Source: Siphonodentalium dalli
Lineage: Eukaryota > Mollusca > Scaphopoda > Gadilida > Siphonodentaliidae
DNA length: 64,000 bases
Assembly (NCBI GenBank): GCA_032622095.1
Contig: CP136067.1
Coordinates: forward strand, 94,354,707 to 94,418,706
Direction: 5' to 3'
The notes beneath the pieces were generated by a model. It did not search any database and had not been told where the DNA came from. It saw only the letters and a program-made list of their open reading frames with translations. Shown in pieces: positions 1-64,000 of the stretch. Position 1 is the stretch's first letter. Each line of letters begins with the position of its first letter. The position numbers and the translations under genes were made by a program.

Positions 1-429
1 TGTAGCAGTACATTTTAGATTTTAGTAATTAATGGTGTCAAAAGCTTTTTCAAAATGCAATATAAAAATATCAGTTTGAAGAGTTTTGTGCAGGTATAAG
101 GCACAATTGTCTATGGCAGTGACCTGCCGAATAATAGTGCATGCATGATTATTTAATTTCAGTCAAAAATACAACCCTGCACTATATTATAAGCAATGAG
201 ACGTATAGTGAAATTGCCTGCATTATTATTAATTTCAGCCGAAAATACAGCCCTGCACAATAATTTGGCCTGCACTAGTATTTGGCAGTATATCATCTAC
301 AGCAAAAGAATTATCCTATTTCTTCAAAGGAGGTGTAGCCTGAGAGTCTGTACATTTGCCATTTATATTTCCAAAAAGGCTTGGGGTCCTTTTTTATGTT
401 GCCGATCATATTATCCACATAAGATTGGT
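1..429. repeat. Gene-free left edge with a 74-bp-spaced direct repeat
   Basis: No gene is recognised. A segment of about 36 bases around 149-184 (TTTCAGTCAAAAATACAACC and flanks) recurs with a few changes at 223-258, a spacing of about 74 bases. The open frame that runs through here has no recognisable domain and ends in a degraded MITE, so I treat it as chance. Confidence 0.5.
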
Positions 430-634
430 GGGCAATTTACAAACTTATGGGTGAACATCACCCGAACTTCAATAGGGGCACTTCAATCTGATCCTAGGTC
501 TCCCATAGCAGTTGAGGCCTAAGGCAGAATGAGGATTGGATTTGGTGATGCTAGTCCACAATGCAGGATATCATCACTAATTCACTCTCTGGGGACCTCA
601 TTCTGCAAATGCCAGACACACTAAATCCAGGCTT
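430..634 (+). mobile_element. Truncated copy of the multi-hairpin MITE (family H)
   Basis: The right half of the family described at 13106-13554. It contains the spacer words CTCCCATAGCAGTTGAGGCC and one hairpin (GAATGAGG.. to ..CCTCATTCTGC). It ends with the family's terminal words CAGACACACT and CCAGGCTT. The left hairpin and left terminus are missing. Confidence 0.75.
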
Positions 635-734
635 GCATTAATCATAACTGTAGTTCAGACATTTGTACATCAGAACCAGTGTATCGATGTATTAAACTGT
701 GTATGATGGTCCAGGATTGTGTATGATATAAAGG

Positions 735-1282
735 TAAAATGAAACAAACTTTCTGATTGGCTGCTTAAAATAATCTCCCTCTGTGTGTATGATTTTACTA
801 GTTATTGAATTTCACTGGTTAGAACATATGGAAAGCCATGTGCTTATAAACCATATAAGGATACCACACAATAGAAAACACAGTAAGTGATGCATAAAAT
901 TATACAGTAGAATATTAATGTATTGACTACTCGCTCTTCCATATTTATTCTTCTCTTAATGGCAGATCAGTCACTTTCGACAAACGATTTCTTGTATTGG
1001 ATGCCAGCTATTTATCCAATCGGACAAGAAGTTATAACCATGCAAGTGTCCCCTTCAGAAATACATTCCAGGTAAATTCATATGCAGAAGTGACAGTTTC
1101 GAACACAATTTCGTAAGTTCGATAAGAAGCTTAAACAATCTTCAAAAAGTGTTATTAAAATCCCTTTTATCACACCGAAGCTGTTAATTGAAAATTAGTT
1201 GAACCGAAGGTGTTTCTGTGAGTGTGAAGCTCTATAAGTATAAATGAAAGTTAATTCCTGTAGCCATACATATAATTCGCGG
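735..1282 (+). repeat. Duplicated segment, copy 1 (second copy at 14517-14928 and 17522-17612)
   Basis: This stretch carries an exon-like piece and is repeated with many changes at 14517-14928. Its last part, from about 1165, resumes at 17522-17612. The second copy is split by a foldback element. A further 100 bases (2297-2397) match 17613-17722, so copy 1 has about 1 kb between 1283 and 2296 that copy 2 lacks, or copy 2 lost it. Confidence 0.75.
959..1071 (+). CDS. Possible first coding exon (38 residues), unknown protein
   Basis: An ATG at 959 opens 37 codons plus two bases, then a good donor (CCAG|gtaaat) at 1072. The peptide starts MADQSLSTNDF and ends near SEIHSR. I do not recognise it. 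A diverged duplicate at 14735-14848 keeps the start region and the donor but is frameshifted with an early stop, as expected for a decayed copy of a once-coding exon. No phase-compatible second exon was found nearby: the obvious acceptor before 1746 gives an immediate stop in the needed phase. It could be a real exon of a gene whose remainder lies elsewhere, or chance. Confidence 0.3.
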
Positions 1283-1375
1283 ATCCGGGCCAGCTCGTCC
1301 CAGGGCCCACTCGGTCCAGACGGTTTTTGGGAAGAGCTGGCCCGGCTTTTGTGGCCGAGTTAGCCCGGGAATTAA
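1283..1375. repeat. GC-rich imperfect inverted repeat
   Basis: GGGCCAGCTC near 1288 is answered by GAGCTGGCCC near 1335, with GGCCGAGT/ACTCGGTC words between, in otherwise AT-rich sequence. It lies exactly where copy 1 departs from the second copy of the duplicated segment, so it may mark one edge of an insertion. Confidence 0.45.
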
Positions 1376-1745
1376 ATTTGTGGATATGAATTTCTTAAGT
1401 TAAGATTATGATATATTTCAGGATGTTGTCTATCAATTTTGACATTTTGATTACTTTAGCAGTTTAGGCATGTTTGTTTACAAAGATAATAGCCACTAAT
1501 AGTCGATTTGAATGAGAAACCGGCAAATTCATGAAAAATCAATATACATGTATTGTACTGTTTTCACATTCTGAATAAATTTCTCTGATTCTCTATCAGT
1601 TCAATCATCTCACTATCACTGGGTTAATTTTGGAAGAAGCCATCATTGTCCCCACTCCTATCAAAACAATATAAGCATATTGTTTACACAGTAACCAGTC
1701 ACGGTCGGCTCATCACAATTTATCACACTTCGATCAGAGGGTGAG

Positions 1746-1901
1746 ATGGCTTCAGAACGTGTGACAGAACTTGTGGTAAGAACTTGTATACTGAATCATT
1801 TGATACAGATCAAGAATCCAGCGCTGGCAAGAGATATTACAGTGCTGGAAACTGAACTTGGTCTGTGTACGTCATCAAGTAAAAGGAACAGTAAGCCATA
1901 A
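1746..1901 (+). CDS. Short ORF, 51 residues, or first exon with donor at 1776
   Basis: An ATG at 1746 opens a 51-codon frame to TAA at 1899-1901. The peptide starts MASERVTELV and is strongly amphipathic over its first 35 residues (repeated L/I/V spacing), unlike most chance frames here. After codon 10 there is a good donor (CTTGTG|gtaaga, phase 0), so it could equally be a ten-codon first exon. It lies in the roughly 1-kb block absent from the second copy of the duplicated segment. The preceding leader (GGCTCATCACA..) loosely resembles that of the candidate exon at 53562. No family is recognised. Confidence 0.3.
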   Translation: MASERVTELVVRTCILNHLIQIKNPALARDITVLETELGLCTSSSKRNSKP

Positions 1902-2439
1902 TTAAGAGATCACTGCAATGGGGTTTTGGGTTATTTAGTCAAAATACCCCCGGTGTAGAAAGATGCTATGACATGTGGCATACCGGTACTTGTATAAAAT
2001 GGTATAGATATGTGTATTATTACCAATAAATAATCTAATCTAATGTTCTATGTGTAAACCCAGGTGAGAATTCGTATCCACGGCATTTCAAAGTTTCCTT
2101 TCGTATATTCATATACATGTATTTCTCGTCCGTTTTCCATTCTATTCCATTGCTCATCCACACGGCAGAAGAACTTATCACAGGTTGTTTCCTGAAGAAA
2201 TGCTCTGCATTATTCCTGAAGAATTCGTCGAGGAGTGCCGGCCAACTAACTCAAGAATTCGTCAAACACATATGTGTTATTTTTTATATAAATGTTCGTA
2301 TGTTGAACTGAGGAAACGGGCTTAAATCACATTAAAAATTTAGCTATGTGAGCTCAAATGAGCTATTATCTAATGTGTCACCTGTGCCCGACTTGCAATC
2401 TTACTGTGTTCACCAGTGTTGATCACTGAAAGGAAACAA

Positions 2440-2765
2440 GACGATTGGTACCTTGGACGATTGGTACCTGGACGTTTCGTACCCACGGGACGATTGGTAC
2501 CAGTCTGGTTTGGACGGTTGGTACCAAGTCAGGGAAGACGATTGGTACCAGACAATTTATTTAATGTTTTACGAAGATATATGTATATATGATGATGTTG
2601 TATATCAGTAGTTTGACTTACTGTAGACATTTGGACCTTTAAAGGTCATTTTTTGGAGCAGATTTAAGTGAAAAATAGCCTTAGATAATTATGACTATAA
2701 CGTCCAGGTAATCGACCCGTGGGTACGAAACGTCCAGGTACCAAACGTACAAGGTACCAATCGTC
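2440..2765. mobile_element. MITE with GACGATTGGTACC termini
   Basis: The left end carries several copies of GACGATTGGTACC. The right end carries the inverse, GGTACC(A)AATCGTC, with a shared internal word GTACCCACGGG / CCCGTGGGTAC. The element is 326 bp, has no coding capacity, and abuts the next element. Confidence 0.7.
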
Positions 2766-2865
2766 TATATATCAGGTCAGGGAGAACCCAAAATCGGTGT
2801 ACTAAACCTCGATTTGTGTAAATAACCTCGATCGAGGTTCTTCGAGAACATGTGACCACTGGTGA

Positions 2866-5800
2866 TATCCCAGACAGCACAACGACGTCGGCCCGACGTC
2901 GGGTTCCAGACGTCGGCCCAACCGTCGGTATGTCTGTCGGGGCGACGTCGGCCCGACGTCGTTGTGAAATAGAGCTGGTCGGCAACAGGTCGGCACCCGA
3001 CGTTCACTAGATCTCGCCAGAACTGGAGGTCGACATATGGTCGCCTGCCGACGGGAAACTGACCAGTGATAAATAAATCGCGGAATATTTATATATCACG
3101 TACCATATTGATGCCCGAAGTCGTATATTAATCTTTGCTACATAAATTCCACCCTTGAAGGTTTATTGCACGTTCCATGCTTGTATAGTAGTTTTTGAAT
3201 TGATTGTTGTTGTTTTCATACATTGGTCGGTAACACGTCGGTTGCCGACGGATTGCTGACCGAAAAACGTCATTGTCGCTAATATGACGTCGGTGTACGT
3301 CTCGTCTGCTGCGTCAATTTGAAAGCTTCGGTCACATTATTTTCGACTTTAAATTCGTTGCTGATTGGAGCCTAACATTATTATTTCTTCTCTGATGTGG
3401 AAAATTAATCACAATCGGTGTTAATGATTACGCAGAGGACCATGGATACATGGATACATTTCCAGGGCGGAATAATAAAGGTAAGTTTAATATTTATCCA
3501 AAATATATTGCACACTCATGGAAATCATCTGAAGTTCCGGGCTTGATTGGTACCCCTAAATAAAACAGCTTAATATATATAGCCACATTTGTCTCTATTG
3601 TATAGAGTTTCTCATTGTATCAAACAGATTGTTACGTTTTAGACTTTTAGTATGTTAACACGCCAACATTTATTTAATGTTGGTCTATTGTCAGCGCAGT
3701 CGGCAACCCGACGTCGGCCCGACGTTGGTCCGACGTCGGCAATCGACGGTGTCGTATTTATTAATTATTATCTATTGTCAGGTACATACTTACATGTACC
3801 GGTATGTAATGTCTCAAATGTACTTGAATGTCAATTGAAGGTCCAAATTATGTTCTATTTTGTTACATCGCGGCCCAGTTCTGGAGGGATCAACCAATTA
3901 GGTCTACACATTATGCTTAACATTAACGTTATATTCGCCCTCTTTATGCCACAACAAGATTAATATTAGTGATATAATTGAGAACGTTTGGGCCCAGAAC
4001 TTTCTTCGGCATTGATCAATGAAGCGTTTCTTCAATTTCCTTGTTACGATCTAGTCTTCACATCGTATATGTATAAATAAAGGGCACACATGTGCGAAAA
4101 TTCAATGTAGATTGAACCTAGTTCTGACATTAACAGGATTGTCCATGCCATAGGCAGTAACTGTTGATATGGCGTATGGATCAACATAGTGTCACCTTCT
4201 TCCAAATCACGTCAACAAAGTTAACGTTAAAAGTTCTAATGAGCCATGTCCGTTTAAATTGTTGTAATGTATTCTATTTATATAACCGTTACATGCATAT
4301 TCCTGGATTGGATATTAGGGCAACAGTCTCTTTTGTTAAAAAAAAATGCATGTTAAAATTTAATATATGCATGATGAAAGCGAAGAGCGTTTAGCAAGCG
4401 CTATTATGAATTGCACGAATATACTATTGGCAAAAACAATTGTTTCTATTGACATGCCACATCGGTCCTCCCGCCCGTCTGTCCCAAGAGATAACTCGGC
4501 CATATATTAGTATTATAGGTCATCAGATATCTTTAAACATTGAAAGGTATGTTGGTCAGCATTGGGGTCGATCGGGTACTTTCAAGTGTGCAAGTGTGTT
4601 TAGTAGTTCCCTCTATATCTTTACAGGACCACTGTTGGATATGGTAATAACAGCGTATAACGCCCGTGAATGGAGATGTTGGTGTGTGCATGGGACATCG
4701 ATGTAAATGGTTGTCTCAAGGGAGCAATGTCGGTCGTCTTAAAACTTGCTGCATGATGGTGACAAATTAATTGTATGTTAGAAGCAGGATACATGTATCA
4801 GAGAATTAAATGGAGACACGGACCCAGTGTATATGAGTGTTAATGATTGCTTCAAATGCGCTTGCTTCAGTGAGTGAACACATTCTCATTTCTTATCGAC
4901 ATGGCTATGCATGTATCGATCGTAATGGCACATTGAGATGTCCCTCAACTCGGATCAACCTTGAAAATCGATCCTGATTTTCGCATATATCGGGGTTCAA
5001 ATCGTGACAACCTAATCTAGCCCAGATTGCGATGATCTAGGAATCGTTCACGATACATATGGGAGATTTCCGTGTGCTGCATGGTGTTTATCATTCTGCA
5101 CGTTGTTCCCCGAAGAGGAGTATATCACATTACGTATACGTATGTGACATGAGGTGTGAATCCAGAGTCCCTACATGCATGTGAAAAATCCCACCATGCA
5201 GACTGAACTCTCGGTCGAACTATATACTAGTATGCGTAGATATATATGATGTGAACTGGAAAGTTTATCGGAATTTCGGAGTATTGGAGCTTCGTGTTAC
5301 AGAGTTTTGGACCTTCAGGCAATCGAACCCAAGAAGATTAGGCCGGAAAAATCTTAGTACAGGAAACTCTGGGATATAAAATTTCAATTTCAAAATTCCA
5401 GACATTATGTCTAAAGCAAGTCTGACAAATTTCACAGAGAACTATATACATGCGGGCTGATTTATTAGAGACAAGTTAAGCACCATTTCGGACACCGTTG
5501 TGTAAATATTTAACACTACTGATCGATCCACTATGAGTATATACATAATAAATACCGTTATACGTGTTTTTGCGTTGATTTTTAACATTATAAATTGTTG
5601 GCAGCTATTTGCGGTCTGGGTCGTATATACGCAATCCTATAATTTTCCACTTGAATTATATATATCCCTATCAATATCAGTAGCTTTGTTTGATTTGTAA
5701 TGTATAATTATATCAACACGATTAAACATTGACAATTAGCCATTTTTCTTCTGGCATTTATAACCGTTTCAAAATTTGTTTTGTGACTTGTTGGTTAACC

Positions 5801-6272
5801 GGAAATTCACAGAGAATTACAATCGTTTTAGTCTTGTTAGTTTAGTTTGCAATTATAGTAAATAGAGCTCAGTAGTTCAATTGACCACAAACTGGATCAC
5901 CGACAATTATTTACTCCATATCTACTAGTATGCCCGTGTCGTAGCTATTGAGTAGATATTCATGCATGGCATGATCAAGACCACGAAAAGCCTTTGTGCC
6001 GACTGTGGTCGGCATGGCGTCGGCTGCCAGCCATTTGCCAACGTCGGCTGCCGACGTCATAGCCTACGGCCACGCCGACGGTCGGGCCGACGTCGGCAAA
6101 TTACATCAAACCGACGTTGGTCGGCATGACGTCGACTGCCAACCATATGCCGACGTCGACTGCCGACGTCGGACCGACGTCATAGCCGACAGCCACACCG
6201 ACCGTCGGACCGACGTCGGCAGCCAACGTCGGGCTGCCGTCGCTGCCGACGTCGGGTGGCTATCTGGGATAG
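2866..6272. mobile_element. GACGTCGG-array element, nested
   Basis: The ends are TATCCCAGACAGC (2866) and its near inverse GGCTATCTGGGATA (to 6272). Just inside each end are arrays of the self-complementary word GCCGACGTCGGC and variants (2881-3003 and 5999-6256), with smaller clusters near 3225-3300 and 3700-3750. The arrays make local GC and CpG content much higher than the surroundings. The arrays are open in several frames only because they are repetitive. Between 3300 and 5990 I see no gene. Confidence 0.65.
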
Positions 6273-6286
6273 TGTGTAGTATATTT

Positions 6287-6397
6287 GATCTTACACCTAT
6301 GGGAGGCCAATTTCACATTTAATAATTAATTGTGCTTGATTGCACTCAAGCACAATTAATTATTAAATGTGAATTTGGCCTCCCATAGGTGTAAGAT
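6287..6397. repeat. Near-perfect 110-bp hairpin
   Basis: The arms 6288-6339 and 6346-6396 are almost exact reverse complements, including CACCTATGGGAGGCCAA / TTGGCCTCCCATAGGTG and AATTAATTGTGCTTGA / TCAAGCACAATTAATT, around a six-base loop. A related sequence with TATGGGAG and CTTAAG words occurs near 8370-8490. Confidence 0.9.
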
Positions 6398-7129
6398 GAA
6401 ACACTGTGAAATACTCCACACTACCGTAGCCTATATCACTTACACTACATTACTTCCATTAGTATCATATTTGGTTTAGAGTGTTTCCCCTTATATCAGG
6501 GGTGTATGTTTTGACCAGTGGTCACATGGTCTCGAAGAACCTCGATCAAGGTTTTTAACACAAATCGAGGTTTAGTACATCGATTTTGGGTTCTCCCTGA
6601 CCTGTATATATAGAAGCCCACTGAAATTGTGAATTTATTTAGTGGGGCAGTGTAGAATTTAGAAAGTTTTGGGGAAGGGTGTCACTTAGGTTTTCCAACA
6701 GAACCTGCCACTTGCACTACACAAATACATGTCATATGTATCGAACCTACCAACACTCAATAAATCGACTTTTTCCCATGAAGTTGATGGAATCGATTTT
6801 GTTCCTGAAGTTCCACTTGATTGTTTTTAATCGGGTTTCACAGAACAACACTTATTATTGAACGGAGTATCAAAACATAGTTTGGTGTTACATGAACAAC
6901 AGCGGCTACTAGCGAAATATAACATGACGATAGTTATAGTATAAATGTCGATGATTGTACATGTATAAGGCACCGAGTCATAGTATCACAAACCGTTATA
7001 CCGAGCGGAAGTAACCACAAAACAACCAAAATTATATCGATCGACCTATGATATGCCCCGTTTTGGGAGACCTGAATAATTTTTGCCGAAACATAATCAT
7101 AAAGAAGGAGTCACGTTTTTAGTTAAATC

Positions 7130-7214
7130 ATGAGTGCAAAAACTCAAATTAGGACAGACAAAAGAAAATCCAAGGCCAATAAGTTTAAAACGTTTATTGG
7201 CAGTAAGACAGAAG
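7130..7214 (+). CDS. CCDC59: CCDC59 exon 1 (residues 1-28 plus first base of codon 29)
   Basis: Begins MSAKTQIRTDKRK and ends at ACAGAAG|gtaaat, phase 1. The overlapping longer open frame is out of phase and meaningless. A foldback element starts 146 bases downstream, in intron 1. Confidence 0.9.
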
Positions 7215-10200
7215 GTAAATTATTCTACATATGTGAAACGGAGTTGTTTTAATATTCTTGTCACCAAATTTCGAATTATAATTTCCAATCCAAGTTCCGG
7301 TCCGACGACTTGCAATACCAGGACCCGATTTACGGAGTTACCATATCTATAAGAGTACGTTCAGACGTAAGTGGAGGAATCGGTGCGACGAAATCGTGGA
7401 TAGTTTGTTCAGACGATTGCGATGTCGTCGTGCATTATGATATCGTAGGTTGTTCCTAAAGCATGTGATTGACTACCCTACGGTCATTTCCAGCTACGAC
7501 TTTTACGTACACACGACTGCGATTACGTCGCAAGTGGAGGTAACCAAGGATACGCCACGATTTCCCATCTAAAATCAAACAGCGCTTGATATTATTTTAT
7601 GACCTACGATTTTGACGTGAGCATTCCAACTACAGGTTACTTCCTACGACGGAAATCTTGCCACTTACGATTGTATCGTGGTCGTCTGAACGTTCACTAA
7701 CAGGTCAGGAATATCCTGAATTTACATTTGAAGTTGTATTCAAGTATAATATGGATCTAAATTTGTCAGTGGGAATTAAAGCCACTACTTCCTGTTTTAA
7801 TTGGTGGAAATTATGTGATCGTCCATCCCAGTGTGCATGTACAGCCTGTTGGCTAAGTGTACCTTCAGACGACCACGATACAATTGTAAGTGGAAAGATT
7901 TCCGTCGTAGGAAGTAACCGGTAGCTGGACTGCGCATGCGCACGTCAAAATCGTAGGTCATAAAATAATATCAGGCACTGTTTGATTTTAGATGCGAAAT
8001 CGTGGCGTATCCTTGGATACCTCCACTTGCGACGTAATCGCAGCCGTGTGTACGTAAAAATCGTAGCTGGGAATGATCGTAGGGTAGTCAATCACATGCT
8101 TTAGAACAACCTACGATATCATAATGCACATGACATCGCAATCGTCTGAACAAACTATCTACGATCTCGTCGGGCCCGATTCCTCCACTTACGATTGTAT
8201 CGTGGTCGTCTGAAGTTACACTAAGTTTTGCACCAACTGTTACCTGTATCTTTATGAGTACGTCCCGTGACCAGTTTCGCTTTTATGGAATGGTGGATAA
8301 TACGATTTATTTAATAATCACTGTTCACACAAGTATACACTTCCAAATGAAATTGACATGGGTACACTTTCGTATGGGAGACCTTTTTTGCATTTATTAA
8401 CCAATTGCGCTTAAGTCTAATTGATTTACGCTTAAGCTGTACATTTTGGCGGTGTTACGACACTGTAAAAATGGCTAATGAGTATGGGAGGTTACTCTTT
8501 GTGGCCAAAAACATATTGGTAGTCTTTGCATGTGGGGGAAAACAAAAAAATTAAAACATCATTTATGGGTACGGTATGCCTTATGGTTATATTGCACTGG
8601 AGTGCATGGGTGGCAATTCACACCTGATTGTGTTTGTTATGATGACCTTAATAGTGTTTGAATGTGTATCCATTCATTCACCGGTATGCCGTGACCAGGC
8701 ATCTGATTGGACGCATAAGCGTGACAATAAAATTGTGTGTGCTGAGAGCGGGTCCCTATCATTTCTATTTCAACAGCCGAGGGCATCGGTGGCCAAAATC
8801 TTAAGTGTAATAGAATTATTATGCTTAAGCATAATTCATTTACACTTAAGCGTAATTCATTTATGCTTAAGCGTAATTCATTTATGCTTAAGCGTAATTC
8901 ATTTTAATTATGCTTAAGCGTTAATGAGTTATGCTTGTTCTGAGAATTTTCAACATACAAATATCGTTCCCGCCAGTCAAAAATAAATTTTAATGGGATG
9001 TGTAATCTTTATTCAGTTCATCATCTTGCCATAGATAGTTCATTTTATGTTGACTACTTCACACAGAGAATGATAATAAGTTCGTTATGGATGTCAAAGT
9101 ACATGTTGACCTCCTTAGCAAAATATCAGTAAGCTCCGCTCACAACAATCCAGATCCAACGGAGAATAAAATCTCCCAAACCAATCCTCGATGACTGACA
9201 GGTGTGCATGCGCTGATGAGATAGCACGAGATACATGACTTTGTTTTTTTTATATTGCCAGCAGAGTTCCATTTAAAATCTGCATTATCCTTGAAATATT
9301 GTGGTCATATACAAATGTGGTTAGGCATAATAGCCGTGAATTCGAGATTATATACGGACAATTTATATTATTAAAAATCCTTGAATTAAATAAACTTACC
9401 TGCATATATTAAATTTGTTTTAAACAAAAAAAAGGATGATACATATCAGCAATATCGGTACTTGACTGACTTGAAATTACAGGGACGATCTTATTCCAAA
9501 ATAAAATGAACATATGGCCAATTTCTTAATAAATTAATGCATTTTATAAGCCAACAAGACACTTGAAGACAGATAAAAAAATTGCCATTATATGACAAAA
9601 TATCTCACCGTCATATCGTTCGTAAAGATGTCCCGACGTATCGCCAGTGGAATCCAAGGCACCGTTCCGTTTTGTTTATGACCACCTCCACCATGTTATG
9701 TTGCGTTGGTGGTTATCTTGACCGGGTTTTGTTGCGTTGACAGCTACACCGATTGCATTATATTGCATCGATGGCTACCTTGACCGCGTTTAAAATTACA
9801 ACCGCTTTGGAGTAATGTTACGACCGCGTTCCATTAATGCTAGAACCATATTGATGGTCATTTTACAACATGGTCTCACAGCGGTTCCAACGCGGTTGAG
9901 AGGGACACTTATTTTGAGAATATGTGTACACTCTCATTGAACTCCCCTCAAGATGAAATGGATGCAACCACATTACTAATGCCGGTAACCTACATCAGAT
10001 TATACCAATATACCTGTCAGAGATAAGATAGTTGAAGAACCCAATTACTCTTAAGCATATCAATTAATATTGTTATGATATCATTAATTTCTTTTATAAT
10101 GCAATAATCAAGTGGGACATTTTTTCGTTACTATTTTCATATTGAGTTATCCTGCATGCTATGCTCAGAACGAACGCAAGCCGTTAAATTGATTGTATGT

Positions 10201-13200
10201 ATATTATGCCAGAAAATTTGAAATAAAATCAATATTAATTGATAGAAGCGTTTCCAGACAGGGGTCTTCGATTCATATTTATTATTTTATACCCAGGAAA
10301 CTATATAAAACTTGCTATAGGAAAAGTAAGGACCATCTTTAATAATAATCAACTGTTTTTTTTATTAAAAGGCTGGCACTGTAGCTACAATGTAGGCTTG
10401 TCATGATTATTCAATTAATCGACTAACCTTCGACAGGTGTGGTAGTCGACTGTTATTTACTTTCGTCGACGAATCGCCCCGGGGGAGGGGGGGTGTGGGT
10501 ATGGTCCTGTATGTGAGCAGGACTATGCATGCACTGATGGTCCAATGACGTGCCTGGAAGAAACATTTAACAGCTTATGCAGCACAATTTACCTCCTGGC
10601 CGCCTGTTCTCTCATCAGACTTGTCCCAATGCAGCTTCCTTTGCCTTTGATGTCGCAGCCGACATTTGGCGATCATCTTCAAAGAATTCTGTGTGCAACA
10701 TGTTCTCACAGTCCTTGTCAGGCCAGCGGCTTTCTTTGCTTTTGATGTCAGCGCTGACGCAACTTTTTATAGAAAATGTCCAGGTTATACATGGCAATAA
10801 ATGTGACTGCATCACCGTCACCCCCCCCACAAAAGATAAAATATCTGCCACTCTCTACATAAGTCCTTGTTAACTGCAGTGCAAGTGCATGCCTTTCGCT
10901 GCAGTTTCGCTCTTTTAGCGAACTTAATGCGAAGCACATGCTCTGCCGAAATACATATCGGTGACTCGTAGCTGAGATTAGCTTTACTTCATGCAATTTT
11001 GCACAGTTTCTGTCACGTCGTGTGTGAAGTTTGCAGAAACATCGGGCTCATCAGCAATTCTGGGCAGTGTTTAATAGTAAGGGCATGTTAATAACTAAAT
11101 CGAGACGAATGAGAGCATTAGTGTTTGTTATGAAAAAAAATAGGGAACACTGAAAGTTTATAACTGTGTTCAGAATGGATGTAAAGTAATCATCGTAATT
11201 TCGCATTGATCACTTGTTCATCTGGATGTAATATAGGGTGAATATATGAATGATTAATCGACTAACCGTTGACTATACCAGTTGATTACTTGATTCTGAA
11301 ATATTCGTGGCAACCCTAATTGTAACAGAAATGTTTACATAATAAAGGTTTTAGCATGCGGCGACTCATGATCAATAACAAAAATAAGAACAAGTTTTAT
11401 CTATTTTTTCATTTTCTTCTTAGTTGCAATGGTTGTACAATATTTCACATTTACCCAATAACAATAGTATGTCCCTTTCACTGAAGATCGCAGAACATGA
11501 CATGACCCTCTGACGATAATCACTTTCAAATTTCAGGACAGGGATTTGCAGATAAACGGAAAAATAAGGCAAAAAATGAATACCTCAATCTTCTTCGGAA
11601 AGAAAAGAAGAAAGAAGTGTATGAACAAAAGAGAACTGGAGAAACATCTCATAAAGAAACTGGGTCAAAACAGAAAGAAACGAAACAGAAAGAAATGAAA
11701 CAGAAGGATCATAAACAGAAAGAATATAAACAGAAAGAATATAAACAGAAAGAATATGTACAGAAAGAATATAAACAGAGAGCGGCACACTTCAAAGGCC
11801 AGAAAGGGTAAGGTATCACCAGGGTTTCCGCTAGATGGTCAGTGGGTCTCTAGCTCAGATTTTCCCTCCCACACATACTATACCCATACATGTCCCTTTC
11901 CAAAGATTAAATGATAACATATTTATACCAGTATCTCCCAATCATATTTGTACCAGTATCTCCCACAAAACCCAAATGGGAATTATGAACAAAAGTAGTT
12001 TTATTTGCCAGCTAAAGCTGACCACCAGAGAACAATTTCATTGAAAAAAAACTCTCCCATGATACATACATTGACAGTTATTACAGGATATACATATTTT
12101 ACATACAGTATCAATGTTATATATTTCCAATGAAAACACCCTTGCATTACTTAAAGGCCTATTTAATTTTCGAGTAACTGATTATTTCTGTAATAGTGCC
12201 TTTTTATACAGTTTTAATAACAATCTATGCCATAAAATATGATTAAAGTACTATAATTCATCACTATTTGGAACATCTGTGTCTCAGAGGGTGTCCATAG
12301 AATAATAGAAAATAGCCGAAATATAGAGAATTCAAACTATAGTTTATTTTCAATTGAAGGGGAATAACTCTATATCTTATTCCCCTTCCATTGAAAATGA
12401 AAGACTTTGCAGAAACTTGAGCACAGAACAGACTCCAGTATCTCAACAAAAACAACATATTCACAGTTTATTACATCAAATAAGTTGAAAATACAATGTT
12501 TTGGAGCTTCCTCTTTCAAATGGTATATAATATGACATATATTTTATATATTGTGAACTGGTGGTTCGAAAATTAAGTGGGCCTTTAACCTTTCAGTTTG
12601 TTTTAAAATAAAACTACAATTGCAATACCTTGAATTTGTATCCCTTAGGGAGCCTCGCATGCACTTATATATATTGATCTGGTCCATTCTCCATTTGATG
12701 GTTGTTTTGATAATAAATGTGCAGATGGCACTGGATCTATTCAATCAATATGAGGGAATATTGAGTCATCATAAGTTTAAACAGACATCGAAGCCTAAAG
12801 TTAAGCTGTGTCAGTATACACTCATATGGTCTATTATCCAATTGGATGGTTGTTTTGATCATAAACGTGCAGATGACACAGGTCAATTTGAGGGCATATT
12901 GAGTCGTCATAACTAATTTCAGCCACAATATACTGTAGATAACATCTTCATATTCATCATTGTGTTTGCATTCCAGAAGTGGTAAAGGATTGAACAAATT
13001 CTCAAAAGTCAAGAAAGAATTTGAGACCAAAAAAGAAAAATTACGTGAAAAATATGAGGTGAGTATAAATTTCAAGCGAATTAAAACGACTAATCTGTTC
13101 CAACCAAGCCTGCAAATAGTGTGTCTGTCATTGGCAGAATGAGGTCGCCAGAGGGTGAATATAGAGATGCTATCCCGCATGGTGGGCTAGCATCACCAAA

Positions 13201-16200
13201 TTCACCCTCTGGGGACCTCATTCTGCTTAGGTCTCAACTGCTATGGGAGACCTACATGTAGGATCAGATTGAATTTCCCCAGATGAAGTTGGTGTTCACC
13301 CATTGGTCACCTCGATTATGCATTTTATCTTCTGCAAATTAGAGGAAAAAGAAACTTCCCAGAAGGGAAAAAGTAATTAAAAACAATGTTAAATTGAGAC
13401 TATAGATACTTCTCAGAAGATAAGGCCAAAGCAGAATGAGGTCCCCAGAGGGTGAATTTGGTGATGCTAGCCCACTGCGGGATAGCATCACTAAATTTAC
13501 CCTCTTGTGGACCTCATTCTGCAAATGACAGACACACTATTTGCATGCAGGCTTTGTTCTGAGCCATCTGACGCAGTCTGAAGGACTCAAGTCATGAGAG
13601 ACCACTTCTATCCATTTAGTCTCTCAATGTCCGAGATCATGCCATGCATGTTTTTGAAGTTTGGAAACTTTATAACAGTAAAAGACAAATACTAATTTAA
13701 TAATGAATTACATAGTACATGTAGGTGAAGGTCGCAGCTCATGATTAATGTGAATTTTGTGAGCTGATTTCGCTTTGTGATACAATTCATGAGTTTCATA
13801 GATCATGGAATCACAAGCTGGAACCTTCAGCTACTATGAAGTGCGACGTCACGTGATCAGGTCTGGCACAGGTGCCATATGAGCTAAATTTTTAATGCGA
13901 CTTAAGTCCATTTCCAAATTTCAACACATGCATCTCATTATTATGAATGGATTTGACTTTTACTGGACCAACCTAACAATGAGCTTCACAAAAATAACTT
14001 TTGCTCATCTACTCACAATAGTCTTGATATCTTTTAAATGCTATTTGCTTAATGACATATTATGTACCTGTTCGGGTGCGTGAAACTGATCAGTTAGTAA
14101 CCAGACGCTATGCAAACTGGAGGAATGTAGCATTTTACTAACATCGCCGAAAATCTAAAGCAAATCGACCATACCACTCCATAGAAAACATTGTCTGAAC
14201 TACGCTCAATTGTAAATATTTACTATTAAATTCGGGACGCATCTATCGGCGCTAAACTAACGAAAACGATTTCGCTATCGAGAGTGACTGCATTTAGTAT
14301 TAATATATAAGAATGAAGGTGTGTGTTGTCAATTTGGATATAATATTTGTAAAAATTACTACTTTGATCAAGATTATACTCCATTTCTATTTGATCACAC
14401 AACCGGAGTGTTTCACATCACTTTAATGATTTATCCATATGTTTTCATTAAAATTCTTAAGAGAAAATAGTGTTTAATTGACTTTTCAGTCATCCCATCT
14501 TTAAGCTTATCCTAAAATAAAATGAAACAAACATTCTGTATGTCTGCTCCAAACAGGCTCCCTCTATGTGTTTATAAGTATGATTTTTAATTGAATTTCA
14601 CTGGTTAGAATGTATGGAAAGCCACATGCTTAACCATATCCACAAAATAGAAAACACAGTAAGTGATGCATAAAATTATACAGTGGAATACGACTTTATT
14701 GACCGCTCGTGCTTCCGTATTTCTTCCTCTCCTAATGGGAGTTCAGTCACTTTGGAAAATATATTTTTTGTAAATGGATGCCAGCGGTTTATCCAGTTGC
14801 ACAAGATGTTGTAACCTTGTGTCCTTAACCTTCAGAAATACATTCCAGGTAAATATATATGCAGAAGCGGCATTTTTATGTACACAATTCAAAAGCTTGA
14901 TAAGAAGTTTAATAAAATTCTTAAAAGTGTCAAGTGATGTGAAACACTCCGGTAGGGTGATAAAATAGAAATGGAGAATAATCTTGCTCAAAGTAGTTAT
15001 TTTTACAAATATAAATCCAAATTGACAACACACACCGTCATTCTTATATATTAATTACATGCAGTGAATCTTGTTGTCGACATCGTTTTCGTTAGTTTGT
15101 CGCTAATAGTTGCGTCCCGAATTGAGATGTAAATATTTATAATTGAGCATAGTTCAGATGATATTTTCTATGGAGTTTTCTATGGTCGATTTGGTTGAGA
15201 TTTTCGGCGATGTTAGTAGAATACTATATTCCTCCAGTTGGCATATAGTGTGGTCGTTGAAGCAGAATTTGGGGATCAACCCGGAATAAATTGGATACAA
15301 GCTGATTTTGGTGTCATTCGACGCGGAAAAGCCTCAGGAACAACATATCCAAAATCCGCAAAAATCCGCTGTGGGGAAACTTTGTTATCCAAGATGGCGT
15401 CCAACATGGTTGTCTATACTACATCAGTTCTCGAAACAAGTCATTATACGATATATTGTGGCATCGGAATTACGCCGTTATACCAGTTTGTGTTAAATTA
15501 TAGCACGGGAGCGAATAGAGTGACACGCACAGAAAATCATACAATCATGGCTGTCAAAATGGCCACAACTGCAAGCAATACAACAAAGAAAGCAACATAT
15601 TGGATAACCACATATGAGTGAAAATATGTATTGATAATATACAAGTCGGTTGTTGAATATATTTAAAGGTACACACACCATTAAACAGATCCATCTGAAG
15701 GATTTATTGGCCACTGCACCGCAAGTCAAACCCCAATGATTTGCGTCTTTAAAGTTTGGGTGTTCTGCTTATCCAACATCCAATTGTCGGGCCAAAAATA
15801 ATAATATCGGACATGCAACACACAAACTAATGTTTCGCCTCACAGTTCATGGTAGTTTCATTCGGCATGATGATTAATTTTTTAATGTAACTCCGAAATT
15901 TAAGTGCACACTCTAGCAGTCTAAATGTTAGTTATATTTCCGGAATTGTCAACACTCCCGGTGATATTAAACAATACATATTTGTAGCAATGCTTATTAT
16001 ACTGTAAAGAAACACTCATATCTTCAATAGATTAGCACCGCGTCTCACCAGATCAAAGAGACGATACAACACACAGTGTATGTAAGACTAATTTTCATGC
16101 TGCTAACAAACCGTGTTCTTTGTAGACAATTTTGTTCAAATTACTTCAATCACAACTTTACGACTGGAATATGCAGCTACGCAATGCACACTATTAGTTT

Positions 16201-19200
16201 TCAGTATATTTTTGTTTGAAAATATCTTACCATTACCACCCACATAATCATGCTAAATATCGAGTGATCACCGTTTAAGATGTTATTTCAACGTTAAACA
16301 TTCACGCAATAGTATTCATTGTGGTTCTGTGTGCAGCAGCTATGTGTAACATTAGGGAGAAGGAGTAAACGGGGTGATGCGGTTGAAGAAAACGTAGTAA
16401 GTTTCGCGTAGATGTGGCCTTGGTGAATTCAACCAAATATAATTTCCAGGTATAAACACAGTCTTTGTCACAGAGTATGTAGGCAATTTTGGTCAAGTTT
16501 ATAATTTATTGACGATAGTCTATGGTACTCCTTCGTGTTTTAATAAATTTAGTTCATGGTATACCACCATGCATTCTTCTGATAAAAGCGAAATATTCGT
16601 GTTTTATCACTTGATCTGAGGCAACTATGACCACTATTTTGAGACACGGACAATGGAATATACCATTTTACCCAGTACTATATGAATATCTTTCATACCG
16701 TTTTATATCAGTTAATTTTGAAAGGTTTCATGCTGTAGATATCAAAATAAATGATGATCGGTCACATTCATGAGACTGCTCGGAGTACACATTTTTCTGC
16801 TTCTAGAAAAAGGTCTCATAGTCAATACATCTCTACTAAATCCAATTTAGCTGTTTAATTACACATATATCACACGATTCAAGATAAGCAGTACAGAAAA
16901 AACTGCGTTATTTTTCCGTTTCTGGGCGTACAAAAGTCAAGATTTAACCGTTTCATAAGACCCTGGTTTCGCTTGCTCTCTCGTGAGATACATCAGAGTT
17001 ATTTTGTACATCTCTAATCAAAAGTTTCTCTTATACTCTGCAATCATTCTTAATCGCATAATTCAAGAGTTTGTTCACTCGTATAGGACTAGCTCTTCAA
17101 TTTTGCACAACATGTAAATTTCATTCGATTTTGTCCATTTTGGCGGCCATTTTGGGAAATACATTCTACAGATATGGTTTACGACAAAGCATTGTTTGTA
17201 TATATTTCAATTTATTATGAATTTTGCATTAATTGGAGCACCTACCGCAGAAATTCAGTATTTTGCGATAACAACAGACATTATGGACGCCATCTTGGAT
17301 CCTGAATTTTCCCATGAGCAGATTTTTGCGGATTTTGGATATGTTGTTCCTGATGTTTTTCCACGTCGAATAACACAAAAATCAGCTTGTATCCAATTTA
17401 TTCCGGGTTCAACTCTCCAACGACCACACTAATAGCACCTGAATACTAACTTATAAGTTTCACGCACCCGAACAAGTCCATAATATACCTTTAATCAAAT
17501 CGCCTTTAATCGCACCATGGCTGTTTTAATTAGTTGTACCGAAGGTGTTTCTGTGAAGCATGATGTGGAGTCAAACTAATGAAAGTCAGTTTGCATCGCA
17601 ATAATTCGCGGCATGTGTTGAACTGAGGAAATGGACTGAAATCACATTAAAAATTTAGCTTGATTTAACTACGTGAGATCAAATGAGCTATTTAGCTCAT
17701 TTGTGACCTGTACCCGACCTGGTGATATCATTTCGACTAATCAACTAAGTTTAACTTTCTGCATTCATGTTCCACGGTGATAATGCATGTTTGAATGTAT
17801 ACATATTACACACACACATCACAGTTGAATAGTGCAATGTTCTTAAAATAGACACACACACATCACAGTTAAAGGTACTCAATCCGATCAGAGGGTCCCC
17901 ATCTCAACAGATTCCAACAACAACAATCCGATCAGAGGGTCCTATATTACTATTTCTTTGGCTTTGGGGGTAAAACATATTTGATTCGAGTCGAGGAACC
18001 CATCAAACAAAGCTCAGAGTTATTAGATATTGATTTTTGAAATTTGTTATTTTCTCGAGATGAGTACTAATAATTGCCTTCAACTGCGTAATCTGCTCGA
18101 GATATGTACACCAAAACACTATTCAAACAAACAAGGATGGATAACTCTAAAATCAAGTGGTAATAATAACGCAATTTTGACTGTGTTCTGGGCCAGAAAG
18201 TATTCCCGATAATGAAAAATAATAGATTTCTAAAATCGATATCTACAAAATCTGAGCTTTGATGGGTGGCTTCCTCGACTCGAATCAAATATTTTTGACC
18301 CCCGAAGCCATTGAAATAGTAATTGAGAGGAGTTTTATCGGATTGAGTACCTTTAAATAGTCAAATATTCCTAAAATAGCCATATTTTTCTGTCCCAGTT
18401 TGTGGAAGAACATTTTGGAAACAAAATTATTCTTTAGTTATAAATGTTTCTACTTACTGGATTGACTTTGTTGAGTTTGTCCGTCTATCTGTCCAGGCAT
18501 ATACATTGTATCTCAGCCATAGGTTATAGGATCTAGATGAAAGCAGCTAAGAGGTTTGCCTCTTAACTGCTTTCAAAAGAGAGACAAATGATGTTATTTG
18601 CATTTTTGATTCTAGAGTTATCCTTCTTTGTCTGCAGATACAGTAATGTCCTAAGTAATCGACTCCTTAACCACATCAGAATTATGGGTAATTTTTCAGG
18701 ATTTAGTCGGAAATATGGCTTGTTGCCATTCATCGGAAAGCTCTCAGTGTGAGAGCTTTCCGATGAATGGCAACAAGCCATATTTCCGACTAAATCCTGA
18801 AAAATTACCCATAATTCTGCTGTGGTTAAGGAGTCGATTATTTAGGGCAATACTGTATCTTGGCCATGGGTTATCAGATCTGAATACAATCATTTTCCAG
18901 CACACACCTAACATAATGTTGAGATTCTTGAAACAGTATTGAACTCAATCAGTTTGTCATTCAAGCCAATTGAACTAGTTCAGATCATGTACTTTTTATG
19001 GCAGTCATTCATTTCCACTCAATTGGATACTGGCTGAGAATGGTCTTCCCAAAATTTACTTTCTAAAACTATGATTAAAGTCATCTTTTTGACATGACGT
19101 GGCAACAAGTAGAATATAACAAGCCACAGCATATTAAATTTAACGGTGGACATTTTTCAAGGAAGAGATACATGTACCATTAAAATCCAGCTCCTTTTAT

Positions 19201-21438
19201 TTGTTCTATCTCAAACTTATATTTTCCGAATGTTCACTTCATCGATTGTTCGTGTCAGTAACGAGTCCCCCCCCCCCCCCACTGAGACCTCTTACAGAGA
19301 TCTAGTGTGGATCACTCTATCTACAATAAACTACATTTGCATAGTGCTTATAATACATAATTCATTTGGATTTATCACTGTGTTACAGAAACCATAATAA
19401 TAGAGTACCATACAGAATGCGAGCTTGAATAATATGATGAATTCGGAGTTCGTGTCAACAAATATTTTATACATATATGTGCCCAAAAAGTTTCTTTTTA
19501 TCTTTTAGTTTAGTTGTCCATGGTAGCATGACTAAATTCACCCCAAAATCACAGAGGACTTCAAGTCTGAGTTTAGTGTGCCTGTCATATTCAGAATTAG
19601 GACCCCAGAGGGTGAAACTTTAGTGACGCTATCCCGCATAGTGAGCTAGCATAACTAATTTCACCCTCTGGGGACCTCATTCTGCTTAGGCCTCATCTTC
19701 TCTGGAAAGTTTCTTTATTGTCAATTTTCTATAGAAACTTCTTCACATAGATTCTATTTCTTTTTTAGTTAAGTTTCTCTATATCCCCAAATTGGCAGAT
19801 GCCACATTGCATAATCGAGGTTCCCAATGGGTGTACATCACAATATTCACCATTTGGGAACCTCAATCTGAGTCTATGTTTCCCATAGCAGATGAGGCCA
19901 TGCAGAATGAGGTTCCCAGAGGGTGAATTTGGTGATGCTAGCCCACTATGCGGGATATCGTCACTAAATTCACCTTCTGGGGACCTCATTCTGCAAATGT
20001 CTGGCAACATATTTTCAGACCTTGTTGAAGTTAAAGGGTTGTTTTTTGTTTTTTTTTAATTGTCATCAATGGTTATCCCTGATGTGCCCAAATTAACCCA
20101 TTATGGGACCGGAACTGGTGCAGCATTAAAAACCATGTGCAAGTGCATTCTCTAAAATATGTAAGTCTCCCATAGGCTTACAAGGTCACGGTAAATTATT
20201 GTTAGGCCAATGTATTCTCTTATATATGTGAGACTCATTTAATCATATTTTATGTCATAGATTATTAATAAAACTGTATATCAAGGCACTATAAACAAAA
20301 TAATCAGTGATTCGAAAATTAAATGGGCCTTTAACTCTTTCTACCCATGACATAGACCACATGCTATCAGTGCAACAAGCAGGTGAATATACATGACGTT
20401 CCAAATGGTGATGAAATTCATCAGATGAATTATAGTATTTTAATCATATTTTATGTCATAGATTATTATTAAAACTGTATATCAAGGCACTATAAACAAA
20501 ATAATCAGTGATTCGAAAATTAAATGGGCCTTAAACTCTTTCTTTACTAAATACTCATTCATGTAGATCCCTTTGGAAATGTTCAGATAATAAGTTCATT
20601 ATGATATGTTCAATAAGAACTTATTATCTAAACATTGCCAATAAATATGAATTCTTCTGCACTTGTATTATCATTTCATCTGGCTGTCATATATCCATAC
20701 TGTATACACCCGTCAGTAAGCCCGGGGGCTCGTGCACGTTTTTGCTCAAAAAGTGGGTACTGGGCTTACTCACGAGGACTCCCCTGTGCAAAAATTATGT
20801 TAGCCTTTTTTTTTTTTTTTTTAAGTAAGTAAGTAATGCTTTATTCTCAGCCATTATAATACATGGTACATGTATACAGTAATATTTTTCCAATTGAATA
20901 ATAGACCATTCCAGTGTATATGTTTATTACTGAGTGGGATATATATATTTAGTATAGATAGGAATAATGATTGTGTCTCATTTTAGCATCCAGGAACATC
21001 ATGTATCCTATTTTATTTAACCCTTCCATGACTGTAGCTTCCTGAAATTTTGTGAAAACCCTGTGCCAAGTATTCTCTTATATATTTGAGTCTCCCATAG
21101 GGAGCCTCGCATTTATAATATAATACATTGGTCTAACAATATTTACCTTGACCTTGTAAGCCAGTGCATTCTCTTATATATGCGAAGCTCCCTATGCACT
21201 GCACTGGCACATGATCTTTAATGCTGTCCCAGCGCATGAAAAGGTTAATATAAAAAATATATTTTTTCAGGAATACTGCACAAAGAAAGAGGGAAGAGAT
21301 GATGCGCTCAAAAAGTATGGAAACCAAAAGAAATCTAATTTCAAGAAATTATGCAAGAAAAACTATAAAGGGCAGCCAATCATGAAATTTCAGATGGAAT
21401 ATCTCCTGGAAAAAATTCAGAAACAAGTGAATGACTGA
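7130..21438 (+). CDS. CCDC59: CCDC59/TAP26 (Fyv7-like rRNA-processing protein), whole gene of four exons
   Basis: Exons 7130-7214, 11537-11807, 12977-13058 and 21271-21438 join with matching phases (1, 2, 0) into 201 residues, close to but shorter than the human protein (about 240). The family (TTF1-associated protein 26, Fyv7 in yeast) is nucleolar and acts in processing of small-subunit pre-rRNA. Seen here: a basic N-terminus, then FIGSKTEGQGFADKRK (residues 22-37) matching the family's conserved FVGS..EGQGF..RRK block. A LLRKEKK stretch (47-53), a Lys/Gln/Glu repeat (73-109), a charged coiled-coil-like region (119-175) and the C-terminal block KGQPIMKFQMEYLLEKIQK (179-197) follow. The ATG at 7130 is the only start that splices in frame. 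Introns are 4.3, 1.2 and 8.2 kb and full of mobile elements. The comparison is from memory, but block order, both conserved ends and the phases agree, so I am confident. Confidence 0.95.
7360..8214. mobile_element. 855-bp foldback element in CCDC59 intron 1
   Basis: The arms 7360-7693 and 7862-8214 are inverted copies with scattered changes (e.g. GACTACCCTACGGTCATT against its inverse near 8080, CGTCGCAAGTGGAGGTA against TACCTCCACTTGCGACG). Both tips carry TTCAGACG / CGTCTGAA, and the subterminal word CCACGATACAATCGTAAGTGG recurs at the inner ends of the arms. The 170-bp unpaired middle (7694-7861) happens to be open in one frame but shows no known domain. Confidence 0.85.
8365..8490. repeat. 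Degraded relative of the 6287 hairpin
   Basis: TATGGGAG near 8372 and again near 8482 bracket CTTAAG-containing words (GCGCTTAAGTCTAATTG, TTACGCTTAAGC). It looks like a decayed hairpin element of the same general type; identity is weak. The rest of 8215-8814 holds nothing recognisable. Confidence 0.35.
8815..8935. repeat. Short tandem array of a CTTAAGCGTAATTCATTTATG unit
   Basis: About five copies of a 21-base unit containing the palindrome CTTAAG, with one variant copy at each end. It creates the repetitive tail of an open frame here, which is not coding. Confidence 0.85.
8936..10204. other. No gene seen (CCDC59 intron 1)
   Basis: AT-rich intron sequence. Around 9670-9900 there is loosely repetitive material (GTTGCGTTG, TTGACCGCGTT, GACCGCGTTCC) of uncertain origin. 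No splice-compatible open exon or strong inverted repeat was found. Confidence 0.5.
10205..10345 (+). repeat. Fragment related to the foldback at 34199-34680
   Basis: TATGCCAGAAAATTTGAAAT, AATCAATATTAATTGATAGAAG, CTATATAAAA and CATCTTTAATA occur in the same order at 34540-34665, and the first part occurs inverted at 34205-34255. It is a partial, diverged copy. Confidence 0.6.
10346..11536. other. No gene seen (end of CCDC59 intron 1)
   Basis: The stretch holds a G-rich run near 10480-10498, a C-rich run near 10820 and two copies of ATTAATCGACTAAC (near 10416 and 11252) in the same orientation. Open frames between 10545 and 10996 overlap on both strands and show no domain or plausible splice partners. 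Confidence 0.5.
11537..11807 (+). CDS. CCDC59: CCDC59 exon 2 (residues 29-119), with in-frame 15-bp coding repeat
   Basis: The acceptor AAATTTCAG|GACAGG joins exon 1 to complete Gly29, giving GQGFADKRK. The donor AAAGG|gtaagg leaves two bases. From about 11669 to 11790 the coding DNA is a run of 15-base units (CAGAAAGAATATAAA and variants) giving KQKEY repeats. Because the unit is a multiple of three, copy changes would keep the frame. Confidence 0.95.
11808..12976. repeat. CCDC59 intron 2, with a TTAA-flanked MITE and a diverged tandem pair
   Basis: After the MITE at 12151-12588 comes a two-copy tandem (about 12655-12775 and 12810-12912). The copies share words such as GATGGTTGTTTTGAT, AAATGTGCAGATG / AAACGTGCAGATG and GAGGG(A/C)ATATTGAGTC. 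The open frames it makes on both strands are by-products. Confidence 0.7.
12151..12588. mobile_element. TTAA-flanked MITE (family AGGCCCACTTAATTTTCGA)
   Basis: It starts TTAA|AGGCCTATTTAATTTTCGA and ends TCGAAAATTAAGTGGGCCT|TTAA, so inverted termini of about 19 bases lie between TTAA duplications, the piggyBac-type target. Relatives: 20240-20551 (two tandem right ends), 50967-51125 and 61321-61424 (truncated). Confidence 0.85.
12977..13058 (+). CDS. CCDC59: CCDC59 exon 3 (residues 120-146 plus last base of codon 119)
   Basis: The acceptor CATTCCAG|AAGTGG completes Gly119 with the GG left by exon 2, and the donor TATGAG|gtgagt is phase 0. It encodes a Lys/Glu-rich helix (..KVKKEFETKKEKLREKYE). 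Confidence 0.93.
13106..13554. mobile_element. Two-hairpin composite MITE, family H reference copy
   Basis: Terminal inverted repeats AAGCCTGCAAATAGTGTGTC and GACACACTATTTGCATGCAG enclose two separate hairpins (13131-13225 and 13432-13530). Each hairpin is built from GAATGAGGTCCCCAGAGGGT / ACCCTCTGGGGACCTCATTC around a TAGTGATGCTA..CCCGC core. The spacer contains CTCAACTGCTATGGGAGACC and GGTGTTCACCCATTGG. Confidence 0.9.
13555..14057. other. No gene seen (CCDC59 intron 3)
   Basis: Ordinary AT-rich intron sequence. An open frame at 13895-14083 runs into the foldback terminus and has no domain or splice signals that fit. Confidence 0.5.
14735..14848 (+). pseudogene. Decayed copy of the exon at 959-1071
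   Basis: ATG, a GTTCAGTCACTTT word, ATGGATGCCAGC, CAGAAATACATTCCAG and the donor gtaaat are all retained relative to 959-1071. The copy is one base longer and has an early in-frame stop (TTTTTGTAA), so it cannot make the same peptide. It lies in the middle of the foldback element. Confidence 0.6.
15246..17431. mobile_element. 2.19-kb TA-flanked element with ~190-bp inverted ends, nested
   Basis: The left end TA|GTGTGGTCGTTG (15246) and right end CAACGACCACAC|TA (to 17431) are inverted, and the homology runs inward for about 190 bases (e.g. AACCCGGAATAAATTGG against CCAATTTATTCCGGGTT). A TA duplication and long inverted ends suggest a non-autonomous Tc1/mariner-type element. No transposase frame is visible; the longest open frame (15238-15621) lies mostly in the inverted end and is not protein-like. 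The equivalent site in the solo arm at 55,640 is empty. Confidence 0.8.
17522..17722 (+). repeat. Duplicated segment, copy 2, right part
   Basis: ACCGAAGGTGTTTCTGTGA, ATAATTCGCGG, GTTGAACTGAGGAAA and ACATTAAAAATTTAGCT match 1205-1282 and 2297-2397 in order. Here the two parts are adjacent, whereas copy 1 has about 1 kb between them. Confidence 0.75.
17869..18356. mobile_element. TTAA-flanked MITE, family A (AGGTACTCAATCC), 488 bp
   Basis: TTAA|AGGTACTCAATCCGAT at the left and ATCGGATTGAGTACCT|TTAA at the right. It is the same length as the copy at 53670-54157 and nearly identical to it, with shared words TTTGGCTTTGGGGGT, GATTCGAGTCGAGGAACCCA and CTAAAATCAAGTGGTAATAA. Other copies lie at 46009-46445, 48713-49169 and in partial form at 28980-29150, 30192-30400 and 43750-43975. 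Confidence 0.9.
18639..18857. repeat. 219-bp near-perfect hairpin element, family B
   Basis: TACAGTAATGTCCTAAGTAATCG at the left is answered by CGATTATTTAGGGCAATACTGTA at the right. The arms of about 105 bases (GGATTTAGTCGGAAATATGG, CTTGTTGCCATTCATCGG) pair almost fully. Open frames of similar sequence on both strands are a palindrome artefact. Other copies: 28841-29251 (opened by a family-A piece), 29613-29766 and 30420-30532 (one arm). Confidence 0.9.
18858..19562. other. No gene seen (CCDC59 intron 3)
   Basis: AT-rich intron sequence with a C run near 19268-19280. Open frames here lack domains and splice signals. Confidence 0.5.
19563..20024. mobile_element. Two-hairpin composite MITE, family H
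   Basis: Same layout as 13106-13554: two hairpins (about 19591-19688 and 19905-20000), with the CATAATCGAGGTTCC and TCCCATAGCAGATGAGGCC spacer words between them. The termini AGTCTGAGTTTAGTGTG and CAACATATTTTCAGACCTT are diverged. Confidence 0.85.
20240..20551. repeat. Two tandem copies of one end of the AGGCCCAC MITE family
   Basis: About 100 bases (AATCATATTTTATGTCATAG to ATTAAATGGGCCTTTAACTC) occur at 20240 and again at 20451, an offset of about 211, nearly unchanged. Both match the end of the MITE at 12151-12588 in inverse order. Confidence 0.8.
20552..21016. repeat. Short hairpin and low-complexity intron sequence
   Basis: CAGATAATAAGTTC near 20584 is answered by GAACTTATTATCT near 20617, the same hairpin word found inside the MITE at 23255-23516. 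A run of T at about 20805-20822 follows. No gene is seen. Confidence 0.6.
21017..21248. mobile_element. TTAA-flanked MITE (family ACCCTTTCATGA), 22 bases before CCDC59 exon 4
   Basis: TTAA|CCCTTCCATGACTGTAGCTTCC at the left and GCGCATGAAAAGG|TTAA at the right. The interior has the hairpin words ATTCTCTTATATAT..GAG, as at 22258-22730. Its right TTAA (21245-21248) lies 22 bases upstream of the exon 4 start, so the sequence in which a branch point would be expected is at least partly element-derived. Confidence 0.8.
21271..21438 (+). CDS. CCDC59: CCDC59 exon 4 (residues 147-201) and stop
   Basis: The acceptor ATTTTTTCAG|GAATAC is phase 0, matching exon 3, and the frame ends at TGA 21436-21438. 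It carries the most conserved family block, KGQPIMKFQMEYLLEKIQK, at residues 179-197. Confidence 0.95.
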   Translation, partial: EYCTKKEGRDDALKKYGNQKKSNFKKLCKKNYKGQPIMKFQMEYLLEKIQKQVND

Positions 21439-21459
21439 CATTGTTCTGATTCATATAGA

Positions 21460-22257
21460 CCGGAGTGTCTCAATTTAGAGACGTCTGACAAGAACGAATT
21501 TTACCGCCCAGAAAACCTCCGTGACAGGCTGAGTCGATGGGAGTAAATAACTGTCATTATACATTTTACAACATAAATACACATTATGTGGAACTTAAGG
21601 TGCATGGTTGCACAAATTACAATGCAAAAGGAAGGCAAAACTTCTCATAAAATTCAGGAAGTTCTCAATTCAGAGATGAGACAGGATATTACGGCCCAGT
21701 AAATCACCATCTTTGGGTGACAATGTTACAGATGGGAGTTAATCATCTTAGTTTATCATAAGGCCAAAATAAAAAAGACCTATGTTTCTGGTGACCTGCC
21801 CACCCCTATTCCGGCGTCCCGAACGTTTTAATTTTATTGATTTTGCAAAATTAGTAAGCATCCGTTTTAATATATTCTAATATTATGTACTTAGTTTTAT
21901 TATTTTATAGTACATTACAAACAAGGAGAAGTAGTCGGGGGGGGGGGGGGGGGGGGGGGGGGGCTATTCTTATTTATTTTGAGCAAAGTTGAAAATAAAA
22001 TGAAAAAATAACATAAAATGAAAAGCCACTACCCCGGCCGCCCTCCGCACCTATTTTTTTTCTTGCATGTCACCAGAAACACAGGTATATATTTTTTTGG
22101 CCTAAAATAAATGGACACATTAATCTTCATGTTACAATTGCATGAACTGCGAAACCAACATCGAGAGCATAATCAATTTATTATCTAATTTCAAGTTCAG
22201 AGATGAGAATAATGTTACCATGCAGCATATCTTTGTCCAATGCCGATTTTATAGGAG
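21460..22257 (+). repeat. Three diverged copies of a ~90-base unit downstream of CCDC59
   Basis: Units near 21465-21550, 21665-21750 and 22185-22257 share TTCAGAGATGAGA-like, ACGGCCCAG-like and GATGGGAGT(T)AA-like words. Copies 2 and 3 are separated by the MITE at 21759-22104. The first copies probably lie in the 3' untranslated region. Confidence 0.6.
21759..22104. mobile_element. TA-flanked MITE with GTTTCTGGTGAC ends and a long G run
   Basis: AAGGCCAAAATAAAAAAGACC..GTTTCTGGTGAC at the left is inverted at the right as GTCACCAGAAAC..GGCCTA, apparently between TA dinucleotides. The interior holds a G run of about 27 bases (21937-21963). The first AATAAA after the CCDC59 stop (21768-21773) falls in this left terminus. 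Confidence 0.75.
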
Positions 22258-22730
22258 TTAACCCTTTCATGACTGGAGCTTCCTGAATTTTTGCGAAAAC
22301 CCTGTGACAATGCATTCTCTAATATATGCGAGTCGACCATATGTCACCTCACATATATAAGAGAATGCACTGGCTTAACAAATTTTATATTATAATTGTT
22401 AAAAAATGTAAGAAAAAATGAAAAAAATGATAATAAATTGTTAAAGTATGTAAGAAATTATGATAAAAAATTATAACAATTGTTAAAGAATGTAAGAAAA
22501 ATGAAAAAAATTTATAAAATTGTTAAAGAATGTAAGAAAAAATGATAAAAAAATGGCAATTTCTTTTAATGATGTAAGAAAAATGGATTAAAAATGATTT
22601 AAAATTGTGAGGACAATGCATTCTCTTATATATGCGCGGCAACCTATGGTTGACTCGCATATATAAGAGAATGCATTGGCACAGGGTCTTTAATTTTGCG
22701 CCAACACAGCTCCCATCATGAAAGGGTTAA
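22258..22730. mobile_element. TTAA-flanked MITE (family ACCCTTTCATGA) with internal tandem repeat
   Basis: TTAA|CCCTTTCATGACTGGAGC and CATCATGAAAGGG|TTAA bound it. Two hairpins with ATATAAGAGAATGCA words flank an AT-rich tandem array of an AATTGTTAAAGAATGTAAGA unit (about 22385-22610). Confidence 0.85.
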
Positions 22731-23254
22731 CAACTATCGTTATAAGGCTGATTAGATTGGAGTGAATAAGTCAGGGTTATCGATCGAGTGACTGGACATT
22801 TGGAATGATCATGGCAAGGCCTCACCAGATCTGAATGTTCAGTCGTGACTACATTAACTGACTTAAAAAACAGTTAAAATAAACAGGAAGAAATTACTTT
22901 TTAAAAATGGAAAATTCAGATAAATATTGGTAATTTGGAAATGAACAAACATGGTCCTGGACTGACAATGAAATCACGCCCTCTTGACATGGCTCAAGTT
23001 CAAGTGGGGTGCATGCTTACTCTAATTGAATTAGTTTTCTCTTTAGTCACATTCTATGAGTAAATTGCATATTTGCTCACCAAACGAAGACACCCTTATA
23101 ACAGGTTATTATCTTGAAAGTTTTTTTTATGAATTATTGTTCCATGGCATATTGAATTTATGAAACCTGTAAAATACTTTTAAAAAGATGTGAAAATAGA
23201 TGAAATTTATTGTTTGTTTTCCATATTTTCCTGATATGCAGTTATCTCTGTATA

Positions 23255-23516
23255 TTAACCCTTTCTTTACTAAATGGATTCCCCAATCCAGTTATAAATG
23301 CATACATTGGAATGGTCTATTATTCATTGGGCGATGTTTATGTAGTAAAAGCAGACGACAGACAGATGAAAAGCAAGAATGATTCATATTCTTTTGTGGG
23401 AAATCTTCAGATAATAAGTTCAACAAACGACCTATGGTTCTTTGTTGAACTTATTATCTTAACATTTCCTATTGGAACACTACTCGTCAATGAGTATTGA
23501 GTAAAGAAAGGGTTAA
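23255..23516. mobile_element. TTAA-flanked MITE (family CCCTTTCTTTACT)
   Basis: TTAA|CCCTTTCTTTACTAAA and TGAGTAAAGAAAGGG|TTAA bound 262 bp, with an internal hairpin CAGATAATAAGTTCAA / TTGAACTTATTATC (23408-23459). Confidence 0.85.
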
Positions 23517-23629
23517 TTCAAGCCACGTCACTGAAGTCTCATTCAAATTATCCCTTATATGATGAACTGGCTATCTTCTATATCTATATTTGCTAATGTC
23601 TGTCTGTCTGTGTTCTGTATAAATTCACG

Positions 23630-25100
23630 GGGGTACCATTTGGACGAGAGATTGGGGGCACTACATTTGATAAGAATTTGTTTAGTCACTGATTAACACC
23701 AAATTTATACAAAATCATCTCCATGATATTAGGAGTCTAATGCTGTGGCTTGGAGCTGTCAAAGGTGGCGTCATTCGAGCTAGGGGAGCATGGAGAGGGG
23801 GTGGCACCAAACTTGATAAAACATATTTTAGCACTGATTTGCGCCAATTTGTGCTCATCTCCATGATACAAGGAATATAATCTTGTGATTTAAAGATGCC
23901 AAATTGGTGCTGTTTGGGTGAGAGATGGGGGCACTAAATTTGATAACAATTTGTTTTGTTGCTGATTACCACCAAACTTATACATAATAATTTCCATGAT
24001 ATCAGGACTCAGGAGTCTAATTGTGTTGTTTAAAGATGTCAAAAGTGGGACCGTTCGAGTCAGAGGTTCATCGAGTGGGGATAATAGAACCAGACTTTAT
24101 AACAAATATTTTTAACCCTGATTTATACTGAATGTTACACATTCTTCTCCGTGATACGTGGAATCTAATTGTACACTAAATTTGATATGAATATGTTTAG
24201 TCGCCAATTTCTACCAAATTTATATATAGTAATCTTCATAGGGAGCCTAATTGTGCGGTTTTAAGATGTCAAAAGTGGTGCCGCTTGAGTCAGGGATAGG
24301 GAGGGTAGGGTCACAAAAACTAATACAATTATGCAAAGCACAAATTTCCACCAAATTCATACAATTCTTCTCCAATGATACAAGGAATCAAATCATGTGT
24401 CTATCTGTGTTCTATATAACTTCACACGGACCATCTAGATAGCACCAAAGGGTCCAATAGGGGTAACTTTTTACATGGAAGATAGTGATGTGCGTTAGAA
24501 TTTTCTAAAGTGATGCTGTCAGTGTCAGCAGCAGAAAAAGGGGAGGGGCAAAAAAATTATGAAATATTTTTGTTGCCGTTTTCCACCAAACTTATACATA
24601 ATCATCTCCATGATATGGCGCCGTTCAAGTCAGGGGTGCACAGAGGGGGAGGGACACAAAATGATACATATTCTTCTCCATGATATGAGGAATCTATAAT
24701 CGTGTGATTTAAAGACGGCAAATTTGTGCCGTTTGGATGAGAGATGGAGGGACACTAAATTTTATAAGAATTTGTTTAGTTGCTGATTATCACCAAACTT
24801 ATAAATAATCATCATCATGATATCAGGAGTCTAAAGAATGCGGTTTAAATATGTCAAAAGTGGCACCGTTCAAGTCATGAATAGGGAGGTGAAGGGCCCC
24901 AAAACTGACACAGATTGTTTAGCACTAATTCCCACCAATTTCATACACGTTCCTGTCCAATGATACGAAGAATCAAATCATGTGGGTTAAAGACACCACA
25001 TTTGGGTCAGGGATGGAGAGGGGAGAGGCACTAATATTGATAAGAATGTTTTAGTCACCAATATTCGTAAAAGTCATATATAGTAATTCTCCATAATTCA
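23630..25100. repeat. Degenerate tandem array, two alternating monomers (~130-150 bp)
   Basis: The words TTTAGTCACTGATT, CACCAAATTTATAC, ATCTCCATGATA, GGAGTCTAAT and AAAGATGTCAAAAGTGG recur in order every 130-150 bases, with monomers alternating between a CACTAAATTTGATAAGAA type and a type containing CGTTCGAGTCAGG. Divergence is high. No gene is seen. Confidence 0.75.
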
Positions 25101-25589
25101 TTTTAAGGAGTTTTTGGCTTTCAAATTTCACAACCTCGACAAATGGTGACCGAATTATGTCATTCGAACAAATATATCTAATCAACTGTCATATTTATAT
25201 GGGGACGGTAATCAGGGCATTCATATAGTGAGCTATCAAAAACAGATACATAGAAGAAAGCAATAAAAGTATTCTTATTATATTCTTACAAAATGAGGGA
25301 CCTTAAACTGTCAGAGGATGGCATGTTGGGATGGCTCATGCATTTAACACAATTGAGTCTATCTCATTCAAAATATTTTCCACAAAAAAGATAAAATTTG
25401 TCAAGAGAGATAGAAGTGTATAGAAGTCCTGTTCAAAATAGTAGTCACAGTGTGCAGACAAATATAGTTTCTTCTGAGATAAAATACACAGTCAGTAGCA
25501 CATGGCTTTTCATGATCCTCCAATACTGACATCTGATAAGGGTACATCTGCCGATACAGAGAATTTCTTTAATTTCTTATGTGTACCCA

Positions 25590-27330
25590 TACCATGTATG
25601 GTACACATAATGTTGACGTCTGGATCAACCATCCGTCGTTCGTCTGTCTGTCTGTCCATCCATCTGTCCGTAGACACTTGCTATCCGATTCGATTACTCA
25701 AATAATTTTTATCAGATCGTGTTCAAATTTTATGTGCATGTTTATGATGACACACTCCTCACCTGTATCATTTTTGGTATCAATCGGTTGATCAGTTTAG
25801 AAATTATTAACACTTTGCATCCACACATAGGCTTGAGCTATCCGATGCTGTAACCAAAGTATGTTTTGTCCGATTGTGTTCCTATTTGATATGTAGGTAT
25901 ATGATGACACACACCTCACCTGTATAGTTTTTGGTATTGATTGGTTGATCGTTTTAGAAAATAATTAACCCTGCACACAAATGCTATCTGATGCATCTAA
26001 GTCTAACAGTTTTCGTCTGATATGCCTCATATTCTTACCTAGGTCTTTCTTAGCACGTTCTTCAACTGTATGGATTTTGGTATTGTTTAGTTAACCCTTT
26101 CCGCTCTTGTTTTTAAATAGAATTCATCCAAGCTGTGATGACTTAAATATTTTTCATCTGATCAGCACCAAATTTGGTACATATGGTCCTCACCCCGAAA
26201 TACAGATCAAGTTTGAATATTTTAACAAGAGTTATGGCCATTTAAAATTCAAGTAACTGATAATGTAATTAATACCTGTTAGCTGCTGTGAGCCTAGAAG
26301 AGAACTTCTCATCACACAGAGACTGTATTATTGGCATTGAGTTATATTTAGCTGGACACTAGATAGATAGATAGCATGGCTAGCAGAGTCTGTTGATAAA
26401 ATCTGTCAAAAATATGATTAATGGGTGGCTCTCTATTAGTTTTCTGTGCAATATTAAGTTAACCCCTTTGTTGAAACAGGTTCATTAATGTACACTAAAA
26501 AAGACACCTATTCTAAAAGATTAAATTGGAATGGTCCATTGTTTATTTGTAGGGATGTTTTACAGACATTGCTGTTTATAGACATTGTTGTTTACAGACA
26601 CTGTATCTTAGAAATAAATTAACCCACCCATTCTGTAGTTCCATCATATGATGTCATTGAAAATGATTAACCCTTTCCACACATCATATGGTCTTGTGAT
26701 GTTTTTCATCTGATCATTCTCCTATTTTATGCCCAGGTTGATGGTGATCCACTTTTCACTTACATGGATTTTGGGATTAAAATTAACCCATTCCATAGGC
26801 AGATATTAAATTATCTCTTTCACCTTGAGCCAAGTTCAGTAAGGATTTCTATAAGCCACCAATTGAATATTCATCATGAGAGGAAATATCTTATTTAGAA
26901 ATTCCCTCAATTGCATTTGGGCTTCAGGATAATAATAATGGTGCTGGTATTCTTGAGACTGACTTATTGGTTAATATTGTTCTACCCGATCACTTTTATA
27001 ATCTCATTCAGGTTAATCATGACACATTCTTCACCTGCATAGAGTTTGGTATTGATTGAATGGTTTTGAAAATATTAACCCTACATTTAATAATATTTCT
27101 GCAGTTTACAGACATTGTGTCTTTCCAATGATCAGCTTAGAATAAAATTAACCATTGATATACTGTATGCGAATCAATGTTATAACTCTAATATTTTCAA
27201 TCTGACCATTCTCATATCTCACCTTTAGTTATCTGATAATTCTGCATTAAAATATTTTATATCCAGGTCTATACACCCCTCACTTGTATAGATGTTCAGG
27301 TATTGATTGGTCTCTGACCCAATGATCCCA
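25590..27330. repeat. Very degenerate array with TTGGTATTGATTGGTTGA words
   Basis: The phrases CTGATC..TTCTCATAT, TGATGACACA, CACCTGTATAG, TTTTGGTATTGATTGGTTGA and ATTAACCCT recur in order roughly every 150-250 bases. I read it as an old tandem array. No coding exon was recognised. Confidence 0.6.
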
Positions 27331-28486
27331 TATCTTTTTAATATGCAGCTAACACAACAACATAATATGTTATGACTCAGGTTCCAATGTAAGAAGTAGA
27401 TAAATAGAGTTATTATGATGTTATTTACTTAATTTCGTAACTATTATATCTTTAACAGCTGCGAATGTCTGACTGTGGTTGGGCTTAATTAGCTTTATCA
27501 CTCTATAACACATACATGTGGCTGTGTTGGAGTGACCTAATAGGTTGAAATCGAATGACATATCCATGTTCCTATTGTGTTTATGTGAGCAAGTTGCCCA
27601 ATAAGTCTGATTCCACTTGGGAACTATTAATTAATAGTAAGCTATGAATTGTTGAAAGTCTTGCAATAAAAAAAAGGTTGGTGTAAAGATTTATGAAAAT
27701 AGCTAATCACTATCGCCAAGGATATGGGTTAAACATCTGCCAATCGTGATCGGCCTCTCGTTTTAAGAACAGACTCATAGCCTAACATAATCAACTTAAA
27801 ATCTCGCTCTCTGTCAGGCACATACATAGCTGATATAGAGCAACATTTCTTTTAAACAAAGAATAATTAGCCAGTATATAGCACCATGAACAGAGGAGCA
27901 CCTGGACATGTCTTTAAAACATATGCATCCTCATAGAGATATGATAAACAGGTGCCCTCAAAATCTTAGTCTAACCTATGCACTAGATTGATTTATACAT
28001 CTTTCTATGAAAAACCCAATTTTCGTCTTTTATTTTTGCAAAGAATTATTTTTTTTTTAAAACAAACGTCAATTTGAATCACGGCGACTGTATGATTTAA
28101 ACTGATAGCATCTGAAGTATGCGCAGTCATAAATAAATGAATACTACTTTATTGGTGAGACAAATTAATCGGAATAAAAAAATGGCAATCACTCAGGTAA
28201 GGTGAATCCCTATACTTATAATCCATATATATAATAGAATGACGTTTTGTGATTCCATTTACAATTTATGAGAATATGTGTAACACTTTGAGCAAGAATA
28301 TTCTCTATTCCCACCAAATGTCCACAGCAGAGGGTTTCACATCACTTTAACCTGGGCAACGCCGGGTATAACCCTGGTAGTATCCTTATATGCTGGACCC
28401 GACAGAAGTCACCAATTATCTATACCCTTATATGATGAACTGCTTATAAAACATATATAGCAAAAAGTTATGGGGTATATTTCTGT
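27331..28486. other. No gene seen
   Basis: AT-rich sequence without a recognisable open exon, inverted repeat or array. Confidence 0.5.
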
Positions 28487-28745
28487 AGAATGTCTGGGAA
28501 AACCATGACAAGTGTTACACAAGCTTATTAGATATTTTAGTCTTTATTTGTGTCACAGTAGAAACTAGGGACAAACCATGACAATCGCTATAAATTCTTT
28601 TGAAAGAGATTTCTATTTTTAATCTTTATCTGTGCCCCAGTAGAATCTCATGGGACAAACCGTGATAAGCGTTACAGATGATTATAGATGATATTTGTAT
28701 TTCTCATCTCTATCAGTGTCGCATTAGAAACCCTTGGGACAAACA
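28487..28745. repeat. Three-copy tandem repeat, ~100 bp unit
   Basis: GGGACAAACCATGACAA-like words followed by GTTACA, ATTAGATATT and TTTATC(A/T)GTG(T/C)C(A/C)CAGTAGAA recur three times with moderate divergence. Confidence 0.75.
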
Positions 28746-28840
28746 TACCCCCATAACTTTCTGCTCACGGTTCTTGCCATATCTATGATAAAACAACTAC
28801 AGGACTGGGGATTTTTTTTCAGAGTTTACATCCCACTATA

Positions 28841-29251
28841 TACAGTAATGCCCTAAGTAATCGACCCCATAACCACAGCAGAATTATGGGTAACTTTTCA
28901 GGATTTAGTTGGAAATATGGCTTGTTGCCATTCATCGGAAAGCTCTCACTACCTCGTGCTCAAACAGACAAATTCCGGGTGTAAGATGGATAACTCTAAA
29001 ATCAAGTGGTTATTATTGTTAATAGTAACCACATCTCCAAAAATTAACAAACTTCAAAAATCGATATATGATCACTCTGAGCTTTGATGGGTGGGTTCCT
29101 CGACTCGAATCAAATATTTTTTACCCCCAAAGCCAAAGAAATAGTAATCTAGGAGCATGAATGGCAACAAGCCATATTTCCGACTAAATCCTGAAAAGTT
29201 ACCCATAATTCTGCTGTGGTTATGGAGTCGATTAATTAGGGCATTACTGTA
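28841..29251. mobile_element. Family-B hairpin opened by a family-A fragment
   Basis: The outer arms (TACAGTAATGCCC.. and ..GGGCATTACTGTA) are the two halves of the hairpin seen whole at 18639-18857. Between them, 28980-29150 is part of a family-A MITE (ATAACTCTAAAATCAAGTGG, CTCGACTCGAATCAAATA). Confidence 0.8.
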
Positions 29252-29321
29252 CCTGTTTATATCTCCCTAAAGGAAAACACTAATCATTATACAGCTACAT
29301 ACAGTACTACACACTCAGGCC

Positions 29322-29828
29322 AAGCCTGAAATAGTGTGTCTGTCATTTGCAGAAAGGGGTCTCCAGAGGGTGAATTTAGTGATGCTACCTCGCACAGCAG
29401 GCTAGCATCACCAATTTCACCCTATGTGGACCTCATTCTGCTTAGGCCTCATCTTCTGGGAAGTATTTATGGTCTCAATTAACATTGTTTTAGTTACTGT
29501 TTGCCTTCTGTTCAGTTTCTATATCCCCTAATTTGCAGGAGATAAAATGCATAATCGAGGTGACTAATGGGTGAACATCACCAACTTCAACTGGAGAACT
29601 TCATTCTGATCCTACAGTAATGCTCTAAGTAATCGACTTCTTAACCACAGCAGAATTATGGGTAACTTTTCAGGATTTAGTCGGAAATATGGCTTGTTGC
29701 CATTCATCGGAAAGCTCCCATAATTCTGCTGTGGTTAAGAAGTCGATTACTTAGAGCATTACTGTATCTCTCCCATAACAGTTGAAGCACCTCATTCTGC
29801 AAATATCAGACACACTATTTCCAGGCTT
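29322..29828. mobile_element. Family-H MITE with a family-B hairpin inserted
   Basis: It starts AAGCCTGAAATAGTGTGTCTG and ends CAGACACACTATTTCCAGGCTT. The left hairpin is at 29352-29445. The right hairpin is largely missing and the spacer contains a complete short family-B hairpin at 29613-29766. Confidence 0.85.
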
Positions 29829-30191
29829 GACCAAGGTCGCTATTATGAGATTTCCCCATTCCCTACCCAATGTTAAAGGTACTCAATCCAATTAGATGCT
29901 CCTAGATTACTATTTCTTTGGCGAAAGAAATGGTAATTTAGCTAGAGCATTAATTCGGATTATATATCTTTCAACAAATTTAAGATAACAACCACTTTTG
30001 ACATATTTTTCTTATTAAAGTTATCAGTATCTAATCTATAAAGAACTTAAACAGTGAACACACCATTATAATTGGATTGTAAGATAATGCATATATCTGA
30101 TATTATGGGATATCTAATATCGTCTAATGAAATTAAGGTTTAAAACGAATAAAGAAAAATATAATTGTCAGGTGAGTTACCTATCCAAACT

Positions 30192-30532
30192 GTTAAAGGT
30201 ACTCAATCCGATTAGACGCTCCTAGATTACTATTTCTTTGGCTTTGGGGGTAAAAATATTTGATTCGAGTCGAGGAACCCACCCATCAAAGCTCAGATTG
30301 ATCATATATCGATTTTTGAAGTTTGTTAATTTTTGGAGATGTGGTTACTATTAACAATAATAACCACTTGATTTTAGAGTTATTGCATCTTACACCGCAA
30401 TTTGTCTGTTTGAGCACGAGGTAGTGAGAGCTTTCCGATGAATGGCAACAAGCCATATTTCCGACTAAATCCTGAAAAATTAACCATAATTCTGCTGTGG
30501 TTAAGGAGTCGATTATTTAGGGCATTACTGTA
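30192..30532. mobile_element. Chimera of family-A left half and family-B right arm
   Basis: It begins TTAAAGGTACTCAATCCGATTAG and runs as family A to about 30400. It then continues as the inner part and one arm of family B (GATGAATGGCAACAAGCC to GGGCATTACTGTA). The same junction words (CTACCTCGTGCTCAAACAGA and its inverse) occur at 28950-28970, so this is half of the structure at 28841-29251. Confidence 0.75.
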
Positions 30533-30779
30533 CATTAGTCATGATTAGTGACGTAGGTTCTTGGCGTATAGGCAAAAACTGAATTTGCATCTGCATTTAC
30601 CAAGTATTACCCAGGCTGATTCCCAGGGTTTAAAGATTACATCAGTGATGTATGTTACTGATCCTGTTATTGCATGAGCTAGTGGGCCAGACGGATTGCT
30701 TTATTGCGGTTAATCATTTTTAAGTCATTATATAGGCAACTTATATGTAATTGTGTGTTAAGAGTTTAGGAGCATATTT

Positions 30780-31500
30780 TTTTTATAAACAAGAACAAAG
30801 TTTTCTTTCCAGGCAAAATTAGTTTTCATATTTAGAAAATTATTCTCACATATTTTTCTTGGAAAGGTACATTCTTGAAATTAGAAAAGTACTTCCATGT
30901 TCTCATTTCAAGAATTTACCATTCAAGAAAAATATGTGAGAATAATTTTCTAATGAGAACTAAATTTACTTACTAAGAAAACTTTGTTCTTGTTTTCTAA
31001 GTTGACAACAAATTTGTCTTTATTTTAGAAATGGCTAGAAACACATTTTCTTATATTTATAGAAATTTTAGAATATTTTTCTTAATTTTGTCTAGAAAGT
31101 AAGAAATTGCCTTTCTTAACATAATAGAAATAAATTTTAGATTTAAGAATTTGTTTTTCTAGATATAAGATTAAGACAATTTTCTAAGTATACAGTTTCT
31201 AGTCTAGAAAACTTTTTCTTGACGTTTGAGAAAATATGTCTTATTTAGAAAAGTCGTTCTATGATGTGAGAAAATATTTCTTTCCTTTTCTATATATTGA
31301 GAAAATCATTTCTTACCTTTAAGAAAATATTAGATAAATAATCAGTCGGTTCTTAGAAAACGTTAAGAAAAATATTCTCATAAATAGAATTTAAATTTCT
31401 ATAAGAAATAATTTTTTTAAGCATTAGAAAATTTGATGTAAGAAAATTTTCTAGGTATACTCACAAGATAATATTTCTTGTTTTAAGTGTTTTCTCTCAT
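30780..31500. repeat. AT-rich block of TTCTTA/TAAGAAA words with an internal hairpin
   Basis: AAGAACAAAGTTTTCTT near 30790 is answered by AAGAAAACTTTGTTCTT near 30977, and AATTATTCTCACATATTTTTC by GAAAAATATGTGAGAATAATT. From 31000 to 31490 the sequence is dominated by variants of TTTTCTAAGTAAGAAA. No gene is seen. Confidence 0.75.
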
Positions 31501-34198
31501 ACGAACATCCTTTTGGCAGTGTAGGCCAGCACGAGGCTATGAGCTGTGATTTGGGGGAAAGCCACTACAGAGACTTAAATTTACAAGGAAATCAATCCGA
31601 TGTGCGCAAACAAACTATAACTCGGAGGGAAAAATTCCCCCTCCTGGTTCACTATTACCCCAGCCCCTCAAAGTCCCACCAATTTGCCTCTCCATTGGCT
31701 AGTCATCTCATGAAGACCAAGCTAACACTCAACATGTGGTGGGAGGGGTGTATTTTTTCCCCTCCGCAGCATCTTAAAAAGTTCACCTCCCCAGGAAGTG
31801 TGCATACAAACACATTTTTTATTTTGGCCTATAAATACTATAGATATATCACCGTGGCACGCGACCTTGTTTTTATCCATCCATTGATGATAACTGAAAC
31901 AAAACAAGTCATCGGTATTCAGCTGTTATCAGATGGAAGTCTCATCTGATATCTTTAGAAACATTAGCTTCCTTTATCATGACCTCACTAATTAACCCAT
32001 TCTCACGGGATGGGGGGGGGGGGGGGGTCATGGCTCATGCACGAGCTGATTCTTTGCGAGGAGTGCTACGGATAATTTGCAAGGAAGACTGACCGAATTG
32101 CACTTCATTCTGATTTAATGCTATTTTTGTCTAAAACAGAGTAAAAAAAAAAAACTCGCTTGGTTGATTTGGACAGAAAAATGTCCAAATGTAGCCGATA
32201 GACTGGGCGGTGCTGGGGGGTGACCGTCGCACATCAGGGGAATTTATGCGACCATCATTTTCTTATGGGAAAATTACTCTAGTTTTCGAATTCAGAGGGC
32301 GCCGAGCCGAAATAGGTGACAAAATATAAATTTTCACTATGTTTCATACGGTACCCTACCGAAAAATAGACACATTTTCAGCGGTTTGACAGGCAATAGA
32401 CAACCGGCTGACCGGGCATCAAAATGGGAAAGAATGAACACATATTTGCCATTTATGGGGCTAATGTTCACACTTAATCAGATTCGACATTGTTTTTTGC
32501 GTTCGTTCTGATTTCGTGACGTCATGGTAAAATATGTAGCGTGACGCGTCAAAACTTCATGGCGATTCAGACAAAGTGTCGTGCGTCAACTCTGTGCAAA
32601 TATAGCATATCTGTCGAATTCTTCCAAGTTATATATTTTTGGAAATGGAAGGGTATCCCTACAAAATGATGTTCCCATCTGTATTATAGATCTCCAATTG
32701 GTAAACTAATCGACAAAAACTTAACCCTCACCCCAATTTCACAAATATCCACTTAAATGCATCCATACAGGTTGTGCCCAATAAAACATCGACAATGCAC
32801 ATATTATAGTGTCATACAGTGTAGAACCATCCCGGAACTCGGAGAATGTAAGATTTCGTTCAAATCCTAGATTAGGAAGGTAATAAAATCCAAGATGGCG
32901 TCCAAGATGGCCGGCACGTTTTATATTGGCACTCTGTACACAACGAGTGTGCACACCGACTGGAAAATCGCAAGTGCTTTATTGTAACTTATCTTTATTA
33001 CATAGAGCTGTATCGTATAATATGTATAAGGCAATTGGTTACGTAAAACCGATGATGGAGACCAAAATGTCGGCCATAAAACCCAAAAATGTTCCGATAA
33101 AGTTACCGGCTTCTGAGTTGCAATAGCATCAGCCTGTTATGAGGTTTGTAGCTTGTTCGTTCGTGCATATATGTCTGCGGATAACGTGATCCGAATCCGT
33201 TAAAACTATTGGCATTGAGAAAGTAAATACTCATTTTTTTTCTCAAAATCGAAATGCAATGCCAAATTTCCACAATGGGACTGTTTCAACCTGATATCCA
33301 TTTTGTTGTATACAAGTCAAATTTGAACAGCTATCAAAGAGTCAGGAACAGCTATCAAAGAGTCAGGAACAGCTATCAAAGAGTCAGGAACAGCTATCAA
33401 AGAATCGGAAGCAATTTAAGAAAAATACCCATAAATATTCCGCAGCTATTTAAAATCTTCTCAACGAATCCGCAGCGGCATTTTTTACTTTGTAAAACGC
33501 CAATAACTCGACGAAATATAAATGTGTTTCTGTTATTTTAAATATATTAAATTTGTTTATCAGCGTCTCCGTGAGGCTAGCCGCTGTCGACTCGCCTCGG
33601 AGGCCTGTGGGTCGCCGTGCATTGATCTCGGACTGGCGTCGGAGGCAACGTGGTGGCCATATGCGTTGTCACGAAAGCGAGGTGGTCCTCACAACTGAGA
33701 CCATATATCGCAAAAAATCAACATCATTGTAAATTATAAATAAGTACTTTCGTCTCCAATGGGATTTACTATAAAAGTGTCAGTAACATTCCAGCCTAAA
33801 TTACAATACTAGCTGATGACAAATTAGTAAACCACTGCATCTAAACTTGAGTATGGATTTGTTTTAATCTCCCAGATTATCGTCGGATAAACATTAATTG
33901 TCAGAAATTATTCAATGGGCGATAAATGTCATCCGCTTACTCGCAATTGTCCGTAGCATTCTTCGCAAAGAATCGGCATGTGCATGAGGAATTGTTACGG
34001 TCTACTCGATGTGGTGAAAATAGGTGACAAGAAAAAAATATCTAAATGTAAGATAAGACTTGAAAGCCTAAATTTAATTTGCACAACTTGAGCCAACTGG
34101 GATTTGGCGATATATATATTTATTATTAATCGTGTCACACAAACCACATTGGGATTACAGATGGATTGTTTCTTCATATAACAAATTTGAATTATGAA
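31501..34198. other. No gene seen; diverged repeat and a 21-bp tandem
   Basis: 31843-31995 resembles 40265-40440 (ATCCATTGATG, ATAAC.GAAACAAAA, CAGTATTGAGCTGTTATCAG-like words, then ATGACCTCA). A 136-codon open frame over it (31539-31949) has no recognisable domain. At 33326-33409 a 21-base unit (AACAGCTATCAAAGAGTCAGG) repeats four times and keeps a frame open, giving NSYQRVR repeats. I see no evidence that this is translated. Confidence 0.5.
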
Positions 34199-34680
34199 TT
34201 AAAGACTCCTATCTGGAAACGCTTCTATCAATTAATATTGATTTTATTTCGAATAGTGTCTGATATAATGCGATGATTAATAGGGACAATATTTGTTCTA
34301 TATTTAGAACAAACCGTTCAGGCGATATCAGGTAGCGATCGAGATTATTAGAATGCTCCCATATTGCTACGCACCGAAAGTCACATGTCTCAGATCGATT
34401 GTTTGGATTGTTATATTCTATAGTTACAAGCGATGACGAGTCTAATTAACGTTTATTTGTGACAAAATTACACAATAAACGTTCCGGTCTCTGTCAACAG
34501 TAACCACTATTGGTCGTTAGCTAAACGATCTCCCATGTTTATACCAGAAGATATTCGAAATATAATCAATATTAATCGATATAGAAGCATTCATATCTAA
34601 TATTATATACAGCTGAAACTATATAAAAATGTGCTTACAAAGAGATAAATCATCTTTAATATTATTTGTTCATCTTTTGT
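34199..34680. mobile_element. Foldback-type element related to 10205-10345
   Basis: TCTGGAAACGCTTCTATCAA and TTAATATTGATTTTATTTCGAA at the left are answered by TTCGAAATATAATCAATATTAAT and TATAGAAGCATTCATATCTA near 34555-34600. Confidence 0.6.
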
Positions 34681-34750
34681 GATAATGTTGATTCAGTGCT
34701 GTACCTTGACACTGATACATATAAAATATCTCTGTACTTTAACCCTTCCA

Positions 34751-36379
34751 CAGAGACGTGGCGATAGGGTGGGGTTTTTTGGGGGTGGGGGTGTCTCCAC
34801 CCCCCCCCCCCAACTTTGGTCAAAATTTTCAACAGTTGGAAATTTCATACCTGCCAAAACATTAGTTGGAAATTTCACACCAACAATAGTTTGAAAATGT
34901 TCTTGTAGTTTGATTATAAAACTATTTATTGGGGGAAATTTATTGTTTTTGGACCAATATTTGGATATGTTCCTATTTTTGGTAAAAAATTTGGACAGAA
35001 GTGGTCATCAGTTGGAAATTTTCCAACCTTAGGGGGGTGACAGGTTGGAAATTTCCAACACTTGGAAAGCTTGTGTCCTGGTCCCTCCCCCGTGGCCAGT
35101 CAAAAACTGCTAGTTAATTTAAGAAAACAATATTGTCATACATTTGGTCAACATTGTCATTGGAATTGTCATCAGTTGGAAATTTTCCAACCTAAGTGGG
35201 GGTGTAGGGTTTGAAATGTAGGAAGGCTTGAGGCTAGTCCAGATGCTAGGATTTTGCGAATTTCTTGTTCAGATTTCAAAATGTTCGCACACCGGGCCGA
35301 ACCTGTCGTTTCCTCTCCCCATGGCCAATCAAAACTGCTAATTAGTTTAACAAAACAATATTTCACTACATTTGGTCAAACTTGTGGACAGAAATGATCA
35401 TCAGTTGAAGAATTTTCAAACCTGATGATCGTAGTATGTTAACGGGAATGGGTCCGTGTGACGGACCCGCAGCCGGCCTGGCGGAAACCCTGAATATATA
35501 CCATCCATGTATATAAGAGTCCCTCTTATTTGTGGCAGGCAAGCTAGCACAAGCTAGCACAAGATACATGCATTTTTTGGTCAGATATAGGCACATATGT
35601 TCACAACTTGCCAAGAAGATATGCTATTTGCAATTGACAAGATCATGTTGTATCAAATAATCTGCAATGTGTATATCAAGTCACTATTGCATCACAGTCT
35701 TAATTATAAAGTAACCTGTGGGGTGCTTCGATTCCACATGTTCCAGTCCAACTTGGTCACGGATTATACTTAAATATAGACATGAGGCCTGTAACAAGAT
35801 GCCCTCGAAATTGAGTCATTTTAATTGACACATAACGCTCCAATTATGAGTGGTCAAACGTCATGATATTAGTTACGCTGAAAGGGTCACTCTCACCAAA
35901 AAAAGTGCTGAAGGGTAGACAGGGTTTGAAAATGTGCTGAAGGGAACACAGGGTTTGTGATCGGCACTATTTATATTATAACACCGGAAAGCTTCAGTTG
36001 AGGTCAGTCTAGATGCTAGGATTTGCGATTTTATTGTATAGTTTTCAACATTTTCTCACACCGGGCCAAACAACCATGATCGGCCCGGTTTGTCCTGGTC
36101 TCTTGTCCGTAGCCGTGTGATTTTGTCTGGAATTAGACCACTAGATGTTTTTTTTGTGCAATTTTCAGGTTAAAATATCTTAATGTTCTCATACCGGGAA
36201 TATAGAACTATGGCTTATGAATATATAGGAAATTAGGCGTGAGCACAGAGGTCCAAGGGGAGGGGGTGCAAATGATTTAGGCAAAACTTGTGTTTGGTCT
36301 GATTCTGATTCAAAGGGGGGGGGGGGTGCAGTTGGAATTTCCCCCCAACGGAGACCCTATACCTATAGCCACGTCCCTG
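34751..36379. mobile_element. Non-autonomous hAT-type element, 1629 bp
   Basis: The termini CAGAGACGTGGCGATAG and CTATAGCCACGTCCCTG are inverted and flanked by 8-base near-identical target copies (CCCTTCCA at 34743-34750, TCCTTCCA at 36380-36387), as for hAT elements. The interior shares long stretches with 38764-39946 (ATCAGTTGGAAATTTTCCAA, TAGTTTGATTATAAAAC, CACACCGGGCCGAAC). No transposase frame is seen. It sits inside a TTAA-flanked MITE: left TTAACCCTTCCA, right TCCTTCCATGACTGGAGC. Confidence 0.88.
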
Positions 36380-36539
36380 TCCTTCCATGACTGGAGCTTC
36401 CTGAAATGATTTGTATTTTTGAATATATATCCATGTGAAACTTTGGCAACAATGAAGCATAGTTTATAGTGTTTTAGAAATATGCTGAAATATTTTGGTA
36501 CATTTTCAGTTTTTCATTAGCTCTAAATATTAATGCACA

Positions 36540-38035
36540 TGTTGCTGTTGACATTGACATGTATATGGGAACATGTCATTCTGGGGTTATTCGGCAAAAA
36601 CATGACCACCAGCGGCCATCTTGGATTTTAATCTTTCCATGACCAAATCCTTTGGCCCGTGCTACAGGTCATACCTTTGGTTGGATCATTATGAAATTTG
36701 TCATGGCTTTTGACATGTAGATGGGAACGAATCTTTTTGGGGTCATTCGGCAAAAAACATGGCCGACAGCGGCAATCTTTTATTTCAAAATTCAATCCAT
36801 TAGCACGGGCTACAGTCCGTACTGCTCGCCTGATCATTATTAAATTTGTCATGTATGTTAACATTGACATGTTGATGGAGACGAGTCATTTTGGGGTCAT
36901 TCGGCCATAAAACATGGTAGTCGGCAGCCATCTTGGAAATTACTCTTTGCATGACTAAATCCTTCCTTTGGCATACGGGCTATAGGTAGTACCTTTAGAT
37001 GGATCAATATGAAATTTGTCATGGCTTTTGACATTGACATGTAGATGGGAACGAGTTTTTTTTTTTTTGGGTCATTCGGCAAAAAAACATGGCCGACAGC
37101 GGCCATCTTTTATTTCAAAATTCAATCCATTAGCACGGGCTATATGCCGTACTTTTCACCTGATCATTATGAAATTTTCAATGGATGTTAACATTGACAT
37201 GTAGATGGGAACGAGTAATTTTGGGGTCATTCGACCATAAAACATGTCCGCCGGCAGCCATCTTGGAATTTACTCTTTGCATGACTAAATCCGTTGGCAC
37301 GGGATATAGGTCGTACCTTTGGATGGTTCATTATGAAATTTGTCATGACTGTTAACATTGACATGTAGATGGGAACGAGTGATTTTGAGGGTCAATCGGC
37401 AAAAAAAAAACAGCAGCCATCTTGGATTTCAAAATTCAATCCATTAGCACGGGCTACATGCATTTTTGTGGTCTGATCATCATAAAATGTGTCGTAGACA
37501 TTATCATTGACATGACTGTAGATGGGAACGAGTCGTTTTGGGGTCATTCGTCCATAAAACATGGCCACCGGCAGCCATCTTGGATTTTTGTATGACTAAA
37601 TCCTTCGGCACGCCCTACAGGCCACCTCCCTCATCCGCTCATCACCAATCTTGATATGGATCTTCGGTGTGACCTCTAGATGGCAGCCATATTTGATTTT
37701 ACTCTTTTGCATGACTAAATCCTTTGGCACACGTACCTACAGACCACATTCCTCGTCCGATCGTCACCAAACTTCATATCGATCTTTTGGGTGACCAACA
37801 GATGGGAGCCATCAATTATTTATTTTGAATTTCATTGGAAAACATGGCCGCCAGCGGTCATCTTGGATTCCACCGTATGGCTAAATCGTTTGGCACTCCC
37901 TATACAGACGACATCCCTTGTCCGATCGTCACTAAACTCCATATGGATGACCACTAGATGGGAGCCATCAATTGTGTTCATGTTGACATATAGTATTACT
38001 AAGACATTTCAACTTTCCGCACTCCATTGACTTTA
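36540..38035. repeat. Tandem array, ~330-bp higher-order unit of two monomers
   Basis: AACATGGCCGACAGCGGC..ATCTT, TTCAATCCATTAGCACGGGC, GACATGTAGATGGGAACGAGT and GGGGTCATTCGGC recur. The A monomer near 36759 recurs near 37088. The array decays after about 37600. Open frames on both strands are by-products. Confidence 0.85.
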
Positions 38036-38079
38036 ACGCATGACATTATCTCCCCTCCAAGTTGAGCTAAATAAAGGGG

Positions 38080-38755
38080 GGATACTGTTTTGCATATGTC
38101 TGTGCATCCGTCGGTCCGTACGTCCATCCGATGTCTGTTCATGTCATAACTTTAACAGTAATGCTTGGATCTCAATGAAATGTTGTATTGATGTACACTA
38201 CTATGAGGACATTCAATGGAGTGTTCAATCGTTTTGTTCGAGTTTTCCTTTCTAGAATTACTCATCTTTGTTTATCTGGACATTTTGGCTTTTTGTCACT
38301 CAGAATGATATCTGTGCTGGTTCCAATTTGAACAGTAGTACTTGGATCTCAATGAAATTAGATGTGGATGTTCAAAATGACATCAAATTGAGTGTTTTGT
38401 TCGGGTTTTCCGTTTTAGAGCTATTCATCTTTGTTTATCTGGACATGCTGGATTTTTGTCTATCCGAGCAGATATATCCACCACCGGTTGTTTAGTCTCA
38501 ATGAAATTTTGTATCAATGTTTACTACAATGAGGACATTCAATGAAGTGTACAATCGTTTTGTTCGGGTTTTGCATTCTAGACTTATTCTTAACCACAAT
38601 TTGTTGGAACTTCGTGAAATTTGGTATGAATGTTGACCATTATGAGGATATTCAATGGAGTGTTCCATCGTTTTGTTCAGGTTTTTTTTATAGAGTTATT
38701 CATCTTTGTTTATCTGAAAATGCTGAGTTTTGGGTCCGTCTGCATGAGTATCTTA
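38080..38755. repeat. Tandem array, ~150-190-bp unit
   Basis: TCTCAATGAAAT, TATGAGGACATTCAATGGAGTG, CGTTTTGTTCGGGTTTT and TCATCTTTGTTTATCTGGACA recur four times with variable spacing. Confidence 0.8.
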
Positions 38756-38763
38756 GTCATAGG

Positions 38764-39946
38764 CAGGGATGTGGCTAGAGGGGGGGGGGGGGTGAGTGGG
38801 GGGGGGTGTCTCACCCCCCCCCCCCAGCAGAGAGCTATATTTTCAATAGTTGGAAATTTCTTACCTGCCACAACGAAATTTCACACCAACAATAGGTTGA
38901 AAATGTTCTTGTAGTTTGATTATAAAACAATTTATTGGGGGAATTTATTGTTTTTCGACCAATATTTGCATATGTTCCTATTTTTGGTCAAAAATTTTGA
39001 CAGAAATGGTCATCAGTTGGAAATTTTCCAACCTTAGGGGGGTGACCGGTTGGAAATTTCCAACACTTGGAAAACTTGTGTCCTGGTCTCTCCCCCGTGA
39101 CCAGTCAAAAACTTCTAGTTAATTTAAGAAAACAATATTGTCATACAATTGGTCAACATTGTCATTGGAATTGTCATCAGTTGGAAAATTTCCAACCTAA
39201 GTGGGGGTGTAGGGTTTGAAATTTCGAACAGTAGGAAGGCTTGAGGCTAGTCTAGATGTTAGGATTTTGCGATTTTCTTGTTCAGATTTCAAAATTTTCG
39301 CACACCGGGCCGAACCATGGTCGGCCCGGTGTGTCATTGCCCCATTCACATGGCCAATACAAAACTGCTAATTAGTTTAGCAAAACAATATTTTACTACA
39401 TTTGGTCAAACTTGTAGACATAAATGGTCATCAGTTGAAGAATTTTCCAACCTGAGGGGGAGTATGAGGTTTGAAATTTCCAACACTAGGAAAGCTTCAG
39501 TTGAGGCCAGTCTTGATGCTAGGATTTGCGATTTTCTTGTATAGTTTTCAAAATTTTCTCACACCGGGCCGAACAACCATGGTCGGCCCGGTGTTTCCTG
39601 GTCTGTTGTCGGTAGCTGTGTGCATTTGTCTGGAATTAGATCACTAGTTGTTTTTTTGGGGGCAATTTTCAGGTTAAAATATCTTAATGTTCTCATACTG
39701 GGAAAATAGAAGCATGGCTTATGAATATATAGGAAATTAGGCCTGAGCATGAGGTACAAGGGGGGGGGTGCAAATGGAAATATGCAAAAAGTTGTGTTGG
39801 TACGATTCCGACTCAAGGGGGGGGGGGGTGCAAATGGAATTATGCAAAAAGTTGTGTTGGTGTGATTGCGACTCAAGGGGGGGGGTGCAGTTTGGAAATT
39901 CCCAAGGTGGACACCCCCCAGCGGAGACCATCTAGCCACATTCCTG
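38764..39946. mobile_element. Non-autonomous hAT-type element, 1183 bp, perfect 8-bp target duplication
   Basis: CAGGGATGTGGCTAGAGG at the left and CCATCTAGCCACATTCCTG at the right are flanked by exact copies of GTCATAGG (38756-38763 and 39947-39954). It shares most of its interior with 34751-36379 but lacks about 450 bases. G/C runs lie just inside both ends. Confidence 0.93.
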
Positions 39947-40129
39947 GTCATAGGTTGTAGGTATGCCCACCCGTGGACAAGAATCAATCTCTTGTTTTGT
40001 TTCATGAAAACCCTCCTTGTGAATACCAGACCATTCCAATGTACGCTTTTGCAAATGACTGGGGAAATCATTTAGTATAGAAAGGGTTAACACTATACTG
40101 ATAATGTATATATGGAACATTGTATCCAT

Positions 40130-40175
40130 CAGGTTGGTAGCCCCCCCCCCCCCCCCCCCACCCCCCCCCCCCATG
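40130..40175. repeat. C-rich low-complexity run
   Basis: A block of over 30 C residues broken by one A, around 40141-40172. Confidence 0.9.
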
Positions 40176-40979
40176 CACACTAACTGACTCTGTTATCAGT
40201 TTCATTCATTCATATTTCAGTTTGTTAGCCATTTGAACCTCGCATATATCCACAATGGTATAAATATATTCACGGGACGTACGCGATAACTATGTTACTA
40301 CCCATCCATTGATGCTGATGATAACGGAACAAAAAACAACGCAAGCAATCAGTATTGAGCTGTTATCAGTTGTAAAACATCACCGGGTATGTAAAGAAAC
40401 AATTACTTCCTATACAGGATGACCTCATACATTAACAAAATATTCAGAAGATATATATAACGATGTATTCCTCTGGTGTTGGCCCTCCCCCACACCACTG
40501 CCTCCGGTATCAGTTTCATACATTCATATTAACATAGTTCAGTTTCTTAACCATATTCATATTCTAACTATGAATAGATTGGAGACATCCCACTATTTTG
40601 GGATTCCCTTTGTAAGAATAGATATTTCTTACCTGTTATATAGTGTATATAAGCTAGGTTTATCGCTAATATGATCATTTCATAAAGAAGATTTATTCCG
40701 ACTTGATCAAGATCTTTTTAAATTTTCTATAAGCATAAGACAGTTAAAAATGAACCATCTTACCATAGTGAATCTTCTAGCAAGTAAGTTACTTGTCTGT
40801 AGTTACTCTGCCGTAACATAATTATGTCTCCCAAAATGTCAGACCTTTTGGATGAATTGTTTATTAATGACATTTGGTGCACCCCCCCCCCCCAAACCAT
40901 CTTTGGTTGGAATTATCCAACTGGTATCTAAAACTTGTGCAACTGTTAGATACTTCAAAGTAGGAAAATATTCTATTTT

Positions 40980-42110
40980 TGTCAAAAAAAACATTCATTT
41001 AGTGATATCACATATTCGATTTTTATGATATCACATTTTGTGATATCACTTATTCGAATTTGTGATATCATATATTTATTTTGTGATATCAATAATTCGG
41101 GGGGGACGTATTTATTGATATAACTAAATGCATTTAGTGATATCATAAAAATAATTACTGATATCATAATATGAATTTATGATATCACAAAATCGAATTA
41201 TTGATATCAATAAATGCTTCCTATTTTGTGATATCATATATTCGATTTTATTATATCTTAAATTCATTTTATGATATAATTAATTCGAATTAGTGATATC
41301 ATATATTTATTTAGTGATATCGATCAATACTAGCTATTTTATGATATCAGGTATTAGATTTTATTATATCACTAATTCACGGGGTGCCGTTCTTCAATTT
41401 ATCACCTATTTAGTAATATCAATAATTCATTTTATGACATTACTAAATGAATATGTTATATCACAAAATCGAATATATGATATCATTAAATATTTTTATT
41501 ATATCACAAAATGATTTTAAGATATCACTTATTCCAGTTTGTGATATCATAAATCCATTTTTTTAATATCATAACTTCGAATTATTGATATCACAAAATA
41601 GTAAGCATTTAGTAATATCAATAATTCGATTTTGTGATATAATAAAATGTTGAGGAATTATTGATATTACAAAAATAAATTCAAGATATCACAAAATGGA
41701 ATTAGTGATATCATAAATTAATTTGTGATGTCACAAATTCGAATATATGATATCACAGAATAAGTATAAGCAGTTAGTGATATCAATCATTCGATTTTAT
41801 GATGCCATAAAATGATTTAATGATATCACCAAATGTTGAAGGAATAGTAGTCTAGCTATGCGATTTTCTATTTATTGACATTACATAATTAATTAGTGAT
41901 ATCACAAATTAAATTTTATGATATTACATAGTTCAATTTTGTGATATAATTTTTTTTATTTATGATATCACAAATTGGAATTTTTGATATCTTTAAAATC
42001 ATTTTGTGATATCATAAAATATTAATGATATCATATATTTGATTTTGTGATATCATATATTCATTTAGTGATATAATTAATGAATTATTGATATCACAAA
42101 ATAGGTAATA
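40980..42110. repeat. GATATC satellite-like array (~25-30-bp unit)
   Basis: About 40 imperfect copies of TTTGTGATATCA(T/C)(A/T)(A/T)ATTCGA(T/A)T, in both orientations and each centred on the palindrome GATATC, fill 1.1 kb. GGGGTGCCGTTCTTC (41380) and its inverse GAACGGCGCCCC (42118) may mark ends of an inner element. Confidence 0.92.
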
Positions 42111-42525
42111 AATATAAGAACGGCGCCCCATAAATCTAATGTTGTGGCATGAAATTCCTAACTATTGACAATTTGGACCAAAATGGAGGGAGTTGAGGGA
42201 GCCCTCCTCGTGTCGCAACGTCTCTGTTGTTATATCAAATGCGCCCAACAAATATATTAACTCACCTTCTTATCTACAAGATGTTTTAGTCAGTCACAGG
42301 ACAGTGTTATCTTTGTATCCTTCGTGTTGAGCCAACAGATGGGACCCGAGATTGGATTTTCCACCATAAATTTTATCTGAAAATAGCTGGGTGTTCTTCC
42401 ACTGAGCCAATAATATCAATTTAATTTTAATACCGATTCAAAAATGAATGTTATAAATTCATTTCCGCAGCTGCTTTTTATTCATAACGGACAATTCACG
42501 AAGGGAAAACATATCAAGTTTAAAG

Positions 42526-42547
42526 ATGGCAGAGCATACAGAACAAG
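42526..42547 (+). CDS. Candidate cytokine exon 1 (residues 1-7)
   Basis: ATG at 42526, seven codons (MAEHTEQ) plus one base, donor CAAG|gtaatt. A tiny first exon ending in phase 1 is what IL-6 has, but there it begins a signal peptide and here it does not. The upstream 5' region shows no clear TATA box. Another first exon with a signal peptide could exist and be missed. Confidence 0.7.
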
Positions 42548-45500
42548 GTAATTTTCACACTTGATTTGAATACATGTACGTAGGTTGGGAAAATAATTTG
42601 GGGCTTATTTATATCCTCTATAGAAATGACAGCACACTTGCCCGCACTACCCCTCTAGATTTACGACATTCATATGCATTCTCTCTTATTCCCCCATAAC
42701 GAGTTATGGGCGGTATAGAGGAATCAGATTAATTGTCCGTCCGTCCGTAGACGCAAATTTATCCGAGCTTTTATTCCTACATTTTTAAATAATTTTTTTT
42801 TAAACCTGAAACATGTATTTAGTGCCATGTGAACAAGTGCACCTGCGATTATGGGGTCTGTCCGACTTTTGTGTGTGGAGTTATCCCCCTTTTTCGACTT
42901 AAAATTGTTCACAACACTCCAATCAGTATGTCAGTCCATTTATGTGTTCGTCCGACTTACCTTTCCAGAGCATAACTTGAGTGAGTAAAACATTTTCCAC
43001 ATTGGCTACCATGAGGGTATTCTTAGTCGCATTGGAACAACCCACCTCAAGTTTAGGCTGTTTATATCCATTAGCGTGCAGTTTCGTTTATTTTTCTTTC
43101 AGTTGCGACTTTGCTGCCAGAAGGAACACATTGCTTTCGTCTGCCATACACAACAAATTCAACAACAGTAAAAACAACAATAACAACACCAACAAAAACA
43201 ACAGTGACTCTTCAACCTTCCATCGCAGACAACGAGAAGCTTAACACGCACGGTGAAGATGGAAACCCACACGTTGCTTCTGAAAAGCTTGCCCGTGATA
43301 TCACTTTCAAATATTTACCAAGAAAGTTCATCAAAACATTTACGGCAACCATGGCTGGCGGTTATCATAGTAACGAAACCACATCTACTACCAACGTACC
43401 TCGTTCCTCATTTCGGATTTCAACAGTTGGTTTCCAGGGTGTGACACCAGCGCCACCGCCAAGGGCAGAATCCATGGAAACATCCGAACCAAACGACAAT
43501 GGTCTGCCCCAGCAACATTCGTTGAGGTCCGGGTTGACATTGAACATTCTTAATAGTCTGACAACCCTGTGTAGAGAAATCGTTAATGTGGCTATTAACA
43601 AATATAAGGTAAGAAAAAAATACAAATAAATATATTCAGTTCATCTTAACCTAACGATATTGTGTTTCTTCCGGAACACAATTGCATCAATAACATATTG
43701 TTTTATCAAGCCCGATTAAGTATGGAGAATGGTACATATCATTTGATATGGTAAAGACCATTTTATTTTAGAGTTATTCATCTTCATCCGCAATTTGGTC
43801 CGAGACCCATTCTCGTCGACTTTTCACAAGTATCGGTGGTGAAAAATAATAGATTTCAAAAATCGATATCTGATCACTCTGAGCTTTGATGGGTGGGTTC
43901 CTCGACTCGAATTAAATATTTTTACCCCCCCCCCCCCTCCGAAGCCATAGAAATAGTTAATTCGGATTATTCATATGTAACCGTTCGGTAGTATTTTATC
44001 TTATCAATGTACTTACACAGTGTAGCCTTATCAGTGTACTTACACAGTGTATCCTTCTCAGTGTACTTACAAAGTGTAGCCTTATCAGTGTACTTACACA
44101 GTGTATCCGCATCAGTGTACTTACAGTTTAGCCTGATCAGTGTACTTACACAGTGTAGCCTGATCAGTGTATTTGTATAGTGTAGCCTGATCAGTGTACT
44201 TACACAGTGTAGCCTGATCAGTGTATTTGTATAGTGTAGCCTGATCAGTGTACTTACACAGTGTAGCCTGATCAGTGTATTTGTATAGTGTAGCCTGACC
44301 AGTGTACTTACACAGTGTACTTACACAGTGTAGCCTTACCAGTGTACTTACACAGTGTAGCATTATCAGTGTAGCCTTATCAGTGTACTTGTACAGTGTA
44401 GCATTCCCAGTGTACTTACACAGTGTAGCTTTATCAGTGTATTTACATAGTGTAGCCTTATCAGTGTACTTACACAGTGTAGCCTTATCATTGTACTTAC
44501 AGTGTAGCCTTTTCAGTGTACGTACACAGTGTTGCTTATTTTATGGTTTATCAGTGTACTTACACAGTGTATCCTGATCAGCGTACTTAACGGTGTAGCA
44601 TTATTAGTGTACTTACACAGTGTAGCCTTATCAGTGTACTTACAGTGTAGCACTGTGTAGCCTTATCAGTGTACTTACACAGTGTAGCCTTATCATTGTA
44701 CTTACACATTGTAGCCTTACCAGTGTATTTACACAATGTGGCCTTAGCAGTGTACTTACACAGTGTATCCTTTATATCAGTGTACTTACAAAGTGTAGCC
44801 TAATCAGTGTACTTACATAGTGTAGCTTTATCACTGTACTTACACAGTGTAGCATTATCAGTGTACTTACACAGTGCAGCCTTATCAGTGTACTTACACA
44901 GTGTAGCCTTATCAGTGTACTTACACAGTGTAGCTTATTTTACGGTATCATTTCAGTCGTATTCCGGACTTGATGAATATTTCATTGAGATGACATCACA
45001 GAAGTTAAACACATCTCTACCAAACCTGTATGCACAAAAAGGAGCGCGGGATACAACCAGGGAACCAAATATGGTATGTTGTTTGCATTAAAGTTGTTTA
45101 AAAATCAAAGCAATTATGCATCTCACCCACGCCACCATGCAGTCTCCGTGTATCGAAAACAACGTTAATATAAATTATTCCTAGTTTCTGTTTTAGTTAA
45201 TGTAAAGAAGTTGCATACAGTCAGCTGCAATACCACAATCCTTCACAGTTTGTTACGTCAGTGGTTGGAAGTTATTATCAAAATCAATCTTGAGGTACTC
45301 AATCAGTGTTCGCGCTGTTGGTAGCCAAATTAGCCAATGGCTAATCTTTTTCGAATTTGGCTAATAAAAATTTCATTTGGCTAAACTTTTTTTAACCCAA
45401 ATGGAGACTGAAAGCATGGGGCCAGAAAGCTAATTAATAAAAGCGCTCAATAGATCGACATTCAAGACGAAGTATAGGTGACGAAATTTTTTCTTTATTT

Positions 45501-48479
45501 TCGTATAAAGGGAAACCCGATCGACAACTCTATCAACCAAGCGATCACAAAGTGATATGCAATCATCTTTAGTTTTCACAAGACGGACATTCAAAGACGC
45601 ATGGACATAAAACCGATGAATTATGACAATGTGAAGAAAGCAATGTTTTGTAAAGTGCATTGACGCCGGTATATAAGCAATTTGTTCGTAACAGGCTGTT
45701 TTAATCTGGAGAAAGATTACGTCACTCTGCACTAAGCATTATTAATTTTTACATTTAATCCCCTAATCCCCCAGTCAGCCCATTGTCTGTCTGGTCACTC
45801 ATGCCGCTCCTGCACAATGCATGTTTATGATGACATTGTATTTATGACGGTCGAGGTTTATGAGCATCAAGTGTAAGACAACAGCTTAATCAGCCAAATG
45901 TGAATCACGACATATATATTTTGTGGCTATTTGTCGTCAAGACCGATACAGTCAAAATAATATGCATGCTTTTATGACAGATTGTAATTTGATAATGGCG
46001 TAACAATATTAAGAGTAACTCAATCCGATCAACAACAATATTTCCTCAAAATACGCTTTTATAGTTATCAAAATCGATTAATTACAACCAAATGATGCAA
46101 ACCGCTGTCAACTATGATAAAATAATCCCGAAAACGTGTTATTTATCAACATGTTGTTCAACGAAATATGGCCGTAAGATCACTTGATTATCACGAAATT
46201 TTTCCGTATTACCACTTGATATTAGAGTTATCCATCTTCGTCCGCATTTTTCCCGAGACGGTCACCGTGACGATTTTTTTCCAGGCCACAAATAAGTACA
46301 TATCTCGAGAAATAACAAATTAAAAAAATCGATATCTGATCACTCTGAGTTTGGTGGGTTCCTCGACTCGAATAAAATATTGTTTTACCCCCGAAGTCAA
46401 AGAAATAGTAATTTGGGATCATTAATTCGGATTATGCATCTTTAACGCGTATTGTTAGTGTAATAGATTGTCTAACAAATAAGCTCCAAATCATTTGTTC
46501 CGTTTGATATATATATATGCCAGTTGTTGAATATAATACCACATGTACTGCTGAACTTCTAGACAGAGAAACGCCCTGTCGTTTCCCATGTAGGCATCTT
46601 AAGATAAATAACCAGTCCAAATTTACGGGGAAAACATTCTTAACCAATCTTGAAATAAGCCATGCACCCCCTTGCATGTTACCATATAAAATAAAATACA
46701 TGTTACCATATTTGATTCCAGGATGTCTTGCGGAAATTAGCAGAATTTGTGAAGTCGCATCATTTATATTTGGTGAACATTTTGGAAATGTATCAGAGCG
46801 ACTGTCGACCAAGTGGCAGACGAGATAAATTCGGAGATTTTTGGTGCTCTTGTAACCAGGTTGCCGGAATTCTAGAGGCGATGGGAAGACAACTCCACGA
46901 TCAAATACAAAAACTGGTAAGTGTCACCAGATCTAGAGACAATACAAAAATATCCTTGAATCTTATAGACTACCCCTCAATATAATCTATTCCGTGCACA
47001 TGAATTACAGTTACTGCACCATTTATATGTCATAATAATATAGATATCGGGCATTATAACGCTATATATGAGACTCATAATATTGTGACTAATCGAAATA
47101 ATTGTAAAGGAGGCATATACATGTATACATGCATATATGATGAATCAAAACCAATATACGCCTTTCTACATTGCCCGTACATTTTGGTCCCGACAGCTTG
47201 TGTGAAAACTTCTTATGACAAATATGTCGTTTTTATTTTCTCCTTATTTGACCGGGGGGGGGGGGAATTCCGGCACGTATGCCGGGGTGGGTGGGTGGTC
47301 AAAGCCACCAACAAGCAATTTTTTTCGCAACTAGTGTTTTGGCAATGAGTTGGGCTTCAAAACCACTTTGAATGAGAGAAATAATGTAATTCATAGGTAA
47401 ACTGTTATCGTGTTGTATTTTGTTGCAAATTTTGAAATCCAAGATGGCCGCTGGCAGCCATGTTTTTTTGGCCGAATGACCTCAAAATTACTCATTCCTA
47501 TTTACATGTCCATGATAAATAGTATGCACAGAAATTCATATACAGCTGTTTACAGTGATTTCCCCCCGCAAATCTCTGTTTTAGTGTTAAAAAGGGGGTG
47601 GGTGTCAAAAAATGGTTGGAAAAAACTGCCGAAAACGGAAAAAAAATTGGCGGTGGGGGTGGGTGGGTACAACAAATGATCGAAAGGGAAAAAATGCCAT
47701 ACGTGCCTGAAATTGTTTTCCGACCCCCCCCCCCCCCCCGATTTGACTTTCAAAAAGGCTTTGGTCATCTTGCAAGGGCACTTCTCTGACTTGATTTCTG
47801 TCATTCTGGTGTGCTAGGTTTTGGCGCCCACACACCCTGGACTAGTGTTACCTGGTAGACAACAACTTACCAATTTTGGTTACCCATATATACACAGCAC
47901 GACACGACGTGTAAATGGGTTTGTCGATACGGCACGAGTGCTGTCGCGGAAGGATAGAACGAGAGGCGCTTGCGCCTCGAGTTCTATCATTCCGCGACAG
48001 CACGAGTGCCGTATCGACAAACCCATTTACACATCGTGTCGTTCTGTGTTTATTACACGCTTCGCATCCTAGAATCCGTGCATTAAAATACAGGATTAGA
48101 AGGTTTATTTAGGCTCATACAGGGCGTGTTAGTCATGTGTGATGATTCTTTTATTTAAATAGTTACATGCAGTTTCATGGTTGAGGCGAACGTCATGTAC
48201 GTCATTGTACGTCAACGAGAAGTGTATGGAACGTTCGTTCCATACGGATTTGTAAATATGGAACAGCAATAACACTGTACTTCTAGGAACAAGCGTGTAA
48301 TAAAAACAATATTCTATCCACAGAACGCACATCATGCAGGAGAGATTCCGTTCTCGCGAGAAACAGCCTTGATTCACAGCCACCAAGAATTCGGGCAGTA
48401 CGCCGTCACAGAACTGAAGGCTCTCGAGAAACAGTTACCGCTAATAGAACACACCCTGCACGCGATGGTCGAAGAATGA
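42526..48479 (+). CDS. Candidate IL-6/CNTF-type class I helical cytokine, whole gene of five exons
   Basis: Exons 42526-42547, 43103-43608, 44957-45073, 46722-46916 and 48324-48479 join in phases 1-0-0-0 into 331 residues. Residues 1-150 are low complexity (Thr-rich 24-43, Pro-rich near 123-127). The rest reads as four amphipathic helices: A about 150-176, B 214-242, C 250-283, D 292-330, with a 39-residue A-B link and a short B-C turn. In helix D, counting from F290, Q is at +11, E +12, Q +15, Y +16, V +18 and L +24. From memory human CNTF has F, Q, E, Q, W, V and L at the same offsets, and cardiotrophin-1 and CLCF1 keep F and W. The FxxK lysine is Glu293 here. B and C sharing one exon, and the phases, match IL-6/G-CSF genes. 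Sequons lie at N26, N98 and N194. No signal peptide is visible. The gene model is strong; the family is an inference. Confidence 0.85.
42548..43102. other. Candidate cytokine intron 1
   Basis: 555 bases. It contains GTCCGTCCGTCCGTAGACGC (42738 onward), a common invertebrate repeat word, and AT-rich sequence. No other exon is recognised. Confidence 0.6.
43103..43608 (+). CDS. Candidate cytokine exon 2 (N-terminal tail and helix A)
   Basis: The acceptor TTTTTCTTTCAG|TTGCGA completes Val8 and the donor TATAAG|gtaaga is phase 0. It covers the Thr-rich tail, a long polar region and helix A (GLTLNILNSLTTLCREIVNV and following, residues 151-176). It is the longest open exon in the window and is free of repeats. 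Confidence 0.9.
43740..44945. repeat. Candidate cytokine intron 2: family-A fragment and a 27-bp minisatellite
   Basis: 43750-43975 is a partial family-A MITE (TGATCACTCTGAGCTTTGAT, GGGTTCCTCGACTCGAATTA) with a C run. From about 43990 to 44940 there are over 30 copies of TGTAGCCTTATCAGTGTACTTACACAG, ending about 15 bases before exon 3. Each unit carries an acceptor-like CTTACACAG on the + strand and GTAAGTA on the - strand. Long open frames on both strands here are repeat artefacts. Confidence 0.92.
44957..45073 (+). CDS. Candidate cytokine exon 3 (A-B connection, residues 177-215)
   Basis: The acceptor TATCATTTCAG|TCGTAT and donor CCAAATATG|gtatgt are both phase 0. It encodes SYSGLDEYFIEM..NTSLPNLY.., 39 residues with no strong helix over most of its length and a Pro/Asn/Thr-rich loop. 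Confidence 0.88.
45074..46721. other. Candidate cytokine intron 3
   Basis: 45074-46008 holds no recognisable element apart from a local GGCTAA repeat near 45330-45385. 46009-46445 is a family-A MITE. Open frames on either strand overlap the next exon out of frame and are not coding. Confidence 0.6.
46009..46445. mobile_element. Family-A MITE, diverged copy
   Basis: TTAA|GAGTAACTCAATCCGATCA at the left and TTCGGATTATGCATC|TTTAAC at the right. The interior matches family A (TTGTTCAACGAAATATGGCC, GTTCCTCGACTCGAATAAAA). Confidence 0.8.
46722..46916 (+). CDS. Candidate cytokine exon 4 (helices B and C, residues 216-280)
   Basis: The acceptor TTGATTCCAG|GATGTC and donor AAACTG|gtaagt are phase 0 at both ends. 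It encodes DVLRKLAEFVKSHHLYLVNI.. (helix B), a short polar turn CRPSGRRD and KFGDFWCSCNQVAGILEAMG.. (helix C), the latter with two Cys separated by one Ser (257, 259). Confidence 0.92.
47240..47830. repeat. G/C-run-rich fragments in intron 4
   Basis: G runs near 47254-47264 and C runs near 47726-47740 bracket GGGTGGGTGG words and a piece of the 36.5-kb array (AAGATGGCCGCTGGCAGCCAT near 47443). Similar material recurs at 59555-59830 and 60985-61120 (GGGGGTGGGTGTCAAAAAAT). Confidence 0.6.
47899..48042. repeat. 144-bp near-perfect palindrome in intron 4
   Basis: Arms of 71 bases around a two-base centre (GAGGCGC-TT-GCGCCTC) with only a few mismatches; the arms include GGTTTGTCGATACGGCACGA and its inverse. 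It is GC- and CpG-rich, unlike the flanks. Just downstream, GTGTTTATTACACGC (48046) is inverted as GCGTGTAATAAAAAC (48292), suggesting a further small element against exon 5. Confidence 0.92.
48324..48479 (+). CDS. Candidate cytokine exon 5 (helix D, residues 281-331) and stop
   Basis: The acceptor CTATCCACAG|AACGCA is phase 0 and TGA lies at 48477-48479. It encodes NAHHAGEIPFSRET, then the long helix with HQEFGQYAVTELKALEKQL. F290 and the Q-E-x-x-Q-aromatic pattern are the basis for the CNTF-group comparison. Confidence 0.9.
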   Translation, partial: NAHHAGEIPFSRETALIHSHQEFGQYAVTELKALEKQLPLIEHTLHAMVEE

Positions 48480-48712
48480 TGATCGAACTCCAGAAGTGAT
48501 TGGAAATAGATCTGTAATTCATTGCCTCATTCCAACCCTCATACATCCCGCTACCGTATATGGTTATACTGCATGGCCTTCCTGTCCTCCTTCAATTGGG
48601 GGGGGGGGTGTCCACTCTTCATTGAATGGCAGATTATGGCAAGAAATACCTCACCATGTGTATATGAGTCAAAACAGCATGGTTATATATTGCCTATACT
48701 CGTTGCAGTATC

Positions 48713-49169
48713 TTAAAGTACTCAATCCGATTAAACACCCCTAAATTACTATTTCTTTGGCTTTGGGGGTAAACAATATTTGATTCGAGTCGAGGAACCT
48801 ACCCATCAACGCTCAGAGTGATCAGATATCGATTTTTGAAGTTTGGTATTGTTGTGGCCCAGAAACACGCCGTCAAAAGGATGGTCTCGGTCAAAATTGC
48901 GGATGAAGATGGATAACTCTAAAACAAGTGGTAATACGGCAACATTTCATGAATACTCAAGTGATAATACGGCGATATTTCGTTGAACAAAATGTTGATA
49001 AATAACGAGTTTTGGGAGTTTTGATACCACAGTTGACAGTGGTTAACATTATTTTAATCGATTTTAATCGATTCTGATAACTAAAGCGTATTTTAAAGAA
49101 ATGTTGTTGTTGTTGTTGTTGTATCTTGATGATATAAGGAGACCCTCTGATCGGATTGAGTACCTTTAA
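48713..49169. mobile_element. Family-A MITE downstream of the candidate cytokine gene
   Basis: TTAA|AGTACTCAATCCGAT and ATCGGATTGAGTACCT|TTAA, about 457 bp, with a GTTGTTGTTGTT run near the right end. Confidence 0.88.
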
Positions 49170-49258
49170 TATGATCTTGGTCCTGGAAATTACTTTATAA
49201 TGCTGTAATTTACCAAAAGACTGCCTATTCAGCATTTCTGTCAATACTTCTGACCAAT

Positions 49259-49377
49259 CCTGAGTTTAGTGTGTCTGTCATTTGCAGAATGGTCCCCAGA
49301 AGGTGATTTTAGTGATGCTATCCCGCATAGCGGGCTAGCATCACTAAATTCGCCCTCTGGGGACCTCATTTTGCATG
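49259..49377. mobile_element. Single-hairpin family-H copy
   Basis: TTTAGTGTGTCTGTCATTTGCAG, then one hairpin with the core ATCCCGCATAGCGGGCTAG, ending CCTCATTTTGCATG. Confidence 0.85.
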
Positions 49378-49489
49378 TAAAATAAACAAACGATACATAT
49401 GTCGAAGATTGACGCGTGACATTGATTCAGTTACCTCCTCCAATCTAAACCTCTCCAATACCCGTTGTTCTACCGACATTCTACCCGAA

Positions 49490-50540
49490 TATCACCACGA
49501 CAACCATGTCTACCCGTATATCACCGTGTCACCCATGTATACCCGATACACTCTATACTACTGCTTGAAAACATTCACATGTATATATCATCGTATCTTC
49601 CATGTGTATATCACCGAGTCACCTATGTCAACCGGATAGACTACTTCATGGCAACCATCACATGTATATATCATCGTATCATCTATGTTAACCCTATACA
49701 CTACAACGTCATGGCAACCATCACATGTGTACATCGTGTCATCCATGTATACCCAATATAATGCAACTTCGTGGCAACATTCACATGTATATATCATCGT
49801 ATCATCTATGTTAACCCTATACACTACAACGTCATGGCAACCGCCACATGTATATATCATCGTATCATCTATGTTAACCCTATACACTACAACGTCATGT
49901 GCATACACATGTGCATATCACCGTGTCATCTATTTGTCTACCCGATACACTACAACTTCATGGCAACCATCACATGTGTACATCGTGTCATCCATGTATA
50001 CCCAATATAATGCAACTTCGTGGCAACATTCACATGTATATATCATCGTATCATCCATGTTAACCAGATACACTACAACTTCATGGCAACCCTCACATGT
50101 GCATATCATCGAGTCATCCAAGTCTACCCAATACACTACAACTGCATGGCAACCCTGACACATGCATACCATCATATCATCTAATGTCTACCCGATACAC
50201 TACAACTTCATGGCAATCCTCAAATGTATATATATCATCGTGTCATCCATGTCTACCGGATACATAACAACTTCATGGCAACCCTCACATGTGCATATCA
50301 TCGTATCATATATATCTACCCGATATTATATACTATACTGCGTGACAACTTGCACATCTATATATCATCGTATCATCCATGAATACACGATACACTACAA
50401 CTTCATGGCAACCTTCACATGCAAATATCACCGTGTCATCCATGTCGACCTGAAACACACAACTTCATGGCAGCCTTCACTTGTGTGTACCATCGTGTCA
50501 TCCAAGTCTCCGTTAGCACTTACATATCATCCATTCACGC
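49490..50540. repeat. Minisatellite, ~60-66-bp unit
   Basis: About 15 copies of a unit containing CACATGTATATATCATCGTA, TCATCCATGT, TACCC(G/A)ATACACTACAACTT and CATGGCAACC. Copies near 49640-49960 are the most alike. Long open frames on both strands are due to the repeat. Confidence 0.92.
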
Positions 50541-50966
50541 ATGTGTGCATAGTTTCAACCATTTAATTTATTCCTGTTGATGTGCATTAAATTATGTTTT
50601 CTATTAACATTGTACATCTGTTGTTATCTTGTCATGGTGGCGAAGTGCACGGAATCAGGGAGAAGCCAATGGGGGCTGTTTTGGAGGGATGAAGTGCATG
50701 GAATCAGGCACAAGACTAGAGGGTTCAGCTTAGATTTTCCAAATGCACCCACTCTTTGTATACCATAATCTCCAACTGTGAAAAACTTCATTTGCACCCC
50801 TTGAGTTTGGAGGATTTTCAACTGATTCGGTGTAGAATGTTGACTGTATAGGTTTTAAATTATTCGAACATTGGTCTAAAACGACATAGTTTACATTAGA
50901 TATACTGGCTGCAACCTAACAGTATTGGAACTCTCCTAACATAATGTAATCACTCTTTTTTTTCAT

Positions 50967-51125
50967 TTAAAGGCCCACTTAATTTTCCAGGAACCGATTA
51001 TTTTTTTGATATTTTTTTTATATACGGTTTTAATAACAAATCTATGCCATGAAATATGATTAAAATACTATAATTCATCACCATTTGAAACATCTCAGAA
51101 GGTGCCCATAGAGAAATAGAAAACT
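50967..51125. mobile_element. Truncated AGGCCCAC MITE
   Basis: TTAA|AGGCCCACTTAATTTTCCAG and about 150 bases matching 12151-12310 (CTATGCCATGAAATATGATT, CATCACCATTTGAAACATC). It is cut near the start of the next element. Confidence 0.75.
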
Positions 51126-51156
51126 AGAAAGATTCCCCCGTTTTGACTCCTCATTC

Positions 51157-52474
51157 GTATGGAGGGTTATTAGGGTCACAAACCTAACTTCACATTTTAA
51201 TTCTAACTTAACATTTTAATTCTTATATTTTAATTCTAACTTAACAATTTAATTCTAACTTAACATTTTAATTATTATATTTTAATTCTATTTTACATTC
51301 TATTTACATTCTATTTACATTCTATTTACATTCTAGAAACATTATAGAAATATTCTAGAAACATTCTATTAGCTCTAACTTAATCTTTTAATTCTTACAT
51401 AATATTTTAATTCTAACTTAACATTTTAATTCTTATATTTTAATTCTAACTTGATATTTTAATTATAACTTCATATTTTAATTCTTACTTAATATTTTAA
51501 TTCTTATATTTTAATGGTAACTCTAACTTTATATTTCAATTCTTACTTAATAGTTTTATTTTAATATTTTAAATCTACTACAAAAAGGTCTAATGTTGGA
51601 ATTAAAATATAAAATATCAAGTTAGAATTAAAATGTAAAGTTAGAATTAAAATGTAAGAATTAAAATGTTAAGTTAGAATTAAAATATTAAGTAAGAATT
51701 AAAAGATTAAGTTAGAGTTAATAGAATGTTTCTAGAATGTTTCTAAATGTAAATAGAATGTTTCTAGAATGTAAATAGAATGTAAATAGAATTAAAATAT
51801 ATGAATTAAACTATTAAGTAAGAATTAAATTGTTAAAGGGGTACTGTACGCCACATGTTGTTGTTGGTTTCTATAGTCTCCGAGTCGGAGAATAAGGTAA
51901 CAATTTTTCCATTATTTGAAAGTCTGTTGAGTACGAAGTCATGTTACGGATGACAAATTTACCGGAATGCAAAAATACAAATTGTCGTTGTCGAGTAATT
52001 TTTGTAAAGTTTTCAACCAAATGAATCAAATAAAAGTTATATTATATGCATACTAGTCCCATATAATCATTTAAGTTATTGTATCGTCGCTAGTCAGTGA
52101 GTGGCTTGAGTGTTCTCCCCGTATCATCATAATATTTTAAGCAATCGTGTGTGCGATCGGTTTAAAAATCCAGTATCCCTCAATTACTATTTTTGATTAC
52201 GGTAATTCGTAATTTAATTGACGCCATTTTATGGCTCCAGTCATAAATTCAATTTATATCAAATTATTAACTTTTAAATTATTAAATTTTAAGATAGCCT
52301 ATTAACCTGAGCGTTTACAGAATACATCTTCGACTCAAATTACTTATGTTTCTATATATTATCGATATTAGATCGTTGTTGTCACCGGAAATTTAATGAA
52401 AATGGCGTACAGTACCCCTTTAAGTTAGAATTAAAATGTGAAGTTAGGATTGTGACCCTAATAACCCTCCATAC
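51157..52474. mobile_element. AT-rich inverted-repeat element with a nested MITE
   Basis: GTATGGAGGGTTATTAGGGTCACAA at the left is inverted at the right (TTGTGACCCTAATAACCCTCC.., to 52474). Inside, both arms consist of TTAATTCTAACTTAACATT words (or the inverse) and TACATTCTATT runs. 51833-52423 is an inserted TTAA-flanked MITE. Confidence 0.88.
51833..52423. mobile_element. TTAA-flanked MITE, family C (AGGGGTACTGTACGCCA), 591 bp
   Basis: TTAA|AGGGGTACTGTACGCCA and TGGCGTACAGTACCCCT|TTAA. A second copy, in the opposite orientation and of exactly the same length, lies at 58519-59109 with only scattered single-base changes. Confidence 0.93.
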
Positions 52475-53430
52475 ATTCGGAGGGTCGGGATGCATAACAA
52501 ATGCCAGACACGACACCAGTTGGACATTTCAATCTAACAGTTTGATTATACAACCAGAATTATTTAGTGTGAAATTTGTCGTTTTTAGAACGCAATTCGC
52601 ATATTTTCTCAGCTTATGTCAATTTTTTGGACTGATATATGGACTTTCAGTTGGAAATTTCCAACCTATGGAGGTGTCAGGTTGGAAAATTCCATCACAA
52701 CGAGGGGGTGATGGAATTGCAACCTCCCGGATTTGGATATTAGGTCTGGTTCAGGGCGGGGTGCAGTTGGAAATTCGTAAGTTTACACCACCATCCCACA
52801 ACGGAAACCCTCTATCCACGTCCCTGGTTTCTTACCCTACCCGTGTGCTTGGTTCATATTGGCATCACTATTAGTGTTATCATGCATGCATTGGGCGTAA
52901 TCAAGGGCGTAGCTAGAGGGTCTCAGTTGGGGGTGGAGGTTGCACCTTGGATTTTCCAACTGCAACCCCGCCATAGAAACAGTTCAATCATTTTGGCACC
53001 CGCTCCCTTGGGTTGGAACTAACCAACTGGCACCTAGAACCTTTCAACTGTTGGAAATCTGCACCCCGACACCCTCCTTCCATTTGATGGCCATTTCGGA
53101 CCAAAAGTGGGAAAATAATGTGCAAATTATATTAAGCTAGCCACATTTGGTCAAAAACAACAAATTCCCCACCAAACACCCGCCCCCCCCCCCCGGTCGC
53201 CGCGTGTCCATATACAGTGTACATGCCATATAATATTAATTATCAAACAAATTATGCCGAATATACATTTGCATGGAAATCCCCATTCAAAATCGATCAC
53301 TTGACCTCCCCCGGATATATATCAGCGTCATTTCACCCCGCCTTCCTGGATTAACTCCACCCAACCGGATCAAGATGACATGCATGTCGTCACGCTAACT
53401 TCATGCGATCATCCAGTGAGTCCTTTGTTG
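52475..53430. mobile_element. hAT-related fragments
   Basis: 52640-52832 ends CTCTATCCACGTCCCTGG and carries CAGTTGGAAATTTCCAACCT, as in the elements at 34751 and 38764. 52904 onward starts CAAGGGCGTAGCTAGAGG and carries CAACTG..TTGG words with a C run near 53183. Boundaries are uncertain. No gene is seen. Confidence 0.6.
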
Positions 53431-53436
53431 AGTCGG

Positions 53437-53520
53437 GATCACAGTTCAGCTCATCACACCGCCAACGACTTTATCCCGGGATCACAGTTTATCTGTCACA
53501 CCGCCGTCGACTTTATCCTC
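53437..53520 (+). repeat. Direct repeat just upstream of a candidate first exon
   Basis: GGGATCACAGTTCAGCTCAT..CACACCGCCAACGACTTTAT is repeated 44 bases later as GGGATCACAGTTTATCTGTC..GCCGTCGACTTTAT. It may lie in the promoter or leader of the exon at 53562. Confidence 0.6.
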
Positions 53521-53561
53521 TCCTAGTTGTTATATCGATACGGAAGTGCAACTGAAACACT

Positions 53562-53607
53562 ATGGTTTATTATTCGGACGAGTACGGGCAACACTGGGAA
53601 AACATAG
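53562..53607 (+). CDS. Possible first exon of a third gene (15 residues)
   Basis: ATG at 53562, then MVYYSDEYGQHWENI plus one base and the donor ATAG|gtgagt (phase 1). The peptide is rich in Tyr, Trp and acidic residues, and the donor is close to consensus. No phase-1 second exon was recognised up to the window end, so the gene would continue past 64000 or be a chance signal. A family-A MITE begins 62 bases downstream. Exon 1 of the candidate cytokine gene is also short and phase 1, but the peptides are not alike. Confidence 0.35.
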
Positions 53608-53669
53608 GTGAGTTAATCGAGAGACGTGGACATGTCCGTAATTAAGTGATTTGAATTGAATTTAATTGT

Positions 53670-54157
53670 TTAAAGGTACTTAATCCGTACAGAGGGTCCC
53701 CATCTCAACAGATTCCAACAACAACAATCCGATCAGAGGGTCCTATATTACTATTTCTTTGGCTTTGGGGGTGAAAAATATTTGATTCGAGTCGAGGAAC
53801 CCATCAAACAAAGTTCAGAGTTATTAGATATTGATTTTTGAAATTTGTTATTTACTCGAGATGAGTACTAATAATTGCCTCCAACTGCCGTAATCTGCTC
53901 GGGATGTGTACACCAAAATCTATTCAAACAGACAAGGATGGATAACTCTAAAATCAAGTGGTAATAATAACGCAATTTTGACTGAGTTCTGGGCCAGAAA
54001 GTATTCCCGATAATGAAAAATAATAGATTTCTAAAATCGATGTCTAACAAATCTGAGCTTTGATGGGTGACTTCCTCGACTCGAATCAAATATTTTTGAC
54101 CCCCGAAGCCATTGAAATAGTAATTGAGAGGAGTTTTATCGGATTGAGTACCTTTAA
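53670..54157. mobile_element. Family-A MITE, 488 bp, near twin of 17869-18356
   Basis: TTAA|AGGTACTTAATCCGTAC and ATCGGATTGAGTACCT|TTAA. It is colinear with 17869-18356 over the whole 488 bases with few changes (for example CTGCGTAATC against CTGCCGTAATC). Confidence 0.92.
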
Positions 54158-54385
54158 TGCATAAAGCCACCATTTAAGGTGGAACATACATGAACATATA
54201 TACACTATGTACATAAGATATTCAATGAGCATTTTGGCATCATATTACATATGGATTATATTAGTAATATATTCATTATTAAAATCACAAATCTATCTGT
54301 CGATCGACTCACACAAATAGTGATATATATAATAACTTGAGTAATTACATATAGATGCTGTCAATGCCAGATCATCAGTAAGTTA

Positions 54386-54948
54386 TTATCTCAATTTTCT
54401 GAAGGCTAATTTTAGAAATATACTCACCTTCTTCAGGAGCGATATATTAGCTATAGATATCAAACCATAAAACTTTTCTCGCGTTGGAGATAGCCAATAG
54501 TATTTTGGAATGTACTGTTCACGGATATCTCTAAATTCGTCGCATATCAGTAGGAGATGATACTCGTCCCCTATCCCGTTACCGCACTGTTCACATGTAT
54601 TACAAGGTATACTGTTTCGCCACCGCCCTTTTTCAACAGGGAGTCGGTGGTTTGCTGTTGTAAATTTCACCATATAAGGGATCAGATGATCTGGCAACTG
54701 AAGCAAATACCGGCTAATACAGGGGCTGGTTTTAATATTTCTGTAAAAAGTTGCTCTTGATGAATCAGATAATTCTAAATCGATAAAAAGTTTAGCCCAA
54801 TGCTGCTCTTGGGAAAGGTCTTAAATGGTGAATGTCCTGTTTAGATAAAGCGGACTGTGACTCCCATGTAGAACATAGATCAAGTTCATTCAGGGTGTTT
54901 GTCACAAAGTTAAGCCATTTTGACTTGCGTGTTAACTTGAGATCGTTG
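54386..54948 (-). pseudogene. C-terminal end of a non-LTR (LINE) retrotransposon ORF, broken
   Basis: On the - strand the last 106 codons of one frame (stop at 54386-54388) read LPDHLIPYMVKFTTANHRLP, EKGRWRN and CEQCGNGIGDEYHLLLICDE. This is the Cys/His zinc-finger-like tail (C..C..H) that follows the reverse transcriptase in many LINE ORFs. The same frame extends to about 54817 (EQHWAKLFIDLELSDSSRAT). A shift of frame there leads on to RKSKWLNFVTNTLNELDLCS, up to 54948 where a tandem array cuts it off. The reverse-transcriptase core and the endonuclease are absent, so it cannot move by itself. Confidence 0.88.
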
Positions 54949-55333
54949 GCGTGTAATTGCTTTACAATAAGATACTCCGTTGGCGTGTAATTGCTTTACA
55001 ATAAGATACACTCCGTTGGCGTGTAATTGCTTTACAATAAGATATTCTCCGTTGGCGTGTAATTGCTTTACAATAAGATACACTCCGTTGGCGTGTAATT
55101 GCTTTACAATAAGATACACTCCGTTGGCGTGTAATTGCTTTACAATAAGATACTCCGTTGGCGTGTAATTGCTTTACAATAAGATACACTCCGTTGGCGT
55201 GTAATTGCTTTACAATAAGATATACTCCGTTGGCATGTAATTGCTTTACAATAAGATATACTCCGTTGGCGTGTAATTGCATTACAATAAGATATTCTCC
55301 GTTGGCGTGTAATTGCATTACAATAAGAAATAC
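54945..55333. repeat. 36-bp tandem array, about 11 copies
   Basis: The unit CGTTGGCGTGTAATTGCTTT plus ACAATAAGATACACTC repeats with lengths of 34-37 (variants at ATACTC / ATATTCTC). It joins the LINE fragment directly to the solo foldback arm. Open frames on both strands are repeat artefacts. Confidence 0.95.
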
Positions 55334-55695
55334 TCCGGCAGGATGAGCAAATATAAATGTAGAATAATCTTAGTCAAAGTTGTTTTGTTTTTTTTTACGA
55401 ATATTAATCCAAATTGACAACACACGCCGTCATTCTTATATATTGATTAAATGCAATGACGCTAGATTGCAAAATCGTTTGCGTTCGTTTATCGCCGATT
55501 GTTGCGTCCCGAATTGAGATGTAAATATTTACTAAATTGAGCGTAGTTCAGACGATGTTTTCTATGGTGTGGTATGGTCGATTTCTTTGAAATTTTCTGT
55601 AATGTTAGTAGAATGATACATCCCCCAGATTGGCATAGAGCCTGAGAACTAACTCATAAATTTATCGCACTCGAACATGTCCATAATATGTCTTT
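55333..55695. mobile_element. Solo arm of the 14058-17497 foldback family
   Basis: ACTCCGG..GAATAATCTTAGTCAAAG, ATCCAAATTGACAACACACG, TTGCGTCCCGAATTGAGATG and TGTTAGTAGAATGATA match 14945-15235. It then continues without interruption through GGCATAGAGCCTGAGAACTA to CACTCGAACATGTCCATAAT, the part that lies beyond the nested element in the other copy. Confidence 0.88.
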
Positions 55696-55709
55696 AAATA
55701 CTTCTCAAT

Positions 55710-56835
55710 AATTCGATTTGGAGATATCTCAATTTAATTTGGAGGGATATCTCTAAATATTTGGAGGTAACTCCAAATAATTGGATTTATCTCCAAATGA
55801 ACAGGTCTGGCAATTCCCAAATATAGCTGCAATAGCCATATGTAGCTATTGTAGCTACATAATATTATTATGGCTATTGCATGGTGATGGATGAATCTGA
55901 TTGAAGAGAGATAACCCAATCGAACAATCATTTAAATATACAAGAACATGATTTGATTATACTCTTAGTAAATTAATATTGTTTGCCGTGTTCATGTATA
56001 ATTAACAAAATATTCCAATATTGTTACTTTTTCTTGACAACTGTACCTAAATATAAGAAGAGAATATATCATATACGGATGGATGGATGGATGTGAGTCC
56101 CATATCACATAGCATAACCGATATCTACACGGATGCATGTGCTTATAGCTATGCTTCTCTGCTGGTGCAACCGAAATGTCAACGGTAGTGATTTCACAAG
56201 TTGTAACAATATAATACCCATCACCCTTAGTTGCAACAGCAAGCCTTGAAATAGGGTGCCTGTCATTGGCAGAATGAGGTCCCCAGAGGGTGAATTTAGT
56301 GATGCTAATCCGCATAGTGGGCTAGCATCACCAACTTCACCCTCTGGGAACATCATTCTGCTGAGGTGCAAGCAGAATGAGGTCCCCAGAGGGTGAATTT
56401 GGTGATGCTAGCCCGCTAATCCGCATAGCGGGCTAGCATCACCAACTTCACCCTCTGAGGACATCATTCTGCTGAGGTGTAAGCAGAATGAGGTCCCCAG
56501 AGGGTGAATTTGGTGATGCTAGCCCGCTATGCGGGGTAGCATCACTAAATTCACCCTCTGGGGACCTCATTCTGCAAATGACAGACACCCTTATTTCAAG
56601 GCTTGTGCAACAGCTCGCGGTATTGCATGCAATGCAAAGCAAATTGGTAAAATATTGTTTTACGATAGTCAAGTGTAGCTACAATAGATACATAAAGCTA
56701 TTGTAGCTATAATTGGGAATTGCCAGACCTAATGAATACGAGTTATCTCTATTAGCGATTTGGAGATATCTCCAAAAAGAATTAGAGATAAATATCTCTA
56801 CATCGACATATTCACAATTCAAATTTAAAATGAAC
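55710..56835. mobile_element. Inverted-repeat element (GGAGATATCTCC ends) holding a family-H MITE
   Basis: GATTTGGAGATATCTC (55714) and AGGTCTGGCAATTCCCAAAT.. with CTATTGTAGCTAC are inverted at 56680-56790 (GTAGCTATAATTGGGAATTG, CAGACCT, GATTTGGAGATATCTCC). The middle includes the MITE at 56241-56604. Imperfect GGAGATA words make each end itself repetitive. Confidence 0.75.
56241..56604. mobile_element. Three-hairpin family-H MITE
   Basis: Termini AAGCCTTGAAATAGGGTGCC and GGGTGTCTGTCATTTGCAG (inverse of the right end, which closes with TTATTTCAAGGCTT). Three successive hairpins (about 56271-56360, 56377-56475 and 56485-56573) are each bounded by GAATGAGGTCCCCAGAGGGT and its inverse and separated by GCTGAGGTG(C/T)AAGCA. 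The usual long spacer of the family is missing. Confidence 0.9.
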
Positions 56836-57639
56836 ATCTCTGTAAATAATCTACTGCAGATTGTAATTTTGTTGATAAATAACAAGTTTTGGACCGTTTT
56901 ACGACCTTGTTGATTGTGGTTAGCATTATTTTTGGGCAATTAATCGATTCTGATAACTGAAAGGTATGGGCAGCCGTTTGGTCGGAAAATACGTCAAATA
57001 AAAATTAATAGTGGATTGTTTAACTAATTGCATGCATCAAGCATTCAATATACAGTGTAGTGATATTCCATATTAATAGCAATCTTTTCGAAATCAGTAA
57101 TATTATTTCCCAACCAACGGTGTTCATTTCCAAACCAAAAGTCTTAAAGACACGGTTGGCCTTGGCGGTGGGTATCCTGTGAAAATATCTCCACCCGTCA
57201 AAAACCGCCACAAACAGAAAGAACATCAAAATGTAGATAAACTTTGTCCGTATACAAATAAGAAATATCGCATAAACAGTATGTTATGGTCATATCTTTG
57301 ACCATTGTTATGTAAACAAAAGCGTAAAAAGTTACTTTTCTGGTGTTTGTTTATATTATGATGGTAAACACAAAGAGCGTTCTTTGTTGGTGAATACCTG
57401 ATATGGAACTAATAAAGAGCGTTTATGCCATTTGTGTGTGATTAGCCAGTAGCATTGTGTTGTCTTCTGTAACACAATCAGGCTCCTGCTTAGGTAAAAT
57501 ATTGTAGGTCTTTATGATAACATGCTGTTTACGCGATGGTCATGGTATATATGAACGGAACTGTATGCGTCTTGCTGTTTTTCTGTTTACGGTGTTTGGA
57601 ACAAATATGAATATTTTCGACAATTAAGGCCGCACGTGC

Positions 57640-59235
57640 CTTTAAATTCAATATGAGACAATTTCATTCTAATATATATCGTTTTCTAATCAATGTTGAT
57701 AGATGCACAATTGATGTTCTATTTCAATTCAAATAGTTCTCCAACCAATATATAAAACTAATTCTAATACAGCAATTATAAGTCAATTTTCTTTCAATGG
57801 CATTTCTATCAATAAACAACAATACGAAACTAACAGCAGTCCATGAAAATCTAACAGTCAAATCCCGAACTGATATGAGTCGATTAATAACCAATAGACA
57901 AAACCAAACAGACGCAAGATGGTGCTGCGTTGAACTTCCTGCGGTTGTGGGAACCACAAATTATATATAGATTATGTGGAGGACTTCGGTTCACGTGACG
58001 TCAGGAATATAGAAATAGACTAAATAGATCTGTGGTTCCCACTACGAGTATATCTTACGTCACATGAATCAAGTATCTCCAACGTCCCTGGTTGCCCCCT
58101 AGCGTTAATTCGAGAATTGGTTATTGGTTTGTAAGCGGTAGTTATTAAAATGTCAACTGCGATCATTGAATATTACCGGAAATAGATAATTGATTTTGAA
58201 GTTAGATACTGATTGGAATGCGCAACATATTGAATTGAAATGTGAATTTGATATCTATTAAATATAAGAATGACGAGGTCTATCGATTTGGAAATGAACA
58301 TCGTTGATTGGGGAATTCTATATTGATTAGGAAAATGTCTATTGGTTTGAAAATGAACATCGTTGATTGGGGAAATCTATATTGATTAGGAAAATATGGC
58401 TATTGAAACGGAATATACATATATTGAATATGCGATAGCTGTACTAATTGTTTGTTACTAGATATTGGTTGAAGAATGAATAACATTAATTTGAAATAGA
58501 ACATTAATTTTGCATCGGTTAAAGGGGTACTGTACGCCATTTTCATTAAATTTCCGGTGACAACAACGATCTAATATCGATAATATATAGAAACATAAGT
58601 AATTTGAGTCGAAGATGTATTCTGTAAACGCTCAGGTTAATAGGCTATCTTAAAATTTAATAATTTAAAAGTTAATAATTTGATATAAATTGAATTTATG
58701 ACTGGAGCCATAAAATGGCGTCAATTAAATTACGAATTACCGTAATCAAAAATAGTAATTGAGGGATACTGGATTTTTAAACCGATCGCACACACGATTG
58801 CTTATAATATTATGATGATACGGGGAGAACCCTCAAGCCACTCACTGACTAGCGACGATACAATAACTTAAATGATTATATGGGACTAGTATGCATATAA
58901 TATAACTTTTATTTGATTCATTTGGTTGAAAACTTTACAAAAATTACTCGACAACGACAATTTGTATTTTTGCATTCCGGTAAATTTGTCATCTGTAACA
59001 TGACTTCGTACTCAACAGACTTTCAAATAATGGAAAAATTGTTACCTTATTCTCCTACTCGGAGACTATAGAAACCAACAACAACATGTGGCGTACAGTA
59101 CCCCTTTAACATTGATTATGAACGACAGATATTAAAATTGAATTGTCTCCTATTGAATATAAGAACGACTATTGGTTTGAAAATGGACACCATTGGTTTG
59201 AAAGACTTCTATTAAAAACCAGACTTATATTGAAT
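57640..59235. mobile_element. Degenerate inverted element of TTGATT/AATCAA words with a nested family-C MITE
   Basis: 57640-57910 holds TTCTAATCAATGTTGATAG-type words. 58120-58515 and 59110-59230 hold the inverse type (ATTGGTTTGAAAATGAACATCGTTGATTGGGGAA, twice). GTGGGAACCACA near 57946 is inverted near 58033 (TGTGGTTCCCAC). The insert at 58519-59109 is family C. Confidence 0.6.
58519..59109. mobile_element. TTAA-flanked MITE, family C, 591 bp, inverse of 51833-52423
   Basis: TTAA|AGGGGTACTGTACGCCA and TGGCGTACAGTACCCCT|TTAA. It is nearly identical to the reverse complement of the other copy, with single-base changes such as CTCCTACTCGG against CCGAGTCGGAG. Confidence 0.93.
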
Positions 59236-61320
59236 TTGCGTTTCATGTAATTGTTTAAACAAACCGTGCATCATTAACTTTTATTTCATGTAATTTCCGA
59301 CCCAACGACCGCCCATAGAAAGGGCATTTCAAAAAATGTTGTGTTGGAATCTGATGATATGGGGACCAATGAATGGGATTGAGTACCTTGTATAGTTGGG
59401 GATGTTGTTGTTGTTGTTGCTGCTGTTTTTAAGACAAATCTCTGCAACGAGTTGCAACAAAATCCGCGTGCGTTTTGGAACAATTTGGAAATTAGAATGG
59501 TATATTAATGTACTATGTGAATACTATTGTTATATAGTATTTTGTATTCCACGTGTGGGGGGGGGGGGTGGGTGGGCATGTTAATGTTGATGCATTTCTT
59601 TAAATACTAAATACGCCCAGAATAGGAAACCTTCGGAGGAGCGAACCTTCGGAATATAGAAACTTCGGAATGGAGAACATTCGGAATAGAGAACCCTACC
59701 CGCGTGACCCATCAGCTCTGGCGGGCGATATTTTAGACGCCGAAATCAGGGGGGGGGTGTAATTAAAAAATTTGCAGGAAGGTATACCGCGGTGGGTGGG
59801 TGGCCCGAGGGGCAAAAAAAAAAACGCGTTTTTTACAACCTCATGCAAAGTTTTTACTATAAGACCTTTTGTGCCTTATTTGACATTTGTAACAGTTTAA
59901 AACATATAAGAATTTATAACAGCAAAAACACCATATTTATGTTAATGGGACCTCATATGGGCCTCAGTGGAGATGACATTAAGCATATAGGACAGTGCAT
60001 GGGTGAAAAAATTCCTTCATGACACCCTTTGGAAAGAAGCTTTGAGAAATGTAAAACTTAAATAAATAAACTTGTCTTGATGTAACTAAAGCCTAGATCA
60101 TTGTGTGCATGAAAAAAGAGCCAACAACTGTCTCAAACATAAATGTGACTATAATTGGCTAGAATAACTGTCATCACATTGTTCATCAGTGCATCAAGCC
60201 AATCGGTGAAATATTTGCATGTCTATCAACTCATATGATCTGTTACTCTCACAACACCTAAAATATCCAAGTCTGGCATATATGACTGTTTGTCATTTAT
60301 TATCACAAGACCTAAAGTATCTTAAATCTGGTATATATATAGTGCTGTGACTGCTTGTCATCTATATATATAAACGAGTAAGATCTGTCCAGATTTTTCT
60401 CTCAGACTCATGGATCGAGTTCAACCAAATTTGGAGTGGTGACTCGATGTACCCGTGTGGATGTTATAATGGTTTTTCAAAATTTTGAATTGAATAAAAT
60501 TGGTTTTGTTAAATTGAGCAAGGAATTCAATCTGAAAAAACATATATTAAAACAATATATATAAATCAAAATGTTTCAATGATAAAAATGTGCATGAAGG
60601 GGCCGCCGCGAAATAAAGGCTCTGTCTAAGATCCAAATGTGTGCGAAGTCTCACAAAGGGGGCCACAGGTATCGCCGACGTTGACTATAGGCTGTTTCGG
60701 TTAGTTTAGTATAATAGAAGTATGTTGTTACAGTAGACTAACATAAGTGGTATGGAATATGTTAGATAATGGGCTGGTTGACAGACTAATAAGGAAATAG
60801 TTAGAAATTATGAAATTATGTGTATCCTGCACAATGACCTAGGTTTACAGATGATCAGCAATTTATAAAACTTTTTTTTCAATTAAAACCGCTTCTGAAA
60901 CTGAAATTGAACTAATTGAGATCTGATTGAGATCATATGAGTGATATCAGTAGAGTTTTATGCGGTTTAAACCAAATTTTAGTGAAATTTGGGGGTGGGT
61001 GTCAAAAAATTGGGAGTAAAATTTTGTGTGTGTGCATGTTTGGCGGTGGTGGGTCACCGAAAATGCCAGATGCAAAATAACGGCATACCTTCCTGCAAAT
61101 TTGTTACTACCCCCTCCCCCGCCGAAATTACACAAAATGAGTCGCTACGCGTTCGTCAATTATACCGTTGGTGTACGTAACACAATCGTGGAAAAGTGGC
61201 AAAGCAAGTTGTAATACTATTAACACGTTCAGTGCCGACTACGAATTATTCCGACAACGAGTCATATGTTTGCATGCAGTTGAATGTGTGTCGGCAGTGA
61301 ACGTACTTTGTGTTGAGTTA
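59236..61320. other. No gene seen; G-run fragments and a CTTCGGAA repeat
   Basis: A G run near 59557-59567 is followed by five loose copies of a GAACCTTCGGAATAGA unit (59618-59697), then GGGTGGGTGG words near 59790 and related G/C-rich pieces at 60985-61120. The sequence 59840-60960 has no recognisable feature. Confidence 0.55.
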
Positions 61321-61424
61321 TTAAAGGCCCACTTAATTTTCGAACCACAAGATCAGATATATAAAATATATGCATATTATAAACCATTTGAAAGAAGAAG
61401 CTCCAAAACATTGTATTAACTTAT
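61321..61424. mobile_element. Truncated AGGCCCAC MITE
   Basis: TTAA|AGGCCCACTTAATTTTCGAA followed by about 80 bases that are the inverse of 12480-12588 (GAAGCTCCAAAACATTGTAT). Confidence 0.8.
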
Positions 61425-61518
61425 CCGGTGTATGAAACTGAACACATGTTGTTTTTGTTGAGTTACCAACGTTTTTTTCCTCATTTAGATTGTTGTAAAA
61501 AGTTTATTTATTGTCAAC

Positions 61519-62349
61519 GCAAAGGTTAAATAGTGTGCCACCTGTTTGTGGCAAAAACGGAACCCCTCGTCCCAGATGGCCGCCAAAATGGCGGCCTAAA
61601 CTCAGAACAGTTGAAGTTTTTGCCTAATATCTTAAAAGATCAATTCCTGTTGTTGATAATGGTTCAGACTGGCGACTTTGATTCGGCCTATTCATGTTAA
61701 TTCAGCATTGGAGCAATGAAAGATACCATAAATGGGGTCCCAGACTCATCTACACCCTCAAAAATTCGATTTTACAAAACGCGGTATAAAATTCCACAAA
61801 ACTCGCCATTGTGATTACAGTCATATATCAACAAGAAATGGACAGAACTGTACAATGTAAGTTGACCATACCAATATCTATAAATACTCCAATTCAATGA
61901 AACCCAAATTGGCGCTTTGTCTCAAAATGGCTGCCAAAATGGCGGTCAAAATATGGAAAATGGCGGATATTGATCACAGTGTCATTCAATGCATTATAAG
62001 TAGTGGTTGATGAATAAAATTGACTAAATAAATACGAATGTATACCTCTTTATGATGCCATTATGCTAGCTCTATGTAAAAACTTAAAAATCAGTACCAA
62101 AAATGGCTGCCAAAATGGCCACCCGATGTGAAAAATACTATTTTCTATCACTTCTGTTTATCACTTGTTGCTCTCTGAACTGGGAAACAATGGGTATATT
62201 CTTTCAATGATCGTGTCAACTGATCATTCCAGCAATGACATGTCTAATAGATTAGATCATAGTTTACTCCGGTCCTTCACTAATAAGTTATAACGAATGC
62301 GGTATGAAATTTAACCAAAATCGACTTTGGGGTTCTGGTCACATTTTAT
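61519..62349 (+). repeat. Direct duplication, copy 1
   Basis: From GCAAAGGTTAAATAGTGTGC the sequence is repeated at 63169 with an offset of 1650 (1651 after one extra T). Only that single indel was noticed over about 830 bases. It contains ATGGCCGCCAAAATGGCGGC words and no coding exon. Confidence 0.95.
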
Positions 62350-62574
62350 ATTTAGGGATGAGCAGATCTTGTCAACAAAATAATTGATCGTTTCTTTTAT
62401 TTGTGAACATTCCATCTCAAATAGACCAAAAGAAACAATAAATTTTATCTAATATGGCTTCCAAAACGAAAATGGTAGACTCTGCCCAGCTTATCACATA
62501 ATGGAAGTTGTGAGTGGTGGATGCAGTTGATAGTGTTGGCTAATATACATGTATGTGGCTCATATACATCAAAA

Positions 62575-62856
62575 CTATTTATTTTCAATCTTTTGGTGGC
62601 TTCCCGCGGGTTGACAAAATATCGACGCATCAGTGCTATAATGTCGTAACTCCATTATGGCGGGAAATGAGTATTTGATACCATTCGAATCGTGAGAAAA
62701 AATCCAATCCGATGGGCCAAACTGTCTTTGCAGTGGATCACAAATATTCGCACAAACCAGTGAAGCAAATGTCGTATCTCCAGCGATCTTTACAATTATT
62801 CGTGCTATGAGGTCGTATGTCAAACAGCAGCCAATCGGACGCTTCAGGTTGTCCAC
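62575..62856 (-). CDS. Uncertain ORF (93 residues) between the two duplication copies
   Basis: The frame begins MDNLKRPIGCCLTYDLIARI and has a fairly protein-like composition (LTYDLIARIIVKI, TFASLVCANI), faintly recalling an F-box-like helix pair. I cannot assign it. It overlaps a second open frame on the same strand (62445-62630), has no clear splice partners, and lies in the 0.8 kb between direct repeats. It may be coding sequence of a mobile element, part of a gene, or chance. Confidence 0.2.
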   Translation of the reverse strand: MDNLKRPIGCCLTYDLIARIIVKIAGDTTFASLVCANICDPLQRQFGPSDWIFSHDSNGIKYSFPAIMELRHYSTDASIFCQPAGSHQKIENK

Positions 62857-63168
62857 GTGACTTCTGTTTTGTGTTTGTGAATTCTAAAATGTGTGCTATT
62901 TGGTAGTATCTCCATGTTAGTTACGTGATCATTTGGTGATTTAAATTTGTGATTGTTCCACACATTTCTGTATGATGATGCACATGGGGGAATTTTCATA
63001 GTGTAGAATAGGCACTTTTTAGTTCATAGACACATGCGATTTCCACCATATTTAGCTTAATCTGCATTTATTAGCACAACTTCATTATAGCACGGAAACT
63101 CTGACTGAGATTAATTCGATAATAGTGAGAACAAATGTTGTCATATGTATACAAATGTATACATTTTT

Positions 63169-64000
63169 GCAAAGGTTAAATAGTGTGCCACCTGTTTGTG
63201 GCAAAAACGGAACCCCTCGTCCCAGATGGCCGCCAAAATGGCGGCCTAAACTCAGAACAGTTGAAGTTTTTGCCTAATATCTTAAAAGATCAATTCCTGT
63301 TGTTTGATAATGGTTCAGACTGGCGACTTTGATTCGGCCTATTCATGTTAATTCAGCATTGGAGCAATGAAAGATACCATAAATGGGGTCCCAGACTCAT
63401 CTACACCCTCAAAAATTCGATTTTACAAAACGCGGTATAAAATTCCACAAAACTCGCCATTGTGATTACAGTCATATATCAACAAGAAATGGACAGAACT
63501 GTACAATGTAAGTTGACCATACCAATATCTATAAATACTCCAATTCAATGAAACCCAAATTGGCGCTTTGTCTCAAAATGGCTGCCAAAATGGCGGTCAA
63601 AATATGGAAAATGGCGGATATTGATCACAGTGTCATTCAATGCATTATAAGTAGTGGTTGATGAATAAAATTGACTAAATAAATACGAATGTATACCTCT
63701 TTATGATGCCATTATGCTAGCTCTATGTAAAAACTTAAAAATCAGTACCAAAAATGGCTGCCAAAATGGCCACCCGATGTGAAAAATACTATTTTCTATC
63801 ACTTCTGTTTATCACTTGTTGCTCTCTGAACTGGGAAACAATGGGTATATTCTTTCAATGATCGTGTCAACTGATCATTCCAGCAATGACATGTCTAATA
63901 GATTAGATCATAGTTTACTCCGGTCCTTCACTAATAAGTTATAACGAATGCGGTATGAAATTTAACCAAAATCGACTTTGGGGTTCTGGTCACATTTTAT
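63169..64000 (+). repeat. Direct duplication, copy 2, cut by the window edge
   Basis: Continues copy 1 base for base to the last base of the window, so the true repeat length is unknown. Copy 1 continues past 62349 into TATTTAGGGATGAGCAG.., where the comparison stops only because the window ends. Confidence 0.95.

Follow-up and report, generated by a model that had tools for sequence, protein, structure and literature searches.

The vertebrate class-I cytokine genes IL-6, EPO, GH/GH1 and prolactin are built alike, of five exons with intron phases 1-0-0-0, each helix unit having an exon of its own, and their exon lengths yield these phases and add up to the right protein lengths. In vertebrate EPO, IL-6, G-CSF and GH/prolactin, helices B and C lie in exon 4 and helix D in exon 5, and exons 3-5 measure 87-120, 147-180 and 156-198 nt. 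The genes for CNTF, CLCF1, CT-1, LIF and OSM are divided into two or three exons rather than five. Published descriptions agree with parts of the five-exon layout: they present EPO as a five-exon gene whose exon 3, coding nucleotides 160-246, contains the A-B loop (PMC5473850), and the carp G-CSF genes as having the same five-exon structure as those of human and mouse (PMC6389648). Helical cytokines have been recognised before through an exon-intron structure that splits the helices at analogous places (PMC2654155). Among invertebrates, the amphioxus GH-like protein (GHl, 208 aa) has very low identity to vertebrate helical cytokines (PMC9010856); the Drosophila Unpaired (Upd) proteins, ligands of Domeless, are JAK-STAT ligands called four-helix-type (PMC7378365); and the oyster CgIFNLP is claimed as a lophotrochozoan helical cytokine, albeit class II-like (PMC9756803). 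The protein described here, which at 335 aa is longer than GHl and shares its very low identity to the vertebrate cytokines, is likened to these three by description.

The locus lies within a window of 64,000 nt from the scaphopod mollusc Siphonodentalium dalli (contig CP136067.1), with all parts of the gene on the forward strand. Direct translation reproduces the five phase-matched exons of an earlier sequence-only reading: a 331-aa frame ending in TGA, all introns GT..AG with phases 1, 0, 0 and 0, and reading frames intact throughout. Exon 2 (43103..43608, 506 nt) encodes the end of the predicted signal peptide, a Ser/Thr-rich stalk (residues 23-152 of the revised protein introduced below) and the helix A segment. 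Exon 3 (44957..45073, 117 nt) encodes a 39-aa A-B link and exon 4 (46722..46916, 195 nt) helices B and C, both exons having phase 0 at either end, and exon 5 (48324..48479, 156 nt including the TGA) encodes a short C-D link and helix D. A candidate polyadenylation signal, ATTAAA, was found by pattern matching 251 nt beyond the stop (48730..48735). The gene is like vertebrate EPO, IL-6, G-CSF and GH/prolactin in its five coding exons, its phases of 1-0-0-0 and its A-B link in exon 3. Exons 3-5, at 117/195/156 nt, stand against the ranges given above, and the helix units are apportioned as signal and helix A to exon 2, the A-B link to exon 3, B and C to exon 4 and D to exon 5. This five-exon 1-0-0-0 layout, with its putative helices split over exons 2, 4 and 5, fits the class-I long-chain layout closely. 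Unlike the vertebrate genes, it has no detectable sequence similarity to EPO, IL-6, G-CSF or GH/prolactin, a long Ser/Thr-rich stalk ahead of helix A and an apparently short C-D link.

The gene is very probably real. Both strands of the window were scanned with thresholds for splice strength and protein-like composition set at the values of exons 3-5 themselves, which therefore pass by construction; at this strictness there are five internal phase-0/0 candidates, three of them protein-like, and exactly one ordered triple within 6 kb, namely the reported exons 3-5. None of the 100 order-2 Markov windows, simulated as one strand each, holds a comparable triple. Taken together, exons 3-5 exceed sets of three randomly drawn open pieces in protein-like character (P 0.0002), and taken singly they have P values of 0.058, 0.038 and 0.003; the coding score of exon 2 has a null of one piece and carries no information. 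A weak point is the mediocre acceptor quality of exons 3, 4 and 5, since 7, 9 and 11% of all AGs, respectively, score equally well.

The first exon is probably not where the sequence-only reading placed it, at 42526..42547 (22 nt, phase 1). That exon gives no signal peptide, a donor score of 3.62 and a best 11-residue hydropathy of 0.55, against 4.78 and 2.53 for a predicted exon at 40750..40783 (34 nt, end phase 1, donor AA|GTAAGT), which supplies the signal-peptide-like start MNHLTIVNLLA. It is possible that 42526-42547 is an alternative first exon. A TATA-like TATATAAG matched at 40646..40653 on the forward strand, about 100 nt 5' of the revised start codon, is weak evidence because the region is AT-rich. 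Read-through from the exon 2 acceptor (RAVSFIFLS...) was rejected, as it has no start codon and owes its hydrophobicity to a translated polypyrimidine tract. With the revised exon 1 the protein has 335 aa, in which the Ser/Thr-rich stalk is followed by four amphipathic segments. Phase 1 introns are the most abundant class in signal-peptide proteins (PMC1626468), so three successive phase 0 introns are not simply to be expected.

The four-helix appearance claimed for the C-terminal part is supported for helices B, C and D, through exon-wise folds, and to a lesser degree for helix A, through periodicity. Folded alone by AF2, exon 4 gives a two-helix hairpin (helices 2-28 and 36-64, pLDDT 71), which places helix B at 46725..46805 and helix C at 46827..46913. 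Exon 5 alone gives a single helix (pLDDT 86), helix D, at 48357..48473, whose 39 residues begin two residues past F290. The helix A segment (43528..43608, revised residues 154-180) has a hydrophobic moment with p 0.014 and was not flagged by a propensity-plus-moment scan, its support being periodicity. The joint helical periodicity of the four segments, which were picked by eye, was matched by 4 of 5000 shuffles. The long A-B link that had been proposed would have 39 aa and an exon to itself. If the exon-wise helix ends hold, the C-D link has only about 12 residues, which is a caution against an up-up-down-down bundle because it is short for such a topology. Foldseek with the exon-4 hairpin returned chance-level helical matches, with no cytokine among the best 50 of 152.

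Pfam yielded no family for the protein at E<=10, the PDB sequences no relevant match, and 180 and 54 word-sharing candidates no protein relative at E<=10. A profile comparison with CNTF-type families, run with hhalign on five profiles (including CNTF, CLCF1 and CT-1), gave probabilities of 0.1-1.7%, within the shuffle range and at a noise level where IL-6 and EPO also lie. Of 418 matches the 120 listed, the named ones being mammals, were used for this comparison, minus the rows of at least 300 aa, which numbered eight; a control with a three-family profile detected LIF, IL-11 and G-CSF (58-86%) and missed IL-6, EPO and OSM. Helix-by-helix recognition of the counterparts was absent, at rank 15 of 24 pairings, whereas eight IL-6-type controls ranked 1-3 and EPO, from another class-I family, ranked 4. 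These tests have limited power, so that a distant kinship with the family may still exist. Pairwise alignment to nine human cytokines was set aside for want of a signal: the best p values in 18 tests were 0.05 for CNTF (BLOSUM45) and 0.065 for OSM (BLOSUM62), and reversed CLCF1 outscored CLCF1. A paralogue sought in the window was also rejected, the best non-self tblastn match (26152-26078, reverse strand, E 0.21) containing a stop and being judged chance. Rfam gave nothing at gathering scores, no tRNA was found, and the neighbouring ORFs gave nothing above the Pfam cut-off.

The residues by which helix D had been compared with CNTF are as described, with F at residue 290 followed by Q at +11, E at +12, F at +13, Q at +15, Y at +16, V at +18 and L at +24, but the list was selective, and a fixed 26-residue register likens the helix to that of CNTF only. 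The CNTF score in this register is +20, with p 0.002 in a plain shuffle and 0.028, as one of six families tested, in a shuffle that preserves the hydrophobic pattern; for CLCF1, CT-1, LIF, OSM and G-CSF the pattern-preserving p is 0.28-0.60. In the CNTF/LIF subgroup helix D opens with an FXXK motif, which is LIFR site 3, and CNTF and CLCF1 have a Trp in the A-B link, W64 and W94 respectively, at site 1 (PMC10022904). The protein has in common with CNTF, CLCF1, CT-1, LIF and OSM an F where helix D begins. Unlike them, it reads F-S-R-E at the FXXK position, with Glu for the lysine, and has no Trp in exon 3, its only Trp being revised residue 260 in exon 4.

The chances are about even that the locus encodes a divergent helical cytokine of the class-I (long-chain) type, which would be secreted. 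That reading is drawn from the unique protein-like exon chain, the signal peptide with its consensus donor, the four-segment periodicity, the exon-wise AF2 helices and the five-exon 1-0-0-0 layout. It is weakened by the lack of a sequence match to any cytokine family and of any relative, by the unflagged helix A, the short C-D link and the uninformative Foldseek result, and by an N-terminal stalk of about 130 residues, which is not known to be typical in the vertebrate genes. Given the signal peptide of the other exon 1, the long A-B link, the amphipathic helices and the class-I exon layout, an argument that the sequence-only reading had not used, it is reasonable to see the product as a secreted cytokine of four-helix type. 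The signal peptide, split across exons 1 and 2, would take the product into the secretory pathway, the Ser/Thr-rich stalk of about 130 residues is probably glycosylated, and the C-terminal domain would pack its four amphipathic helices, with their long A-B link, as a bundle. Most likely the product would be an extracellular ligand pairing class-I receptor chains, Domeless/gp130-like or CRLF3-like, and this pairing may switch on JAK-STAT signalling.

Membership of the IL-6/CNTF family proper, as first proposed, is unlikely. The CNTF score of helix D, the five exons, as in IL-6 and G-CSF, and the aromatic residue directly before helix D, F or W in the family (PMC10022904), point towards it. CNTF, however, is the sole match of the six families, the profiles are at noise, the helix rank lies far from that of the IL-6-type controls, no Pfam family appears at E<=10, and both the FXXK lysine and the A-B Trp are missing. 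It is decidedly improbable that the protein belongs to a different kind of helical cytokine, either class II (IFN/IL-10-like) or Unpaired-like, even though the oyster interferon-like protein has a modelled structure that is class II-like (PMC9756803), and IL-10-type genes too consist of five exons, their introns falling between the helices, to which IFNL2/3 add a tiny phase-1 first exon (PMC2654155). Such families gave no Pfam match, an A-B link of 39 aa with an exon to itself suits the class-I long-chain layout, and intron 1 is in phase 1, unlike the all-phase-0 five-exon IL-10-type structure.

A possibility of more weight, if a doubtful one, is that the all-helical secreted product is confined to its lineage and has a structural, carrier or mucosal role instead of a cytokine's, its class-I-like layout having arisen by chance. 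The absence of a homologue or family match and the Ser/Thr-rich stalk suit such a protein, as does a signal-peptide phase 1 intron, which is commonplace in secreted proteins (PMC1626468); three successive phase 0 introns and exons of 117/195/156 nt with one helix unit each, close to the class-I layout, argue against it. That there is no gene at all, but a run of segments open by chance, or else the remains of a gene in decay, is hardly credible: the mediocre acceptors and the lack of relatives in protein searches would agree with it, whereas the protein-like composition, the unique triple, the empty simulated windows and five intact frames would not.

A 2026 survey confines IL-6-type ligands to vertebrates, places receptor, JAK and STAT already together in Mollusca and leaves open what activates this molluscan set (PMC13203501), and a 2021 survey came upon no invertebrate member of the IL-6 superfamily (PMC8226699). 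Among the matches listed from the open-licence PMC literature, no lophotrochozoan class-I ligand was found. We tentatively entertain the idea that a class-I helical cytokine of protostomes, possibly of lophotrochozoans, has kept the vertebrate 1-0-0-0 five-exon layout; such a gene would make both ligand and layout older than the protostome/deuterostome split, and its product might be the ligand that the molluscan IL6R/Domeless-like or CRLF3 receptors still lack. Should the protein be a class-I cytokine, there would be a named ligand to test, and gene layout together with helix pattern would prove able to reveal such ligands where sequence search fails.

The chain of five phase-matched exons proposed by the sequence-only reading (42526-42547, 43103-43608, 44957-45073, 46722-46916 and 48324-48479, + strand) holds together. 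The exons, of 22, 506, 117, 195 and 156 nt, join into an intact 331-residue frame across introns that are all GT..AG, with phases 1-0-0-0. The four donors score well (a level reached by 1.4, 0.2, 1.9 and 0.2% of all GT dinucleotides), as does the exon 2 acceptor (reached by 0.2% of AGs); the acceptors of exons 3-5 are mediocre, matched or beaten by 7-11% of AGs. At thresholds taken from exons 3-5 themselves, both strands of the window hold five internal candidates, three of them protein-like, and the only ordered triple within 6 kb is exons 3-5. A simulation of 100 order-2 Markov windows, each read on one strand, gave no comparable triple. These exons are also protein-like in amino-acid composition (pooled P 0.0002), and a real gene at this locus is virtually certain.

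Repeats lie in and around the gene. A 27-bp minisatellite of ~35 copies (44000-44938) takes up most of intron 2, directly before exon 3, and intron 4 holds a near-perfect foldback (47888-48053) with two 82-nt arms, 90% complementary and 2 nt apart. A dispersed repeat has copies in introns 2 and 3 (43842-43930 and 46384-46433) and, inverted, downstream of the gene (48765-48853); minus-strand sequence near 29150 resembles the repeat by eye. Elsewhere, two strong exon-like segments rich in Lys, Glu and Gln (11537-11807 and 12977-13058, + strand), with no significant Pfam match, are perhaps part of another gene. A 144-codon open frame (54389-54820, − strand), with no Pfam match at E<=0.01, is reminiscent of the Cys-rich tails that LINE-type elements carry, and another (59708-60019, + strand) weakly matches the trypsin-like DUF316 (19.0 bits, below the cut-off of 21.2).

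The originally proposed exon 1 yields MAEHTEQVATLLPEGTHC, without a signal peptide, and is probably better replaced by 40750-40783. This exon, one of four phase-1 ATG exons with a donor score of at least 2.5 in region 34000-43100, has a GTAAGT donor and a product, MNHLTIVNLLAIATLLPEGTHC-FRLP, of plain signal-peptide shape. An equally hydrophobic start occurs in 2 of the 47 first-exon candidates with donor scores of at least 3.5 on both strands of the window, the second lying downstream of the gene; at that rate, ~0.1 such exon is expected by chance in the 9 kb searched, which is suggestive, not proof, of the true first exon. A TATA-like TATATAAG lies at 40646, the ATG has A at −3, and a block of AT-rich, degenerate repeats of the TGATATCA type (40996-42102), upstream of the replaced exon, would fall inside the revised intron 1. 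The spliceable, intact frame with its signal-peptide-like start would encode 335 residues (former numbering plus 4), with cysteines at 22, 168, 247, 261 and 263, N-glycosylation motifs at 30, 102 and 198, and 27% Ser+Thr in the stalk (23-152) versus 12% in the bundle region.

The case for a class-I-type cytokine rests most strongly on the exon layout, which the sequence-only reading did not invoke. IL-6 (19/191/114/147/168), EPO (13/146/87/180/156), GH1 (10/161/120/165/198) and prolactin (28/182/108/180/186) have exon lengths that sum to the correct protein lengths, with phases 1-0-0-0 in each. The window gene (34/506/117/195/156) shares both the phases and the helix-to-exon map with them. Published descriptions bear out part of this layout: EPO is described with five exons, its A-B loop being exon 3, coding nt 160-246 (PMC5473850), and G-CSF with five from carp to human (PMC6389648). 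The separation of helices by introns at equivalent places has served to identify helical cytokines, according to PMC2654155, which gives the IL-10 type no split codons and IFNL2/3 a tiny phase-1 first exon. A phase-1 first intron is by itself generic among secreted proteins (PMC1626468); unlike it, the three phase 0 introns that follow are not.

The frame also carries helical segments. Jointly, the 100-degree hydrophobic moment of the four, with limits chosen by eye, was matched by 4 of 5000 within-segment shuffles (p for single segments: 0.014 for A, 0.071 for B, 0.043 for C and 0.111 for D). Adding helix propensity, the scan flagged B, C and D, and not A. AlphaFold2 without an alignment gave two helices for exon 4 alone (2-28 and 36-64; pLDDT 71, pTM 0.41) and one for exon 5 alone (12-50; pLDDT 86, pTM 0.53), limits that imply a short B-C turn of ~7 residues and a C-D link of ~12. 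The A-B link, exon 3, has 39 residues; an up-up-down-down bundle has an overhand connection at C-D, for which the modelled link would be short. With the exon 4 hairpin as query, Foldseek returned 152 matches within E<=10; the best had E 0.56, none reached 0.001, and there is no cytokine among the 50 listed.

Membership of the IL-6/CNTF family, which the sequence-only reading had argued from helix D, is improbable. Compared with CNTF over 26 residues in fixed register, helix D has a score of +20 (p 0.002 by plain shuffle, 0.028 by pattern-preserving shuffle); against CLCF1, CT-1, LIF, OSM and G-CSF, pattern-preserving p is 0.28-0.60. The protein lacks the FXXK motif and A-B-link Trp described in PMC10022904, and Pfam gives it no family at E<=10. 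Aligned by hhalign with CNTF, CLCF1, CT-1, combined and five-member profiles, it reached probabilities of 0.1-1.7%, its scores within the range of 40 shuffles per profile. The combined profile recovered LIF (84%), IL-11 (86%) and G-CSF (58%) and did not detect OSM, IL-6 or EPO, so this negative result carries limited weight. In a helix-by-helix test over 24 pairings, the pairing of like with like ranks 1-3 for the known IL-6-type cytokines, 4 for EPO and 15 for the window protein. Two protein searches (180 and 54 candidates) of a database including mammalian CNTF, CLCF1 and CT-1 found no relative at E<=10; because the method requires 5-residue words in common, it would miss distant relatives.

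A divergent class-I-type helical cytokine is the most likely identity of the gene, a reading we hold at about even confidence. Its product would be secreted, with an O- and N-glycosylated stalk and a four-helix domain that may bind class-I receptor chains and so activate JAK-STAT signalling; the molluscan receptor context is treated in PMC13203501. Because amphioxus already has divergent helical cytokines (PMC9010856), novelty hinges on the host lineage, which the sequence-only reading took to be lophotrochozoan. As a candidate ligand gene, it makes the ligand question, so far open, testable.
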